Assembly (NCBI RefSeq): GCF_014297595.2
Contig: NZ_CP060414.2
Coordinates: forward strand, 992,001-1,056,000
From: Neisseria musculi
Lineage (GTDB): Bacteria > Pseudomonadota > Gammaproteobacteria > Burkholderiales > Neisseriaceae
DNA length: 64,000 bases
Direction: 5' to 3'
Positions 1 to 64,000 of this stretch are shown here, piece after piece. A program made the position numbers and the translations under genes. Below the pieces are notes generated by a model that made no database searches, had not been told where the DNA came from, and worked only from the letters and a program-made list of their open reading frames with translations. Each line of letters begins with the position of its first letter. The first letter of the stretch is position 1.

Positions 1-171
1 GAGAAAATCAATGCCGAACTGGCCGAACCGCGCGAACGCTATGCTGAGCTTACTACCGATCCCGCGCAGATTGAGGCCGTTTTGCAGGAAGGAGCGGCCA
101 AAGCCCGCCGAGAAGCCCGAGTGCTGCTCGACAAAGTGCGCGATGCAGTGGGGATACGTGCACTAAAGTAG
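1..171 (+). CDS. trpS: Tryptophanyl-tRNA synthetase, C-terminal end (partial)
   Basis: The window opens inside this gene; frame 1 runs 56 codons to a TAG at 169-171. The tail has the shape of the bacterial TrpS C-terminus: a PRERYAEL segment, then a helix with [11 protein letters not shown] and a closing KVRDAVG. TrpS charges tRNA-Trp with tryptophan in the cytosol. The active-site part (HIGH, KMSKS) is upstream of the window, so the call rests on the C-terminal helix alone; another class I synthetase is possible but fits less well. Confidence 0.75.
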
Positions 172-194
172 GTATGTAAGGTTTAAGACTGAAA

Positions 195-705
195 ATTTGA
201 GATTGATTCTAAATATTACCCCAAAGACTCGGGTTTTTAGTTGTTGTTTTGGTGTTCTAAAGTTAAAGCAAAATCCATACTCTTCAAAAATAAAGGAAAA
301 AATTTCTGATTGACTCCATTCTATTTACATAAAACACGTTTTATCTGACTCCAAAAGTTTTCAATGCTGTCAATATGACTTTGTTGGTTGGAAAAATTGT
401 TTGCTATGATTAATTCTATGATAATAAGCTTTGCTGATATTCGACACATCGCAGCTACTCAAATTATCTGTATACTACACTATCTGTATACTACACTATC
501 TGTATACTACACTATCTGTATACTACACTATCTGTATACTACACTGTCAGGCATAATTTTCCCCGTAACCATAGGATTGGTGCTATTCACTATGACCGTA
601 TAAACCTTACCTCAATATTTAGGAATACCGAAAGCCACTACTTTACCTGCCGTGCTCCTATCACCTCTTCCTTTTAAACGACAGTGTTTCGAAAAACATC
701 GCCGC
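195..705 (-). pseudogene. IS1595-family (IS1016-like) transposase remnant
   Basis: On the minus strand, broken frames give pieces that line up in order with the intact transposases at 47386-48036 and 50111-50761: a GRGDRSTAGKV and GKVYTV stretch (about 700-555), then VSNISKAYYHRINHS (about 455-395), then HIDSIENFWSQIKRVL (about 380-320) and a degraded tail to about 195. There are several stops and at least two frame changes, and the N-terminal third is missing. Between the first and second pieces lies a 16-bp tandem array (465-544). The element is dead. It is more diverged than the two intact copies, so it is an older insertion of a related element. Confidence 0.75.
465..544. repeat. Five exact copies of a 16-bp tandem repeat
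   Basis: The unit tatctgtatactacac occurs five times without error. Read on the minus strand the unit contains GTATACAGAT, which matches the codons for V-Y-T-D around the second catalytic Asp of the surrounding IS1595 transposase remnant. The array therefore appears to be a local expansion of the transposase gene. The unit length is not a multiple of three, so copy-number change alters any frame through it. A 71-codon frame on the plus strand (388-603) crosses the array but has no other support as a gene. Confidence 0.9.
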
Positions 706-1141
706 TTTGTGAGGTAGCAGCACGATTTGGGCTTCGGACTTGCGCCAACTGGAAGCAGTTTTGACCAAAAACTTGTTTCGTGTCACACCTCATCAATTGA
801 TAGCTACTTGATTAAATCGGTATGGCGCATAAAAAACATCATGAATTTTTTTCAAAAAATTACGATAAAATTATGATATAAGTTAAAATTGACGAAACAT
901 ATGCCGCCTTCGGGTAAAACTGTTTGATTGTTGCTGCCGCCATTGGCAAGAAGGCTCCCATCTTTTAAGGCAAACCGCATCAGCATAGATTACGGTTCTA
1001 CTACCGTTAATCAGGGGGAGAGTTCGTTACCCTAGGGCTGCGGTTAATCACCGCGTTTTGTGCTCAAGATTATGGTGGTTGGTGGTTGATGCCTACGCTA
1101 CCAAACACATACCGGGCTTGAAATTGGATTGTTTGAGGGCT
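706..1141. other. Gene-free stretch, probably decayed sequence
   Basis: No frame longer than about 60 codons with a credible start is present. Composition is AT-rich around 800-900 and mixed after that. I see no tRNA, repeat or recognisable protein fragment. It is likely the scar of the mobile-element decay seen at 195-705. Confidence 0.4.
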
Positions 1142-1440
1142 TTATTCAGCACAAGTTAAAATATGGCGGCTGCTCGGTAAAGAGAACTCTAATAGACGGC
1201 AAAACAGGCTGTTTCGTTTTGAGGCATCGATAATTGCCCCAACGGCTTCGGTAATACGTTTCAAACACACATCCGCCACAGGCTGAATTGGTTGTTCAAC
1301 CAGCTGCAGTTGTTCCTGATGAATGTATACTGCCTAGTACCTGCCGGTATGGCCGCCGTTGCAGGCAAAGCAAATGGCAGCATGAACGGACTCAGGGCGA
1401 AAGATAATAAAACAGATATATTCGGCAATCTGATATTTTA
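1142..1440 (-). pseudogene. Fragment of an unrecognised gene with an in-frame stop
   Basis: The minus strand reads for about 98 codons with a single TAG after a TGRY segment, and ends at a TAA (1142-1144). Segments such as FRPESVHAAICFACNGG and VADVCLKRITEAVGAI look protein-like, with normal amino acid balance. No start codon with a ribosome binding site is visible upstream. I do not recognise the family. It may be a decayed gene left by a mobile element. Confidence 0.3.
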
Positions 1441-1502
1441 ACAAAGGTGCATTATGATGATTTACCGCCTATGCAGGCGGCAAGCCGGCGATAAATGATT
1501 AC

Positions 1503-1538
1503 GGCCGTCTGAAACAACGGGAATTTTTTCAGACGGCC
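1503..1538. terminator. Paired uptake-sequence hairpin
   Basis: Inverted GGCCGTCTGAA copies with a short A/T-rich loop form a stem usable as a terminator in either direction. This is the standard Neisseria arrangement in which two DNA uptake sequences double as a terminator. Confidence 0.7.
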
Positions 1539-1786
1539 TTTTGCATTGAAAGCAATAGCCAAGAACGCTGCTTACCGGGGGGCCTGAAAAGCAGCCGTCA
1601 AAGCGGCTGCCGGTGTTTACCGTTTACCGTTTCCCGCAACAGATCAATAGAATGGAACAAGGTGTTGATACGCTGCCAATTCCGCGCTGCCCAAACAGCT
1701 TATTTCAGCTTAGGCAAACACTCAGATTCCCTACATCACCACTCTTTGCAAGCTGTTAAAACCATATGGTGTTGAAAGCTTTTCAA

Positions 1787-1824
1787 GCCGTCTGAACATG
1801 CCCTGCTTCGGGTTTTCAGACGGC
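1787..1824. terminator. Paired uptake-sequence hairpin downstream of ubiE
   Basis: GCCGTCTGAA at 1787-1796 and its reverse complement at 1815-1824 form a stem 47 bases beyond the ubiE stop, so it probably ends the DUF971-ubiE transcript. Confidence 0.7.
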
Positions 1825-1870
1825 CTGCATTTTAAATCAATAGGTTGGTTTTGATTTTTATTATAATAAA

Positions 1871-2608
1871 TCAGTATTTTACCCCTTTATGCAGAGCAAC
1901 GACACCTGCGGTCATGTTGTGGTAATCCACCGTATCGAAACCCGCGTCAAGCATCATTTGTTTGAGCGTTTCCTGATCGGGGTGCATCCTGATGGACTCT
2001 GCCAAATATTGGTAGCTGTCGGCATCTTTGGCAATCATTTTGCCCATCAGCGGCAGCAGTTTGAATGAATATAAGTCGTAGGCCGGCTCCAATGGCTTGA
2101 ATACTTTTGAAAATTCTAAAACCAGCAGGGTGCCGCCAGGCTTTAATACACGATACATTTCTTTTAAAGCCGCATCTTTACGGGTCATATTGCGCAAGCC
2201 GAAAGCCACAGACACCAAATTGAAATAATTGTCGGGAAACGGCAGTTTTTCAGCATCGGCCAGCGATACAGGCAGAATCAGGCCTTCGTTGAGCAGGCGG
2301 TCGCGGCCTACCGAAAGCATGGAAGAATTGATGTCGGTGAGCCATACTTCGCCCTCTTTGCCCACCCGCTTTGCCCAGCCCCGCGATAAATCGCCCGTGC
2401 CGCCGGCGATGTCGAGCACTTTGCCGCCTTTGCTGAGAGGAGCGGTGTTGATGGTGAAATGTTTCCACACGCGGTGCAGGCCGCCGGACATAACATCGTT
2501 CATAATGTCGTAGTTTTTGGCTACCGAATGAAACACCTCGGCTACTTTGCCGGCTTTTTCGCTTTCGTTTACGGTTTGGTAGCCGAAATGGGTTTTGTTG
2601 TCGCTCAT
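1871..2608 (-). CDS. ubiE: Ubiquinone/menaquinone C-methyltransferase UbiE
   Basis: UbiE transfers a methyl group from S-adenosylmethionine to the ring carbon of demethylmenaquinol or of 2-polyprenyl-6-methoxy-benzoquinol in quinone biosynthesis, at the cytoplasmic face of the membrane. The 245-residue product is of normal family length. The SAM-binding motif [12 protein letters not shown] lies near residues 64-75 and the family signatures [10 protein letters not shown] and YRVLKPGG follow. The gene lies 13 bases downstream of the DUF971 gene on the same strand, so the two probably share a transcript; a paired uptake-sequence hairpin follows. I see no defect. Confidence 0.96.
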
Positions 2609-2621
2609 TATGGATTCCTGT

Positions 2622-3044
2622 TTAGTGTTTGCCGCAACCGCCGCTGCCGCATCCGTGTTTCAGGGCGGGTGCGGCTCTACCTGCGGCGGCAGGTGTGCGC
2701 GATGCGCCGGCCGCTTCGATAAGGCGCAGATAGTCGGCCCACATTGTATCGTATTCGTGCGCCAATTTATATAAATAATCCCAGTCGTAAAGCCCGCTGT
2801 CGTGGCCGTCTGAAAATGTGATTCTCAGGGCGTAGTGCCCCACCGGCTCTAGGGCGGAAATGGTTACGCCGGCTTTGCCTGTCTGCAGGGCTGCTTGGCC
2901 GGGGCTGTGACCGCGCACTTCGGCACTGGGCGAATAAACGCGCAGAAATTCGGCAGGCAGGCTTTTGCTGCTATCCCGGTAAACCAAGGTAAGCGCAGCA
3001 CGGCTGCCGTGCAGGCGGATTTCTTCGGGAGCTTCGTATTTCAT
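2622..3044 (-). CDS. DUF971 (GBBH-like N-terminal domain) protein
   Basis: The open frame extends up to 3155, but the first 37 codons look non-coding and overlap the divergent upstream region; ATG at 3044 ([11 protein letters not shown]) matches the usual family start and gives 140 residues. DUF971 proteins carry the zinc-binding beta domain found at the N-terminus of gamma-butyrobetaine hydroxylase. The core [24 protein letters not shown] and the ending [17 protein letters not shown] are typical. The C-terminal [10 protein letters not shown] tail may bind metal. The gene sits directly upstream of ubiE, as in many beta- and gammaproteobacteria. The biochemical role is unknown. Confidence 0.85.
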
Positions 3045-3280
3045 ATTGGGTTTTGTATGGAAAAACGCTATTTTAGCAGTAAAATATAGCGGTTTAGTTA
3101 CCATGGAACAAGGCTGCGGAGCCGCAGGCAGCACAACTAATACGATAAGGAGCAATGCTGTATTATTGTAACGAAGCCGCTATAAAACCTTTTCAGACGG
3201 CCTTGAATAAGCACCGCCCTGCCCTTATTAACATTCTGCAAACCCTGCATTATCCCGCTTTTCTTTTAAATGGAAGAATA

Positions 3281-3838
3281 ATGAAACGAATCATTGCTTT
3301 ATCTGCAATTTCCACTTTGGCTCTGGCTGCCTGTAAAGACGATACACAAGCCCGATTGGAGCAGCAGCAGAAACAAATCGAAGCACTGCAACAACAGCTT
3401 GCCCAACAAAATGCGCAGCAAGACAACACTGTTTACGAGCTGACCGCCGATGCAGTAAAAGATACCATTCCCGCAGAATATCAGGCCAACGGCAACAACG
3501 GCGAGCCGGTAACGGGCACAGACGGCCAGCAATATATTTACGACCAATCGACCGGAAGCTGGCTGCTGCAAAGCCTGGTGGGGGCGGCTGCGGGCGCGTT
3601 TATCGGCAATGCCTTGGCCAATAAATTTCAAAAAGCCCAAGCCGACACCCCTGCAGTACGGCGCGCGCGGGCCGATTATTACCAGTCGGCACAAGCGCAG
3701 CAGCGCACCAGCCGGCAGTTGAACACCAAGTCGCTGCCCGCGCAAAACCAAGCCGCACAACAGAATTACCGCCAAACTACCCAAGCCCCTTCCAACACCC
3801 GCCGCCCCATGCGCAGAGGCGGTTTCCGCCGGCGTTGA
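3281..3838 (+). CDS. Predicted lipoprotein, Gln-rich with glycine-zipper-like segment
   Basis: ATG at 3281 is preceded by a purine-rich GGAAGA site and opens a lipoprotein signal peptide ending in the lipobox LAAC (Cys18), so this start is preferred over the longer frame from 3155. The mature protein begins with a coiled-coil-like stretch of Gln and Glu (about residues 25-50), has a small-residue segment LVGAAAGAFIGNALANKF (about 105-122) resembling glycine-zipper membrane-associating motifs, and ends in a basic RRPMRRGGFRRR tail. It is probably envelope-attached. The function is unknown. The gene stands alone and is followed by a paired uptake-sequence terminator. Confidence 0.8.
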   Translation: MKRIIALSAISTLALAACKDDTQARLEQQQKQIEALQQQLAQQNAQQDNTVYELTADAVKDTIPAEYQANGNNGEPVTGTDGQQYIYDQSTGSWLLQSLVGAAAGAFIGNALANKFQKAQADTPAVRRARADYYQSAQAQQRTSRQLNTKSLPAQNQAAQQNYRQTTQAPSNTRRPMRRGGFRRR

Positions 3839-3843
3839 AATGC

Positions 3844-3872
3844 AGGCCGTCTGAAATTTTTTCAGACGGCCT
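3844..3872. terminator. Paired uptake-sequence terminator
   Basis: AGGCCGTCTGAAA and its inverted partner separated by a few T residues, six bases after the lipoprotein stop codon. Confidence 0.8.
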
Positions 3873-3925
3873 TATCTGTCCGCCGAATATAACGCTATAT
3901 TTTATTTACAGATTCTGTTGATTAG

Positions 3926-4960
<1,035 letters not shown>

Positions 4961-5125
4961 ACAGATTTGGAGGCCGTCTGAATAACAGACAGCACCTATA
5001 TCTATAAAATATCTATAAAATCGGCGTTAAACAGCAAATTTTACATTTCGGGCTTTCGGGCCTTCCCTTGTTTTCCGGGTAACGGTTACTGCAACCCGGT
5101 CTATCGACAGAAGAAAGGATTTTCC

Positions 5126-5617
5126 ATGATTAAACTACACACCAATTTCGGCACCATCGGTATCGAACTCGACCACGAAAAAGCCCCCGTTACCGCCGCC
5201 AATTTTGAGCAATATGTAAAAGACGGATTTTACGATGGTTTGATTTTCCACCGTGTTATCAAGGGCTTCATGATTCAAGGCGGGGGCATGGATGAAAACA
5301 TGAACGAAAAGCCCGGCCGCGATCCGATTCAAAACGAAGCCCAAAACGGCCTGAAAAACGACAAATACACCCTCGCCATGGCACGCACCCAAGCTCCCCA
5401 CTCCGCCTCTTCGCAGTTTTTTATCAACACGAAAGACAACGGTTTTCTCAACCACACCGAACCCAGCCTGCACGGTTGGGGCTATGCCGTCTTCGGCAAA
5501 GTAGTTGAAGGCCGGGAGGTTGTAGATGCCATTGAGGGCGTGGCCACCAAACGCCACGGCTATCACGATGATGTGCCGGTTGAGAGCGTTGTGATCACCA
5601 AAGCGGAAATCGTATAA
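5126..5617 (+). CDS. ppiB: Peptidyl-prolyl cis-trans isomerase, cyclophilin type
   Basis: This cyclophilin (163 residues) catalyses cis-trans isomerisation of X-Pro bonds. There is no signal peptide, so the cytoplasmic PpiB form is indicated rather than periplasmic PpiA. The catalytic Arg is in [13 protein letters not shown], and the substrate-binding residues lie in the SASSQFFI and [14 protein letters not shown] segments. The ATG at 5126 has a GAAAGGA site. It is followed by a strong paired uptake-sequence terminator. Confidence 0.95.
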
Positions 5618-5640
5618 ACCGGTTGGCCGATGAATTATTT

Positions 5641-5674
5641 CCGGGGCCGTCTGAAATTTTTCAGACGGCCCCGG
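5641..5674. terminator. Paired uptake-sequence terminator after ppiB
   Basis: A near-perfect stem CCGGGGCCGTCTGAAA with its complement around a short loop, 24 bases after the ppiB stop. Confidence 0.85.
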
Positions 5675-5879
5675 AAATTTTCATGCCTATATTCTTTTTG
5701 CTTGGTTTCTCAAAATTATCAAATTTTATGTATCCAATTAATTTACACTACAAAACGGCAAACCAAGCAATATAGATAACACAGCGAAATACCGCAAAGT
5801 GTAAACAATCCGAACTTTTCAACGCAAAAAGCAGACACAAGCCTGCTTTTCTTATACGGATTCTAGGGATTCCGAATGT
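5675..5879. other. AT-rich convergent intergenic region between ppiB and hupB
   Basis: No coding frame is present. On the minus strand, downstream of hupB, a short hairpin (AAGCAGGCTTGTGTCTGCTTTT, about 5829-5850) followed by T residues may end the hupB transcript. Confidence 0.4.
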
Positions 5880-6149
5880 TTACAGAGCGTCTTTCAAAGC
5901 TTTTCCTGCGCGGAATTTCGGAGTTTTGGCAGCAGCGATGGTCAGTGGCTCGCCGGTTTTCGGGTTACGGCCTTGACGTTCGGCACGTTCGCCAACGTAG
6001 AAAGTACCGAAACCCACTAAAGTTACGGTATCGCCTTTTTTCAGCGCACTGGTTACGGCATTGGTCATACCGTCCAAAGCTTTGGCGGCGGCGGCTTTGG
6101 AAATATCTGCCTCTTGGGCAATGGCTTCAATCAGTTCAGACTTGTTCAC
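5880..6149 (-). CDS. hupB: DNA-binding protein HU (beta type)
   Basis: HU is a small dimeric nucleoid protein that bends DNA without sequence specificity. The 89-residue length and the sequence are typical: N-terminal [11 protein letters not shown], the dimer helices, and the DNA-binding arm [19 protein letters not shown] carrying the conserved RNPKTG turn, followed by [11 protein letters not shown]. It lies just downstream of lon on the same strand, the same order as in E. coli. It has its own strong promoter (6231-6260). Confidence 0.97.
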
Positions 6150-6185
6150 AATAAGTCCCTTTCTATCGTTTGAAATAATAAAAGC

Positions 6186-6198
6186 CCCGATAATCGGG
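6186..6198 (-). terminator. Hairpin with T-rich tail in the lon-hupB gap
   Basis: On the minus strand CCCGATTATCGGG is followed by GCTTTTATTATTT. It could end lon transcripts, but it lies downstream of the predicted hupB promoter, so it would sit in the hupB leader and might also act as an attenuator. The stem is short. Confidence 0.45.
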
Positions 6199-6230
6199 CG
6201 TTTGGGGTACGGTTTCGTACGTCTGGCGAC

Positions 6231-6260
6231 TTTATAGCAAGCCTAAAATCGCTGTGTCAA
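6231..6260 (-). promoter_or_regulatory. Predicted sigma-70 promoter of hupB
   Basis: On the minus strand TTGACA (6260-6255) and TATAAA (6236-6231) are separated by 18 bases (17 if the -10 is read as CTATAA). This predicts a start near 6224 and a leader of about 75 bases before the hupB ATG. Confidence 0.7.
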
Positions 6261-6338
6261 GCGAAAAGATGCGGAATATTGCGCTTTTGCAGGCTTTCTT
6301 CACAACAACCGCATCTTTTACAACACATTCCTACAGAT

Positions 6339-8789
6339 TCAATGTTTGGTTGCTTTTGTGCTTGACTGGTTTTCAGTGCCCGTCAATACGGCCTCGGCGG
6401 CATTTTTTTCGGTTTTCCACGGCTCAGGCTGATGCTCTAAACCCAAAGCCAAAACTTCGTCTATCCATTTCACCGGGTGGATAGTCAGGCCTTCCTTCAC
6501 ATTGTCGGGAATTTCTTCCAAGTCTTTCACGTTATCTTTCGGAATCAGCACATGCTTGATGCCGCCACGCAATGCCGCCAGCAGTTTTTCTTTCAAACCG
6601 CCGATGGGCAGTACCTCGCCGCGCAAGGTGATTTCCCCGGTCATTGCCACATCGGCGCGCACGGGAATCTGCGTAAATGCCGATACCATCGCCAGCGTCA
6701 TGGCAATGCCTGCGCTGGGGCCGTCTTTGGGGGTGGCACCTTCGGGAACGTGTATGTGGATGTCTTTTTTCTCGTAGAAGTCAGGGGCAAGTCCGACTGT
6801 TTCGGCGCGCGAGCGCACCACGCTCCAAGCGGCGGAAACCGACTCTTTCATCACATCGCCCAGTTGGCCGGTTCGGATGATGTTGCCTTTTCCTGGTAAA
6901 GCTGCAGCCTCGATAGTGAGCAGTTCGCCGCCCACTTCCGTCCACGCCAGCCCGGTAACTTGGCCGATGCGGTTTTCGTCTTCGGCCACGCCGTAGTCGA
7001 ATCGGCGCACACCCAAATAATTGTGGAGGTTTTTTTCGGTTACCTTCACGGTTTTGGCTTTCAGACGGCCTTTCACGGCGGCAGCGGTTTTCTTGTCGGC
7101 AGCCAGCGTAATCTGCATCACCACTTTGCGGCAGATTTTGGCAATCTCGCGGTCAAGCGAGCGCACGCCTGCTTCGCGGGTGTAATAACGGATGATGTCG
7201 CGCACCGCGCTTTCGGCAATTTCCAGCTCGCCCTCTTTCACGCCGTTGCGCTTCATTTGTTTGGGTACCAGATACTGCATGGCGATATTGATTTTTTCGT
7301 CTTCGGTGTAGCCCGACAAGCGGATGATTTCCATGCGGTCGAGCAGCGCGTGCGGAATATTGAGGCTGTTGGAAGTGGCGATAAACATCACATCGCTCAG
7401 GTCGTAATCCACTTCGGCGTAGTGATCGGCAAACTTATTGTTTTGTTCGGGATCGAGCACTTCGAGCAGGGCACTGGCGGGATCGCCGCGGAAATCGCTG
7501 CCGAGTTTGTCGATTTCATCCAACAGAAACAGCGGGTTTTTCACGCCGGCTTTGGCCATGTTCTGCAGGATTTTTCCCGGCATCGAGCCGATATAGGTGC
7601 GGCGGTGGCCGCGGATTTCGCTTTCATCGCGCACACCGCCCAAGGCCATGCGCACATATTGGCGGCCGGTGGCTTTGGCGATAGACTCGCCCAGCGAGGT
7701 TTTGCCCACACCCGGAGGGCCGACCAGGCACAGAATCGGTCCTTTGATTTTATCCATGCGTTTTTGCACGGCCAAATATTCCAAAATGCGCTCTTTGACT
7801 TTTTCCAAGCCGTAGTGGTCGGCGTTGAGCACCAAATCGGCTTTGGCCAAATCTTTGCTCACGCGCGATTTTTTCTTCCACGGCAATTCCAGAAGGGTGT
7901 CGATGTAGTTGCGCACCACGGTAGACTCTGCCGACATAGGCGGCATCATTTTCAGTTTTTTCAGCTCGGAAAGAGATTTTTCTTCGGCTTCTTTGCTCAT
8001 GCCGGCTTCTTTAATCTGCTTTTCCAGCGCTTCGAGTTCGCCGCGTTCGTCTTCTTCGCCCAATTCTTTCTGAATCGCTTTTACCTGTTCGTTAAGATAA
8101 TACTCGCGCTGCGATTTTTCCATTTGGCGTTTCACGCGGCCGCGGATGCGTTTTTCTACCTGCATGATGTCGAGTTCGGCTTCAAGCTGGCCAAGCAGGT
8201 ATTCCATGCGCCCGGCAATGCTGACCATGCCCAATACGTCTTGGCGCTGTTCGAGTTTGAGTTGCAGGTGGGCGGCAACGGTGTCGACCAAGCGGCTGTT
8301 GTCGGAGATGCCGTGGATGGTGCCGATCACTTCGGCCGGAATTTTTTTGTTCAGTTTGGCAAACTGGTCGAACTGCGACAGCAAGGTGCGGCGCAGGGCT
8401 TCCATATCAGGAATGTCGGCATCGGTGTCTTCGGCGGATTCCACATGCGAAACAAACAGTTCGCCGTTGTCTTCCACATGGAGGGCGCGGCCGCGGCGGA
8501 TACCTTCCACCAGCACTTTCACGGTGCCGTCCGGCAGCTTCAACACCTGCATCACTTGGGCTACCGTGCCCATTTTATGCAAATCTCCGGCACCGGGATT
8601 TTCTTCGTTGGGGTCGCGCTGGGCGAGCAGAAACACCGGTTCGTCTTTGGCCATGGCCGAATCGAGTGCCGCAATGGATTTTTCGCGCCCCACAAACAAG
8701 GGCAGCACCATGTGCGGATAAACCACCACGTCCCTCAGCGGCAAGGTTGCCAAAACGGCATATTCCTCAGAATGCTTGTTTGTTGCCAT
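6339..8789 (-). CDS. lon: ATP-dependent Lon protease
   Basis: Lon is a hexameric cytoplasmic AAA+ serine protease that degrades misfolded and regulatory proteins. The product (about 816 residues) has the N-terminal substrate domain starting [20 protein letters not shown], a coiled-coil linker rich in Lys and Glu, the Walker [10 protein letters not shown], Walker B FLLDEIDK, the sensor region, and the protease domain with the catalytic Ser in PKDGPSAG and Lys in [10 protein letters not shown]. The start at 8789 ([10 protein letters not shown]) is chosen because a GAGAC site precedes it; a start six codons earlier (8807) is also possible. The C-terminal tail after [11 protein letters not shown] is about 35 residues longer than in E. 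coli. Confidence 0.96.
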
Positions 8790-8807
8790 ATCTTTGTCTC
8801 TATTCAT

Positions 8808-9207
8808 TCAAGTGGTTGCTGCAACATTTCCGTGACGGCGTTGCTGTGCATCGGTCTTGCGGCGAAAATGCAAATCCACGATTGTTTGTCGGATTGCCGC
8901 CCACATGGGGCTGGCAGCCTGCTATTTCAAGTCTTGCCGCTTATCTCTTCAAAATGCCTTTTCAGACGGCAGTATAATGGATTGCCCGCCGTGTTTGCGT
9001 TAAAATATTGCCGAAAATGTATCAGGCCGTCTGAAAAGTGAAATTTTTTCAGACGGCCTGATTAGGTCGTACCACCTGGTACGTTACGGCAGTATTGGGG
9101 GGTAAAATCCACGCCTGCAGCGTTGAAAATGCCCGCAAGATATTCAATCTTGCTTGTTTTTGGGCCGGCCTTCTGATGACACGCCCCGGCCTTTTTAAGG
9201 AAACACT
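8808..9207. other. Intergenic region between lon and the lipoate genes
   Basis: No credible coding frame. It holds the lon promoter region at its left end, an uptake sequence near 8959, a paired uptake-sequence terminator (9023-9060) and the promoter region of the ybeD-lipB genes at its right end. The ribosome site before 9208 is AAGGAAA. Confidence 0.5.
9023..9060. terminator. Paired uptake-sequence hairpin
   Basis: CAGGCCGTCTGAAA and its inverted copy form a 14-bp stem. No gene ends close by on either strand; it lies between two divergent transcription units. Confidence 0.6.
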
Positions 9208-9480
9208 ATGTCCGGACAAAACCCTTCTTTAATCGACTTTCCCTGCAACTTCACCATTAAAGTGATGGGAATCCAGCATCCCGAATTTACTTCGTCCGTA
9301 CTGGCCTGCGTGCAGAAACATGCACCCGAAACCCGGGCGCACCATATCAGCGTGCGCGCCAGCAGCAAAGGCAATTATCTGGGCGCCACAGTGGAAGCGG
9401 TCAATGTGCAGAACCAAGAGCAGTTGAACGATATCTACCGCGGGCTTACCGGCCACGAGCTGGTGAAAATGGTGCTGTAG
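9208..9480 (+). CDS. ybeD: YbeD/DUF493 family protein
   Basis: The product is a 90-residue DUF493 protein with the ferredoxin-like fold of the family ([13 protein letters not shown] at the start, [29 protein letters not shown] in the middle). It lies one base before lipB, as ybeD precedes lipB in E. coli, which suggests a link to lipoate metabolism, perhaps as a small-ligand regulator; no reaction has been assigned to the family. The ATG has an AAGGAAA site seven bases upstream. Confidence 0.9.
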
Positions 9481-9481
9481 C

Positions 9482-10105
9482 ATGAAAACCGTGTATCTCG
9501 GCCTGGCGGATTACCAGCCCGTGTTCGAAGCCATGAAAGCCTTCAATGCCCGGCGTACAGCCCAAACCGAAGACGAGCTATGGGTGGTTGAGCATCCGCC
9601 CGTGTTTACGCAAGGTTTGGCGGGCAAGCCCGAGCATCTGCTGCGGCACAGCAGCATACCCGTTGTGCAGATTGACCGGGGCGGGCAAATCACCTACCAC
9701 GGCCCCGGTCAATTGGTGGTTTACACCCTCATCGATTTCAAACGCCGCAAAACCAGCGTGCGCAGTATTGTGAGTGCGCTTGAAAACAGCATTACCGCCA
9801 CGCTGGCCGAATACGGCATCAATGCTGCGGCCGACCCGCAACGCCCGGGGGTATATGTAAACGGGCGCAAAATCGCCTCTTTGGGATTGCGGATTAAAAA
9901 CGGCTCGGTGTATCACGGCCTGGCCTTGAATATCGATATGGACTTATCGCCTTTTCTGCACATCAACCCCTGCGGCTACGCCGGCATGGAAATGGTTCAG
10001 ATGGCCGATTTCCTCTCACCCTGCCCGCCGCTTGCCGAGGTGGCCGGAAAACTGACTGCGCATTTACAGCAAAAACTGGAAGCGCCTGCCGCAGAGGCCG
10101 TCTGA
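9482..10105 (+). CDS. lipB: Octanoyl-ACP:protein N-octanoyltransferase LipB
   Basis: LipB moves the octanoyl group from acyl carrier protein to the lipoyl domains of the pyruvate and 2-oxoglutarate dehydrogenase complexes and the glycine cleavage H protein. The 207-residue product has the signature [16 protein letters not shown] (66-81), the conserved Lys130 in [11 protein letters not shown] and the catalytic Cys164 in INPCGYAG. The start one base after the ybeD stop implies translational coupling. lipA follows after about 290 bases that contain an uptake sequence, so lipA may have its own promoter. Confidence 0.97.
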
Positions 10106-10397
10106 AAATTATTTTCCGATACACAGCTTTAGAAAACGCCGGCCGTGTCTGTTTGCGGATATTGCCGGCTCCCTGCACCAGTTTACGGTATAGCCCCCCG
10201 GCCGGCACACACGGCTTTGCGGTTGAAAACAGCAAACCGCGCGGGCCGGGCAGACACTTTACCCTGCCCTATCCCATAAAAGGCCGCCGTTGCCGATGCA
10301 CAAAAAGAACACCGCACCGGCCGTGCTTATGCTTTACAATACAGCCTTGCGCCTTCCCCGAAACCAAACCGGCCTCCGCCCAACCGATAACAGAAAT

Positions 10398-11390
10398 ATG
10401 TCAGACATGAACAACGAAACCGTCAAATCCAACAATACCCAAGGCGTCAAATACAAAGGTGCCGCCAAAACCGCACGCATTCCCATCAAAGTGGTGCCGC
10501 TGGAAGAAAAGCTCAAAAAGCCCGAATGGATACGCGCCAAGCTGCCCACGGGTAAAAAATTTTTTGAAATCAAAAATATTTTGCGCGATCAGAAAATGCA
10601 CACCGTGTGCGAAGAAGCCAGCTGCCCCAACATCGGCGAATGCTTCAGCAAAGGCACCGCCACCTTTATGATTATGGGCGACATCTGCACCCGCCGCTGC
10701 CCGTTCTGCGATGTCGGCCACGGCCGCCCCAACCCGCTCGATCCGGCCGAACCTGCAAATCTGGCCGAATCCGTAGCCGCCATGAAACTGCGCTATGTGG
10801 TGATAACCTCGGTTGACCGCGACGACCTGCGCGATGGCGGTGCCCAACATTTCGCCGACTGCATCCGCGCCATCCGCGAAAAAAGCCCGCAAACCAAGAT
10901 TGAAATTTTAGTGCCCGATTTCCGCGGCCGTCTCGATATTGCTTTGGATATTCTTTCCCAAACTCCGCCCGATGTGATGAACCACAATCTCGAAACCCAT
11001 CCCCGCCTCTACAAACAGGCGCGCCCGGGTTCCAATTACCGGCACTCGCTCGAACTCTTGCGCCGCTATAAAGAAATGCAGCCCGATATCCCCACCAAGT
11101 CGGGCATTATGGTCGGCTTGGGCGAAACCGATGAAGAAGTGCGCGAAATCATGCGCGATATGCGCGCGCACAATATCGAAATGATTACTGTCGGCCAATA
11201 CCTGCAACCTTCAGACGGCCACCTGCCCGTTTTACGCTATGTTACCCCCGCGCAGTTCAAAACATTCGAGCAAGAGGCCTACGCAATGGGCTTCACCAAT
11301 GCCGCCGTCGGCGCGATGGTCAGAAGCTCTTACCACGCCGACGAGCAGGCCTCCCAGGCTTTGCGGGAAAACGTTTCAAACAGTCTTTAA
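10398..11390 (+). CDS. lipA: Lipoyl synthase LipA
   Basis: LipA is a radical-SAM enzyme that inserts two sulfurs into protein-bound octanoyl groups. The frame is open from 10290, but ATG at 10398 ([12 protein letters not shown]) gives the normal 330 residues and is preferred. The auxiliary cluster ligands are Cys71, Cys76 and Cys82 ([12 protein letters not shown]) and the radical-SAM cluster ligands are Cys97, Cys101 and Cys104 (CTRRCPFC). The conserved end MVRSSYHAD is present, so the enzyme appears complete. Together with lipB it forms the endogenous lipoate pathway. Confidence 0.96.
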
Positions 11391-11580
11391 ATGATAGTGC
11401 CCCGCTCTATTTCCTGCTGCGGGTTACTGTTGCGGGGCTGCATCCCGCCCCACCACCAAGAGAGTGGTTTCGCCGGCTGCCGAAGCGGCAGCATAACCGG
11501 CTCGGCCATGCCGCTATCGTTTGGCCTGCGTGCCGGGTAGCGGAAATACAGTGGATTCACCATCATCCTGTTTTTAAAGC

Positions 11581-11618
11581 ATCAGGCCGTCTGAAAAACA
11601 ACTTTCAGACGGCCTGAT
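11581..11618. terminator. Paired uptake-sequence terminator between lipA and fpr
   Basis: ATCAGGCCGTCTGAAA with a perfect inverted copy. It lies between the convergent lipA and fpr genes and can serve both. Confidence 0.85.
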
Positions 11619-11633
11619 GTTTACTGCGGCGGG

Positions 11634-12410
11634 TTATTGATCCACAAACGCGCGCTCAATCAGATAGTCGCCGCGCTGGCCCATTTTCGGCGAAACCTGC
11701 AGACCGAATTCCTCCAACACTGTGCCGGTGTCTTTCAGCATGGCGGGGCTGCCGCACAGCATGGCGCGGTCGTGTTCGGGGTTCATCACCGGCAGGCCGA
11801 TGTCGGCAAACATTTTGCCGCTTCTCATCAGGTCGGTGATGTGGCCGCGGTGCGGGTATTCTTCGCGCGATACCACGGGGTAGTAAATCAGTTTTTCTTT
11901 GACCAGTTCGCCCAGATATTCGTGTTCGGGCAGCTCTCGGGTGAAACGGTCGTAATAGGCCAAATCTTTTTTGTAGCGCACGCCGTGTACCAGAATTACT
12001 TTTTCAAACTGTTCATAAACTTCCGGGTCTTTGGTGATGCTTAAAAACGGCGCGATGCCGGTGCCGGTGGAAAGCAGGTAAAGGTTTTTGCCGGGGTTGA
12101 GGTCGCCGCAAATCAGGGTGCCGGTGGGTTTTTTGCTCACTAAAACTTCATCGCCTACTTTCAGATGCTGCAGACGGCTGGTCAGGGGGCCGTCAGGCAC
12201 TTTGATGCTGAAAAATTCGAGATGTTCTTCCCAATTTGCGCTGGCTACGCTGTATGCGCGCATCAGCGGTTTGCCGTCCACCATCAAACCCACCATTACA
12301 AACTGGCCGTTTTCAAAACGCAGCGAATCATCGCGGGTGCAGGTGAAGGTGAAATAGGAGTCTGTCCAATGGTGTACGGATAAAACTTTCTGGGTGTTGA
12401 ATGCTGCCAT
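11634..12410 (-). CDS. fpr: Ferredoxin--NADP+ reductase
   Basis: This FAD enzyme exchanges electrons between NADPH and ferredoxin or flavodoxin in the cytoplasm. The 258-residue length is that of the bacterial subclass II FPR family. The FAD-binding RAYSVAS (about residues 51-57) and the NADP-binding STGTGIAPFLSI, VHGVRYKKDLAY and MLCGSPAML segments are all present. The C-terminal GDYLIERAFVDQ tail, longer than in E. coli Fpr, matches the Rhodobacter and Azotobacter group. It is a single gene with a terminator at its end. Confidence 0.93.
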   Translation of the reverse strand: MAAFNTQKVLSVHHWTDSYFTFTCTRDDSLRFENGQFVMVGLMVDGKPLMRAYSVASANWEEHLEFFSIKVPDGPLTSRLQHLKVGDEVLVSKKPTGTLICGDLNPGKNLYLLSTGTGIAPFLSITKDPEVYEQFEKVILVHGVRYKKDLAYYDRFTRELPEHEYLGELVKEKLIYYPVVSREEYPHRGHITDLMRSGKMFADIGLPVMNPEHDRAMLCGSPAMLKDTGTVLEEFGLQVSPKMGQRGDYLIERAFVDQ

Positions 12411-12538
12411 GATGATTGCTTTCTGAAATAGGAAGCCGTCTGAAAACGGCTCTGAAACGTTTGAAAATGCCTGCTGTTCGGGCAGGCTGTCAATGTTAAT
12501 CTGATTTTAAACAAAAAGAATTATGCCCACAATCTTTA

Positions 12539-13387
12539 TCAACGCCGCTGCATCATGCCTGAAACGGCAGAAAATTCGGCCAATGCCGCCAATTGCAGCG
12601 GATCGCGCCCCCAGCGGCGGTTTTTCAGCCGCCGCATCCAATAAATATAGCGCAGGGTGCGGCTCAAAACAGCGGCATGGCGATCGGGCAGTCTCTCGAA
12701 ATATATGCGCCAAATTGCCGCCGCCTCATCCAACAGGCCGTTGCGCGCCAACGGCAACAGGGTGGAATGCAGATAACAGAGCCAATCGCGGCAGTCGGCC
12801 CTCGCCAATACACTTGCGGGGTCGTCTTCAAAATCAAAAAACCGATATTGCCGGCATCGTCCAACATCATGTTCCGCGCAAAAGCCTGGCTGGCATACTG
12901 CCCCCCGGCCATGAAGGCTGCCAATTGGCCGCCAAGCCCTGCTGCCGCCATGCACTAAGGCTGCCCGCAGCGGCTTCTTCCGCGATAACATCCTGCAACG
13001 GCCTGCCGCAGAGATGCCCCATCATCAGAGAATTTTCCTGTACGGCCAAAAGAGGGGGAACGCCCCCCGATGCCGCAAGCTCACGCAGCCTGGCAGCTCC
13101 GGCGGCAATGCTCGGGTTGCTGCCCACAAATTGGGTACATGGGTCAGCACGCGCAGTTGCAGCATCTTCGCAGGCAGCGCCAAAAGCGCGTAACGCCATG
13201 CGGCATTTCTCTTGCCGGCTTTGCGGATCCACACCGTTTCGCCGTTATCCAATATATAGCGGTCAATCGCAGCCCCCTGCTGGCGGGCAGAAAGCCGCGA
13301 TAATTCGCTGTGGTAATCGGGCGGCCGGCTTTCTGTTTCCGGGCTTTTTCTCCGGCTGCCCCGTGCCGGAAATGGGCAGCGGCGCAT
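12539..13387 (-). pseudogene. Kinase-like gene broken by several frameshifts
   Basis: Three minus-strand frames share one protein. The N-terminal part (13387 to about 13125) has DRYILDNGETVWIRKAGKRN, the middle (about 13125-12960) AAGAARLRELAASGGVPPLLAVQEN, then FARNMMLDDAGNIGF in another frame, and finally FDFEDDPASVLARADCRDW to the stop at 12539. The order of a nucleotide-contacting Lys region, an Asn-containing loop and a metal-binding DFEDD recalls lipopolysaccharide or RIO-type kinases, but I cannot name the family. At least three frameshifts are needed, so the gene is inactive unless the sequence is wrong here. Confidence 0.6.
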
Positions 13388-13399
13388 CGGAAAATGTAT

Positions 13400-14309
13400 T
13401 TTGTTGATAATCAGCCATATTGTTCATCTAATCTGCTACAGTGCCCAATAAGGTTATTTGCCCTACCCGGGCAGCCATACCGCGCTGTTTTTTCAGACGG
13501 CTTCAGCAACAGGCCGTCTGAACACAAGGCCGGCAGGCTTCACCAAAGCGGGCTTGCGGATCCGCCCAAAACGGTGATGCGAACAAATGCCGAGTTCTAA
13601 ATAAAATGTTTCGTATCATAATATCGACCGCCGCAGTTTGCCGGTTGCTGCCGGAGCGTTCAGACGGCATCGGGTTTGCGCCGCAATGCCGGGCATAGCT
13701 TCTGCTGCGGTGCCGCAAACGGATTACCCATATCCAACGGCAGGTTGCAAGCACCGCTTGTGCCGCCGTGTTCCCTACCGGTTTTCCGGCAGAAGCGTTA
13801 AGGAAACAAGGCATCGAGAAAATCAGCGGGGCGGCAGCTTTCGTTTTCCCGATAAAACATAATCTCGTGAATACGGATGCTGTTTTGCCCGCTGTTTACC
13901 GATGCAGCCGCTTTCAGCCAAAACGCCGGCCGGTTATGCCTGCGGAAGCTTGGCAGATAAGCGGCAGTGGGTTTTGCCGCCGTTTTTTCATCTTCCTCCC
14001 GCAGCCATTGAACCGTCCAAGCACGGCTCTCATCTTCGGTGCAAGGCGTAAACAGCCATTTGCCGCAGCCAAGTGCCAAGTGCGTGCTTGTGCGCTGCTG
14101 TGTTCTGCCCTCATATTTTTCCCTTTGCTGCCATGCTTGGCCTGCCCGAGCAAACGGCTCCACGGCATCAGAGGCCGTCTGAAAACGCCGTTTCCGAAGG
14201 AAACCAGTTTCTGCGAAGCCAAAACGCAGTTTCCGAAAGAAACCGGTAACACCGTTTCCGCAAGTAAACAAGTCTCTGGTTTTTTCAGACGGCCTGTACG
14301 CGTACACCT
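13400..14309. other. Long gap with possible decayed gene
   Basis: No well-supported gene. A minus frame at 13798-14307 (169 codons) contains a stretch WLFTPCTEDESRAWTVQWLREEDE followed by RIHEIMFYRENES that looks protein-like, but its first 60 codons run through an uptake sequence and a set of small palindromes, and the end is not recognisable. It may be a decayed gene whose real N-terminus is lost. Uptake sequences occur near 13490, 13512, 14173 and 14285. Confidence 0.35.
14190..14269. repeat. Three short related palindromes
   Basis: GTTTCCGAAGGAAAC (14190-14204), GTTTCCGAAAGAAAC (14229-14243) and GTTTCCGCAAGTAAAC (14254-14269) are variants of one palindromic unit. They lie between two uptake sequences downstream of thrC. 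Their role is unknown; they could be protein-binding sites or a decayed repeat family. Confidence 0.6.
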
Positions 14310-15722
14310 TTATTTTTCCAACGTTTCCCGGATAATGGTTTTGACAATATCGGCATTATTCGGCACGGTTTGAACGCGTTGCGGCAGTTGCTCCAAGCCT
14401 TCGAGGGCGGCGGGTCGCGGCACGGTTACGCTGCCTGCGGCTTCGTGTATGGTGTCTTCAAATTTGGCGGCCAGGGCGGTTTCGAGGCAGACGATGGTTT
14501 CACCCGCTTGGCGCACTTCGCGCGCCACTTGGATGCCGTCTGCAGTGTGCGGGTCAATCAATCCGCCGCCGCTGCGGTAAACATCAGCAATGGTGTCCAA
14601 GCGGTTGCGGTGGCTGCTTCGGCCGGAGGCAAAGCCGTATTTTTCATGAATCTCCGGCAGTTTTTCCGACAAATCAAAACCTTTGCCGCTGCCGACTTCT
14701 GCCCATAATGCCCGGATTTGTGCTGCGTTTCTGCCTGTCAGGTCAAACACGAAACGCTCGAAGTTGGAGGCTTTGGAAATGTCCATCGAGGGGCTGGAGG
14801 TAACGTGGGTGTGTTCGGCGGTGCGCGGGCGGTAAACACCGGTTTTGAAAAATTCGTCAAGCACATCGTTTTCGTTGGTAGCGGCAATCAGACGGCGGAT
14901 GGGCAACCCCATCTGGCGGGCGATATGGCCTGCGCAGATGTTGCCGAAGTTACCGCTGGGCACGCAGAAACTCACTTTTTGCGCGTTGGTTTCGGTAGCT
15001 TTGAAATAACCGGCGAAGTAATACACCACTTGCGCCACGATGCGCCCCCAGTTGATGGAATTGACGGTGCCGATGTGGTGTTGCGCTTTGAAGGCGGCAT
15101 CGTTCTGCACGGCCTTTACGATATCTTGGCAGTCGTCAAACATGCCCTGAACGGCGATATTGTGGATGTTTGCGTCTTGCAGGCTGAACATCTGCGCGCG
15201 TTGGAAACTGCTCATTTTGCCCTCAGGCGAGAGCATAAACACGTTTATGCCTTTTTTGCCGCGCAGGGCGTATTCGGCGGCGGAGCCGGTGTCGCCGCTG
15301 GTGGCGCCGAGAATGTTGAGCTGCCTGCCTGCTTTGGCCAGCACATATTCAAACGCATTGCCCAAAAACTGCATGGCCATGTCTTTAAACGCCAGCGTGG
15401 GGCCGTTGGAAAGGGCTTGGATTTTGATGCCGTCTGAAAGTGTGCGCACGGGTGTGATTTCGGCGCTGCCGAAAATTTCGGCGGTATAGGTGCGGTTGAT
15501 AATATTGCGCAAATCGGCGGCGGGAATATCGGTAGCAAACAGGCTGATGATTTCAAACGCCAGCTCGGGGTAACTCAGGCCGCGCCATTGCTGCAGGGTT
15601 GCCGCATCGATTTGCGGATAATGCTCGGGCAGCATCAGGCCGCCATCGGGCGCAAGCCCCATCAATAATACTTCGCTGAACGGTTTGGGTGCGGTGGCTC
15701 CGCGGGTGCTGATATATTTCAT
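14310..15722 (-). CDS. thrC: Threonine synthase
   Basis: ThrC converts O-phosphohomoserine to threonine with pyridoxal phosphate, the last step of threonine synthesis. The 470-residue product belongs to the longer proteobacterial type. The PLP-binding Lys113 lies in the LAFKDMAMQF motif, and the phosphate-cradling SGDTGSAAEYAL and CVPSGNFGN segments are present. An AT-type uptake sequence (GATGCCGTCTGAA) lies inside the gene near 15428. The upstream lipoprotein gene on the same strand is about 95 bases away. Confidence 0.96.
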   Translation of the reverse strand: MKYISTRGATAPKPFSEVLLMGLAPDGGLMLPEHYPQIDAATLQQWRGLSYPELAFEIISLFATDIPAADLRNIINRTYTAEIFGSAEITPVRTLSDGIKIQALSNGPTLAFKDMAMQFLGNAFEYVLAKAGRQLNILGATSGDTGSAAEYALRGKKGINVFMLSPEGKMSSFQRAQMFSLQDANIHNIAVQGMFDDCQDIVKAVQNDAAFKAQHHIGTVNSINWGRIVAQVVYYFAGYFKATETNAQKVSFCVPSGNFGNICAGHIARQMGLPIRRLIAATNENDVLDEFFKTGVYRPRTAEHTHVTSSPSMDISKASNFERFVFDLTGRNAAQIRALWAEVGSGKGFDLSEKLPEIHEKYGFASGRSSHRNRLDTIADVYRSGGGLIDPHTADGIQVAREVRQAGETIVCLETALAAKFEDTIHEAAGSVTVPRPAALEGLEQLPQRVQTVPNNADIVKTIIRETLEK

Positions 15723-15816
15723 GGCTCGGTTTCTTCAATCATCGGGCAAATACGCCGGAGGGCATCATAGGTTTTCAGACGGCCTGCGGTATGCGGGCAG
15801 GCCGTCTGAAACAAGA

Positions 15817-16170
15817 TTAACGGTATAAACGCTTCACGCAGGCGGTTACGGTTTTGGCGGTTACCGAGGCTGCGGCCTGCGCGCGGGTAGCAGGATTGAC
15901 AATCTGCACCATTTCGTTGGCGGTTATCTGGTTGGGGGCTTCTTCGCTGGCGCAGCCGCAGATTTTGTTTTCCCATTCCTGCTGTTTTTCGGCCGTCATC
16001 GCCAACGCGATCAAGCGCCATTCGTTGCGTTTGTTGAGTTCGGCGCGGCATTGGTTGTCTAGGGCTGCCTTCACCAAAGCGTTGCCCATGCCCAAACCGC
16101 TGTTGATATTGCCGTCTGCCGCACAGGCGGCAAGCAGTAAAGCCAACGGCAGTGCAATGATTTTTTTCAT
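15817..16170 (-). CDS. Small predicted lipoprotein
   Basis: A 117-residue protein begins with a lipoprotein signal (MKKIIALPLALLLAAC, lipobox LAAC, Cys16). The mature part holds four further Cys residues, including two in the motif CGC, and a segment ANEMVQIVNPATRAQAAASVTAKTV. It is probably anchored in the envelope. A GGGAAACC site precedes the ATG. The function is unknown. It lies between thrC and a sugar acetyltransferase, all on the minus strand. Confidence 0.75.
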   Translation of the reverse strand: MKKIIALPLALLLAACAADGNINSGLGMGNALVKAALDNQCRAELNKRNEWRLIALAMTAEKQQEWENKICGCASEEAPNQITANEMVQIVNPATRAQAAASVTAKTVTACVKRLYR

Positions 16171-16203
16171 GGTTTCCCTTTTTCAAACAAGTGGTAAAAA
16201 TGT

Positions 16204-16812
16204 TTATCCGGCGGCGCGGATTCTGGCCAGATAGGCCGCTCTGTCTGCTTCAGTGATGGCCCGCACGGTGCGGCAGGGCGAACCCATCGCCAAAACATTG
16301 GCGGGAAGATCTTTGCAGACCAGGCTGCCTGCGGCCACCACGGTGTTGCTGCCAATGGTAACGCCGCCTAGAATGATGCTCTGCGCTCCTATCCATACAT
16401 TATCGCCAATCACAATCGGCTTGGCATCTTCATAGGCTTGGGCGCGCAAATCCGCATCCAGCGGATGCCCCACGGTGTACAGCCCCACGTTGGGCGCCAG
16501 CAGCACGCCGTTGCCGATGGTGATACCGCCTGCATCGAGCATAATGCAGTTGAAATTGGTATAAAAACCGTCGCCCACTTCGATATAGGTGCCGTAATCG
16601 CAGTAAAACGGCTGGGTGATAAACACGTCTTTACCTGCTTTGCCGAAGAGGCGGCGGATAATCGCTTCGCGCGCGGCCGTGTCGCCCGGGCGGGTGCAGA
16701 CATTATAGTCGTGCAGCAGCTCTTTGGCGCGGTTGCGACAGGCAGCCAAACCGGCAGCCAACGCATTGTGCGGCATACCGGAGAGCATCTTTTCGCATTC
16801 GCTTTTCATCAT
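16204..16812 (-). CDS. Maltose/galactoside O-acetyltransferase family protein
   Basis: The 202-residue product belongs to the LacA/NodL/Maa family of trimeric left-handed beta-helix (hexapeptide) acetyltransferases, which move acetyl from acetyl-CoA to sugars. Residues 5-65 form the Maa N-terminal cap (EKMLSGMPHNALAAGL), and hexapeptide repeats follow (ITIGNGVLLAPNV, PIVIGDNVWIGAQSIILGGVTIGSNTVVAAGSL). The catalytic His is in VGHPLDA. The natural acceptor sugar cannot be told from sequence. Confidence 0.88.
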   Translation of the reverse strand: MMKSECEKMLSGMPHNALAAGLAACRNRAKELLHDYNVCTRPGDTAAREAIIRRLFGKAGKDVFITQPFYCDYGTYIEVGDGFYTNFNCIMLDAGGITIGNGVLLAPNVGLYTVGHPLDADLRAQAYEDAKPIVIGDNVWIGAQSIILGGVTIGSNTVVAAGSLVCKDLPANVLAMGSPCRTVRAITEADRAAYLARIRAAG

Positions 16813-16895
16813 CGGAGGCCGTCTGAAACAAAACAGGCGCCATTGTACCGTATCGGGCTTATAATGCGGGGAAACTTTAGTAACGGAACAATGCC

Positions 16896-18206
16896 ATGCC
16901 GGACCTGTTTACCCGCCCTCCCGATGCCCCGCTTGCCGAACGCCTGCGCCCGCACTCTCTCGAAGAAGTGATCGGCCAGCAGCATTTAATCGGCGAAGGC
17001 AAACCGCTGCGGGTGGCGGTGGAAAGCGGCAAGCCGCATTCGATGCTGCTGTGGGGGCCGCCGGGTGTGGGCAAAACCACGCTGGCGAGAATTTTGGCGC
17101 AGAGTTTCCATGCTCAGTTTCTACCCGTTTCGGCCGTGTTTTCAGGGGTGAAAGACATCCGTGAAGCGATTTTGAAAGCCGAAACCGCCCTGCAGCAGGA
17201 GCGTGCAACGATTTTGTTTGTCGATGAAGTGCACCGCTTCAACAAAGCCCAGCAGGATGCGTTTCTGCCCCATGTGGAAAGCGGCCTGCTCACCTTTATC
17301 GGCGCCACCACCGAAAACCCTTCGTTTGAAGTGAACTCTGCCCTGCTGAGCCGTGCGCAGGTGTATGTGTTGCAGCCGCTCTCGGCGCAGGATTTGCAGC
17401 AACTGATTGATAAAGTGCTTGCCCTGCCCGATTATCAGGGCTTTGCCATTAACGGCGAAGCCCGCGAACTGTTGTGCCATGCTGCCGATGGTGATGCGCG
17501 CCGGCTGCTGAATCTGTTGGAACAACTGCTGCGCACTGCCGCCACCCGCCGTCTGAACGCACTCACCCCCGAGTTTCTCGCCGACAGCTTGGGCACGCAA
17601 ATCCGCCGCTTCGACAAAGGCGGCGAGAGTTTTTATAACCAGATTTCTGCCCTGCACAAATCCGTGCGCGGCTCCCACCCCAACGCCGCGCTGTATTGGT
17701 TTTGCCGCATGCTGGACGGCGGCGCCGATCCGCGCTATCTCGCCCGCCGCATCGTGCGCATGGCTTGGGAAGACATCGGCCTGGCCGACCCGAGAGCCAT
17801 GCAGATTGCCAACGAAGCGGCCGCCGCCTACGAACGCCTGGGTTCGCCCGAAGGCGAGCTGGCACTGGCGCAGGCCGTGCTCTATCTGGCTGCCGCTGCC
17901 AAATCCAATGCCGGCTACACGGCTTTCAACCAAATGCGCGCTTTCGTGAAAAGCAATGCCTCCGGCGAAGTGCCCGTACACCTGCGCAATGCCCCCACCA
18001 AAATGATGAAAGAGTTGGGCTACGGCCGCGAATACCGCTACGCCCACGATGAGCCGCACGCCTATGCCGCCGGCGAAAGCTACATGCCGGACGGTTTGGC
18101 CGAGCCGGATTTCTACCAACCCGTGCCGCGCGGCCTCGAAATCAAAATCGGTGAAAAACTCGCCCGGCTCAAACAGCTTGACGATGAAGCAGGCGGCATA
18201 AAGTAA
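16896..18206 (+). CDS. rarA: Replication-associated recombination protein A (RarA/MgsA)
   Basis: RarA is a clamp-loader-like AAA+ ATPase acting at stalled replication forks with SSB. The 436-residue product has the N-terminal RPPDAPLAERLRPHSLEEVIGQQHLIG, Walker [10 protein letters not shown] (54-62), Walker B ILFVDEVHRF, sensor I GATTENPSFEVN and the C-terminal MgsA tetramerisation domain (DPRYLARRIVRMAWEDIGLADP). All motifs are intact. A run of ten C residues starts immediately after the stop codon. Confidence 0.96.
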   Translation: MPDLFTRPPDAPLAERLRPHSLEEVIGQQHLIGEGKPLRVAVESGKPHSMLLWGPPGVGKTTLARILAQSFHAQFLPVSAVFSGVKDIREAILKAETALQQERATILFVDEVHRFNKAQQDAFLPHVESGLLTFIGATTENPSFEVNSALLSRAQVYVLQPLSAQDLQQLIDKVLALPDYQGFAINGEARELLCHAADGDARRLLNLLEQLLRTAATRRLNALTPEFLADSLGTQIRRFDKGGESFYNQISALHKSVRGSHPNAALYWFCRMLDGGADPRYLARRIVRMAWEDIGLADPRAMQIANEAAAAYERLGSPEGELALAQAVLYLAAAAKSNAGYTAFNQMRAFVKSNASGEVPVHLRNAPTKMMKELGYGREYRYAHDEPHAYAAGESYMPDGLAEPDFYQPVPRGLEIKIGEKLARLKQLDDEAGGIK

Positions 18207-18216
18207 CCCCCCCCCC
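18207..18216. repeat. C10 homopolymer after rarA
   Basis: Ten consecutive C residues directly follow the rarA stop (18204-18206). Such tracts cause slipped-strand phase variation in Neisseria when inside or upstream of genes. Here it lies in a 3' untranslated region, and no convincing downstream gene is tied to it. Confidence 0.85.
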
Positions 18217-18947
18217 GAAGCCGCAGGTTTGAGGGCAGGGGCTGCGCAGGCAAACCGGTTGGGACTTTCACAACATTCAATATTCAAAACAATATTCAAA
18301 AACGCCGCAAACCGTTTTCCGCTATCAACCGCCAATTTGGCAGATTGGGTAATACGGTATTTCTGTTACGGCCTTGTTTTTGGCGCAAAACAGACGGCGT
18401 GGCGGATGCCCAAGCGGTAACAGAAGCCGTTTCGTACGGCCTGCGCTCTGCTGCTTGGCAGCAGCAAGAAAGCAGGTTGATGGCAGGCCGTCTGAAAATC
18501 AGCGCGCCCGGATATTCAGACGGCCTGAGCTGTTGAAAGGCCGGGTTGTTTACAGTTTTATGTGAAACCGCTTTTATTTTTTGCTGAAACGATGGTTTGT
18601 GATTTTTGAGCATCTTCAAGAACGGCGCAGCTTCGTTGTACCTTTGGGCATACTTGGCAACCCTCAAAACCCCGAAGCGGGTCTTCAGGCAAGAAACGAA
18701 AAGTGTCAAAAGCACCGGGATGTTCTACACCCGATGCCTTCGCAAAAATACTTTCAGGCCGTCTGAAACGCGCAAATACCGTCATTACCGCAGGCGGAAT
18801 CAGATGAAATATTGAAGCATTGAATAAACAGATGCTTAGATGTCAAATGCCGGGCCTCTTGCCCGCAGATGCGTGACGGCCGGCAACCTGCTGTGCATGT
18901 TTTTAAATTTTGCAAACGCCCCAGCCTGCAAATATTGCAAAAACCTG
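18217..18947. other. Gene-free region between rarA and adhE
   Basis: No frame here has a credible start or protein character. It contains paired uptake sequences near 18485-18526 and a single one near 18757, and a short stretch CAGATGAAATATTGAAGCAT (18801-18820) that recurs nearly intact at 19144-19164 beside the adhE duplication. Confidence 0.5.
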
Positions 18948-19143
18948 CGCTTTTCATTTTTTAAATTCGAGGCCGTCTGAACATGTTTTCAGACGGCCTC
19001 AATCGTCAATGCGCAGGAATATTATCCGCCATAGTAGGCTTTGGTAGGGATTTCTTCCAAATCGGCCACCATCGGCAGGCGCGGGTTGGCGGGCGGGCAT
19101 TGGTCTTCATAAACCATCAGTGCCAACTCCCTGCGGGCGGCGG
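18948..19143. repeat. Partial duplicate of the adhE 3' end and terminator
   Basis: These 196 bases repeat 19190-19385 without insertions or deletions (offset 242) and with a modest number of substitutions. They include the adhE terminator (18969-19000), the stop region and about the last 40 codons of adhE. The differences fall partly at synonymous positions, which suggests the copy came from, or was edited by, a slightly different adhE allele rather than a fresh duplication. Confidence 0.9.
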
Positions 19144-19210
19144 CAGATGAAAATATTGAAGCATCGATATTTTCATTTTTTTAAACCCGCGCTTTTCATT
19201 TTTTAAATTC

Positions 19211-19242
19211 GAGGCCGTCTGAACATGTTTTCAGACGGCCTC
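19211..19242 (-). terminator. Paired uptake-sequence terminator of adhE
   Basis: GAGGCCGTCTGAACATG and its inverted partner lie about 20 bases beyond the adhE stop. An identical structure is present in the duplicated copy at 18969-19000. Confidence 0.85.
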
Positions 19243-19263
19243 AATCGTCAATGCGCAGGAATA

Positions 19264-21879
19264 TTATCCGCCATAGTAGGCTTTGGTGAGGATTTCTTCC
19301 AAATCGGCCACCATCGGCAGGCGCGGGTTGGCGGGCGAGCATTGGTCTTCATAGGCCATCAATGCCAGCTCTCTGCGGGCGGCGGTGAAGGCTTTTTCAT
19401 CGATGCCCTGCTCTTTGAACGACATTTTGATGCCTACGCTGTGCGCCAAATCGTGGCAGGCTTGGGCAAACGATTCCACGCCTTCTGCCGGGGTGCTGCA
19501 CGGCAGGCCGAGCATACGGGCGATTTCCTGGTAGCGTACATCGGCCCTGTAGTAGTTGTATTTCGGCCAGGTGGCGGTTTTCTGCGGCCGTGTGCCGTTG
19601 TAGCGGATAACGTGGGGCAGGAATATGGCGTTGGTGCGGCCGTGAACGGTGTGAAACTTTCCGCCCACTTTGTGCGACAGCGAGTGGTTGATGCCGAGAA
19701 ATGCGTTGGCAAATGCCATGCCGGCGATGGTGGAGGCGTTGTGCATTCTTTCTCGGGCTTCGGGGTCGCTTGCGCCGTTTTTGTAGGAGCGTTCCAAAAA
19801 TTCAAACACCAGCTTGATGGCCTGCAGCGCCAGGCCGTCTGTAAAATCGTTGGCCAGCACCGAAACATAGGCTTCTACTGCGTGGGTGAGCACGTCCATG
19901 CCTGTGTCGGCGGTTACGCTTGCGGGAACGGTCATCGTAAACGAGGGATCAACGATGGCAATGGTGGGGGTGAGCGAATAATCGGCAATCGGGTATTTTT
20001 TGTCGCCGTCGCTGATCACGGTAAACGGCGTTACTTCGGAGCCGGTGCCCGATGTGGTGGGAATGCCGATAAACTTGGCTTTGCGCCCCAGCTCGGGGAA
20101 GCGGAAGGCGCGTTTGCGGATGTCCATGAATTTCTGCACCAAGTCTTCAAAATCAACCTGCGGCTGTTCGTAGAAAAGCCACATGGCTTTGGCCGCATCC
20201 ATCGGCGAGCCGCCGCCCAGCGCGATAATGGTGTCGGGCTGGAAGCTGCGCATCAGGTCGGTGCCTTTATACACAGTCTGCACGCTCGGGTCGGCTTCGA
20301 CATCGGTAAACAGCTGCACGGTAACTTTGTTTTTGCGCAGACTCAGCTGGTGGGTGATTTTATCGACAAAGCCCAAATCCACCATGGAGCGGTCGGTAAC
20401 AATCATCACTTTTTCGCAATCTTTCATATCTTGCAGATATTGGATGGAATCGCGCTCGAAATAGATTTTGGCGGGCACTTTAAACCATTGCATGTTGTTT
20501 CTCCGGCGGCCTATTTTTTTGATGTTCAACAGATTGACGGCACTGACGTTGCCGCCCACAGAGTTTTTGCCGTAAGAGCCGCAGCCCAGGGTGAGCGAGG
20601 GCAGGAACGCGTTATACACATCGCCGATGCCGCCGAATGAAGAAGGGGCGTTCCAAATCACCCGCAGGGCTTTCACGCGCCCGCCGAAAGTTTTCACCAA
20701 TTCTTGATCGGCCGTATGAATGGCGGCGGAGTGGCCCAAACCGTCAAACTCCACCATTTCTTCAGAAAATTTCAAGCCTTCTTCGGTGGTTTCGGCTTTC
20801 AGCATGGCCAAAACGGGCGAGAGTTTTTCACGGGTGAGCGGCTCTTTGGGGCCCACTTCGCGGCATTCCACTATAATAATGTTGGTTTGCTCAGGCACTT
20901 TGAAACCGGCCTGCTCGGCAATCCAGGCGGCAGGTTTGCCCACCACCGAGGCATTGAGTTTGGCACCGCCGCAGTTGGCGCTGTTGGCCTTCACGCCGAA
21001 AATAAATTCTTCCAGCAGCGTTTTTTCTTTTTTGTTGGCGAAATACACGCCGTAAGATTTAAATTCTTCGGCCAACTCGTTATAGATTTCTTTGTCGGCA
21101 ATCACCGCCTGCTCGCTGGCGCAGATCATGCCGTTGTCGAACGCTTTGGACATTACGATGTCGTGGGCGGCCTGTTTGATGTCGGCAGATTTTTCCACAT
21201 AGGCGGGCACATTGCCTGCACCCACGCCGAGCGCGGGCTTGCCGCAGGAATAGGCCGCTTCCACCATGGCATTGCCGCCGGTGGCCAAAATAGTGGCCAC
21301 GCCCGGGTGTTTCATCAATGAAGACGTGCCTTCCATCGAAGGTTTTTCAATCCATTGGATACAGTTTTCCGGTGCGCCTGCGGCAATGGCGGCATCGCGG
21401 ACGATTCGCGCAGCGTGGGCGGAACATTGCTGGGCAGAAGGGTGGAAGGCAAAGATAATCGGATTGCGGGTTTTCAGCGCAATCAATGCCTTAAAAATGG
21501 TGGTGGAGGTGGGGTTGGTGGTGGGGATAATGCCGCAGATGACGCCCACGGGGTCGGCAATCTCGGTGATGCCGGTTACATCGTCTTCACTGATCACGCC
21601 CACGGTTTTCAAATCGCGCAGGCGGCGCACCACATTTTCGCAGGCAAACAAATTTTTGGTGGCTTTGTCTTCAAACACCCCGCGCCCGGTTTCTTCCACC
21701 GCGTGCATGGCCAGCTCGCCGTGTTTGTCGAGCGCGGCAATCGAAGCTTTGGCCACGATATAGTCGATTTGTTCCTGGTTGAGTGTGAGAAACCGATCCA
21801 GTGCGGCCAAGCCTTGTTCGACCAAGCGGTTGACTTCGGCTACCGCAGGGCTGACAGTTTTATCGGCAGATGCATTCAT
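19264..21879 (-). CDS. adhE: Bifunctional acetaldehyde-CoA/alcohol dehydrogenase AdhE
   Basis: AdhE reduces acetyl-CoA to acetaldehyde and then ethanol, regenerating NAD+ during fermentation, and forms spirosomes. The 871-residue product has both halves: an aldehyde dehydrogenase domain (about 1-440) with catalytic Cys253 in MICASEQ, a linker, and an iron-dependent alcohol dehydrogenase domain (about 450-860) with GGGSPMDAAKAMW, GTGSEVTPF and the iron-binding His motif NHSLSHKVGG. Upstream is a putative FNR site and -10 element. The last ~40 codons are duplicated just downstream (18948-19143). Confidence 0.96.
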   Translation of the reverse strand: MNASADKTVSPAVAEVNRLVEQGLAALDRFLTLNQEQIDYIVAKASIAALDKHGELAMHAVEETGRGVFEDKATKNLFACENVVRRLRDLKTVGVISEDDVTGITEIADPVGVICGIIPTTNPTSTTIFKALIALKTRNPIIFAFHPSAQQCSAHAARIVRDAAIAAGAPENCIQWIEKPSMEGTSSLMKHPGVATILATGGNAMVEAAYSCGKPALGVGAGNVPAYVEKSADIKQAAHDIVMSKAFDNGMICASEQAVIADKEIYNELAEEFKSYGVYFANKKEKTLLEEFIFGVKANSANCGGAKLNASVVGKPAAWIAEQAGFKVPEQTNIIIVECREVGPKEPLTREKLSPVLAMLKAETTEEGLKFSEEMVEFDGLGHSAAIHTADQELVKTFGGRVKALRVIWNAPSSFGGIGDVYNAFLPSLTLGCGSYGKNSVGGNVSAVNLLNIKKIGRRRNNMQWFKVPAKIYFERDSIQYLQDMKDCEKVMIVTDRSMVDLGFVDKITHQLSLRKNKVTVQLFTDVEADPSVQTVYKGTDLMRSFQPDTIIALGGGSPMDAAKAMWLFYEQPQVDFEDLVQKFMDIRKRAFRFPELGRKAKFIGIPTTSGTGSEVTPFTVISDGDKKYPIADYSLTPTIAIVDPSFTMTVPASVTADTGMDVLTHAVEAYVSVLANDFTDGLALQAIKLVFEFLERSYKNGASDPEARERMHNASTIAGMAFANAFLGINHSLSHKVGGKFHTVHGRTNAIFLPHVIRYNGTRPQKTATWPKYNYYRADVRYQEIARMLGLPCSTPAEGVESFAQACHDLAHSVGIKMSFKEQGIDEKAFTAARRELALMAYEDQCSPANPRLPMVADLEEILTKAYYGG

Positions 21880-21932
21880 AGTGTTCTCCTGAAAAGAAGT
21901 AAGGAATAAAGTAATAAACTTTCATTAAATAC

Positions 21933-21974
21933 AGTATAAGTAATATTGTTACAAATATTCTTGACTTGCGTCAT
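21933..21974 (-). promoter_or_regulatory. Putative FNR-type promoter of adhE
   Basis: On the minus strand ATGACGCAAGTCAA (21974-21961) resembles the FNR/CRP-family half-site pair TTGAC-N4-GTCAA with nine of ten positions matching. A -10 hexamer TATACT (21938-21933) predicts a start near 21926, which would centre the box at about -41.5, the class II activator position. Anaerobic activation of adhE is biologically sensible. It is a prediction from spacing and sequence only. Confidence 0.5.
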
Positions 21975-22500
21975 AAACACCGCACTTTAACGAAAAGCAC
22001 CGCCTGATTCACTGTTGGTTTTTAAGCAGTTGAATTGGATAATATTTCTGAAATATGCAAAAAACGGAAAAATGGCGGGTTTTGGGAAGTTTTGTCTGTA
22101 CTCGAAAACCATGCCTCAAAGCTGCGTGCCGCCATTCATACCCTGCAGGAATGCGTTTGTTGGGCTTTTCAGACGGCCGGCGTAAATATGGCAAGTTTTT
22201 TTGCTGCCCCTCCCCGCTAGTGCCGGTTGTTTGGCCGGATGGAAAAGCAATGATGTATTATTATTACATTTCAACAGGTAAATCAGATTGTTTATGTAAT
22301 ATAAACACCTTTCATTTTTTTCAGACGGCTTTCGGCATTGATTTTGAAAAAGCTCTGCCGGTCATTGCCCGGTATAAAACCGTCCTGAAATTTCCGGCAT
22401 AAGCCGCACATGCAGAATCAAAACAAGAAAAGAATCAGACTCAGGCATTCTACCGAATCCCCACAAACGCCTTGAAACATGATTTAATGGCAGCCTGCCC
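21975..22500. other. Gene-free region between adhE and pncB
   Basis: Short frames only, none with a proper start, signal or recognisable family. An uptake sequence lies near 22171 and one near 22321. The AT-rich part around 22250-22320 could hold a pncB promoter, but I see no clear -35/-10 pair. Confidence 0.4.
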
Positions 22501-22520
22501 AACCAAACGGGAACCGTTCC

Positions 22521-23738
22521 ATGGCCCAACGCCCCCCCATCATTCAATCGCTGCTCGATACCGATTTATACAAGTTCACCATGTTGCAGGTTATCCTGCA
22601 TCAATTTCCGCAAGCCCACGGCGTGTATGAATTCCGCTGCCGCAACAACGATCAAACCGCTTATCCGCTGGCCGAAATCCAAACCGAATTGGAACAGGAA
22701 CTCGACAGGCTGTGCCGGCTGCAATTAAGCCAAAGCGAGCTGGACTATCTGCGCAGCCTGCGTTTTATCAAAAGCGATTTTGTCGATTATCTCGAACTGT
22801 TCCAACTCAAACGCCGTTTCGTAAAAGTTGCCACCGACAAAGCAGGCCGTCTGAACATCCGCGTTGAAGGGCCGATGATACAGGCGATGTTTTTCGAAAT
22901 TTACATTCTCGCCATCGTTAACGAGCTCTACTTCCGCCGCCTCGAAACCCCCGAAGTATTGGCCGAAGGTGAGCGCCGCCTGCAGGCCAAAGCCGCGCGG
23001 CTCAAACAGCTGGCCGCCTTGCAAAGCCCCGCCGCCCCGCCGTTTCTGATTTCCGACTTCGGCACCCGCCGCCGCTACACCCTTGCCTGGCAGGAACACG
23101 TTATCACAACCCTTTACGCCGCCGCCCCCGAAATCATGCGCGGCACCAGCAATGTTTATCTCGCCAAAAAACTCGGCATCACCCCCATCGGCACCATGGC
23201 ACACGAATTTTTACAGGCTTTTCAAGCGCTGGATGTCCGCTTGCGCGATTTTCAGAAAGCCGCCCTCGAGAGCTGGGTGCGCGAATACCGCGGCGATCTC
23301 GGCATCGCCCTTACCGATGTGGTGGGTATGGACGCATTTTTGCGCGATTTCGATCTCTATTTCGCCAAGCTGTTTGACGGCCTGCGCCACGACAGCGGCG
23401 ACCCCTACACTTGGGGCGACAAAGCCTATGCGCACTACAAAAAACTCAAAATCGACAGCCGCACCAAAATGCTCACTTTTTCAGACGGCCTCGATATCGA
23501 AAAATCATGGGCACTGCACCAATATTTCAAAAACCGCTTCAAAACCAGTTTCGGTATCGGCACCAATTTCACCAACGATTTGGGGCATACCACGCTCAAT
23601 ATCGTATTGAAACTGGTCGAATGCAACGGCCAATCGGTCGCCAAACTTTCCGACAGCCCCGGCAAAACCATGACCGACAACGACACCTTCCTTGCTTATT
23701 TGCGCCAAGTATTCCAAGTGCCCGCGCCCCAATCATAA
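22521..23738 (+). CDS. pncB: Nicotinate phosphoribosyltransferase
   Basis: PncB joins nicotinate to PRPP to make nicotinate mononucleotide in NAD salvage. The 405-residue product shows the family start [18 protein letters not shown], the conserved [13 protein letters not shown], the ligand loop [23 protein letters not shown] with the phosphorylatable His region, and the PRPP-binding [20 protein letters not shown]. The start ATG (22521) follows a purine-poor leader (ACCGTTCC), so the ribosome site is weak. No defects are seen. Confidence 0.95.
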
Positions 23739-23904
23739 AGCCGACCGGCCGTCTGAAAGATTTCAGGCGGTTGTTGCGTCTATCAAAAACCGGGCAAACC
23801 TGTCTGACCGCCCAAAAGTTTTCAGACGGCCTCAAAATAGATAACCCGCCTTATTTTATGATATAAGGCCGTCTGAACCCCAAACCGACCACAAAGGAAA
23901 CCAC

Positions 23905-24651
23905 ATGAGCTCACAAGATTTAAGCGGCAAAACTGCCCTCGTTACCGGCGCATCCCGCGGCATCGGCGCAGCGATTGCCGACACGCTGGCAGCTGCCGGT
24001 GCCACCGTTATCGGCACCGCCACCGGCGAAAGCGGCGCCCAAGCCATCGGCGAACGCCTCGCACAATGGGGCGGACAAGGCCGCGCCCTAGATGCCGCCG
24101 AACCCGAAAGCATCGAAAACCTGATTGCCCTCATCGAAAAAGAATCCGGCAAGCTCGACATTCTCGTCAATAACGCCGGCATCACCCGCGACAACCTCTT
24201 GATGCGCATGAAAGAAGAAGAATGGGACGACATCATGCAGGTCAATCTCAAAGCCGTGTTCCGCGCCAGCAAAGCCGTGTTGCGCGGCATGATGAAGCAG
24301 CGCAGCGGCCGCATTATCAACATCACCTCGGTTGTCGGCGCTATGGGCAATGCCGGGCAGGCCAACTATGCCGCCGCCAAAGCAGGCTTAATCGGCTTTT
24401 CCAAATCTATGGCGCGCGAAGTCGGCAGCAGGGGCATCACCGTCAACTGCGTTGCCCCCGGCTTTATCGACACCGATATGACCCGTGCCCTACCCGAAGA
24501 AACCCGCAAAATGTTTGAAGCGCAAACGGCACTGGGCAAATTCGGCGATGCACAAGATATCGCCGATGCCGTGCTGTTTCTCGCTTGCGACCAAGCCAAA
24601 TACATCACCGGCCAAACCCTGCACGTAAACGGCGGTATGCTGATGCCCTAG
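23905..24651 (+). CDS. fabG: 3-oxoacyl-ACP reductase FabG
   Basis: FabG reduces 3-ketoacyl-ACP with NADPH in type II fatty acid synthesis. The 248-residue short-chain dehydrogenase has the cofactor motif TGASRGIG, the NNAG motif, the catalytic Ser in ITSVVGAMG, Tyr and Lys in NYAAAKAGLIGFSK, and the family ending TGQTLHVNGGMLMP. An AAAGGAAA site precedes the ATG. The rest of the fab cluster is not in the neighbourhood. Confidence 0.95.
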   Translation: MSSQDLSGKTALVTGASRGIGAAIADTLAAAGATVIGTATGESGAQAIGERLAQWGGQGRALDAAEPESIENLIALIEKESGKLDILVNNAGITRDNLLMRMKEEEWDDIMQVNLKAVFRASKAVLRGMMKQRSGRIINITSVVGAMGNAGQANYAAAKAGLIGFSKSMAREVGSRGITVNCVAPGFIDTDMTRALPEETRKMFEAQTALGKFGDAQDIADAVLFLACDQAKYITGQTLHVNGGMLMP

Positions 24652-24718
24652 CCTGCAGGGGCTGCCGGTTTGTACCGCCCGCCCTGCTCTTTTGCCTGCC
24701 GGGCGGCAGCAGGTAAAG

Positions 24719-24743
24719 ACTAAAAGTAATTTCTTTTAGTTTT
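24719..24743 (+). terminator. Terminator after fabG
   Basis: ACTAAAAG and CTTTTAGT form a stem with a short AT loop followed by TTT, about 70 bases after the fabG stop. Confidence 0.55.
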
Positions 24744-24784
24744 AACCATTTGCCGGGAAGTGCAAAGAAGCAGCATCAAAATGC

Positions 24785-24813
24785 TTGCACAAACTTGGGA
24801 ATTTTGGTTTAAT
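24785..24813 (+). promoter_or_regulatory. Predicted promoter of the tRNA pair
   Basis: TTGCAC (24785-24790) and TTTAAT (24808-24813) are 17 bases apart, giving a start near 24820, about 15 bases before tRNA-Val. Confidence 0.55.
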
Positions 24814-24834
24814 CACTTTCTCACAACGCAAAAC

Positions 24835-24910
24835 GGGTGATTAGCTCAGTTGGTAGAGCGTCTGCCTTACAAGCAGAATGTCGGCGGTTCGACTCCGTCA
24901 TCACCCACCA
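24835..24910 (+). tRNA. tRNA-Val (anticodon UAC)
   Basis: The 76-base gene folds as a cloverleaf: acceptor GGGTGAT with ATCACCC, D arm AGCTCAGTTGGTAGAGC, anticodon loop CTTACAA (TAC), T loop GTTCGACTC, and an encoded CCA end. Confidence 0.96.
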
Positions 24911-24922
24911 AGTTTCTTGCGC

Positions 24923-24999
24923 GGAGTGGTAGTTCAGTTGGTTAGAATACCGGCCTGTCACGCCGGGGGTCGCGGGTTCGAGCCCCGTCCACTCCGCCA
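24923..24999 (+). tRNA. tRNA-Asp (anticodon GUC)
   Basis: The 77-base gene has acceptor GGAGTGG with CCACTCC, the D arm beginning AGTTCAGTTGG, anticodon stem CCGGC with loop CTGTCAC (GTC), T loop GTTCGAGCC, and encoded GCCA end. It follows tRNA-Val by 12 bases and probably shares its transcript. Confidence 0.96.
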
Positions 25000-25012
25000 A
25001 AACCTTTTCGGA

Positions 25013-25043
25013 AAAAAGCACCGTTTCAAACCGGTGCTTTTTT
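25013..25043 (+). terminator. Rho-independent terminator of the tRNA operon
   Basis: AAAAGCACCG and CGGTGCTTTT form a stem with loop TTTCAAAC, followed by a T run, 14 bases after tRNA-Asp. Confidence 0.9.
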
Positions 25044-25044
25044 C

Positions 25045-25561
25045 TTTCTGTTCTCTGAAATTTGTCTGTTCTCTGCAATCTGTTTTCAGACGGCCAAGAG
25101 GGTGGCAAATCTCGGCCTTGCCTACATTCCTCCGTTTTTTATTCCCTGTTTTTTGCTTGGATACCTGATTCGGGCTACCCCTTGAAGATCTGTTTCGGCG
25201 TGAAAGCCTGTTTGGTTTTTTGCGTTTTTTTTGCGGCTTGTTTCAGAATACCCCGAGTCGGCAGGGCGGCATGGTTTTTAATATAGCGAACCCCTTTATT
25301 GCCTGCGGCGTTCTTAATATAGCGAACCCCTTTATTGCCTGCGGCGTTCTTAGCCCAAAGAGTACGGTTTTGCCGGGCTTCCCAAGCGGCGGCAGAATCG
25401 GTTCCGTATTGCCTGCACCGTCTGGGGCCTGCCTTATGTCGAAAATAAAATGTATTTGTTTTACTTAACAAAGCCCGTGTATGGCAGAGCATAAAATAGG
25501 CCGTCTGAAACGGGTTTGCCGCTTAGCCGGCAACGCTCCCCTTCAGACGGCCTTTGCGCCG
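25045..25561. other. Intergenic region with uptake sequences and a tandem repeat
   Basis: No convincing gene. A minus-strand frame of 105 codons (25175-25492) runs through the 36-bp repeat and gains a repeated 12-residue block from it, but it has no ribosome site or recognisable domain. Uptake sequences occur near 25085, 25500 and 25543. Confidence 0.4.
25278..25349. repeat. Two exact copies of a 36-bp tandem repeat
   Basis: A unit beginning ttaatatagcgaacccc and ending gcggcgttc occurs twice in direct succession (25278-25313 and 25314-25349) without mismatch. Confidence 0.9.
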
Positions 25562-26929
25562 TTAGGCTATCAGTTTGCGCACTTCCTCAATCTGTTCGCG
25601 CAGCAGAGCTTCAAACTCGGGCCTGCCTGCCAATTCGCCAAACAGGGCCGGATCGGCGGCAAAGGCTTTCACGGGATCGGCGGACTCATACACGGCGTGT
25701 ACGGCAGCTTCGTCAAGAATACCGTCCTGATAGGCAAACGGCAGCCTGCCTTGGTGCCAGCGTTCCATAAACACGAAAAACAGCGCAGGCAGTTTGGCGG
25801 TGGCCGCAGGGCGCGCGCCCTGTTTGAAACGTTCAATCAGCGTGGGCTGGATTTGGGCGGGAATTTTGGAAAAACCATCGGCAGCCACACGCTGGTTGGT
25901 GTCTTTGATATAGGGGTTGGTAAACCGCTCCAGCACCACATCGCGGTATTTGCCCAAGTCGATTAAATTGTTGCCGAGGCTGGCAATCACGTCTTCGGTA
26001 ACATAATCGTAGGCGATTTTGCGCGCGGTTTCGAGATTGGTGCTGTCGTGGATATACAGTTTGCCCAGCAGCGTGCCCATCCAGGCAATGGCGGCGTGCG
26101 GCACATTGAGCACGCGGATTTTGGCTTCTTCGTAAGGAATCACCGACTCCACCAGCTCTACGCCCGCCTTCTCCAGCGCGGGGCGCACATTGTTTTTGAA
26201 ATTATCTTCGATCACCCATTGGGTAAAGGTTTCGCCCATTACCGGTGCTTTATCGGCAATGCCTGTTTGCGCCTGAACGCGTGCCGGCAGCTCTTTGGCC
26301 GGGCGCGGCACGATGCGGTCTACCATGGTGTTGGGGGTGGTTACGTTGGCTTTCATCCATTCGATGATGTCGTTTTGGCCGGTCAGGCCGAGAAACTCGA
26401 CCAAGCCGTCGTGAAAACGCTCGCCGTTGTGTCGCACATTGTCGCAGCAAAGCAAGGTAACGGCGCCGTTTTCAAGCTGCATCCGTTTTTTGAGGATTTT
26501 GGCAATAATGCCGTAAATGGTTTGGCTGCCACCCGCTAAATCCGCTTTCAGCGCAGGGTCGTTCTGCACCAGTTTGAAATTGCTGTCGAGATAATAACCG
26601 GCCTCGGTAACGGTGAAAGCAATCACTTTAACCGCCTCCCGCCCGCCCTCTTCAATCAGCGGCACCAAACCGGCCTGCCACGGAATCAGCTTGCGGATAG
26701 ACTTGATCACTTCATATTCACGCTCGCCGCGCGGGCTGACGGTTTCCAGCACATATTCGCCGTTTTGCGCACGCAGCGCTTCGATGGTATGTTCGCTGTC
26801 GTTGCGGATATTGCCGGCCGCAATCGTCCAACTGTCGTCTCCCTGCTTGATTAATTCGTTGAGATACCATGCCTGGTGGGCGCGGTGGAAGCTGCCCAAG
26901 CCGATATGAAACCAAATGTTTTTGCTCAT
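25562..26929 (-). CDS. Mannitol dehydrogenase family protein (polyol 2-/4-dehydrogenase)
   Basis: The 455-residue protein belongs to the long-chain mannitol dehydrogenase family (mannitol 2-, arabinitol 4-dehydrogenases and fructuronate reductase), NAD(P)-dependent enzymes without metal. The N-terminal cofactor motif [16 protein letters not shown], the [11 protein letters not shown] segment with the conserved Asn and the catalytic region with Lys in [16 protein letters not shown] are visible. ATG at 26929 is chosen because an AAAGGAG site lies eight bases before it; the longer reading begins at a GTG. Which polyol is used cannot be told; annotation as D-arabinitol 4-dehydrogenase would fit length. 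Confidence 0.88.
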
Positions 26930-27163
26930 GTTGCGCACTCCTTTTATCAGTCATACAAATATTTCAAAAAATATAATATTATTTACATCAATAAGTTATA
27001 AAACACCCGGCCATTGTGGCACAATTTGAAAGCAAAAAACAGGCATGCGAAATAAAGCGGTTCCATATATGAGGCCGTCTGAAACATCGCGCCGGCGGGT
27101 TTTCCACCGGCTCCGATTCTTGGCATAATACGGCCTTACCGATTTCCAGCAGAGAACGCCCGA

Positions 27164-28456
27164 ATGACCGCATCCATCCGCCTGCCCGCCGCCGCCCTGA
27201 AACCCTCCACCGTTGCCCTGCCCGGCTCGAAAAGCATCAGCAACCGCACGCTGCTCTTGGCCGCCCTCTCCGACAACACCTGCGAAATCCACTCGCTGCT
27301 CAAATCAGACGACACCGACCGTATGCTTGAAGCCCTGCAAACGCTCGGCGTGAAGCTCGAATTTTTTTCAGACGGCCGTCTGAAAGTACACGGCTGCGGC
27401 GGGCGTTTTCCCAACCAAAGCGCCGATCTGTTTTTAGGCAATGCCGGCACCGCCTTCCGCCCGCTCACCGCCGTTTTGGCCATACTCGGCGGCAACTACC
27501 GCCTGCACGGCGTGCCGCGTATGCACGAGCGCCCCATCGGCGACTTGATCGATGCCCTGCACATCACCGGCGCCGATGTGCGCTATCTTGGCAACACACA
27601 CTACCCGCCGCTGCAAATTAACGGGCGCGCCGACAACGGCGTGCGCACGATTCCGATCAAAGGCAATGTGTCGAGCCAGTTTCTCACCGCACTCCTGATG
27701 GCACTGCCGCTCACCGGAGAGGCATTTGCCATAGAAATGGTGGGCGGGCTGATTTCCAAACCCTATATCGACATCACCCTCAAACTGATGGCGCAGTTTG
27801 GCGTAAACGTAGAAAACCACGGCTACCGCGTATTCAACATTTCCGCCGGCGCGCACTACCGTGCGCCCGAAAACATTTATGTGGAAGGCGATGCTTCGAG
27901 CGCATCTTACTTTCTCGCCGCCGGGCTGCTTTCCGGCCAACCCGTGCGCGTTACCGGCATCGGTAAAAACAGCATTCAGGGCGATGCAGTTTTTGCGCAC
28001 GAGCTTGAAAAAATCGGAGCCGCCGTGGTTTGGGGCGACAACTTTATCGAAGTTTCCCGCCCCGCCGGCCAAGCCGTACTGCCGTTCGATTTAGACGCCA
28101 ACCACATCCCCGATGCCGCCATGACGCTGGCCGTAGCCGCCCTTGCCACGGGCGCACCCTGCTCGCTGCGCAACATCGGCTCGTGGCGTGTGAAAGAAAC
28201 CGACCGCATCGCCGCCATGGCTGCCGAGCTGCGCAAAGTGGGCGCAAAAGTAGCTGAAGAACCCGAAGCCATCCACATCACCCCGCCTGCCGTGCTTACA
28301 CCCAACGCCGAAATCGACACCTATGACGACCACCGCATGGCCATGTGTTTTTCGCTGGTATCTCTGCTGGGCGTGCCGGTTGTCATCAACAACCCGAAAT
28401 GCACACACAAAACCTTCCCCACTTATTTTGACCTGTTTGCTTCGTTGAGAGAGTAA
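27164..28456 (+). CDS. aroA: 3-phosphoshikimate 1-carboxyvinyltransferase (EPSP synthase)
   Basis: AroA transfers enolpyruvyl from PEP to shikimate 3-phosphate in aromatic amino acid synthesis. The 430-residue product is class I: the PEP-site [17 protein letters not shown], the [13 protein letters not shown] motif, [21 protein letters not shown] and the shikimate-site [20 protein letters not shown] are all intact. An internal paired uptake sequence lies near 27368-27386 inside the coding region. A paired uptake-sequence terminator follows the stop. Confidence 0.96.
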
Positions 28457-28473
28457 ACCCGTTCATTTAAATG

Positions 28474-28506
28474 AAGGCCGTCTGAAAACACAATTCAGAC
28501 GGCCTT
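28474..28506. terminator. Paired uptake-sequence terminator after aroA
   Basis: AAGGCCGTCTGAA and its inverted copy with a short loop, about 17 bases after the aroA stop. Confidence 0.85.
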
Positions 28507-28845
28507 TCAACACAATCCGTGTTTGAAACCCGATTAGGCAGACTGCCGCTTTTCGCCGTGCTATGCAGGCGCATGGTGAAAACAGTGCGTTTGTTCAGCA
28601 TCGACTTCCAACACTCTCACTTTCACACATCACGGCTTTGACAATTTCCGCCTACGCGAGCCAAAGCTGGCCGCCTAATTCACAAAAGACAAATCGGAAA
28701 TGCCGTCTTAACAGCGCAGAGAATAGAGTATTACCGGCTATTGTTTCTTTGATGTTCAGGGCAAATTATTCAAAAATGGGCTTACGAAGCAAAATCAGCA
28801 AAAATGATGTTAAGCTTCTGATATACCTATTAAAAACAAATACCA
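28507..28845. other. Gene-free stretch upstream of an IS remnant
   Basis: No credible gene. The AT content rises towards 28830, where the transposase remnant begins. A 115-codon frame (28563-28910) has no ribosome site and no recognisable domain. Confidence 0.4.
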
Positions 28846-29435
28846 AAAGTTCAGTAAAATTACCGAATCAAAATTCCGTCAAATCCTGCGCCTTTTCACA
28901 CTTGATTTGACCGCTTCCGATACCGCCAGACTCACCGGCATCAGTACCCAAAGTGCCAATATCTGTTTCTCAAACTGCGTTGCCGTATGGCTGCTGAATG
29001 TGAACGGCAAACTCCCTCTGCCGGTGTGGTCGAACTGGACGAATCCTACTTCGGCTCCAAACGCATCCGAGGGCGGGCGGGGGAGAGGGAGGCAAAACCA
29101 TTGTTTTCGGCATCTTAAAACGGGACGACAAAGTCTATACCGAAATCGTGCCGGATACTTCGAAAGCTACACTGCAACAGGTTATTCGAGGGCGGGTTGC
29201 TGTTGAAATTGTCATCAATACTGACGGCTGGCGCGGCTATCACGGCTTGGTCGATATGGGCTGTGAAAAGCACTTCAGGGTACATCATGGTGCAGACGAG
29301 TTCGCCCGGGGTGCGCAACACATTAACGGCATCGAATTGTTTTGGGGTTATGCCAAAAACCGCTTGGTTAAATTTAACGGTGTACCGAAACAGACTTTTT
29401 ATTTACACTTAATCTGCTCCCAAATACCTACCTGA
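28846..29435 (+). pseudogene. IS1595-family transposase remnant
   Basis: Pieces in three frames line up with one ISXO2-like/IS1595 transposase: RQILRLFTLDLTASDTARLTGIS (helix-turn-helix region), VELDESYFGSKRIRGRAGE with the first catalytic Asp, FGILKRDDKVYTEIVPDTS, VINTDGWRGYHGLV with the second Asp, then GAQHINGIELFWGYAKNRLVKFNGV with the closing Asn/Glu part, and a premature end. At least two frameshifts separate the pieces. It is clearly different from the two intact elements near 47-50 kb, so it is an independent, older insertion downstream of aroA. Confidence 0.8.
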
Positions 29436-29521
29436 TATTGTAATGGAAGCCCTCATTGTTTCAGGCCGTGTTCACAATATTTTCATACGGCCTGCTAACT
29501 ATTTGAAAATTTTATTGTATG

Positions 29522-30040
29522 TCAATAAACAACTGCCGAAGCTGCCTTTTCCAACCCTTGATTCAGTGATTCAACCATTGCTGTATAGCCGTCGCCGTTT
29601 TGCGGTGTTTCAATGTGAAAGGGACGGCTTTGCCCGTTCGGCCATACGGCATAACCGCTAATGAGCGTTTTGCCTTGATAATTTCCTTGAAAAGCTTCTA
29701 TATAAATTTTCAGTGTCTGCATACTGCTGCTTCTGGCCGCAGGTACAAAAACGTAGCGGCCGCCCAAGCGGTTGAGCTTATTGCTGAAACCTGATGCCAA
29801 TGCTTTATCCAGCGGGCTTGCCCACAGGTGGTTGCGGGCAAAGTTCACATGATAATCATCGGTTTGATATACCAGCCCGCCGTTATTGAGCGGATCGGCC
29901 AAATACACGTGCACGGCGATTTCGCTGCCGCTTTTGGCAGGAAGGGTGTATCGGCTGTCGGGCAGTGTGAAATATTGGGTAGCGGGCGTGCTACAGGCGC
30001 TCAGTGCGGCCAGCGCGCCTATCATCATCCATTTGCGCAT
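29522..30040 (-). CDS. pqiC: PqiC-type outer-membrane lipoprotein
   Basis: The 172-residue product starts with a lipoprotein signal peptide (lipobox SAC, Cys16) and carries the ABC-transport auxiliary (DUF330) domain typical of PqiC: QYFTLPDSRYTLP near the start and the closing LISGYAVWPNGQSRPFHI and NQGLEKAASAVV. In E. coli PqiC is an outer-membrane ring on which the PqiB needle docks. The start codon overlaps the pqiB stop by one base (TGATG), so translation is coupled. Confidence 0.88.
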   Translation of the reverse strand: MRKWMMIGALAALSACSTPATQYFTLPDSRYTLPAKSGSEIAVHVYLADPLNNGGLVYQTDDYHVNFARNHLWASPLDKALASGFSNKLNRLGGRYVFVPAARSSSMQTLKIYIEAFQGNYQGKTLISGYAVWPNGQSRPFHIETPQNGDGYTAMVESLNQGLEKAASAVVY

Positions 30041-31689
30041 CAGCGGCTTCCTTTCGGTATCGGATCTTTTATGTTACTGTTGAAAATCAGTGCGTTGGGT
30101 TTTTCTTTTAAGGTGTTTATCACGGGCTGTGCATCTTTCAGGGTTTTGTCGATACTCTGCAAAGTGCTCTGCACATCGCTGTAGAACGGCGACTGCGGCG
30201 ACACGCCCTGCAGGGTTTGGCGTAATCCGCGCAGGGTTTGGTTCAGCTCGCCGGGGATATTTTGTGTTTGCGGTTTGTTGATTAAGGCATTGGCCGCATT
30301 CAAAGTAGCCTTAAGTTCACGCAGTGTGCCGTTCAACTCACCCACAGTGTTTGCGAGCGGCAGTTTGTTGAGTTTTTCGAGCAGGCTGCCCAGTTGCGCC
30401 TGCAAATCGTCAAATCCGCTGCTGCGGGTGGCAATAACTACGTTGCCGTTATAGTCGGCAAATGGTTTGAGTTTGGCACTTTCAGACGGCCTGTCGTCCA
30501 GCTCTATCATTTTGCTGCCGGTTAATAGGTTGTTGCTGGAAATAGTGGCGGTTAAACCTTTGTTTAAGGCCGTCTGAAACTGGTTTTGCCAATATTCGCG
30601 GCTCTGCGCCCCGGCGTTAAGCTCTATGCGCTCCGGCTCGATGCGGATGCGCACGGGAATCCAGCCGTTTTCAAACAGTTTGAGGCTGTCGTTTTCGGCA
30701 AAATAAGGTACTTCGGCCACGGTGCCGATGTTGATGCCTTTATATTCTACCGGTGCGCCGCTCATCAAACCCCGCACGCTTTGTTTGAAAAAGGCGGTGT
30801 AATAGAGGGAGCGTTCGGTCGGCAGGTTGTCGATTTCGCTACGGTTGTTATAAAGCTCGAAAGTGTCATCGTTTACCGCCGGCCTGCCTTTGTCCCCTCC
30901 GGCCGGCGAAGCAAAGGAAATGGCACCGGAAAGCAAGGCGGGAATAGGGGCGGAATCCACGCTGATACCGTTACCGGTGGTTGCGATGCTGATGCCCCGT
31001 TGCAGCCAAAACTGGCTGTGTTCGCCCACCAGTTTGTCGTTGGGGCTTTGAATGAATACGGTGTAATTGACGGTTTGGTCTTTAGGGTTGAACTCGGCAT
31101 TTTCCACCACGCCCACACTGAAGTTTTCAAATAGCACCGGGCTGCCCACACCTATCATTTTGTCGTTGAGACCGATAAGTCTCAGGCGCAGGCCGTTTTG
31201 GCCGATAGCGGCGATCGGCGGGATATCGAGCACTTCAAAACGCTCTTCGGTTTCTTTGCTTTTACCGGGTGTAAAGGCAATATACGAGCCGGAAACTAAG
31301 GTATTGAGACCAGAAATTCCGCTTTGGTCGATGCGCGGCTTCACCACCCAGAATTGGGTGTCTTTACGCATCATGTCTTTTGCATCGGCAGTCAGGCGGG
31401 CGGTAACTTCCACGCCTTTTTGGTCGCTGCGCAGGCGGATGCGGGTTACCCGCCCTACTTCCACACTCAACACTTTCACCACGGTATTGTTTACTTCGAT
31501 GCCTTCGGCACTGTCCATCAACAAGGTGATTTCCGGCCCGCGGTTGCGGATGTCTTTCATCAGCAGCCACCCGCCTGCAATCAGGGCAATCAGCGGAATC
31601 AGCCAGATAACCGAGCTAAATAGGTTTGCTTTGCGCACCACAGCCGCAACGGGCTGATGGGGTTGTTTGTCGTTATCGTTACTCATCAT
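30040..31689 (-). CDS. pqiB: Intermembrane transport protein PqiB (MCE domains)
   Basis: PqiB is a periplasm-spanning tube of stacked MCE rings that helps move lipids between inner and outer membrane. The 549-residue product has one N-terminal membrane segment (about 25-45, LFSSVIWLIPLIALIAGGWLL) and three MCE/MlaD domains beginning near residues 50, 170 and 300 (for example GIEVNNTVVKVLSVEVGRVTRI and GAPVEYKGINIGTVAEV), followed by a coiled coil (about 430-510). It overlaps pqiA by four bases. The uptake sequences at about 30481 and 30573 lie inside the gene. Confidence 0.93.
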   Translation of the reverse strand: MMSNDNDKQPHQPVAAVVRKANLFSSVIWLIPLIALIAGGWLLMKDIRNRGPEITLLMDSAEGIEVNNTVVKVLSVEVGRVTRIRLRSDQKGVEVTARLTADAKDMMRKDTQFWVVKPRIDQSGISGLNTLVSGSYIAFTPGKSKETEERFEVLDIPPIAAIGQNGLRLRLIGLNDKMIGVGSPVLFENFSVGVVENAEFNPKDQTVNYTVFIQSPNDKLVGEHSQFWLQRGISIATTGNGISVDSAPIPALLSGAISFASPAGGDKGRPAVNDDTFELYNNRSEIDNLPTERSLYYTAFFKQSVRGLMSGAPVEYKGINIGTVAEVPYFAENDSLKLFENGWIPVRIRIEPERIELNAGAQSREYWQNQFQTALNKGLTATISSNNLLTGSKMIELDDRPSESAKLKPFADYNGNVVIATRSSGFDDLQAQLGSLLEKLNKLPLANTVGELNGTLRELKATLNAANALINKPQTQNIPGELNQTLRGLRQTLQGVSPQSPFYSDVQSTLQSIDKTLKDAQPVINTLKEKPNALIFNSNIKDPIPKGSR

Positions 31690-33011
31690 TCAGGTTGGCT
31701 TGCCGGCAGGTTTTCAGACGGCCTGTTTACAGATTGTTCAAAAGAGCGCGCTCTGTCCCACAAAAGGCGCGGGTCGAAAAAATAGGCGGAAAGCATGGTC
31801 AGCAACACCACCAGGCAGAAATATACCGCCGCCGGCCCCGGCACTACCCGCGCCACATAAGTGTGGAATGCACTCATCAGAATAATAATCACAAAAATAT
31901 CAATCATCGACCATTTGCCGATGGATTCGGTAAAGCGGTAAAGCCGCTGCATGGTGTGCACGCCGGCCGGCAAGCCGCAGCGCGCGCTGAGAATCAGCAC
32001 CAACATCAACACGATTTTTGCCCCCGGCACCAAAATGCTGGCACTGAAAATAATTGCGGCAATCAGCTTATCGCCTTCGTTCCACATATACACGATGCCG
32101 TTGAAAATGGTGTTTATCTGCACGGTGGCAGGATTGGAAGAAATCATAATCGGCAGCGCGTTGGCCGGAATATACAGCAGCACCGCCGCAATCAGAAACG
32201 CAATAGAGAGGCTCAGGCTCTTGGGGCGGCGCACATACAGATCGGATCCGCACACCCCGCAAGCTGCTTCTTCACGGCTGCGGAAATACAGACAATGGCT
32301 GCAGCAGACACGCCCTGCCGAGGCCGTCTGAACCGCATCACGGCCCAAAATACGGTGGATTTTATAATACACCCAATGCTGGGGAATCGACACCGAAGTG
32401 CGTATCAGCATCACCGAGAGCGCAAACATCAAATAGAATGCCGCACCAAATTCCACCTGCGCCACCGAAGAGAGTTTGATATACGCGACCAATGTCGAAA
32501 TAAAAAACACATCAACCATAATCCAGTGGCGCAGCCGAACCAGCGTTCGGGTGGCATAGAGCAGGCCGGGATATCCTCTGTTTTGCCACAATGCCGCATA
32601 TACATAAACACACAGCAATAAAAACAGCAGCGGCGTGCCAAACGTGAGCACAAACATCACTTCGGCCAAAAAGCCGAAATCGAGCAGCACCAAGCGTTTC
32701 ATCATCGAAGGCAGCGACAGGATCGAAGTTACCCCGGCCATCGTAACCGTAACAAACATCATGCTGTACACAAACACCATCAACACCAGCGAAGCCGCCG
32801 CATAGGCCAGCGGAGCAACATACGGATTGTTTTCCACCTCCACTACTTCATAACCGCAATTCGGGCAGTGCGCCTCCTGCCCCTGCCGCAAATACGGTAA
32901 CGCCATGCGCTGCCCGCATTCAGGGCAGTCGAGCATATGTGCCGGCAGTGCCGCATCTCGCTGCAGCGTATGGTAACGCCACCAACGGCGGTAGTTTCTA
33001 ACAAGTTTCAC
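31686..33011 (-). CDS. pqiA: Inner-membrane protein PqiA
   Basis: PqiA is the membrane partner of PqiB. The 441-residue product contains two repeated modules, each with a rubredoxin-like CXXC pair and four membrane segments. The first zinc-type ligands are CPECGQ and CPNCGYEV (about residues 29-55), the second CCSHCLYF and CGVCGSDL (about 235-260). Hydrophobic segments follow at about 70-200 and 275-420. The order pqiA-pqiB-pqiC on the minus strand is the classical operon. Confidence 0.93.
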   Translation of the reverse strand: MKLVRNYRRWWRYHTLQRDAALPAHMLDCPECGQRMALPYLRQGQEAHCPNCGYEVVEVENNPYVAPLAYAAASLVLMVFVYSMMFVTVTMAGVTSILSLPSMMKRLVLLDFGFLAEVMFVLTFGTPLLFLLLCVYVYAALWQNRGYPGLLYATRTLVRLRHWIMVDVFFISTLVAYIKLSSVAQVEFGAAFYLMFALSVMLIRTSVSIPQHWVYYKIHRILGRDAVQTASAGRVCCSHCLYFRSREEAACGVCGSDLYVRRPKSLSLSIAFLIAAVLLYIPANALPIMISSNPATVQINTIFNGIVYMWNEGDKLIAAIIFSASILVPGAKIVLMLVLILSARCGLPAGVHTMQRLYRFTESIGKWSMIDIFVIIILMSAFHTYVARVVPGPAAVYFCLVVLLTMLSAYFFDPRLLWDRARSFEQSVNRPSENLPASQPE

Positions 33012-33243
33012 AGCTGTTCAGACGGCCTCTTCCCGCCGGCAGACTCTAAAATAAAACGCTTATTATAGCCGATAAAGCGCTGTATTTTCGGATGATGGGT
33101 GTAAAAGACCGTCAGCACCGGCAACCTGTTCCGGCCGTCTGAATACACACCATAAAGCCCAAACAACAACCGCCGGCTATCTAAAAAATATAGATTAAAT
33201 CGGCGGTTTCATTGGTTTGGTTTGCAATAAGTTTCAGACGGCC
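33012..33243. other. Intergenic region between lemA and pqiA
   Basis: It contains two uptake sequences (near 33017 and 33132) and the presumed pqiA promoter region. No coding frame. Confidence 0.45.
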
Positions 33244-33831
33244 TTACATCAAAACACGCGGGCTGATGCTGATGGCGGTGTTGTCTTCAAATTTCAATAA
33301 GGCGGCATTTTTGTTGTGTCCGAGCAGCCCAGCCAGCACATTGGCCGGAAAGGATTGGCGCATGGTATTGTAAGAAACTGCTGAATCATTATAGGCTTGG
33401 CGCGCTACTGCCACCCTGCTTTCGGCATTGTCCAATGCTTCAATCAAACGGCGGATATCCGAATCCGACTTCAACTCGGGATGGCTCTGAATCACGCTCT
33501 GCAAATGGCGCAAAGCCGCATTCAATTCGGTTTCTACTGCACCTAAAGAAAGCAGCGAACTTTCGTCTATATTGGCCGATGCCGCCAGTAAAACTACTTC
33601 TGCACGTGCGCGGGCGGAAATAACCGCCTTTAAAACGGCAGGGGCATGGTTGAAATAATCTTTAGACACATCTGCTAAAGTAGGAATAATATCGTGGCGG
33701 CGCTTGAGTTGGATTTGAATTTGCGAAAAAGCCTTGAGATATTGCTTCTTTCCCACCAGTAAACGTTTATAAACCATTATCGGCAGCAACAAACAGAAAA
33801 CAATCAGAAGCGAAGTGAGAAGCGGTTCCAT
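33244..33831 (-). CDS. lemA: LemA family protein
   Basis: LemA proteins are membrane-anchored helical-bundle proteins of poorly known function. This 195-residue product has one N-terminal membrane segment (about 5-22, LLTSLLIVFCLLLPIMVY), then QIQIQLKRRHDIIPTLAD, the long helices of the bundle, and the family signature RVAVARQAYNDSAVSYNTMRQSFPANVLAGL. The usual partner gene (a DUF2207 or Zn-metallopeptidase gene) is absent here. Confidence 0.9.
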   Translation of the reverse strand: MEPLLTSLLIVFCLLLPIMVYKRLLVGKKQYLKAFSQIQIQLKRRHDIIPTLADVSKDYFNHAPAVLKAVISARARAEVVLLAASANIDESSLLSLGAVETELNAALRHLQSVIQSHPELKSDSDIRRLIEALDNAESRVAVARQAYNDSAVSYNTMRQSFPANVLAGLLGHNKNAALLKFEDNTAISISPRVLM

Positions 33832-34243
33832 GATAAATCCTTTTTAATCGGTTATTCCCGCGTGATTGCCGGGCTTTTTTTCATTTTGGTTATCAACGGT
33901 GTGATTATAACCAATCAAAATAATTGTATCTATATGTTAAATTATGCAAGAATATATTCAGCAAAAAATGTTGTTTTCTTGCACCGCTCCACAGAAACAT
34001 ATCTTGTCTGTATCTGTGAATAGATCTGATCTCCGATAAAGAAAATGCAAGCCGGAGGGCTGTGGATAGTGTCGAATACAAGGTGGGGCAGCGCTCGAAC
34101 TGCGCTAACTGCTGCACAAAAGACTTGGGGAAACGGGCAGTTGGACATTTATCTGGCAGACAACAGCAGCCCACACACTCAACAAAAGGAAGATGAGCAA
34201 TGAACATGTACAAGGTGCCTTTTCCAATAAACGCGAGGTTTTG
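33832..34243. other. AT-rich gap upstream of the DUF3304 pseudogene
   Basis: Only short frames without support. The region between lemA and the decayed lipoprotein shows no repeats or uptake sequences, unlike most intergenic regions in this window, consistent with acquired DNA. Confidence 0.4.
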
Positions 34244-34813
34244 ATGTGGCTCAAAAGCCTGTGCCTGTGCGGCTTGCTGGTATTAGGCGCTTGTGAAGCC
34301 AAACCGCCCAAGGAAGAAACATATCCGGCCAGCATGGCAGGAGCCAATTACACGCGAAAAGGCGTACAGGCGTTTTATGTGAACGGTGCTTGGGGAGGTG
34401 GGATTGGCAGTTATAGCGGAGGGGAGTGGTGGTGTTTGTTGCGTGACCTTGCCCATAAAATGGCGCCCTGGCCTGGATGCGGAAGTGGAATGGCGGATCG
34501 GTCATTTTCAAAAAGAGGGTCGTTTTATGACGGGCGAGGAAAGAAATGCACTCTCTACCCAAGAGCTGAGTGAAAAGCACTGGGTCCAGCGCCATCTCAA
34601 ACGCCATGTACCGATTGAGCCTTATGAACCGGATGGGGGCAGTATGCAGGTGATTTTTTACCCAATGATGAGGCAAAGATTTATGTATCGAACTGAGCGC
34701 CTTATAGCCCCAATCACCTGCGCTATCACTTGTGGCAGCAATCAGAGCGCGATCCCCAACGGATCCAGTTTGAAGCCGAGCAGCAAAAGCGTGACGAAAA
34801 AGAAGGATATTGA
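34244..34813 (+). pseudogene. DUF3304 lipoprotein, frameshifted
   Basis: ATG at 34244 opens a lipoprotein signal (lipobox LGAC, Cys17). The mature start ANYTRKGVQAFYVNGAWGGG is the DUF3304 signature. The frame breaks near 34425 and continues as VCCVTLPIKWRPGLDAEVEW (normal next block of this family), then breaks again near 34660; the C-terminal part ends at a TGA (34811-34813) after an in-frame stop. DUF3304 lipoproteins of Neisseria and Burkholderia commonly sit beside type VI secretion lipase effectors and are suspected immunity factors. This copy cannot make a full protein. Confidence 0.65.
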
Positions 34814-34816
34814 GAA

Positions 34817-35038
34817 ATGGCCCTGCAACCTTTGCCCCAGAGCCTGCTGTTCTTGCGCGCTCAAGGGGCGCAAGAACAGCAGCGCCGTGCTGCGGCCTTG
34901 GCCTGCGTGAACAGCCCAGCCAAGCCCGATTGCAAACGCAATATTTCCATTGGCATCTTTGTCATTGTTGTGACAGGCCGGCTATATCGCCATGCTTTCA
35001 CATATTTATTGGTAAACCGGCATACAAACAATGATTAA
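34817..35038 (+). pseudogene. Possible truncated start of a DUF2235-type T6SS effector
   Basis: A 73-codon frame starts three bases after the DUF3304 remnant. Its first 50 residues (MALQPLPQSLLF, a Gln/Arg-rich helix, then CKRNISIGIF) resemble the N-terminal lead-in of DUF2235 alpha/beta-hydrolase effectors, in which ISIGIFFDGTNNN would follow. Here the sequence leaves that pattern exactly after IGIF and ends after 24 unrelated residues. The likeness is short, so this is a tentative call; the position directly after DUF3304 supports it. Confidence 0.35.
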
Positions 35039-35748
35039 CAACAGTCTGCGTTTAAGAAACGGCTTTTGATTTTAGCCATACCCAAGACCATTTCAGCATT
35101 CTGCAGGACTTGTCCGTATTCCGGCAGTATGTGTACCCCGCCCACACTTTTCTGCAACACCAGCCCATACACTGCCGCCTTATGCGGCCACCAGCGGTTG
35201 CCTGCCGCTTCCATAAAATGACACAGCCGCAACAGCTTCTCGTTGTCGAAAGGGGGCACATAAACCATAAACTGACCAAAAACGACTTCAAACCCCAAAG
35301 CTTTTGCATTCGCTTTTAGCGTTTGCAGAGGCAGGCAAAATTTTTTGTCGGGCAACAGCACACCGTCAAACCAATTACTACATCCCCACAACGAATAAGG
35401 GTTAAACCCCGTCAGCACTACTTTTCCTTCCGGTTTCATCACGCGGTAAGCTTCAGCAAGCGTAACATAGGGAACTCCGCTGCATTCCAGTGTATGCGGC
35501 ATCAATAATACATCTACCGACTCATCTGCCCATGCCCACACGCCTGCATCCATATAAAAATCGCGACTATTGCAAAGCCATGTGCCGAGCGGCTCCAACC
35601 AGCCGCACATACCTGCCTGAACAGCTATCTGCATTTCGCCACAGAAGTAAAACCGCTTGAAAAAGCTTTTTTCCCAACCAGCGACATATTGCCCTGCTAC
35701 TGTTTGTAAAAACCAGTTATCAAACATTTCCAAATTCATATCATTCAA
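35035..35748 (-). CDS. Class I SAM-dependent methyltransferase (YafS-like)
   Basis: The 237-residue product is a methyltransferase-11 type protein. It has the acidic segment DESVDVLLMPHTLECSGVPYVTLAEAYRVMKPEGKVVLTGFNPYS, in which the MPHTLE and RVMKPEGKV blocks match the post-I and III motifs; the glycine-rich motif I is weak (CGWLEPLGTW). It lies divergent from mltD, as yafS does near mltD in E. coli, which supports the YafS-like assignment. The methyl acceptor is unknown. Confidence 0.8.
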   Translation of the reverse strand: MNDMNLEMFDNWFLQTVAGQYVAGWEKSFFKRFYFCGEMQIAVQAGMCGWLEPLGTWLCNSRDFYMDAGVWAWADESVDVLLMPHTLECSGVPYVTLAEAYRVMKPEGKVVLTGFNPYSLWGCSNWFDGVLLPDKKFCLPLQTLKANAKALGFEVVFGQFMVYVPPFDNEKLLRLCHFMEAAGNRWWPHKAAVYGLVLQKSVGGVHILPEYGQVLQNAEMVLGMAKIKSRFLNADCC

Positions 35749-35938
35749 ACTTTAATTGAATTTCGAACAATCATAACAATATATAAAATATATCTGAAAA
35801 AATTATTTTAAAAAATATGATTTACATGGTAAGTATTTTAATTGCTTCAGATATTTCCGGATAACTTCTTGACTTCATGCCTTTAAAATATTACCATCCC
35901 TTATATTCAAAATCACTATCTCCGAATTTACAAAGACT

Positions 35939-38062
35939 ATGGCCAAACTAAAATCTATAGCCTTAGCCGTTACCGGCGTATCGGCAGTTTCAGGTGCAAC
36001 ATACACCTACGCAGCTCCTTCCAGTCAAACAGCAGGTATGGCAATGATGCGCTTGAATTCATCATTACTTGATCAAGAGAAAAGAAGCCAAAATAATCTT
36101 GCGTCCGGCAGTTTGTGGAATGCCATGCGTAAAGATTTCCGTATGGCCGAAGTTAATTCCAATTTGGTGCGCAGTCACGAAAATAAATTTTCTGCCAGCC
36201 GCGCCTATTTCGACCGTACCATCAACCGCAGCAAACCCTATATGTATCATATTGCGAATGAAGTCAAAAAACGCAATATGCCCGCCGAAATCGCCCTACT
36301 CCCTTTCATTGAAAGCGCATTTGTTACCAAAGCCAGATCCCATGTAGGTGCCTCGGGTTTATGGCAGTTTATGCCCGCCACAGGCCGTCACTTCGGGTTG
36401 GAACGCACCGCCTTATATGATGGCCGCCACGATGTATATGCCGCCACCAACGCCGCATTGAATTATCTTGAATATCTCCACGGCATGTTTGGTGACTGGT
36501 CATTGGCATTGGCTGCTTACAACTGGGGTGAAGGCAATGTCAGCCGCGCAATCAACCGTGCACGGGCACAAGGCTTGGCTCCCGTTTATGAAAACCTGCG
36601 AATGCCCGCAGAAACCCGCAATTATGTTCCCAAACTGCTTGCTGTTCGCAACATCGTGAAAAACCCCCACGCTTTCGGCATGGGCTTGAGCGATATTGAA
36701 AACAAACCTTATTTCAAAGCCGTAAATATAGATAAACCCATTGATACAAGAGCTATTGCGCGCTTGGCCAATATTAGCGAAAGTGAATTTTTGGCTCTGA
36801 ACCCGGCGTTCAATGTACCTGTTTTTGTACCGAAAGCCAACCGCAAACTGCTGCTGCCGGCTCATGCCACCTCTACATTTGAGAAAAACTACCGCAATGC
36901 CAAGTCTGACGAATTGCTTTCTTGGGACGTTTACACCGCCGGCGGAAAAACCAGTTTGAACCGTATTGCCGCCGAAGCTGGCATGGATATAACCGAACTC
37001 AAACGTTTGAACAATACTAACAGCGATTCGCTCAACTCTGGCCGCAATCTGTTGGTGGCTAAAAACAGCATTAAAGGCAAAAGCACCAATGACTACAACT
37101 ATGTTCGCATCGAAACTGAACGCAGCCCCTTACCCAACAGTTACAACACCAATACAGCCTCTCTAAAACAGATCAACGGTTCTGATGTCAAAATAGCTGA
37201 ATCCAGTTCGGCTCCAATTGCCATTCTGACAGGCCAAACAAAACCTGTTTCGGAACAAAGCAGCACCTCACTGGCACCCGTTTCCATTGCAGCCTCTCTG
37301 ATTGCCCCCAACCAACTTCCTGAAAAAGTAGGTAACACAGCCAATTCCGTTAAGATAGAGAAGACTAATCTTACCGCAGTTCAGGCCCCAGAAACCACAA
37401 CAATTGCTATTGCGGAGCCCCTGCCCCTGCCTACGCAAACCTCTGCAACCCCTATTTCGGAACAACCGACCCCCTCTGACGAATCTGCCGATGTTGCCGT
37501 AAACGACACCTCTCTGCCCAACCGTACCCCCCAAGCCACCCAGCCTACAGACCCCTTGCTGGCACTGGTTAATGACACAGAACAGCAACGCTTGAATGCT
37601 GCCGACAGCATTAAAAACACACTAGCCCAATTAGAGGCCGAAGAAACTGCCAACAAAGCCCGTGTTAACCGTATTGTTGCCAGCCGCAGTAAACAGCAGC
37701 AACGTACCGAAGCCCGCTTAGCTCGAGCCAATGCAGCTGCGCAACATGCCAATAATACCCACCGAGTAGAAGCCGGTGATACTTTGTTCAATATTTCCCA
37801 GCGTTATAACTTAACCGTAGCTGATTTGATTACCGTAAACAATATCAAAGGTAACAGTATCCGCAAAGGCCAAGTATTAAAAGTAACCGCAGCCTCTACC
37901 CAGCGGAATGCCGTACGTAATGTCTCTTATACTGTACGCAAAGGTGATACACTCAACACGATTGCCAGCCGCTTTAATGTTGATGTAAACGATATCCGCC
38001 GTTGGAACCGAAATACCCGCACAGTAACACCGGGCCAACGCTTAAAACTAATCGGCAGTTGA
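35939..38062 (+). CDS. mltD: Membrane-bound lytic murein transglycosylase D with LysM domains
   Basis: MltD cleaves the glycan strands of peptidoglycan to anhydromuramyl products. The 707-residue product has an N-terminal signal peptide (no lipobox Cys, so likely periplasmic rather than a lipoprotein), the family 1 lytic transglycosylase domain (about 95-250) with catalytic Glu125 in LLPFIESAFV and GASGLWQFMPATGRHFGL, NYVPKLLAV, a LysM-like segment near 330-375, a long Ser/Thr/Pro-rich linker (about 390-600) and two C-terminal LysM domains (HRVEAGDTLFNIS and SYTVRKGDTLNTIA). The extended linker is longer than in E. coli MltD. Confidence 0.93.
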   Translation: MAKLKSIALAVTGVSAVSGATYTYAAPSSQTAGMAMMRLNSSLLDQEKRSQNNLASGSLWNAMRKDFRMAEVNSNLVRSHENKFSASRAYFDRTINRSKPYMYHIANEVKKRNMPAEIALLPFIESAFVTKARSHVGASGLWQFMPATGRHFGLERTALYDGRHDVYAATNAALNYLEYLHGMFGDWSLALAAYNWGEGNVSRAINRARAQGLAPVYENLRMPAETRNYVPKLLAVRNIVKNPHAFGMGLSDIENKPYFKAVNIDKPIDTRAIARLANISESEFLALNPAFNVPVFVPKANRKLLLPAHATSTFEKNYRNAKSDELLSWDVYTAGGKTSLNRIAAEAGMDITELKRLNNTNSDSLNSGRNLLVAKNSIKGKSTNDYNYVRIETERSPLPNSYNTNTASLKQINGSDVKIAESSSAPIAILTGQTKPVSEQSSTSLAPVSIAASLIAPNQLPEKVGNTANSVKIEKTNLTAVQAPETTTIAIAEPLPLPTQTSATPISEQPTPSDESADVAVNDTSLPNRTPQATQPTDPLLALVNDTEQQRLNAADSIKNTLAQLEAEETANKARVNRIVASRSKQQQRTEARLARANAAAQHANNTHRVEAGDTLFNISQRYNLTVADLITVNNIKGNSIRKGQVLKVTAASTQRNAVRNVSYTVRKGDTLNTIASRFNVDVNDIRRWNRNTRTVTPGQRLKLIGS

Positions 38063-38095
38063 CTTTATTCATAAACTTATATAGTGAAAAAGTAA

Positions 38096-38138
38096 AATAA
38101 GATACCTGATGGTTTATATCCATCGGGTATCTTATTTT
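38096..38138 (+). terminator. Rho-independent terminator of mltD
   Basis: AATAAGATACCTGATGG pairs with CCATCGGGTATCTTATT around a seven-base loop, ending in T residues, 34 bases after the mltD stop. Confidence 0.9.
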
Positions 38139-38500
38139 CGGGCAGCCTCAATCTTTGGAAAGGTCGAGTTGATTACATTTTTTTCTAAACAGCTTTTATT
38201 TCTACCAAAATGATTATTTCGTGATTTTTAGTACCATCAAGAAGGGTCGTCTGAAAGAGCGACCGGCATCAGCCAACGTGTTTTAATGTAAAGCCGTCTG
38301 AAACGCTACACTGGCATCAGTAGGTGGATGAAGTATGGGCAATGATATCAGTTTCAATGAAGACAGCACACAAAATAAAGATTAAGAAGCGCGTATAACA
38401 GCCTGAAACGCAATCTACCTTATCTGTTTGCTTTTGAGCAAGACAAGGAATCGGAGATTAAGCCTAATTCAGCAACCTCCAAAATAGGAGGGTGACAAAG
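38139..38500. other. Gene-free stretch at the edge of the prophage region
   Basis: No gene. One uptake sequence lies near 38292 and one variant with the core GTCGTCTGAA (the mucosa-type dialect) near 38245. A small stem CCTCC/GGAGG lies near 38477-38491. Confidence 0.4.
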
Positions 38501-38570
38501 AAAAAAAGCCTAAACGTTGTTTAGGGCTTTTAAAACTTGGCTCCCCGTTCTAGCCCAGATGCGAACCAAA
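38501..38570 (-). other. tRNA 3'-end-like fragment plus terminator, possible att site
   Basis: On the minus strand a stretch with GGTTCG and, after an irregular arm, GGGGAGCCA (38546-38538) resembles the T arm and acceptor end of a tRNA (closest to tRNA-Asn of betaproteobacteria). It is directly followed by a rho-independent terminator (AAGCCCTAAAC, AAC, GTTTAGGCTT and a T run, 38530-38501). A displaced tRNA 3' end with its terminator is what remains at one edge when a phage integrates in a tRNA gene. The arm is degenerate, so the call is tentative. Confidence 0.35.
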
Positions 38571-38609
38571 GTTTTATCTATTCAGTTACCTAAATAATTC
38601 TCGAAAGCG

Positions 38610-38638
38610 GCGTGATTGTTAAAAATCACGCTGTTTTA
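38610..38638 (+). terminator. Hairpin before the phage genes
   Basis: GCGTGATT and AATCACGC enclose a six-base loop, followed by TGTTTTAGTTTT. It precedes the terminase-like gene by about 35 bases and is palindromic, so it could act on either strand. Confidence 0.55.
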
Positions 38639-38666
38639 GTTTTGCCTTTGGCCATTTAATGGCGGT

Positions 38667-39625
38667 ATGTCTAAAAAATCGCGCAATTATTCACAATCCC
38701 TTGATTCGGTGGTTTTCGGCTGTTACGGCTGCCGGAAAACTTTGAGTGAGCGCCTGAGTGGGGGGAGGATGAACCGGCTCGGGCGCATCACCCTTTCCGT
38801 TATTTCGCGGTGTGCCCTAGCTGCGGGGGAGAAGTCGAGCAGGCGCAGTATCACGTTAATTTGATTAAGGCGTGGTGCAATGCGACTGGGCCGAAGACGG
38901 ACGAGGGCAAGGCAGCGACGGCTAAGAATTTGGAAGGACACCCGACGCCTGAAGAGGCGAAGCGCACGCGGTTTAATGCGATGAAGCATGGGCTGAATGC
39001 TCGGGTGGCTCAGTATTTCCCAGCAAAACCCGACCGATACGCGGCGTGTGAAACCTGCGATATTGACCGGGCTTTTTGCGCTGCGCAGCCTGCCTGCCAG
39101 AAGCAGACGCAGCTTTTTATGCTGCATCAGGCGGCATTCGAGCAGCGCGACCCGAAACACTTAATACCGATTTATGCGGATATACAGGCGGGTATTACCG
39201 CCATCATGCAGCAGATTTTGCAGACAATTCTGAAAGAAGGCGTGTCGTTGCGCACGCCTGCTTGGGCGGTGGATAAAGACGGCGGCGTGGTGATTGCGGA
39301 ATACGAAGATTTGGCGACAGGTCAACGCCGCACGATTTATGAAGTTAAAGCGCACCCGTTATTGCGCTCGCTGCAAGACTTTTTATCGAAAAACGGTATG
39401 TCGCTGGCGGATATGGGCATGACGCCGCGCGTAATCGAGCAGGAAGAAGCGGCGATGGGTAGGCTGGCTCAAGACGGCGAAGCACAGCAGTCGTTGATGG
39501 AATATTCGCAGCGGCAGGCGTTGGCGTTGGAGAATTTGGCGGATTTGGCCAAGCGCGCGAATGCCAAAAAGATGCAAGACCCCGTGTTGATTGAATACCA
39601 GCAGCAGAACGGTGGTGAAAAGTGA
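38667..39625 (+). pseudogene. Phage small-terminase-like protein, frameshifted at a G6 tract
   Basis: The gene starts at ATG 38667 (MSKKSRNYSQSLDSV) and shifts frame at a run of six G (38760-38765); beyond it the frame from 38810 onward runs 271 codons to 39625. Joined, the two parts form an N-terminal zinc ribbon (CYGC then CPSC) followed by a helical protein (TGPKTDEGKAATAKN, RFNAMKHGLNARVAQYFPAKP, more Cys pairs CETC and CQKQ). Its place before small zinc-ribbon genes and the start of a large terminase makes a small-terminase or packaging role likely. I do not know the family by name. The shift could be phase variation, decay or a sequence error. Confidence 0.6.
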
Positions 39626-39777
39626 ACAGCAACGATGAATATCAAACGCATTGCGAACAATGCGGGGCAGAGCTGACCGGAGAAGAAAAACTTTGCTACG
39701 GCTGGCTGTGCCCTGCTTGCGATGACGAAGTGCATCAGGCGTGTTTGGCAGAGATTGAGGAAAAGGAAAAACCATGA
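39622..39777 (+). CDS. Small phage zinc-ribbon protein
   Basis: A GTG start overlaps the previous stop (GTGA). The 51-residue product has two CXXC pairs (CEQCGAEL and CPACDDE) with EEKLCYGWL between them and an acidic tail. It is probably a DNA- or protein-binding zinc ribbon. The tight overlaps on both sides show it belongs to the terminase operon. Confidence 0.65.
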   Translation: MNSNDEYQTHCEQCGAELTGEEKLCYGWLCPACDDEVHQACLAEIEEKEKP

Positions 39778-39938
39778 TGCCGTCTGAAAACTGTGAAGCG
39801 TGCGGCGAAAAAATGACGCATGAAGAGCAACTCGAGTTTTTGTTTATGTGCTGGAAATGCCATGAAGAAGAATCAGCTTATTTAAATCAGGCTTTTGGAT
39901 TGACTGATGAGCACAGCCGCCCAACGCATCAAGGTTAA
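39774..39938 (+). CDS. Second small phage zinc-ribbon protein
   Basis: ATG at 39774 overlaps the previous stop (ATGA); a second ATG follows at 39777. The 54-residue product has CEACGEKM and CWKCHEEE and an acidic, hydrophilic tail. It is a near paralogue in design to the gene before it. An AT-type uptake sequence (ATGCCGTCTGAA) covers codons 2-5. It overlaps the following terminase gene by 32 bases. Confidence 0.6.
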   Translation: MMPSENCEACGEKMTHEEQLEFLFMCWKCHEEESAYLNQAFGLTDEHSRPTHQG

Positions 39939-40149
39939 GCACCGCGCCGAAGCGGAAATTATGCGCTATGCCAAGCCCGACCCGGAAACGGGGGTAAAGC
40001 CGCACGCGCTTTGGCACAAGCATGTGCACAATGTCGACCTTGACCCGATGCAGTGTCTGAAAATGCAGGAAATGGATGATAACCGCAGCACGGTTGATTT
40101 TTCCTGCCGTCGGATGAAGCCGCGCGCGAAAAATCGGCGCGTTTGTTGA
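39907..40149 (+). pseudogene. Large terminase subunit, N-terminal fragment cut by a Mu-like prophage
   Basis: The frame begins MSTAAQRIKVKHRAEAEIMRYA and continues to DRSTV-type sequence NRSTVDFSCRR, after which large terminases of this type continue TGKT (Walker A of the packaging ATPase). Here the phage coding sequence stops at about base 40114, and the last 12 codons (from MKPRAKN) are read from the invading Mu-like end. The truncation removes the whole ATPase and nuclease. Family knowledge of the expected continuation is from memory of phage terminases; the abrupt change at a Mu-type end is seen in the sequence. Confidence 0.65.
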
Positions 40150-40185
40150 GATAAATCGGATTTAAATTTGTTTCACCGTGTGAAA
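40115..40185. mobile_element. Right end of a Mu-like prophage
   Basis: TGAAGCCGCGCGCGAAAAA starts at 40115 and differs at only two or three positions from the right end of phage Mu (TGAAGCGGCGCACGAAAAA). As in Mu, an AT-rich stretch with further GAAA/TTTCA-type transposase-binding-like sequence follows (GTTTCACCGTGTGAAAT, 40169-40185). The terminal TG dinucleotide is at the edge of the interrupted terminase gene. The prophage extends from here to the right, beyond the window; its left end is not seen. Confidence 0.75.
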
Positions 40186-40257
40186 TACTTTTGCAAATTA
40201 TACCGAACTCGGGAAAGCAGAATGACAAAAGCAACTACATCGTCGCTTTTGTTTTTT

Positions 40258-41028
40258 CTACCAGTTACAGATGACCAGCTCACCGCTGGTCTTTTGCGTT
40301 TTATCACGGCCAACTGAATAGGCCAACTCCAGCCTATGAATACGGAAATCTTTAAACAGCTTCCGAATATCCGGGTGGTCGTTGATGGAAAGCATGACCT
40401 TGCCTTTGCACTCCGCCATCATTTTGGCCAACAGCTCATACTGCGGCCAGTCAAAGGCTCTGTCGTAGCCTGCAAGCTGCCAGTACGGCGGGTCGGCGTA
40501 GAAGAAGGTGTGTTCGCGGTCGTAGCGTTTGAAGCACTTTTCCCACGGTTCGTTCTCGATGTACACACCGTTCAGCCTTTGCTGTGCGGCTTTCAGACGG
40601 CCTGCGATGTCGGCGGCGGTAAAGCCGCGGCCGGTGGTGGCCGTGCCGAAGTGTTGGTCAACCGTTTTACCGCCGAAAGCGGTGTGTTGAAGGTAGAAGA
40701 AGCGTGCGGCACGTTGGATGTCGGTCATCGCTTCGGTCGGGGTGGATTGCAGGCGGGCGAACACCTCTCTACTGGTCAGCGTCCACTCGAATTGGCGTAC
40801 GAACTCGTCGAAATGGTGCTGAACCACGCGATACAAATTGATGAGCTGACCGTTGATATCGTTGAGCACCTCACACTTGGCCGGTTGCGGCCGCAGGAAA
40901 AACAATGCCGCGCCACCGGCGAAGAGCTCAACGTAGCAAGTATGCTCGGGAAACATCGGAATCAGGTGTTTGGCCAAACGGCGTTTACCACCCATCCATG
41001 GAACAATTGGCAGAGGCTTTTGAGTCAT
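40258..41028 (-). CDS. Phage DNA adenine methylase (Dam family)
   Basis: The 256-residue product is a D12-class N6-adenine methyltransferase. PWMGGKRRLAKHLIP (10-24) and ELFAGGAALFF (34-44) form the SAM site, and DPPY (179-182) is the catalytic motif. ATG at 41028 has AGGAG seven bases upstream, so the longer frame from 41067 is not used. It lies directly downstream of com near the prophage right end, the place of mom in Mu; Mu-like phages of Neisseria and Haemophilus also carry com-dam here. It probably modifies phage DNA against restriction. No partner restriction enzyme is present. Confidence 0.93.
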   Translation of the reverse strand: MTQKPLPIVPWMGGKRRLAKHLIPMFPEHTCYVELFAGGAALFFLRPQPAKCEVLNDINGQLINLYRVVQHHFDEFVRQFEWTLTSREVFARLQSTPTEAMTDIQRAARFFYLQHTAFGGKTVDQHFGTATTGRGFTAADIAGRLKAAQQRLNGVYIENEPWEKCFKRYDREHTFFYADPPYWQLAGYDRAFDWPQYELLAKMMAECKGKVMLSINDHPDIRKLFKDFRIHRLELAYSVGRDKTQKTSGELVICNW

Positions 41029-41078
41029 GATTACTCCTATATAGTAAGTATCGGTACTCAAAGGCACTCAGGTCTGAA

Positions 41079-41186
41079 TTATTGGGTTTTAAACTGATTG
41101 AGCAATTTGCAGCGCGGACACTTGATTTCAAAGCAGCCACGGCCAACAGCCAACAATTTAAAACAATTTTTGCAACGGTGTTTCAT
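41079..41186 (-). CDS. com: Com translational activator (Mu family)
   Basis: This 35-residue gene has two zinc-binding pairs, CKNC (5-8) and CPRC (23-26), and the Com-type pattern KNCFKLLA then FEIKCPRCKLLNQ. In Mu, Com binds the mom mRNA leader and opens its ribosome site. Here it ends 50 bases before the Dam-type gene, so it likely controls the methylase in the same way. A zinc-ribbon of this kind at the prophage right end is diagnostic of Mu-like phages. Confidence 0.85.
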   Translation of the reverse strand: MKHRCKNCFKLLAVGRGCFEIKCPRCKLLNQFKTQ

Positions 41187-41435
41187 TTTTCGCAGTACCT
41201 TTTACGTTAGTGATAAAATACCGCTGCCTCGCGAGGTGGCGGCCTTGAAGCTAACGCAGGCCAATTCTGCTTGGCTGGCGTGTCGGTGTTACCGCACCGG
41301 CACGTCGCCGTCTTTATATCTTTGTTCGGCCGTCTGTTTCAGACGGCCTTATATATTGCACCCCATGAAAAGGGGTGCATTTTTACATTCTACCCCTTGA
41401 CAAGTCCGAACAACCGACTTTCAAAGGGGTCTGAA
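41187..41435. other. Junction of Mu-like and filamentous prophage
   Basis: No gene. It should hold the com promoter, the left end of the filamentous prophage, a CCTCGCGAGG palindrome (41226-41235), an inverted uptake-sequence pair (41328-41348) and a terminator (41357-41384). The exact joint cannot be placed by eye; ACCCCTTGAC at 41393-41402 recurs at 48213-48222. Confidence 0.45.
41357..41384 (+). terminator. Hairpin terminator at the left end of the filamentous prophage
   Basis: TGCACCCC and GGGGTGCA enclose seven bases and are followed by five T residues. Confidence 0.75.
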
Positions 41436-41666
41436 ATGTCATTAGCTTACTACACCGTAACGCCCGAACCCGAAATTTTTCCCAAAGCCTACATCGTCCG
41501 CGTATTCCGTGAATCAAATAACGATTGCGTTTGTCTGCAAACCGTCAATTTTCCTATCCGAAACCCTGACCTGCCGAACAAAACCCTGTCTGAAGCCGAC
41601 ACGTTCGGGCGTATGACCGTTAAGAAACTGATTGACTGTCATGTGATGGCGAAAGCGGGTTCTTGA
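41436..41666 (+). CDS. Conserved small filamentous-phage protein
   Basis: ATG at 41436 has an AAAGGGG site and gives 76 residues (MSLAYYTVTPEPEIFPKAYIVRVF, then RESNNDCVCLQTVNFP). It directly precedes the replication initiator by one base, the place of the first gene of Neisseria Nf/MDA phages. I do not know a function; a role in replication or regulation is suggested only by position. Confidence 0.6.
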   Translation: MSLAYYTVTPEPEIFPKAYIVRVFRESNNDCVCLQTVNFPIRNPDLPNKTLSEADTFGRMTVKKLIDCHVMAKAGS

Positions 41667-41667
41667 G

Positions 41668-42893
41668 ATGGCGCACAGAACGTACAGAATCAAGCCCAAC
41701 CCCGCCCGTTTCGGCGGCGGTTGGAATCTGCAGCTAATCGAAGCCGGAAAAATCATGCTCACAAAAAACGAACCTGCAAACCCATGCCCGCATGGTTTTG
41801 GGTTTGCCGGCCAAATCCATCACGATTTGGCTTTGCCGGCCTGCAAATTAGGCGGCCAATCTTGGATTGAAGCGGGGGGTGTGTCCATGAGTACCCGCTG
41901 CTGCCCCGAATGCCGCCAGTACCGCCAAACGTCCGCTTTTTCGGGCGTTTTGGGCTGCGTCTGTGATGTATGCGCCGTAGCGGCGCAAAGCGCGAAGCGC
42001 GGCGCGCTTTCTTGTCTTAATAGTAACAACTGCATCGGGAATCATGCTGCAGGCATGAAAGGCAGTAAAAACAAGCAATTGCCAAAATTTCATGAAAGGT
42101 TTGAAAGCGAAGCGGCAAAAGAGAGCGCAAAACTGAATGTGTTTTCGACTTCGCACAAGAAATCTGCAACCGCGTTGGAATTAAACGTACACCAATTCAT
42201 ACAAACATTTGGCCTAAACCATGTCGGCTTTTTAACTCTAACCTTTGCCGATGACGTGCAGGACGTAAAAGAAGCCGGCCGCCGCTTTCACAGTCTGCGC
42301 ACAAACTTTCTGAGTAAACATTTCAAACACTGCATCTGCGTGTATGGGCGCACCAAGAAAGGCCGTATTCACTTCCACCTAATCGTAAACACCCGTGAAG
42401 ATACGGCGTGGGCTGAACTTTGCCACGATTGCCGCCCGTGGCTACCAAAGTGCCAACCCCGCATTGCGCCGGTTTTGGAAGCTGATACGAGAAAACGTGG
42501 GCAGATACGGTTTCGGCCGCGCCGAACTGCTGCCGGTCAAAACCAACAGCAAAGGCTTGTCGCGCTATGTCGCCAAGTACATTGCCAAGCATATTGACAG
42601 CCGTCTTCCCGAAGACAAGGGCTATAGGCTTATCCGCACCACCATTGACAAAAAAAGCCTTTGGAAGATTGCCACATCAAACTTTTCGTTCCGCTCTGCC
42701 GGTTCGGCCCGATGGCGGCGCAAGCTGCAAAACCGGGTTGTGGCCGTTGGGCCGTATCTCAAAAGATGCCGTTGAAGTCAGGGGATTGGTGATACCCGAT
42801 ATAACCGAAGAGAATTACAACATCGTTTTAAGTGAAACCATCAGCCCCAAATGGGCATTTTTGAACCGCGGAATTATCGGAAAGCGGCCTTAA
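41668..42893 (+). pseudogene. Filamentous-phage replication initiator (rolling-circle), frameshifted
   Basis: Frame 1 (from ATG 41668) has Cys-rich segments (CCPECRQY, CVCDVC), FLTLTFADDVQD and the HUH metal motif in GRIHFHLIVNTRED. Near 42400 the frame changes and the protein continues as GLNFATIAARGYQSANPALRRFW, then KGLSRYVAKYIAKHID with the catalytic Tyr/Lys motif of rolling-circle initiators. Near 42760 a second shift leads to DAVEVRGLVIPDITEENY and the stop at 42893. The intact protein would be about 405 residues. As read, no functional initiator is made. Confidence 0.75.
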
Positions 42894-42906
42894 GAAAGGA
42901 AAAGCC

Positions 42907-43094
42907 ATGAGCAACAAAACCCCAACCCCGCAGCCGCCCGTTCAAGGCATTTACATGACCGCCGCCTTTGACCACCGCATGATGGTGAGAGAGCGCAAAA
43001 ACGATGACGGCAGTTACAGCAAAACCAACTCTTGACCGTGCGCGTATTCCCGCGCGCCTTTAAAGACAACGTGTACTACTCGGACGAAAGCTGA
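42907..43094 (+). pseudogene. Small filamentous-phage DNA-binding-like protein, frameshifted
   Basis: ATG at 42907 with a GAAAGGAAAA site. The first frame (MSNKTPTPQPPVQGIYMTAAFDHRMM onward) stops after KTNS; one base out of phase the next block LTVRVFPRAFKDNVYYSDES runs to a TGA at 43092-43094. Its place between the initiator and the major coat gene, its size (about 62 residues) and basic character are those of a pV-like single-strand DNA-binding protein. A single-base indel near 43033 breaks it. Confidence 0.5.
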
Positions 43095-43187
43095 ACAAAG
43101 ATTCAGGGCTTGGGCGGTGTGCCTTGAATTGACCCCTTAAACACCGCCGACCTGTTTTTACTTACTAAACTTTGAAAGGAAAAAATC

Positions 43188-43412
43188 ATGAAAAACCTGA
43201 AAGACAAAATGTATAAAGCTATGGCAGTCGCCACAATGACCGCCATGCCAGCCGTTGCATTGGCCGATGATGCCGATCTGCTTGGTGCCGTCAAAACCGA
43301 AACCGGCGGTTTGAAAGCAGGTGTTTTGTCGATTGGTGCGGTAGTAGTGGGCATCTCTATTGCCTTTGCGCTCGTGCGCATCGGCAAACGCGGTGCAGAC
43401 TCTGTAGGCTAA
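43188..43412 (+). CDS. Filamentous-phage major coat protein (pVIII-like)
   Basis: The 74-residue product has a signal peptide (KDKMYKAMAVATMTAMPAVALA, cleavage after about residue 26), a short acidic segment (DDADLLGAVKTETGG), one membrane helix (LSIGAVVVGISIAFALVRI) and a basic end (GKRGADSVG). This is the layout of inovirus major coat proteins that wait in the inner membrane before extrusion. It has an AAAGGAAA site and is intact. Confidence 0.85.
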   Translation: MKNLKDKMYKAMAVATMTAMPAVALADDADLLGAVKTETGGLKAGVLSIGAVVVGISIAFALVRIGKRGADSVG

Positions 43413-43421
43413 GGTGCAGTC

Positions 43422-43730
43422 ATGGGTTATCAGGTAGGCCGAATCTGCCATCAAACGCATGAAGAAGCAACAAACGCCGTGATGACCCAAGTTTTGCCTA
43501 CAATCGACAAAGACGGGGTGTTACACCACCCCGTTTTTAAAGGCAAAACGTGGGTTTACAAAGAACAGCCCGTAAAGTTGACTTTCCCTCAATGTGAATA
43601 TGGTCAATACCATCAAGCAGGAAAGGAAATAGGCATAGGGCTGTCAACAGCCGCTGCCGTGCTGTTTGTGGTTGTGGTGGCCGTAAAAGCGGTCGGAATG
43701 ATGGGAAATGACGGAACTGAAGAAAGATGA
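43422..43730 (+). CDS. Filamentous-phage membrane protein (minor virion candidate)
   Basis: The 102-residue protein is soluble for about 70 residues (with Cys10 and Cys58) and has one C-terminal membrane helix (about 73-90, LSTAAAVLFVVVVAVKAV). It lies nine bases after the coat gene and overlaps tspB by four bases (ATGA). Genes of this shape in this place occur in Neisseria MDA/Nf prophages. The function is unknown; a minor coat or assembly protein is likely. Confidence 0.65.
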   Translation: MGYQVGRICHQTHEEATNAVMTQVLPTIDKDGVLHHPVFKGKTWVYKEQPVKLTFPQCEYGQYHQAGKEIGIGLSTAAAVLFVVVVAVKAVGMMGNDGTEER

Positions 43731-45643
43731 GAAATGTTACCCGAAATGGAATTTGCACTTGGACTGCTTCCCGCTCTTTGCGGCTCGCTGTGCTTACTTG
43801 TTTCAGCCTTAACGCTGCGTTAAGCCCGCTGGCCGCATGGGCAGACGTACCCACGCCCCCGACCGCATACCACAAACAGATAGATACCAGCTTCCCAAGC
43901 GGCCAAGCCTTGCTGAATCAGGGCTACAACCCCAAAACGGGGGTATTGAAAGTAGAGAACCGCCCGCAGGGAAAACCGACCGTAACCACCAACGGTCAGA
44001 CGGTAACAGGTACGCGAAACACCAATGTGGTGGTTACTGATAAATACGGCAACAAGGTAAAAGTGCCGTCAAGAATTACGCAAACGGCCAATGCTGCTGT
44101 GATTGCAAGTTATGTTGGAAATAGTCTTGCTGAAGGTATTTCAAAATATGGTAATCAGTCAGTTAATGATTATAAAGATGGCCGCTTTGGTGATATGGGG
44201 CGGTCTGTTGCTGGCGGAGTTGCAACAACACTTGATGCTTTGAGTGGTGGGGTTTTGGGGTCTGTTTGGGGCGTTGTCGATAATGCGACCGGCTCGAATA
44301 TTACGGGCGGTAATCCGTCTTCGGTTTCAAACACTATTAAAAAGTTGCAAGAATCTGCTGACAATTTCCATAAAGAAATGTATGGCGGGGGAAATCCGTC
44401 AAGCCCTTCCTACAACAAAGGGAATCCATCATCACCGTCAACAGCCAACCCGTCTTCACCATCAACAGGCACACCTGCCCGACCGGGCAACCCCTCCAAT
44501 CCGTCTGTTAGCGGCGGGGCTTCTTCTTCGGGGCTGGGTTCTGCTGCCGCTGCTGCCGCTTCTGCACAAAAAACCGCAGAAAGAAACGGAGATGTTGGTA
44601 ATGCGGTTGGTAATGCCGCATTAAAAAAAGCCGCCGACACTGCCGCAAATGCTGCCGAAGCCAAAGCCAGGCACGAGCAGGCGAAGGAAGCGGCAAAAAA
44701 AGGTAACGAAGTTTACCAAGTCGTATTGAACTATACAGACTACGGCGTAGAACCCGTTCGAAGCAAATATAAAAGGCTAGGGGCTTATACTGATAAACAA
44801 TCAACTTCAATTGCGAGATATGACAGTAAAGGCCGCAGAACAATTATTAAATCTTCGTTTTTGGATTCCTATTTGCCGGGTAGTTTGAAAGGCTCGGGTG
44901 TTGCGGCTGTGAATACAGATTTGGTCAGTGTGAATACACCCGAACCGACACCGCCTACTGCTGAAGATATGAACCTTTCAGGTGGTGAAGTCGAGCAAAT
45001 TCTGCGGCGCATGTTTGAAAACCAGCAAACCAACCATCGCGAAATGATGAACCAGTTGGTCCGCATTGCCGCCAACACCGCTCCTACTGCCCCGACAGAT
45101 TCACCTCCGCCGACCCAAACAGACGGTACGGGCAAACAAGTGATACGAAAAAGCGTGGTAGATGAAGCAACCACATCAAAAAGCGTTCAAAAAAATACCG
45201 TGAAAAGCGCACCTTATACACCTATGGGCAGCAACCAAGCCCAGCAAACCGAAGTTACGGTAAATAATGACGGCAGCGTAACCACAAGGATTATTCCGCG
45301 TCCCGATTTGAAAGCCAACAGCAGTCAAGCCCCGACACGCTCTCCCGTTACCCCCGATGCGGCCAATCCGTCAAACCCTGCCGTGGCCGATGCCGCCAAC
45401 CCGTCTCAAACGGTACCGAACCAAACAGGGAATCAGCAAAACCAGCAGAACCAACAGAACAATCAGCAGAACCCGCAACAGCGCGATTTCTGCGAGAGAA
45501 ACCCGCAAGCGGCGCAATGCGCGGATTTGGGCAGTGCCGATTACGAAGATTTGGATATACCCGAAAACGGTATAGATTTGGAATTGAAACCGCTTGACGT
45601 ATTCAGTACAGACGGCGTCTGCCCTGAAAACGTTTCCTTTTAG
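43727..45643 (+). CDS. tspB: TspB-like adsorption/IgG-binding protein, ends at an in-frame amber
   Basis: TspB is the large pIII-like protein of Neisseria filamentous prophages; in meningococcus it binds human IgG. The 638-residue frame has a signal peptide (cleavage after about residue 39, AWA-D), a central region with repeated NPSSPS blocks (about 220-260), Ala-rich helices, Pro/Asn/Gln-rich repeats (about 540-590) and the typical C-terminal domain start FCERNPQAAQCADLG and LELKPLDVFSTDGVCPENVSF. There a TAG (45641-45643) interrupts it; the same frame then continues for 44 codons through the membrane anchor (45644-45778). As read, the product lacks the anchor. Confidence 0.82.
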   Translation: MRNVTRNGICTWTASRSLRLAVLTCFSLNAALSPLAAWADVPTPPTAYHKQIDTSFPSGQALLNQGYNPKTGVLKVENRPQGKPTVTTNGQTVTGTRNTNVVVTDKYGNKVKVPSRITQTANAAVIASYVGNSLAEGISKYGNQSVNDYKDGRFGDMGRSVAGGVATTLDALSGGVLGSVWGVVDNATGSNITGGNPSSVSNTIKKLQESADNFHKEMYGGGNPSSPSYNKGNPSSPSTANPSSPSTGTPARPGNPSNPSVSGGASSSGLGSAAAAAASAQKTAERNGDVGNAVGNAALKKAADTAANAAEAKARHEQAKEAAKKGNEVYQVVLNYTDYGVEPVRSKYKRLGAYTDKQSTSIARYDSKGRRTIIKSSFLDSYLPGSLKGSGVAAVNTDLVSVNTPEPTPPTAEDMNLSGGEVEQILRRMFENQQTNHREMMNQLVRIAANTAPTAPTDSPPPTQTDGTGKQVIRKSVVDEATTSKSVQKNTVKSAPYTPMGSNQAQQTEVTVNNDGSVTTRIIPRPDLKANSSQAPTRSPVTPDAANPSNPAVADAANPSQTVPNQTGNQQNQQNQQNNQQNPQQRDFCERNPQAAQCADLGSADYEDLDIPENGIDLELKPLDVFSTDGVCPENVSF

Positions 45644-45778
45644 TTCGGCGCATTGGGCAGCTTTGAATTTGATTATGCCTATATTTGTAATGTCTTACGC
45701 TTGATACGCCCGATTTTGATAACCGCCACCATCATTACCTGCGGCTTTGTGGCATACGGCGCGGTTAAGGAGCTTTGA
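45644..45778 (+). other. TspB C-terminal membrane anchor beyond the amber codon
   Basis: In frame with tspB, the sequence reads FGALGSFEFDYAYICNVLRL and then IRPILITATIITCGFVAYGA before VKEL and TGA (45776-45778). This is the normal anchor of pIII/TspB proteins. It has no start codon of its own, so it is expressed only by readthrough of the TAG or not at all. Confidence 0.75.
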
Positions 45779-45779
45779 A

Positions 45780-46058
45780 ATGTGGGGTAACCTGATTACA
45801 GGCGTTTTGATGAACGTTGCAGGCCGTGTGATTGCCGCGCTGGGTTTGTCGTTTGTCTCTTATGTCGGCATCAACGAGATACAGGCTTTTCTTCTATCAC
45901 AAGTTCAAGAACATATCGGGGGTGTGCCTGCCGATGCTTTAAATCTTGCCTACATTGCAGGTATCGGCGTGTGCCTCAACTGGGTATTCGGCACTTTCTC
46001 GTTTGTCGCATCACTGAAAGCCGTTTCGAAGCTGTCGGCAGGTATTCAAAGAAAATAA
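45780..46058 (+). CDS. pVI-like minor coat protein (DUF2523)
   Basis: ATG at 45780 follows the tspB frame at once. The 92-residue product (MWGNLITGVLMNVAGRVIAALG...) has three hydrophobic helices and the DUF2523 pattern, the family of filamentous phage end-cap proteins that pair with TspB/pIII and precede the Zot gene. It is intact. Confidence 0.8.
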   Translation: MWGNLITGVLMNVAGRVIAALGLSFVSYVGINEIQAFLLSQVQEHIGGVPADALNLAYIAGIGVCLNWVFGTFSFVASLKAVSKLSAGIQRK

Positions 46059-46076
46059 ATTCTAAGGAAAACAGAA

Positions 46077-47246
46077 ATGCTCTATTTGATTACAGGCGTA
46101 CCGGGCAGCGGCAAAACCCTGAAAATGATTTCAGACTTAATGAACCGCAAAGATCTGAAAAACCGCCCGCTGTATTTGGACGGCATTTCCGAAGTCGACA
46201 ACGAAGTCATACCCAATCTGCCCATTCCCGAAGGCGAAACCATGCAGACTTGGCACAAATGGGCGCCCACGGGGGCAATACTCGTAATCGATGAATGCCA
46301 GCGCGTATTCAGGCCGCGCCCCAGCGGCTCCAAAGTTCCTGACTACGTGGCCGAACTGGAAACACACCGCCATAAAGGCATAGATATTTTTTTGCTGACC
46401 CAACACCCCCGTCTGATAGATATAAACGTCCGCAGCCTGATTGGTCATCACTGCCATATCAGTAAAAGCAATCTGGGCGTTCGGCGTATGTTTGAATGGG
46501 AAAGTTGCGGCGATCCGACCAGCCGCGCCAGCGTGGCAAGTGCCGTCAAAAGCGTTTATACGCTCGACAAAAAAGCATTTGGGGTTTACAAAAGCGCCGA
46601 AGAACACACCAAAATCAAAACCAAGCTAAGCCGCGTTGTATATATCGCGCCCGTTTTACTGGCGTTCATGATTGCCGCTTCATGGTATATATACTCAAGC
46701 TGGAATGATTACACCAAAAAACAGACGCATACGGCCAAAGAACACATTGCCGCACCGGCGGCAAGCCCTGCGGAAAGTGCGGCGGATGCGGCTGCGCCGG
46801 CTGCCGCCGCGCCGGCTGCCGCCGCAATTCCGGCAGGGCAGTACCCGTCAGCAAAAGAACAGGCCGAAACGCCGCAAAAACCGCATATCAGCGAAGACGA
46901 CTACAAACCCGCCATAGACGGCCAGCCGTGGACGGCTCCCATCTACAACGGCCAAAACAAAGCCGTACAAACCATGCCCTATCCCGTGGCGTGCGTCAAA
47001 AACCAAAACAAATGCACCTGTTATACCGACCAGGCCACACCGATTAAAGAGATGAAGAAACAGCAATGCCTTGATTACGTTGCAGACGGCATATACAATC
47101 CTTACAGACGGGCGGCAGAAAACACCGTCCCAACGGCAGAAAAGGCAAACGAACCCGCACCTCCGCAAGTGCTGGTAATGGGCGGCAAAAGCCCGCAGAA
47201 TCTGATGTATGACGGTTATGTCGAAGCGGGTGAACAGTTTAGGTAA
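46077..47246 (+). CDS. Zot-domain assembly ATPase (pI-like)
   Basis: Zot/pI proteins drive extrusion of filamentous phage at the inner membrane. The 389-residue product has Walker A GVPGSGKT (7-14), Walker B ILVIDE (68-73), the LLTQHPRLID segment, a membrane helix at about 187-207 and a periplasmic tail rich in Ala/Pro (about 225-255) followed by a Cys-containing domain (CVKNQNKCTCY). The whole domain is open. No clear zonula-occludens peptide motif could be judged by eye. Confidence 0.88.
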   Translation: MLYLITGVPGSGKTLKMISDLMNRKDLKNRPLYLDGISEVDNEVIPNLPIPEGETMQTWHKWAPTGAILVIDECQRVFRPRPSGSKVPDYVAELETHRHKGIDIFLLTQHPRLIDINVRSLIGHHCHISKSNLGVRRMFEWESCGDPTSRASVASAVKSVYTLDKKAFGVYKSAEEHTKIKTKLSRVVYIAPVLLAFMIAASWYIYSSWNDYTKKQTHTAKEHIAAPAASPAESAADAAAPAAAAPAAAAIPAGQYPSAKEQAETPQKPHISEDDYKPAIDGQPWTAPIYNGQNKAVQTMPYPVACVKNQNKCTCYTDQATPIKEMKKQQCLDYVADGIYNPYRRAAENTVPTAEKANEPAPPQVLVMGGKSPQNLMYDGYVEAGEQFR

Positions 47247-47360
47247 TTAATCATGACTTGTTTTTTTTGGTTCTTAGTCGGAATAATTGTTGCAAACATT
47301 TACTTTAAATATGGATTGCGTGGTTTTTTTGATTTTAAAAAGCCGTTTGTTTATGTAATA

Positions 47361-47368
47361 TTATTTTT
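47361..47368. repeat. Target-site duplication of the first IS (left copy)
   Basis: TTATTTTT is present at 47361-47368 and again at 48089-48096, directly flanking the element. Eight bases is the normal size for IS1595. Confidence 0.85.
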
Positions 47369-48088
47369 GGGGCTGTCCTAGATAACTAGAACAAATCCTG
47401 CTTTACTGATTGTTTTAAAATAGAAATTTGAAATTTTATCTCACTGTTGTTAAAACGCCATTCACACTCTTTCAAATACAGTTCAAAATGCTCTTTGGGA
47501 ATGCCATTAAACTTGCGTAAATGGCGTTTTGCTTGGTTCCAAAAGTTCTCAATTCCGTTAATGTGATTTTGTCGCTCAGCAAAATGTGTGCTGTGATTGA
47601 TCCGAAAATGTGAAAATTCGCTCACATCAAGAACGTCATAACTTTTGTAACAATCGGTATAAACAATGCTATCAGGCTTCACTTGCTCGCGGATAATTGG
47701 CAATAAAGTCGCAGTTTGTGTATTGGGTACGGCAACGGTGTAAACCTTACCATTACGCTTCAAAAGCCCGAATACAGCCACTTTGCCAGCCGCACCGCGA
47801 CCACGTTTGCCTTTGCGTTGTCCGCCAAAATAGCTTTCATCAACTTCTACTTCACCATCAAGCATTTCCAGATGCGGGCTGTTGTGATAGATAAGTAAGC
47901 GCAAACGGTGGAAGTAATAGGCAGCGGTATTTTTATTGACGCTAACTAATTGCGCCGCTGTGCGAGCGGTAACACCTGCAACAAATAGTTCAATCAGTTT
48001 GTTTTGCTTGTACTGACTTAAACGACTTTTTCTCATAGGGATTATTCTAACCTGAAGTTAAATTTCCCTAGTTATCTAGTACAGCCCC
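47369..48088 (-). mobile_element. IS1595-family insertion sequence (IS1016-like), copy 1
   Basis: The 720-bp element has terminal inverted repeats starting GGGGCTGTCCTAGATAA on the left and GGGGCTGTACTAGATAA on the right (one mismatch). It is bounded by the 8-bp duplication TTATTTTT and holds a single transposase gene on the minus strand. It is intact and differs from copy 2 at very few positions. Confidence 0.95.
47386..48036 (-). CDS. IS1595-family transposase, copy 1
   Basis: The 216-residue transposase has an N-terminal helix-turn-helix (VTARTAAQLVSVNKNTAAYYFHRLR), and the DDE-type catalytic residues of the family: Asp66 in VEVDESYFGG, Asp128 in VYTDCYKSY, then Asn160 and Glu163 in NHINGIENFW. 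It differs from the copy at 50111-50761 by one residue near the end (Ser for Leu). It is complete and likely active. Confidence 0.95.
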   Translation of the reverse strand: MRKSRLSQYKQNKLIELFVAGVTARTAAQLVSVNKNTAAYYFHRLRLLIYHNSPHLEMLDGEVEVDESYFGGQRKGKRGRGAAGKVAVFGLLKRNGKVYTVAVPNTQTATLLPIIREQVKPDSIVYTDCYKSYDVLDVSEFSHFRINHSTHFAERQNHINGIENFWNQAKRHLRKFNGIPKEHFELYLKECEWRFNNSEIKFQISILKQSVKQDLF

Positions 48089-48149
48089 TTATTTTTTACT
48101 TGTATATTGATTTACTATGCTTTTTCATTGATGAAAAATGCCTAAACAA

Positions 48150-48222
48150 GTCAAGGGGCGGGCGTCCGTAAAATATTGTAATCGCCCTAAGCGTTTACAA
48201 TATTTTACGGATACCCCTTGAC
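48150..48222. repeat. Long inverted repeat in the phage noncoding region
   Basis: Outer arms GTCAAGGGG (48150-48158) and CCCCTTGAC (48214-48222) enclose inner arms CCGTAAAATATTGTAA (48166-48181) and TTACAATATTTTACGG (48195-48210). The 16-bp inner arms match perfectly. It lies right after the last structural gene. Such a structure in an inovirus could be the origin, the minus-strand origin or the packaging signal. Confidence 0.85.
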
Positions 48223-48252
48223 GCCCTGCCACCCGATACGCTCCCTGCTGCT

Positions 48253-48275
48253 CCCGCAGCGCCCACTGCTGCGGG
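48253..48275. other. GC-rich hairpin in the phage noncoding region
   Basis: CCCGCAGC (48253-48260) pairs with GCTGCGGG (48268-48275) around a seven-base loop. It stands beside the long inverted repeat and may be part of the same origin or packaging region. Confidence 0.6.
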
Positions 48276-48291
48276 GGCTGCCACACGGCGA

Positions 48292-48507
48292 ATGCGGGGT
48301 TTGGGGCAGCGCCCCATAAAGCAAAAGCTCCAAGCCCTGATAGATTCAGGCGGATATATCAGGGCTTGGCGTTTGACGAAACACCAAGCAAAGCCCCCGA
48401 CTTCGCAAGTACGGCCGATGCCAAAGCATGTAGAAAAGATTGAAGCGGGGGCTTACCGCATGAGCAAGTTTGAACACTATCTAGGGATTAAAAGCCCGTA
48501 TTTATAA
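48292..48507 (+). CDS. Possible small phage protein upstream of irg
   Basis: A 71-codon frame (MRGLGQRPIKQKLQALIDSGG...) ends YRMSKFEHYLGIKSPYL, 11 bases before the irg start. It has a basic, soluble character, but no ribosome site, and a 12-bp hairpin (CAAGCCCTGATA with TATCAGGGCTTG, 48331-48368) falls inside it. It may be noncoding. Confidence 0.35.
   Translation: MRGLGQRPIKQKLQALIDSGGYIRAWRLTKHQAKPPTSQVRPMPKHVEKIEAGAYRMSKFEHYLGIKSPYL
48331..48368. other. 12-bp stem-loop upstream of irg
   Basis: CAAGCCCTGATA (48331-48342) and TATCAGGGCTTG (48357-48368) match perfectly around a 14-base loop. No T run follows, so it is not a simple terminator; a structural signal of the phage or recombinase is possible. 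Confidence 0.6.
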
Positions 48508-48518
48508 GGTAAAACACC

Positions 48519-49468
48519 ATGTACTTGGGAATAGACGTGAGCAAAGCAAGCATAGACTGCTGTCTGATAACAGACGGCTTTTTTTATGAACATCGGTTCA
48601 GCAACAGCCCCACAGGTTACACCAAGCTGAAAGCATGCTAAACGGCCATAACGCCAACCCAAGCCTGCACTGCTGCTGCGAAGCAACGGGAACCTACCAT
48701 GAACCGCCGGCCGAATATCTCAACGGCCATTACAAAATGAGCGTGGACAACCCAAGAAAAATAAAAGGCTTCGCAAACGCCGTATTGCAAAGAAGCAAAA
48801 CCGACAAACAAGACGCAAAACTCATCGCACGATACTGCAAGGCCATGAATCCAGAACCGTGGCAGCGTCCCACATCCGCACAAAAACAGCTTCAGGAACT
48901 GACCCGCTATATAGCCCGCATCAAAAAGCAACGAGCCGCCGAACAAGTCAAACTGCAAACGGCATCAGATACAATTGGCCAATTTATCAAAGACAACATC
49001 AAATACCTAAACAACCTGCTGCAAAAACTCAACCAAGAACTCAAAGCCTTTTACAAAGCCAATCCCGACTACCACAGAAACCGCCAACGCCTGAAAACCA
49101 TCACAGGCATAGGCGAAAACACCGCCGCCGTTTTGCTCTCGACCATAACATCACGCTTTGATACCGCTGCCCAACTGGCCGCCTATTTCGGTTTGGGTCC
49201 AAAACGGCATCAGCCGGGAACAAGCGTAAACGGCAAAGAACGGATTTCAAAGGTAGGCAAGTCCGACTTAAGGGCAGCCCTATACATGCCCGCATTGGTT
49301 GCCTACCGCATGAAAGCCTTTCCCGCCTTTATCGGCCGTCTGAAAGCCGGGAAAAAACCGCCGAAACTCATCATTGTTGCAATTATGAGAAAGCTGGTAA
49401 CCATCGCCTTCCACCTGTTGAAGAACCAAACGGAATATGATAAAAGTCGTTACGAATTAACAACATAA
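48519..49468 (+). pseudogene. Irg/PivNM recombinase (IS110/Piv family), one-base frameshift
   Basis: ATG at 48519 starts MYLGIDVSKASIDCCLI with the first acidic residue of the RuvC-like DEDD fold. After KLKAC the frame stops at a TAA, and the rest of the protein is in another frame from 48635 (LNGHNANPSLHCCCEATGTY...), through KTDKQDAKLIARY to the C-terminal TITGIGENTAAVLL and AAYFGLGPKRHQPG transposase-20 domain. Restoring one G in GCATGCTAAAC (to GCATGGCTAAAC) would fuse them. Piv-like genes accompany Neisseria filamentous prophages and are thought to act in their integration. The gene would be inactive as read. Confidence 0.82.
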
Positions 49469-50001
49469 ATTAACAATGACAAACAGAAAAATGCCCCGCA
49501 AAAGCAGGGCATGGCTTGGTTGTTGCTGAAAGAATACACCAACGGCATTGACACTAAATACACTATCTTTTCTTTTCCCTGTGCATTTTTCAGAAAAGCG
49601 GCCAATAAGTTAGGGCCGATGCGCCACGCTTCGGGCAACCCCAGCGCAGCAGCGGCGGCCTCACTGCAGAAATAGCGGTCGGCCGATTGCGGAAACACGC
49701 GGAATACCACGCCCAAGCTGCCGGGAAGGTCATAGCGGCAGCCGGTGTGCCCGGTAAACCATTTACGCACCTGGGCCTCTTCCGCCGCCTCGGCCGAGAT
49801 ATCGACAAAATCCCAATGGCCGGGCTTGAAGTTGATTTTTTTGAAACGCACGCCGCCGTCAAGCCAGCTGGCAGAGGCGCACAGGCCGTCTGAGAACACC
49901 ACTTCGCAGTGGCTGTACGGCCCGCGGTCGACAAACCGCACCAAGCGGCTTATCCAACCCCGCCAAGCGGGCATCGTGCCTTTGTAAAACGCGACTTTCA
50001 T
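49450..50001 (-). CDS. Phage papain-like (NlpC/YiiX-type) hydrolase, altered C-terminus
   Basis: The 183-codon frame starts MKVAFYKGTMPAWRGWISRLVRF and has the permuted papain-like layout: His in GPYSHCEVVF, the GVRFKKI and WDFVDI strands, then Cys in YFCSEAAAAALG. Homologues known to me in Neisseria prophages end near NLLAAFLKN; here the frame runs on for about 45 more residues into sequence that overlaps the irg 3' end and a hairpin, so the tail is probably not native. The gene lies after the tail fibre genes. Its ATG follows a terminator T run at once. Confidence 0.65.
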   Translation of the reverse strand: MKVAFYKGTMPAWRGWISRLVRFVDRGPYSHCEVVFSDGLCASASWLDGGVRFKKINFKPGHWDFVDISAEAAEEAQVRKWFTGHTGCRYDLPGSLGVVFRVFPQSADRYFCSEAAAAALGLPEAWRIGPNLLAAFLKNAQGKEKIVYLVSMPLVYSFSNNQAMPCFCGAFFCLSLLIYVVNS

Positions 50002-50002
50002 A

Positions 50003-50032
50003 AAAAAATCCCTGCAAAAGATGCAGGGATAT
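50003..50032 (-). terminator. Terminator directly in front of the papain-like gene
   Basis: On the minus strand ATCCCTGCATC, TTTTGCAGGGAT and a T7 run (50003-50009) form a rho-independent terminator whose last T residues adjoin the ATG at 50001. It would end the tail operon before the papain-like gene. Confidence 0.75.
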
Positions 50033-50058
50033 TAAGGGGAACCGGGCAGAAATGCTTT

Positions 50059-50778
50059 GGGGCTGTACTAGATAACTAGGGAAATTTAACTTCAGGTTAG
50101 AATAATCCCTATGAGAAAAAGTCGTTTAAGTCAGTACAAGCAAAACAAACTGATTGAACTATTTGTTGCAGGTGTTACCGCTCGCACAGCGGCGCAATTA
50201 GTTAGCGTCAATAAAAATACCGCTGCCTATTACTTCCACCGTTTGCGCTTACTTATCTATCACAACAGCCCGCATCTGGAAATGCTTGATGGTGAAGTAG
50301 AAGTTGATGAAAGCTATTTTGGCGGACAACGCAAAGGCAAACGTGGTCGCGGTGCGGCTGGCAAAGTGGCTGTATTCGGGCTTTTGAAGCGTAATGGTAA
50401 GGTTTACACCGTTGCCGTACCCAATACACAAACTGCGACTTTATTGCCAATTATCCGCGAGCAAGTGAAGCCTGATAGCATTGTTTATACCGATTGTTAC
50501 AAAAGTTATGACGTTCTTGATGTGAGCGAATTTTCACATTTTCGGATCAATCACAGCACACATTTTGCTGAGCGACAAAATCACATTAACGGAATTGAGA
50601 ACTTTTGGAACCAAGCAAAACGCCATTTACGCAAGTTTAATGGCATTCCCAAAGAGCATTTTGAACTGTATTTGAAAGAGTGTGAATGGCGTTTTAACAA
50701 CAGTGAGATAAAATTTCAAATTTCTATTTTAAAACAATTAGTAAAGCAGGATTTGTTCTAGTTATCTAGGACAGCCCC
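50059..50778 (+). mobile_element. IS1595-family insertion sequence (IS1016-like), copy 2
   Basis: The same 720-bp element as at 47369-48088 in the opposite orientation, with ends starting GGGGCTGTACTAGATAA and closing in the inverted copy. A perfect 8-bp duplication AATGCTTT flanks it (50051-50058 and 50779-50786). It sits at the stop codon of the tail fibre assembly gene without damaging it. Confidence 0.95.
50111..50761 (+). CDS. IS1595-family transposase, copy 2
   Basis: This 216-residue protein is identical to copy 1 apart from Leu in place of Ser near the C-terminus (ILKQLVKQDLF). Catalytic residues Asp66, Asp128, Asn160 and Glu163 are present. The gene is complete. Confidence 0.95.
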   Translation: MRKSRLSQYKQNKLIELFVAGVTARTAAQLVSVNKNTAAYYFHRLRLLIYHNSPHLEMLDGEVEVDESYFGGQRKGKRGRGAAGKVAVFGLLKRNGKVYTVAVPNTQTATLLPIIREQVKPDSIVYTDCYKSYDVLDVSEFSHFRINHSTHFAERQNHINGIENFWNQAKRHLRKFNGIPKEHFELYLKECEWRFNNSEIKFQISILKQLVKQDLF

Positions 50779-50785
50779 AATGCTT

Positions 50786-51409
50786 TTAACGGACTTTAAA
50801 ATCAGGTAGTGTGAACTCGATTTTGATTTTATCCAGTTCGGCCTGGGTGCTGGCAGCCTCAATCTTGCTTTGTAGGGCTTGGCGTTGCCCCGCGATATGG
50901 GCGGTGAGTGCCTCATAGGCCAGCGTTTTCTGCAGCGCGGCGGTCTTGAGTTGCTCGACCGGTACACCGCGCGCAGCCGCAATGCCGTCTAAAACGGGTG
51001 TCAGCACGGTGCTGTCTGCCGCCCACGCTTTGGCCTCCGCAGCCTGCAATGCCCACGTCTGCACCTCAAAAGGAGGAAGTTTGTCGGTTTCGGCGGCAGC
51101 GTCGATGCAGGCTTGGGCGGCAACATTGAGCTGCCGCAGCTTGTCGGCTTTGGCGGTGGCGAGTTGCTGTGCGGCCGCGCCATCAGGCAGCACCCACTCG
51201 CCATTTTGCAGCTGGTGCAGGTGACTTGGCGGCGGTGTATTACTAAACCAAACCTCTGCCCCATCCGACCACGCAAATGGATTTGAATCTGCGTAATCTG
51301 CTTTCAGATAATACAGGCCTTCAGTAAGGACGGGCGCATCATGCCTGATGATTTCGCAATGCCCAAATTCATTAAAGCCAAAATACATATAATAATCCTC
51401 ACTGAACAA
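50786..51409 (-). CDS. Tail fibre assembly protein
   Basis: The 207-residue protein begins MFSEDYYMYFGFNEFGHCEIIRHD and carries the DUF4376-like helical C-terminal half rich in Ala, Gln and Lys (QALQSKIEAASTQAELDKIKIEF). Such proteins follow the tail fibre gene and act as its folding chaperone. It overlaps the fibre gene by 11 bases. An internal ATG (residue 8, MYFGFNEF) is an alternative start. Copy 2 of the IS touches its stop codon. Confidence 0.75.
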   Translation of the reverse strand: MFSEDYYMYFGFNEFGHCEIIRHDAPVLTEGLYYLKADYADSNPFAWSDGAEVWFSNTPPPSHLHQLQNGEWVLPDGAAAQQLATAKADKLRQLNVAAQACIDAAAETDKLPPFEVQTWALQAAEAKAWAADSTVLTPVLDGIAAARGVPVEQLKTAALQKTLAYEALTAHIAGQRQALQSKIEAASTQAELDKIKIEFTLPDFKVR

Positions 51410-53414
51410 CCCAACTGTTATTTTTACGAACCCTCACCGTATCGGTGAGTTTATCTATGATGACTGATCCATTTTTTGCCGTCGGAGAATATCCGATCCA
51501 AGGAATTCGGGCATTATAATAAGCATCCCCCTTCCCTGGGATTACCGGGGTGGCACCGCTAACCAGCCCGTTTTCATAATCGAAGTCTAAGTAGATGTTC
51601 TCATATGTGATTCCTTCGGCCTGGCGGATTGCCGCCATCCCGCCTCGCAAGTTTACACCTGCGAAGATAACGTTTTTCACAACCCCAGCTCCGGTTGCTT
51701 CTTGTGCAGGATTAACATCAAAAAATACAACAGGCGCATTATGGGTGTGCTGATTTTGATAGCTACCGCCTTGAACGTATAGACCATCCAACAAACCGTC
51801 CCACCCCGGAAAGCGGTCATACGTAGAAGCCACAATCCTAATTCCTTGCCTTTGGAAATCACTCATTATGTTGCCATTGAGTGAAATATTAGTGGCAGAT
51901 TCAATTGAGACTGCATCCCAGCAAGAATACTGTTCGTTTCTGTTTTTACCCACAGTACATCCCTCAAGGGTCACTCCGTCAACGACCGAGAGCATATAGC
52001 CCGAGAAATTTCCTATCCCGCCGCCATCCATATTTACATCTTCCACATGACAAGATGTAAATTTAAAATTCTTATGTCGCCGCGCAGCCACACTGGTCGC
52101 CCCGAGAACCTTAAACCCACAACCACCACTCGATTTCCCGCCATGATTTCCAGACATTTTTGACACACAAGAAACAAACGATACGTCACGAATTCCAAGT
52201 TGCCCACCAAAACGATAACTGTGTTCGGCGGCGTCAGACACCAACCAGTTGGAAAAATTCAGATCGTGAGTCCAGTAGTCTCCGCCTATACTCTCCACGA
52301 GCAATCCGTTCTGCCCCGGCGCACCAGTTGCGTTGGGTGATTTTTCAGACAACCTTGCATTATAAAAATCATAGTTAGCGACATCGCGCAGGTACACCCC
52401 AGTTCTGTAGCATTTGATATCGATGTTGGATATGCGGCCATCTTCCACCCCAAAAACCAATAGTGAAGCATCGTAATTGACGATATCGACCCCACCAATG
52501 TTGATATTCCTCAGAGGCACACCAAAAGACGATTGAAGATGCACACCATAGTTCGATCCTTTAACCTCACTTTTAAGTTTGATTTTCCCGATTTCTACAT
52601 TGCTCCCCAATATCCTCACCCCGCGATCGGATGCACTCCCCGGAGAGCTGACTTCCATAACATCAATCGATATGTCGCTATTAATAGTGACGCAGGGCCG
52701 ATCCGAGGCAACAATCTTTTTAAAAACAGCACCCATAGCAGCAATCCTCGAAAACTGAGGCACACTTATTTGCGTTATGTTGTAGCTTTTTCCGGCCGAA
52801 AAATTGAGCTGTTTGCGCTCAAATGCACATACACTCAATGCTGATTGAATCTTTTGAGTCTCATCCATGCCATTACCCAAAACCCCAAAATCCGCCACCC
52901 AAACAGTTTCAGACTGCCTGTACCAGCGGACACCATCGACGCTCACAATTACCGTACCGCCATTATCGGGAGAGGTTGTGTCGGCTTTATTGGCTACAAA
53001 CAGTCCACCACCGACGCCTGGGGTGTTGTCGTAATACCCGTTGACACTGACGAAGCTATTCCGACCTGTATATTGACGTAAAGCTGCAATGCTCACGACA
53101 CTCACGCTGGCATCATTTATAGAATCCAAAACACCTTTAGGAGTGGCCGCCGTCGATTCATCATCTTCGGCCAGAACATTCGACAACTTAACAAGGCCAA
53201 AATCTGTCAGCGTACTTTTTTTGCCTAATACGTTTTTAATTTGCTGCTCTCTTTTTTCGTTTTCTTTTTTCAGCCACTGCGTCCTTGCCCCAAGTTGTAC
53301 AGCCTGTTTATTAGCCACACCGTCAGCCCCGCCGGTTACAGGGTCTGTCATCTCGATTTGATACAAGTTATCAACCCACTCCGGACTAACTTTATTTTCC
53401 TGAATTATTCCCAT
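51399..53414 (-). CDS. Tail spike/fibre with beta-helix (pectate-lyase-like) domain
   Basis: The 671-residue protein has an N-terminal particle-binding part (about 1-100, WVDNLYQIEMTDPVTGGADGVANKQ and a phage fibre repeat FGLVKLSN), a linker, the start of a right-handed parallel beta helix (WVADFGVLGNGMDETQKIQSAL, the usual entry of tail spikes), many short strand repeats (about 190-600) and a C-terminal knob. It probably recognises or degrades a surface polysaccharide. No catalytic acid pair can be assigned by eye. GC is lower than in the tail genes around it, hinting at separate acquisition. Confidence 0.82.
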   Translation of the reverse strand: MGIIQENKVSPEWVDNLYQIEMTDPVTGGADGVANKQAVQLGARTQWLKKENEKREQQIKNVLGKKSTLTDFGLVKLSNVLAEDDESTAATPKGVLDSINDASVSVVSIAALRQYTGRNSFVSVNGYYDNTPGVGGGLFVANKADTTSPDNGGTVIVSVDGVRWYRQSETVWVADFGVLGNGMDETQKIQSALSVCAFERKQLNFSAGKSYNITQISVPQFSRIAAMGAVFKKIVASDRPCVTINSDISIDVMEVSSPGSASDRGVRILGSNVEIGKIKLKSEVKGSNYGVHLQSSFGVPLRNINIGGVDIVNYDASLLVFGVEDGRISNIDIKCYRTGVYLRDVANYDFYNARLSEKSPNATGAPGQNGLLVESIGGDYWTHDLNFSNWLVSDAAEHSYRFGGQLGIRDVSFVSCVSKMSGNHGGKSSGGCGFKVLGATSVAARRHKNFKFTSCHVEDVNMDGGGIGNFSGYMLSVVDGVTLEGCTVGKNRNEQYSCWDAVSIESATNISLNGNIMSDFQRQGIRIVASTYDRFPGWDGLLDGLYVQGGSYQNQHTHNAPVVFFDVNPAQEATGAGVVKNVIFAGVNLRGGMAAIRQAEGITYENIYLDFDYENGLVSGATPVIPGKGDAYYNARIPWIGYSPTAKNGSVIIDKLTDTVRVRKNNSWVVQ

Positions 53415-53416
53415 TT

Positions 53417-53995
53417 TTAAGCTGCTCCAAAATTGTAATCGCCGTCAAAATCGACTTTGCCGTTGTAATACAGCGGCGTATCTTGATAATCCAAACGCAC
53501 CAATACACAGCGGGCAGGTGCGAAGGCCGGTAGGGTTTCCCGCAACAGACGGGCTTCCGTATTGGTAATCGGTCGGTTGAAAATAATTGAGTAATGCGCC
53601 CACAACCGGTGGTCGCCGTACATATAAATGCCTTTGTGATTAATACTGCCGTTGTAGATTTGGCCACCAAGCCCCTCAATCAGCTTGATTTCACCAAAGC
53701 CCAAACGGTGGCAGATTTCACGCACCGCCCAGGGTGTGCCTTTGCGGCGGTGTAAAAACACGGCATCTTTAATCAGCTGGCGGCGTGTCTTATTGTCTTT
53801 GGCTAACCAGTACCCGTCCGAACCAACCATGCTGCGGCTCTCCGCCAGCAGCTCAAGGTGGTTGTCATCCACTTGCTCGAGCAAGCGGGGCATGAGCTTG
53901 GTTAAAGCAAGCTTGCGATAGCCAAGGCTGAGATTGGCCAAGCGTGTAAAGCGCGGGTCTTGAGCGATGATTAAGGCGTATTTGAGCCTAGCCAT
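53417..53995 (-). CDS. Tail protein I (P2 gpI-like)
   Basis: ATG at 53995 (MARLKYALIIAQDPRFTRLA) overlaps the gpJ stop by eight bases and is preferred to the frame start at 54058. The 192-residue product has the gpI blocks LPRLLEQVDDNHLELLAES-type start, DAVFLHRRKGTPWAVREICHRLGF and the late LPAFAPARCVLVRLDY. It belongs to the baseplate wedge and links to the tail fibre. It ends two bases before the fibre gene. Confidence 0.88.
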   Translation of the reverse strand: MARLKYALIIAQDPRFTRLANLSLGYRKLALTKLMPRLLEQVDDNHLELLAESRSMVGSDGYWLAKDNKTRRQLIKDAVFLHRRKGTPWAVREICHRLGFGEIKLIEGLGGQIYNGSINHKGIYMYGDHRLWAHYSIIFNRPITNTEARLLRETLPAFAPARCVLVRLDYQDTPLYYNGKVDFDGDYNFGAA

Positions 53996-55154
53996 CTTGC
54001 TGCTCCATATCGACCGATAAGCTAAATGACACGCAACGCGCCCATTGGTTAGGTGCAATCACAATGACATCGCCATCTCGCAATTCGCCATGCTCGTTGG
54101 ATAAAATAACGTTGTACACGCCGCTGACCTTTAAGGCCGTCTGAATATCCAATGGCACCACATCTTTGCCGAGCTTGGCATAGCGGGCAGTTTCATAGTC
54201 CGACCAAGCTGCGCTGGCAGCAGCTAAAACTGATTTAGAATCAGCACCTTTGAACAATACCAAGCGGGCATCGATTTTGTATTCCACCACTTCGGGCGCG
54301 CGTACAATCACAGTGTCACAGAGCGGCCGCACCGTCTCATCGCTCAATGCCGCCGATACCTTGTCAATCAATTCTTGGCTGGGAAGCCCGTCCGTTGCCA
54401 GCAGCGTAACGGCCACCGTGCCGCCAATCGGATTACCGGCAGAATCAACATCGTTGCTGACATGGACACCGGCAATGGCCTGCGAAACACGGCGGGCATA
54501 ATACTCATAGGCTTTTTTCGGACCACCTACTGAAAACGCCTCAAAAGCCAGCAAAATCCGCTCGCGATAAGCATCGTCGCTCTCAATGATGATACCGCCT
54601 GAGGGGACAGTAATATTGCTGACCTCAACCTCAATCTCATCATGCAGCGGTTTGGCCAAGGTATTGATTTGACCGATTGCCCAGCCGTTTCCGGCCGTGC
54701 CGGTTGTAGTGCATTGCGCCGGTAGGTCAACCGTATTGCGGCTGCTCGACAAAGTTGCCGACGTAGTTGTCTCAAAAATCAGCTCGCCTACGCCGACCTG
54801 CGTGCCGACAGGGATAAACACCTGCTCGGCGGACAAGTTGGCCTCGCACGAAAAGCGCAGCGTGGTAAAAGCAGGCTGAGCTTCCAAGCGCGGCGTATTG
54901 ACATCATCGCCGCACAAATCCAACATTAAGCCGGTTGCAAAGCGGACGTGCTGCTGGCGATATGCCTCGTTTACTTGCTGCCGAGTCAATGCTTCTCGGT
55001 AGGCGTACACGTTAATCAGCAAACGCTCAATGTGCGCCGGTTGCAGTGCCTTGCCGCTGTCTTGTTCATATTTGGCAATAATCTCGGCCAAGATGGTCGA
55101 CAAATCATCAGCCACAACCTTGACGTCTTCACGCTTTAAAGTGCTTAAATCCAT
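53988..55154 (-). CDS. Baseplate protein J (P2 gpJ-like)
   Basis: The 388-residue product is a Baseplate_J family wedge protein: IIAKYEQDSGKALQPAHIERLLINVYAYREAL near the start, GTQVGVGELIFETTTSATL in the middle, the conserved GPKKAYEYYARRVSQAIAGVHV and GGTVAVTLLATDGLPS. It overlaps gpW by ten bases and gpI by eight, a coupled set. An uptake sequence lies inside near 54136. Confidence 0.92.
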   Translation of the reverse strand: MDLSTLKREDVKVVADDLSTILAEIIAKYEQDSGKALQPAHIERLLINVYAYREALTRQQVNEAYRQQHVRFATGLMLDLCGDDVNTPRLEAQPAFTTLRFSCEANLSAEQVFIPVGTQVGVGELIFETTTSATLSSSRNTVDLPAQCTTTGTAGNGWAIGQINTLAKPLHDEIEVEVSNITVPSGGIIIESDDAYRERILLAFEAFSVGGPKKAYEYYARRVSQAIAGVHVSNDVDSAGNPIGGTVAVTLLATDGLPSQELIDKVSAALSDETVRPLCDTVIVRAPEVVEYKIDARLVLFKGADSKSVLAAASAAWSDYETARYAKLGKDVVPLDIQTALKVSGVYNVILSNEHGELRDGDVIVIAPNQWARCVSFSLSVDMEQQDG

Positions 55155-55522
55155 GCCGCATGCTCCAAGTTCAGCGTTGTGCCGTAGATTTCACCGGATA
55201 CCTCATCAGCCACGCGCCAGCGCACGGTCATGGTGATGTGCGGGGCATTGCCGCTAAACGTCACTCCATCCACCACCGCCCGCGTTTCCCAGGTCTGAAT
55301 GGCCAACACCACTTCGCGCACGATATTTGGCACAAACACGTCTTCCGGCGTGTCAATGTAGTCAAAATGATTGCTGCCGAAATCGGGGCGGGTCACATCT
55401 GAGCCTTTGCGGGTGGACAAGATGTTGTGGATACACAAGTCGATATCGTCCACGCCCTGCGCCAAACCGCTACCACCGGGAGCAAGCTGCCAGTGCTTGG
55501 AAATGGGCGTATCGAATTGCAT
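55145..55522 (-). CDS. Baseplate protein W (GPW/gp25 lysozyme-like)
   Basis: The 125-residue product has the gp25/gpW core DIDLCIHNILSTRKGSDVTRPDFGSNHFDYID followed by VPNIVREVVLAIQTWE. It is a baseplate wedge component. The ATG directly follows a terminator hairpin with a T6 run and has no ribosome site in the usual place. Confidence 0.88.
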   Translation of the reverse strand: MQFDTPISKHWQLAPGGSGLAQGVDDIDLCIHNILSTRKGSDVTRPDFGSNHFDYIDTPEDVFVPNIVREVVLAIQTWETRAVVDGVTFSGNAPHITMTVRWRVADEVSGEIYGTTLNLEHAAWI

Positions 55523-55598
55523 AAAAAAATCCCTGTATTGTTTTGATACAGGGATTTTGCCTAAGGCCGTCTGAAACGGCTTTTAATGCGGATTAAAA
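55523..55598 (-). terminator. Hairpin plus uptake-sequence module between gpV and gpW
   Basis: On the minus strand an uptake sequence (TTCAGACGGCCTTAGG, about 55563-55578) is followed by ATCCCTGTATC/GATACAGGGAT-type stem (55530-55554) and a T run touching the gpW start. The same module, with a degraded uptake sequence, lies at 61345-61420. Confidence 0.7.
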
Positions 55599-56183
55599 CT
55601 ACTCGGGTTTGCCGGTTTTGCCGCCGCTGTCGCCCGTGTGCAAATGCCCAAGGAAGCTGATGCCGTTGATGACCACATCTCCTTCAACTTCAACATTGCC
55701 TGAAATTTGCGCAGTGGAGCCGCCGTTACCGTTGCCCGCACTCATACCGCTCAGGTAGGTCAACAGGCCGTGTACCGTGGCATTACCTTTAATCTCAGTA
55801 TTCGGCGCATCAATGGTAACGGTACCTTCGGTTTGCACCAACACATCGCCCGTTTTGCGGTCGTGTTCGATAATCGTGCCGTTTTTAAAGCGCCGCACCC
55901 ATTTGTCTTTGCTGCTGGCCGGTGGTTTATCGGCTGTGCTGTAAATCGCGCCAATGACGCAGCCGTTTTCGCCACGCGCGTCCAGCAGGCAGACAACTTG
56001 CTCGCCTTCGTCAGGCAGGCTGTAAAATTGATTGGCACCGGCTGCCGGTGTCGTCATCGGCAGCCAGTCGGTTTCCATGTCTTCCAGGGCAGGGATTTTG
56101 ACGCGCAGATTGTGACCGGCTTCATCCACCGCCGATACCACGCCGAATTGCAGGGTCGCCCCAAAATCATGCGTTTGCTGCAT
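55599..56183 (-). CDS. Baseplate assembly protein V (spike hub)
   Basis: ATG at 56183 with GAGGAG nine bases upstream (MQQTHDFGATLQFG) is preferred to the frame start at 56213, giving 194 residues. GpV forms the membrane-piercing spike: the OB-fold (GVVSAVDEAGHNLRVKIP), DEGEQVVCLLDARGENGCVIGAIYS, then the beta-helix repeats (VTIDAPNTEIKGNATVHG) and the His-containing tip (FLGHLHTGDSGGKTG). It overlaps gpD by 17 bases. Confidence 0.9.
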   Translation of the reverse strand: MQQTHDFGATLQFGVVSAVDEAGHNLRVKIPALEDMETDWLPMTTPAAGANQFYSLPDEGEQVVCLLDARGENGCVIGAIYSTADKPPASSKDKWVRRFKNGTIIEHDRKTGDVLVQTEGTVTIDAPNTEIKGNATVHGLLTYLSGMSAGNGNGGSTAQISGNVEVEGDVVINGISFLGHLHTGDSGGKTGKPE

Positions 56184-57267
56184 CCTGCTGCTCCTCGTCA
56201 TCGATATATTCAATCATCTTAATTTCCAGCTCGGTGGTGTATCCGCTGCTGCTGCGATACTCATGCCGCGCTTGCTTAACCAAATACTTACCGGAAAACT
56301 TACCCATGTTTTTCAGACGTACGGTTTGACCGGCCACCAGCAGCGCATTACCAAACAATGTGATGTTTCCGGCGCATTGGTCATCTTGCGCTTCGGCCAA
56401 GACAGCATCAGCGCGGGCATTGAGCTGCGTTTGGCTTTCACCTTTATTTGGCACGATTTTCAAGGTGTCGCCGGTGTGGCCACGTTTGGATTTCGGGCGC
56501 AGAGACTTGGTTTTTCGCGTGGCCGACACTGTTTTCTTGGTTTTCGGGTCGTAGCCGCGCATTTCCACTTGAGTCGGCACACCTTTAATCAAATCGCGCA
56601 GGCGGATTCGGCTCATGTCTTCAGGACTCAATATCACCACCGCTTTACGCTCTTTCAGCGTGACGTTGTCGGCGAATACCAGCTTATTCCCGACAACCTT
56701 AAAGGTGTGGCCATACTCTTTGGCCAACCGGCTCAAAAACTCAATATCGCGCTCCTGATACTGGGTCACCCGTTTGATTTTGATGTCTTTTACTTGACCG
56801 TCAGGCTGCAATTTCAGACGGCCTGCCACTTGGCGCACAATCTCGGCCAGCGTGGTATTTTCATACGCTCGGCCTTTTAAAGTGCGGCTGGCCTTAGTAA
56901 TGCCTGCCGACAACGCCTTCAGGCTTACTGTTGACGGTGGGTGGTTGTATTCAATTTCAGCAATCTCAAAGCTGCCTAAATCTACCAGCCCGGTGAATTG
57001 GTCGCCCAAACTCAATGCCAGCGCATCGCCTTGCTCCGGATACCAACCACGCAGCCAGCGACCGTCGACATCTTCAAACTCGACCTGCAGCTCATCAGAT
57101 TGCCCCTCGAGGTAATCTGTATAAACAAACGAAATCAGATACGGTGCGATGTCGCCGGTGATATCCTTGTTTTCGTAGCTCAGCGTGAAATCCGGCTTGG
57201 TTACCGGATGAGTGCCACCCGTACCGCCTTGAGCGGCCAAGCCGGACAAGAAACCCTTAATATCCAT
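56167..57267 (-). CDS. Late control protein D (baseplate hub, P2 gpD)
   Basis: ATG at 57267 (MDIKGFLSGLAAQGG) has an AAGGGG site, so the 25 codons before it are left out. The 366-residue product carries the phage_GPD signature: PDFTLSYENKDITGDIAPYLISFVYTDYLEG, LRGWYPEQGDALALSLG, and AKEYGHTFKVVGNKLVF. It is the hub on which the spike sits. It overlaps the gpX gene by 11 bases out of frame... its start lies just beyond the gpX stop at 57278. Confidence 0.9.
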   Translation of the reverse strand: MDIKGFLSGLAAQGGTGGTHPVTKPDFTLSYENKDITGDIAPYLISFVYTDYLEGQSDELQVEFEDVDGRWLRGWYPEQGDALALSLGDQFTGLVDLGSFEIAEIEYNHPPSTVSLKALSAGITKASRTLKGRAYENTTLAEIVRQVAGRLKLQPDGQVKDIKIKRVTQYQERDIEFLSRLAKEYGHTFKVVGNKLVFADNVTLKERKAVVILSPEDMSRIRLRDLIKGVPTQVEMRGYDPKTKKTVSATRKTKSLRPKSKRGHTGDTLKIVPNKGESQTQLNARADAVLAEAQDDQCAGNITLFGNALLVAGQTVRLKNMGKFSGKYLVKQARHEYRSSSGYTTELEIKMIEYIDDEEQQDAANA

Positions 57268-57277
57268 CTCAACCCCT

Positions 57278-57496
57278 TCAGCGCATCCAAGGCGGCAAAT
57301 CGGCCTGACTGTTTTTCGGCTTGCTTTCCAGCACCGGCACAAACACCGTCAAGCCGTTGACAAACTCTTCGGCCAACGGCAAATGCGGGTTGGCCGCAAT
57401 CAAGCCGTCAATCAGCAGTGCGTTGCCGTAGTGCTTATGGGCAATTAAATCCCAGCGGTCACCGTCTTTGGTGATATAGCGTAAAACCGCGCTCAT
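57278..57496 (-). CDS. Tail protein X (LysM-like, P2 gpX)
   Basis: The 72-residue protein (MSAVLRYITKDGDRWDLIAHKHYGN) has the LysM-like fold of phage tail X proteins and ends FVPVLESKPKNSQADLPPWMR. Its start overlaps the gpU stop by four bases. Confidence 0.9.
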   Translation of the reverse strand: MSAVLRYITKDGDRWDLIAHKHYGNALLIDGLIAANPHLPLAEEFVNGLTVFVPVLESKPKNSQADLPPWMR

Positions 57497-58389
57497 CCAT
57501 CACTCCTTGTCGCCAGCCAACCGGTCAACTTTTCAGCGGCCGATGCACCATTGACCACCGCTTCGGATGCCGTAGTAATTGAGTCGCCGGCCGCATCCAG
57601 CCAACCGCCGATAGTTCCACTCTCGTAACCGGCACGCATACTCGCCACCGTGCTGCCGAGCGCATTTCCGGCTGCACCAAGCTGCGTGGCCATTTCAGCC
57701 GCGCCGGATAAGTCACCCAGCAAGGCCGTTACTTCCGGCAAACCATTGAGCTTGCCCAATACATCACCGCCCACGCCGAGCGCATCGCCGATTAAATTCA
57801 GCGCACCGGCGGGATCATTGCGCAACTCTTTAGCCGCCGTGATGATGCCTTGCATCTGCTCAATGCCGTTTTCTGCCGCACGATAAATCTTCACGCCGGT
57901 TTCAACCGCCTGCATCACATCTGCCGCTTGCGCCTGTACCGATTCGGGCAACAGCGAGAGCAACGGGTTTTGCTTGCCACTGATAATTGCCGGAGTCGGA
58001 AGCGGATTGTTCGGGTCGCCGACAAACTCGGTCAGCGCTACATCCAACTCGCGCGCGGCAGTGCGGCCTTGTTTATCCTGAATCAGCGTGCGCTCGGTCA
58101 GGCTCTCAATGACAAACCAGCCGACAAAGCGGCCGGAGCCGTAAACCAGCGACACCGCCTGCTGCGCTTCCAAAGCCGCCAGCAAACCCTTATAAGCCGT
58201 GTCGGGATTGCCCAACATCCAATGCAGTTTTAAGCCAAAGCGCAGCGTGGTCAGGTCGTTTTCCATCGCCTGTAAGCGTGGTCGGCCTTTTAACACTTCG
58301 TGCTTGGCAAACTTGGCCGAGTGCTGCGCTTCTAGGCTGGCAAAGCTTTGCAAGGTCTCAAAGCGCACATCACCTAACATTGCATACAT
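57493..58389 (-). CDS. Tail protein U (P2 gpU-like) with extended C-terminus
   Basis: The first 130 residues match gpU (MYAMLGDVRFETLQSFASLEAQHSAKFAKHEVLKGRPRLQ, LTTLRFGLKLHWMLGNPDTAY, VSLVYGSGRFVGWFVIESL). The remaining 165 residues are an Ala/Gly-rich helical extension not found in P2 gpU. GpU caps the tail tube. The start overlaps the tape measure stop (TGATG). Confidence 0.87.
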   Translation of the reverse strand: MYAMLGDVRFETLQSFASLEAQHSAKFAKHEVLKGRPRLQAMENDLTTLRFGLKLHWMLGNPDTAYKGLLAALEAQQAVSLVYGSGRFVGWFVIESLTERTLIQDKQGRTAARELDVALTEFVGDPNNPLPTPAIISGKQNPLLSLLPESVQAQAADVMQAVETGVKIYRAAENGIEQMQGIITAAKELRNDPAGALNLIGDALGVGGDVLGKLNGLPEVTALLGDLSGAAEMATQLGAAGNALGSTVASMRAGYESGTIGGWLDAAGDSITTASEAVVNGASAAEKLTGWLATRSDG

Positions 58390-60617
58390 CAGAAAGCCCT
58401 CCGTTCACGGTCGGCCATCATGCGGTGAAACAGCGTTTCAAACTCGCGCAAGCCCATTTGCAAGGCCGTCTGAATTTGGGCAGGGTCGCCGCCCGGTGCG
58501 TTGATGGTCGGGTTGAAATGGATGGTCACGCCACCGGCACCCGCAGCCTGTCGCGCTTGCTCGAAATCGGCACGATGGCCGGATACCCGCGCGGCCACAT
58601 CGGCACGCAGCTGGCCGATACGGCTGCCGAAGCTGTCTTTCAGACGGCCTGCCCATGCGCCGACCGTACCGATTGGCCGGTTGGCCGTACGGCGGATACC
58701 AATATCCAAACCTTGGGTAATGAAGCCACCAAAACGGCGGAACTCACGGCTCGGCGAATGGATATCCATCACAGCCTGGAATTTAGCCTTAATCGAATTG
58801 CCGATAGACGCAATCGTGTTATATACCGCTGCTGCCGCTGATTTAATGCCGTTAATCAACCCCTGAATCAACATACGGCCAAAGCCGGTAAAGGTTGACG
58901 GCAAGGTGACGCCAAACCAGCTCATCACACTGGCAAAAGCCTGATAAAACAAACCGAGCGGCGAAAAATTGAGAATAGTGGCCGCAATATTACCGATGCC
59001 ACTGCTGAAGAAAGCCGTGATTTTCGCCCAAAGCCCGCTGAAAAATGTCACCAAGCTTTGCCACAACGCTTTTGCACCGCCCACCATTGATGACCAGTTG
59101 TTGTAGAGCATGTAAGCGGCAACGGCCAACAGGCCAAGGGCGAGGAAAATCGGATTGGCCATCAAGAATGCGCCCAATTTAATGAACGCAGAGCCGAGCA
59201 TTGGCAATAAGCGAATTACAAATAACAAGCCACGCCCAAAAAAAGATACCGCCTTCATAAAGCCGCCAAGCATGGTATTAACGACGGACATGCCTTTTGA
59301 GAAAATCACAAACCCCATTGATGCCATACCCATCAATGCGGTGAATGTTGTGACACCAACAACCAACCCTGCCAAAACACCACCGAACTCAATAATCATG
59401 TCTATGATTGCGGGATTTTTGGCAGCCCAGTCGGTTGCCGAATGGATTAATCCGGCCAAGGCTGAGGAAACTTGATTAATAATCGGCAACAAACGGTCGC
59501 CGATTACAGTCATAAATTCAGCCCAACTGTTTTTCATCAACGTTAGGCCGTTTTCAGTAGTGGCAGAGCGAGCCGCAAACTCTTTTTCCATACTGCCTAA
59601 AAACTCAGCCTTACCGTCTTTACCGGCCTTTTTCAGCGATTCAAGCGATTGCTTATAGGTATCTAAGCCGCCGACCAGAGCTGCAACATCATCGGCATAC
59701 TCCAAGCCAAACAAGTCAACCAATGCGCCCATTTGGTCTGCTTTTGGCAGCTTCTCAACCTTATGCAAAAAGTCCACTAAAGCCTGCTCGGCATTTTCAG
59801 AAATGGCCTTTTTTAAGGTTTTGGCATCCGTCCCCATGCCTTCTAAAGCCGCTTGAAATTTTTTCCCCTGTTTTTCTGCGGTCATCAATTTAGTCAGCAT
59901 GCCGTTAATGGCCGTACCGGCCACCTCAGGTCTTCGACCTAAACTGATAAACGCATTCGACAACGCCGCCGCCTGAGTTTCGGCCAGACCGAACTGCACG
60001 GCCACGCCGCCCACGCGGCTGAGCGCATTGACGATATCGCCAGCTTTTGCGGGGAAATTATTGGATAAATGGTTCACCGCGTCACCGAGCTTGTCGATTT
60101 CTGCAATCGGGATTTTATAGATATTGGCCAACTTCGCCATGCTGTCACCAGCTTCATCAGCCGACATGTTGAACGCCACGCCCATCTTGGCAATCGTGAC
60201 AGTAAACGATTTCAAATCCTTCTCTGCCACCCCCAACTGACCACCGGAAGCGGCAATGGCTGCCAATTCTTCTTTGGCCATCGGAATGGTGCGGGTTAAT
60301 TCCAAGATGTCTTTTTTTAGATTTTCCAAGCCTTGCGGTGTTTCGAAATCAACCACTTTTTTGACATCAGCCATTGCTGATTCAAATTTAATGGCTTCTT
60401 CCGACAGGCTCATCACTATATTGCTGACGGCTTTAATACTGTTCACCGAAGCGGCGGCAGCAATTGCTGTGCCTGACCCTAACGCCATCAATTTTTTACT
60501 GGCACTGATGGAGTCATTTTTAAGCATCCCAACCACCGAGCGCAGATTCTTGATTCCTGCAATCGCGCCCCCGACGGTCGCACCGACAGTAATTGCTATT
60601 GCCAAATTTGATGACAT
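58389..60617 (-). CDS. Tail tape measure protein
   Basis: The tape measure sets tail length and is threaded in the tube. The 742-residue protein has an N-terminal hydrophobic start, a long helical part with the TP901 core (about 80-330, ESAMADVKKVVDFETPQG, AASGGQLGVAEKDL, RVGGVAVQFGLAETQAAALSNAFISLG), several membrane-like helices (about 395-560) and a basic C-terminal part. A GGAATT-type ribosome site precedes the ATG. An uptake sequence lies inside near 58466. Confidence 0.92.
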   Translation of the reverse strand: MSSNLAIAITVGATVGGAIAGIKNLRSVVGMLKNDSISASKKLMALGSGTAIAAAASVNSIKAVSNIVMSLSEEAIKFESAMADVKKVVDFETPQGLENLKKDILELTRTIPMAKEELAAIAASGGQLGVAEKDLKSFTVTIAKMGVAFNMSADEAGDSMAKLANIYKIPIAEIDKLGDAVNHLSNNFPAKAGDIVNALSRVGGVAVQFGLAETQAAALSNAFISLGRRPEVAGTAINGMLTKLMTAEKQGKKFQAALEGMGTDAKTLKKAISENAEQALVDFLHKVEKLPKADQMGALVDLFGLEYADDVAALVGGLDTYKQSLESLKKAGKDGKAEFLGSMEKEFAARSATTENGLTLMKNSWAEFMTVIGDRLLPIINQVSSALAGLIHSATDWAAKNPAIIDMIIEFGGVLAGLVVGVTTFTALMGMASMGFVIFSKGMSVVNTMLGGFMKAVSFFGRGLLFVIRLLPMLGSAFIKLGAFLMANPIFLALGLLAVAAYMLYNNWSSMVGGAKALWQSLVTFFSGLWAKITAFFSSGIGNIAATILNFSPLGLFYQAFASVMSWFGVTLPSTFTGFGRMLIQGLINGIKSAAAAVYNTIASIGNSIKAKFQAVMDIHSPSREFRRFGGFITQGLDIGIRRTANRPIGTVGAWAGRLKDSFGSRIGQLRADVAARVSGHRADFEQARQAAGAGGVTIHFNPTINAPGGDPAQIQTALQMGLREFETLFHRMMADRERRAF

Positions 60618-60662
60618 CGGGTAAATTCCTTTGTAATAGTTCGCGAAAGAAAGGAGGTTGGA

Positions 60663-60863
60663 ATGAAAGAATTATTGGATTACTTAAATGACGTGATTTC
60701 GATGTTTCGCTGGCTGCTTGCGTTTGCCTTTTTCAGCCTGCTTGCTACTATTGCCGCTATTGCCTACAATTTTTATCCAATCATCACCTTAACGGTCGTT
60801 GGCCTGACAATAATCGGCTGGATTGCTGAAATATTCAAACAGCGTCAGTCTAAAAGCAGCTAA
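60663..60863 (+). CDS. Small two-helix membrane protein on the opposite strand of the tail operon
   Basis: The ATG at 60663 has a strong AAAGGAGG site seven bases upstream. The 66-residue product has two hydrophobic helices (about 16-34 and 39-56) and a basic tail (KQRQSKSS). It lies exactly in the gap between the tape measure start (60617) and the gpE' stop (60860-60862), convergent with gpE' and overlapping it by two or three bases. It is the only plus-strand gene in the tail cluster. Position, size and membrane nature suggest a moron such as a superinfection-exclusion protein; this is inference. Confidence 0.75.
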   Translation: MKELLDYLNDVISMFRWLLAFAFFSLLATIAAIAYNFYPIITLTVVGLTIIGWIAEIFKQRQSKSS

Positions 60864-61084
60864 ACCCCTTTCTGATAGCCCGCCTTAATTTGGCGGGCTG
60901 CTTCTTTCTGCCACTCTTCAAATTCATCAAGCGGCAAGTCGTACACATCCTGCACGCTCCAACCAAACCACCAAGCCACATCGGCGCAAGCGGCTAAAAG
61001 TTCACGGTTGGCTTCGGCAACAGATTTATGCGTTTGCAGTTTCGACTTCGGCGCGAAAGGTGGCCTGAATAGCCTCCAAATCTT
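60860..61084 (-). CDS. gpE'-like frameshift extension of the tail assembly chaperone
   Basis: In the frame one base ahead of gpE an open frame (from after a TGA near 61085 to TAG at 60860-60862) encodes ANRELLAACADVAWWFGW, then VYDLPLDEFEEWQKEAARQI and an end. The WFGWS...DLPLDEFEEW pattern is that of P2 gpE'. It lacks its own start and should be made by ribosomal frameshifting from gpE (61026-61316); relative to gpE the frame change is +1 (or -2). Confidence 0.75.
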   Translation of the reverse strand, partial: KIWRLFRPPFAPKSKLQTHKSVAEANRELLAACADVAWWFGWSVQDVYDLPLDEFEEWQKEAARQIKAGYQKGV

Positions 61085-61316
61085 TCAAATCCAACTCATC
61101 CAAGTCTTCCGGCACCAAACCGGTGACACGCGATACCAGCAGCAAACCTTGCTCGGCCTCATTACTGATGTGCATGACCGCACGCAAATCACCCACACGC
61201 GGACGGCGCACCGTTACTTTTTCCAGTAATTGGCCGGTCGCCAATTTGACCGGATATTGCAACACCACAACTTGGTTGCCACCTAATTCACTTTGAATTT
61301 TCTGAGCTTCATTCAT
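61026..61316 (-). CDS. Tail assembly chaperone (P2 gpE-like)
   Basis: The 96-residue protein starts MNEAQKIQSELGGNQVVVLQYPVKL and has the block VTVRRPRVGDLRAVMHISNEAEQGLLLVSRVTGLVPEDLDELDLKDLEAIQ in typical order for tail assembly chaperones. It helps load the tape measure and exists with a frameshift-extended form (E+E'). An AAAGGATTG ribosome site precedes it. Confidence 0.85.
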   Translation of the reverse strand: MNEAQKIQSELGGNQVVVLQYPVKLATGQLLEKVTVRRPRVGDLRAVMHISNEAEQGLLLVSRVTGLVPEDLDELDLKDLEAIQATFRAEVETANA

Positions 61317-61344
61317 TCTTCAATCCTTTTGAAAATTAAATACA

Positions 61345-61420
61345 AAAAATCGCTGTATCTGCGGGAGATACAGCGATTCTGCCAAAGACCGCCTGAAACG
61401 GCTTTTAATACGTCTTAAAA
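61345..61420 (-). terminator. Hairpin plus decayed uptake-sequence module between tube and gpE
   Basis: On the minus strand AATCGCTGTATCT and AGATACAGCGATT form a stem with loop CCCGC followed by T residues. The neighbouring GTTTCAGGCGGTCTTT is an uptake sequence with two changes. The arrangement matches the module at 55523-55598. Confidence 0.65.
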
Positions 61421-61421
61421 C

Positions 61422-61937
61422 CTACGCACCGATGTTTTTACGCATCTGCGACAACACATCCTGACCATCGACACGCAAGGTGTTGGTAAAGGCGTTGTAG
61501 TAAAACAGCTCGCGGCCATCGGCCACTTGGCGCACTTCGTTGACCTGGAAGGTGCTGGCAAACTCGGCTTTTTCCTTCGGCTTGAAACCGCCCAATGCGT
61601 CCTTGCCGAAGGTGCCGGTCATAGTAGTGACCATTGGCACTTCTTTTTCCAAACCGGCCGCATCGAAGGTTTGCAGATTCGAGCGAATCATCAGCTGGGC
61701 TGATTTAAATGGGTTGCGGCTACGGGCAGCAACTTCCGGATAGAAACTGTTCCAGGTCATTTCCGCTTCCAAGGCTTCCATGCCGCTTGGCAGCTTGATG
61801 GTACCGAAGAGCCCCAAACCGGTGACTTCATCCATGGTGAACTCAATTTCCGGCGCAGTGATTTCAGCGGCCTTGCCCAGCAGGTTGTTACCGTCGATAT
61901 AGACGTTTGCGTTGTAGATTGCATTTAATTTAGGCAT
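61422..61937 (-). CDS. Major tail tube protein (P2 gpFII-like)
   Basis: The 171-residue protein begins MPKLNAIYNANVYIDGNNLLGKAAEITAPEI and has the FII blocks FGTIKLPSGMEALEAEMTW and QVADGRELFYYNAFTNTLRVDGQDVLSQMRKNIGA. It polymerises into the inner tube of the contractile tail. It lies ten bases after the sheath gene. Confidence 0.93.
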   Translation of the reverse strand: MPKLNAIYNANVYIDGNNLLGKAAEITAPEIEFTMDEVTGLGLFGTIKLPSGMEALEAEMTWNSFYPEVAARSRNPFKSAQLMIRSNLQTFDAAGLEKEVPMVTTMTGTFGKDALGGFKPKEKAEFASTFQVNEVRQVADGRELFYYNAFTNTLRVDGQDVLSQMRKNIGA

Positions 61938-61947
61938 TTACGGCTCC

Positions 61948-63339
61948 TTAATTACCGCTGACCAAATTGGCCAAATATTTACGGGTCATCACCGACTTAT
62001 TGCTGATGCGTTCAGCAGGCAGCTTCGGCGTGTATTCGTACACAATCGGCACCTGACCTTTGCTGAAGGCATCGACCAAGTCGTAGTCGTAATCCAAATC
62101 CAGCGAGAAGCCGACGATGGAAGGCAGCGTAGACAAATAAGTGCGGATGGTCTCCAACAGGCTGTCGAGCAAGGCATCATCAATCGGGCGGTCGATGTAC
62201 TGCAGCTCGACGCGGCGGATGGATTCGTCAATCAAGTCGCCGGTGCGCTGTGCCACTTCAAAATTCTTGATGTGGGTAACAGTCGGGAAACACGCCAAGC
62301 GGTTGCCCCACAAGCGGTAGCCGGTGCCGTATGAATTGAATACGGTGGTGATGCCTTTTTCGTTCAGGCGGTTGGTTTCGCTTTGCGGGTCATCGGCACG
62401 GGCAGTCAGGCCGATTTCAAGGCCGGTCACACCCAGCAATTCGCGGTTTGACTTGCTGAACCAATAGCCTTGCTCCACATCGGTTTTCATACGCAGACCG
62501 GCGGCGTGGGTCGCCAATGATTCCACACCAAGCGTGCCGATAACGTGCGGGAAAAACAGCTCCGCACGGTCGCTTGATGTTTGGAAATTAATCGTACCCA
62601 ACGCACCACGGCCTTCCAACGCCTTGCTCAAGGTCGTGCCTGTCGGCGCGTCAATGTACGCAATGGCTTGCAGCTTGGTGGCCAAGGTAATCGCAGCGGC
62701 AGCAACTTTGGCCGTTTTATCATACTCCGGCACAATCACAATCTTGGCATCTGCACCGTAGCGGTTGTAGCCTTCAGTCAGCAATTCCAAGCCGGTGCGC
62801 TTGCCCGTGGCCGCGACATAGCCGCCGATGATGTCTGCTTCGGTGACTTTGGTCGGGTCGGTGTAGGTGTAGCTGATTTTCGGCGCGACAGGCTTGGCGG
62901 TAAACGTGATTTCGCCGCTCACCATATCGATGGTGTAGTTTTCGCCCTCAGCCAACGGCGAATCGCCGTCTGAAACGGTATAGCCGCTCTGCAATGCAGG
63001 ATGTTTGGTCTTGGCCGTCAAGGTATCGGCATCAACCGTCAATACCTCATCGCTGACTTGCGATTTATGCTTGGCCGGGTCGCAGACGTTGACCACATAC
63101 GCCACACCGGACGCATAACGTGTCCAAATATTGGCGGCATCCGGCAGGGGAAAACCGGCATTCGTCAGCGCGGAAAATTGGGAAAAGTCTTTAATTGTCG
63201 AGCAAACGGTCAACTCATTGACCGCACCGATAGGCGCGGTGCCGACCATCGCAGTAATCGCACCGTCAACGGTATAGACGGCGTTGCTGCCGCCGTCGAC
63301 ACGCTGGGTCTCGGTGCCGTGATGAAATGCTGCTGCCAT
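61948..63339 (-). CDS. Tail sheath protein (P2 gpFI-like)
   Basis: The 463-residue protein has the phage sheath features: an N-terminal strand AFHHGTETQRVDGGSNAVYTVDGAITAMVGTAP, an insert domain (about 85-170), RELLGVTGLEIGLTARADDPQSETNRLNEKGITTVF and the C-terminal handshake DDALLDSLLETIRTYL. Its ATG overlaps the previous stop by one base (TAATG) and has AAGGAGG upstream. Confidence 0.93.
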   Translation of the reverse strand: MAAAFHHGTETQRVDGGSNAVYTVDGAITAMVGTAPIGAVNELTVCSTIKDFSQFSALTNAGFPLPDAANIWTRYASGVAYVVNVCDPAKHKSQVSDEVLTVDADTLTAKTKHPALQSGYTVSDGDSPLAEGENYTIDMVSGEITFTAKPVAPKISYTYTDPTKVTEADIIGGYVAATGKRTGLELLTEGYNRYGADAKIVIVPEYDKTAKVAAAAITLATKLQAIAYIDAPTGTTLSKALEGRGALGTINFQTSSDRAELFFPHVIGTLGVESLATHAAGLRMKTDVEQGYWFSKSNRELLGVTGLEIGLTARADDPQSETNRLNEKGITTVFNSYGTGYRLWGNRLACFPTVTHIKNFEVAQRTGDLIDESIRRVELQYIDRPIDDALLDSLLETIRTYLSTLPSIVGFSLDLDYDYDLVDAFSKGQVPIVYEYTPKLPAERISNKSVMTRKYLANLVSGN

Positions 63340-63842
63340 TATGGAGCCTCCTTCAGTTTCAAATCTTGTTCGTGCGGGTCGCCACTTTCGCGCGGCCGCG
63401 TGCGGGTAAATAATGGTTTGGTTTCGGGCTGATACACCTGCACCTGCTGGGTTTCGGTCTGCACCGTCAATTCATACTGCCAAGCGCCCACGTCTTCGTT
63501 TAAAAAGCGTTCCTGCAACAAATGGCAAGGCAGGCAGTTTGTGGGGCGGAAGCCGACAATGGCCAAGCGCGTTTCATCCAAAATCGCCAGCGTACCTTCA
63601 TCGCCGTGCAGATTGCTGCCGATAATCGTCAGCACCAAGGTTATGTCGCGCTGCTGGGCAATGCTGCCCAAATGCTCCAAATCGGTAAACTTGCTGCCGC
63701 CATAGCCCACCAAAATCGCGCCGGTCGGGTGAATAAACTGATATTCAGACGGCCGCTCCGGAAACGCTTCAACGATGACCCACGGGATGGCCTGCTGCAA
63801 ATGCTCGACCACCGAGTCAATGACCGGACGTGTGGCACTCAT
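63339..63842 (-). CDS. Phage Gp37-like protein (DUF1834 type)
   Basis: The 167-residue protein has the block AIPWVIVEAFPERPSEYQFIHPTGAILVGYGGSKF and IVGFRPTNCLPCHLLQERFLNEDVGAWQYELTV, which resemble Mu gp37-type proteins that precede the sheath gene in Mu-like phages. Its role is in tail formation or joining. It is coupled to the sheath gene. Confidence 0.75.
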   Translation of the reverse strand: MSATRPVIDSVVEHLQQAIPWVIVEAFPERPSEYQFIHPTGAILVGYGGSKFTDLEHLGSIAQQRDITLVLTIIGSNLHGDEGTLAILDETRLAIVGFRPTNCLPCHLLQERFLNEDVGAWQYELTVQTETQQVQVYQPETKPLFTRTRPRESGDPHEQDLKLKEAP

Positions 63843-63843
63843 G

Positions 63844-64000
63844 TCAGTATCCCGTCATGTCAATGCGCGAGCCGCCGCGCGTGTGATACGCGCCGGGTTC
63901 CGGCTGCGCCTGTTTGTCCAAAGTATCAACGCCGATATGGATTTTGCCGTCGCGGATGGCTTCCAACGTTTTCAAAGTCGCGTTGTAAGCCGTCTCCAAC
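63844..64000 (-). CDS. Phage virion morphogenesis-type protein, C-terminal part (partial)
   Basis: The frame enters from the right edge and ends at a TGA (63844-63846) with LETAYNATLKTLEAIRDGKI, HIGVDTLDKQAQPEPG and GGSRIDMTGY. Only about 51 residues are seen. Its place before the gp37-like gene fits a head-tail joining or neck protein. I cannot name the family from this part. Confidence 0.5.
   Translation of the reverse strand, partial: LETAYNATLKTLEAIRDGKIHIGVDTLDKQAQPEPGAYHTRGGSRIDMTGY

Follow-up and report, generated by a model that had tools for sequence, protein, structure and literature searches.

A B3-type transposable prophage within a putative large terminase gene of a resident prophage in Neisseria musculi

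In the genome of Neisseria musculi, a transposable phage of the B3 type, with late genes split in the manner of phage KS10, has almost certainly integrated in the large terminase gene (terL) of a resident prophage of another type. The window analysed here is the whole 64,000-nucleotide stretch G000:C1:992001-1056000, G000 being the N. musculi genome; 59 kb were added to its right, with coordinates continued past 64000. The initial annotation had placed a transposable, Mu-type prophage in another prophage's large terminase gene, a reading that is borne out by both junctions, by a target duplication, and by an uninterrupted copy of the gene in a genome of the same genus (G017). The case is clear because both halves of the broken terL persist. 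The features are listed in Table 1.

Table 1. Features of the resident prophage, the transposable prophage, and its insert
Feature	Position	Strand	Evidence or remark
Gene before terL	38667-39625	+	85% to 322-aa G017 protein, in two frames
terL first part, outer prophage, 69 codons	39907-40114	+	Residues 22-90 of G017 protein, 92.8% identity over 39907-40113
Target duplication GTCGGA	Left copy 40109-40114, right copy 87773-87778	unstranded	End comparison with relatives
B3-type transposable prophage	40115-87772 (window holds 40115-64000, late half)	-	Conserved ends, 6-bp duplications, tail/sheath/tape-measure families
Right terminus of transposable prophage, TGAAGCC...TTGAGATAAAT	40115-40170	unstranded	Conserved in relatives
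dam, D12-class adenine methylase of transposable prophage	40258-41028	-	PF02086, E 6.1e-33
Short ORF, 35 aa	41079-41186	-	Read by eye
8.2-kb insert in transposable prophage	41346-49594	+	Missing at same place in G041 prophage
Rep-like ORF	41668-42597		Pfam
DUF2523	45747-46058		Pfam
Zot	46077-47246		Pfam
IS1595-type transposase, in insert	47386-48036		Pfam
IS110-type transposase, in insert	48635-49468		Pfam
Second IS1595-type transposase	50111-50761	+	Nearly identical to 47386-48036, opposite orientation (translations)
terL remainder, outside window	87775-89217		Residues 90-569 of G017 protein, 94.0% over 87775-89214

At the left junction, the terL frame (ending ...STVDFSCRR) meets TGAAGCCGCGCGCGAAAAA at 40115, the ORF, which starts MSTAAQRIKV, staying open across the junction to 40149. 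When up to five substitutions were allowed, TGAAGCCGCGCGCGAAAAA had its sole exact match in the 123-kb stretch at 40115; the 18 further matches each carried four or five substitutions. The initial annotation had predicted the element's other end to the right of the window, and there the element sequence ...TTTATCTCAATGGGTTTCA terminates at 87772 and is followed by GTCGGACGGGCAAAACAGCAG. The terL frame resumes at 87775 and is open until its stop, supplying the remainder starting TGKT that had been expected beyond the element; the contrary outcomes that had been named, an absence of terL past CRR or a left end elsewhere lacking a terL remainder, did not occur. In G017, terL is uninterrupted and encodes 569 amino acids, of which the two pieces together cover residues 22-569 with no gap or loss. 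The insertion site is presumably just 5' of the Walker A motif. With the first 69 codons cut off from the remaining 480, the G000 copy is predicted to be unable to make a whole TerL. The right-hand piece has a match in 2 of 46 genomes of the genus, namely G000 itself and G017, and G000 holds no second terL copy of the outer phage (one match genome-wide).

The short direct repeat at the two ends had also been foreseen; a duplication is indeed present at both, but it is the 6-bp GTCGGA rather than the 5-bp TCGGA proposed. Comparison with G017 alone is compatible with 5 or 6 bp. A duplication of 5 bp was ruled out by the family, since an exact 6-bp repeat lies directly outside the ends in 13 of 13 paired insertions of the genus; the chance of any given 6-bp match is 1 in 4096. 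The pairing drew on 15 of 30 loci of one end search and 24 of 30 of another, which gave 13 pairs with both ends readable. Omitted as unpaired were G004 and G020 (right end beyond the retrieved sequence), lone left ends in G009, G010, G012, G013, G022, and G045, second copies in G042 and G035, and the G000 copies near 216 k and 1855 k; a third G001 copy, for which there were no loci, was also omitted. According to a paper on Leptospira transposable prophages, B3 duplicates 6 bp and Mu 5 bp (PMC8705779), so that the duplication found here agrees with B3 and departs from Mu, although 5 bp is stated for Mu and Mu-like phages elsewhere (PMC11406979), which counts against a B3-type, 6-bp picture. 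A Neisseria family of transposable prophages is thus shown to duplicate 6 bp.

That the interrupted gene encodes TerL is an assignment that we make with modest confidence. The whole G017 protein matches the large terminase family phrog_2 weakly (E = 1.3e-4); the two pieces singly matched no PHROG or Pfam family, and the protein had no match among PDB sequences. A "DNA packaging protein" of a Microcystis phage shares 55.6% identity with it over 91%, and the next gene in that phage is annotated as portal, while terL in G017 is followed by head-morphogenesis, portal, and Mu-type protease families. The Microcystis phage match and the neighboring portal and head genes provide the best support for a terminase identity.

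The remnant of the outer prophage covers some 8 kb in two parts (38.6-40.1 k and 87.8-94.1 k) and lies next to a tRNA-Asn at 94413-94488; approximately 5.5 kb of it aligns to G017. The gene before terL, which matches no PHROG or Pfam family and might by its position alone be called small-terminase (terS)-like, is frameshifted near its start and carries an in-frame stop. The remnant keeps a portal and a head protein, with 292 of 421 G017 residues of the latter aligning, and its Mu-type protease gene retains the first 169 of 857 codons. The first part of the head protein (90687-92096) is common with G017 and its C-terminal part differs, as if the tail domain had been exchanged. Downstream, the G017 phage encodes a sheath, tape measure, baseplate, Toprim protein, dam, and integrase; none of these parts has a match beside the remnant (to 105 k). 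No att repeat of the outer prophage emerged from comparing 38150-38670 with 94100-94700, where the best local alignment scored 20 against a mean of 20.1 and a maximum of 28 in 200 shuffles.

The DDE transposase of the B3-type phage, acting as is usual for its family, would have integrated the element into terL of the resident prophage; a staggered cut 6 bp wide, once filled in, would have duplicated GTCGGA, and TerL function would presumably have been lost. The transposable prophage would in turn have received a stretch of 8.2 kb with filamentous-phage genes and insertion sequence (IS) elements, and most genes of the outer prophage would have been lost; any ordering of these events is inferred. 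It is highly improbable that the junctions are instead an artefact of joining related prophage copies. Several related prophage fragments do occur in G000 (13 matches for one head protein) and could mislead an assembler, but an exact 6-bp duplication, ends conserved in relatives, and a split gene without gaps are not expected of such a chimera, and the assembly consists of two contigs totalling 2.93 Mb with a completeness of 100.

The original statement of a killing of one phage by another is not borne out, given the frameshifted gene before terL, the cut protease gene, and a remainder of the G017 phage that has no match alongside. Those same lesions point to an insertion that landed in an already dead remnant, which we consider nearly an even prospect; against this, both terL pieces are open and 93-94% identical to G017, so terL had no visible decay, and no date can be set for any lesion. 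That the insertion disabled a working prophage, with deletion and decay of the rest coming later, strikes us as rather unlikely: the insertion by itself breaks terL, for which G000 has no second outer-phage copy (the single match noted above), but the other lesions would suffice to disable the prophage and nothing places them after the insertion. The fullest version of events, in which a transposable competitor disarmed a prophage that was still live, the winner was later invaded by a filamentous phage, and the loser decayed, is doubtful and we think it improbable, since it requires that terL was hit before the other lesions arose; if true, it would be a three-deep record of phage-on-phage insertion.

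The integrated element is of the B3 type and not Mu itself. Its ends, read inward as TGAAGCC...TTGAGATAAAT and TGAAACC...TTGAGATAAAT, have matching TGAAGC.../TGAAAC... ends in relatives. The left-junction sequence, which had been taken for nearly the right end of Mu, belongs to a B3-type family. The dam gene on the minus strand near the right end was correctly recognized at the outset; the neighboring short ORF is putatively com-like. The element carries both the DDE transposase (603 aa; phrog_310, E = 8.7e-119) and the B-like DNA transposition protein (phrog_296, E = 5.7e-66) of the B3 type, together with a protease, major head, minor head, portal, both terminase subunits, GemA, a repressor-type HTH protein, sheath, and tape measure. 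Matches to the transposase occur in 58 phage records, of which 51 are Pseudomonas; identities are 46.0-47.3% for the 20 matches listed of the 58 and about 46% to P. aeruginosa B3-like phages.

Among named records, six loci carry the transposase: a Neisseria sp. MAG, N. weixii, N. sicca, N. bergeri, N. gonorrhoeae DSM 9188, and Bergeriella denitrificans. The N. gonorrhoeae locus (L113), a 23-kb contig whose transposase of this family is 72% identical, may be contamination; the Mu-like prophages MuMenB and Pnm1-2 are said in one paper to be absent from N. gonorrhoeae (PMC9778887). Neisseria prophages like BcepMu and phiE255 have been described previously (PMC9238386). Further related prophage fragments occur on G000:C1 near 216 k, 850 k, 971 k, 1278 k, 1849-1855 k, 2294-2297 k, 2329 k, and 2782 k.

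The transposable prophage is itself interrupted by an insert of 8,249 bases, where the G041 prophage has 26 bases and that of G043 a different stretch of approximately 3.6 kb; without it, the prophage is about 39.4 kb. The insert resembles the filamentous Neisseria phages of the Nf/MDA/NgoPhi6-9 type (names as used in PMC9778887) in having Rep-like, DUF2523, and Zot genes next to an IS110-type transposase, but it differs in sitting within another prophage. A frame at 42395-42775 overlaps the Rep-like ORF and is perhaps its shifted end. No ATTCCC-N8-GGGAAT repeats were found within 38001-52000. The inverted pair of IS1595-type transposases flanks 48.0-50.1 k and is a possible substrate for inversion.

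Among the 13 paired insertions, an ORF is interrupted in three: terL in G000, an ORF resembling a transposase in G007, and a long one in G042 (the cut-off was 100 codons open on one side and 40 on the other, and the G007 and G042 ORFs were judged by eye). A preference for phage genes or prophages was considered and there is no sign of it, because three of 13 insertions interrupt an ORF and only one of these is in a phage packaging gene. A literature search for a nested insertion in a terminase gene, or for a "prophage within a prophage", found none among the matches listed, which does not prove absence in print. The present case is a clean instance of a known process and opens no new mechanism; its value is that the break made by a transposable phage in a resident prophage's packaging gene is base-exact and can be checked. 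Prophage callers might take such a nest for a single hybrid prophage rather than three elements.

The late genes of the transposable prophage form two blocks flanking the early genes, one running from protease to tail and the other from lysis to G. In every genome where a single contig carries the protease, transposase, and minor head protein genes (12 of 12 genomes and 13 copies; G000, G001, G004, G005, G007, G023, G028, G035, G038, G041, G042, and G043), they run protease (-), transposase (-), head protein (+), or the mirror of this; copies lacking one of the three markers, such as those in G010, G015, and G022 and additional ones in G001 and G042, were left out. A recent 20-kb internal inversion in the G000 copy is ruled out by this shared order. 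The B3 gene order, with the early block inverted at one end and a single late block, is not found; the late genes are split, and "B3-type" therefore refers to the transposition machinery and not to the genome plan.

Like the B3 group (Beetrevirus, e.g., JBD18, NC_027986), the Neisseria element has a transposase of about 46% identity, the DNA transposition protein, and GemA, and in JBD18 too the early genes are transcribed opposite to the late genes. In JBD18, however, the late genes are contiguous, in a single block, and gemA is situated close to an end of the genome, whereas the Neisseria element has late blocks split by early genes and, in addition, sheath, dam, and com-like genes. A transposase of 46.9% identity in each case, a contractile tail, and dam genes are also present in Escherichia phage PhiKM and Klebsiella phage KP12 (Bcepmuvirus-like records), but their G and protease genes are adjacent and their late genes a single block. 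No Burkholderia records occur among the organisms of the 58 phage records matching the transposase. A comparable plan is that of Burkholderia phage KS10 (NC_011216; PMC2628397), in which minor head, portal, terminases, lysis, and repressor genes lie on one strand and the genes from transposase to GemA/Mor, protease, head, and tail on the opposite strand. The published description of KS10 reports neither flanking direct repeats nor TG...CA termini (PMC2628397). The splitting of late genes around the early block is thus not new, since KS10 is comparable, and the Neisseria element shares it with KS10 but differs in the placement of the G gene, the G-like gene of KS10 being in the other block.
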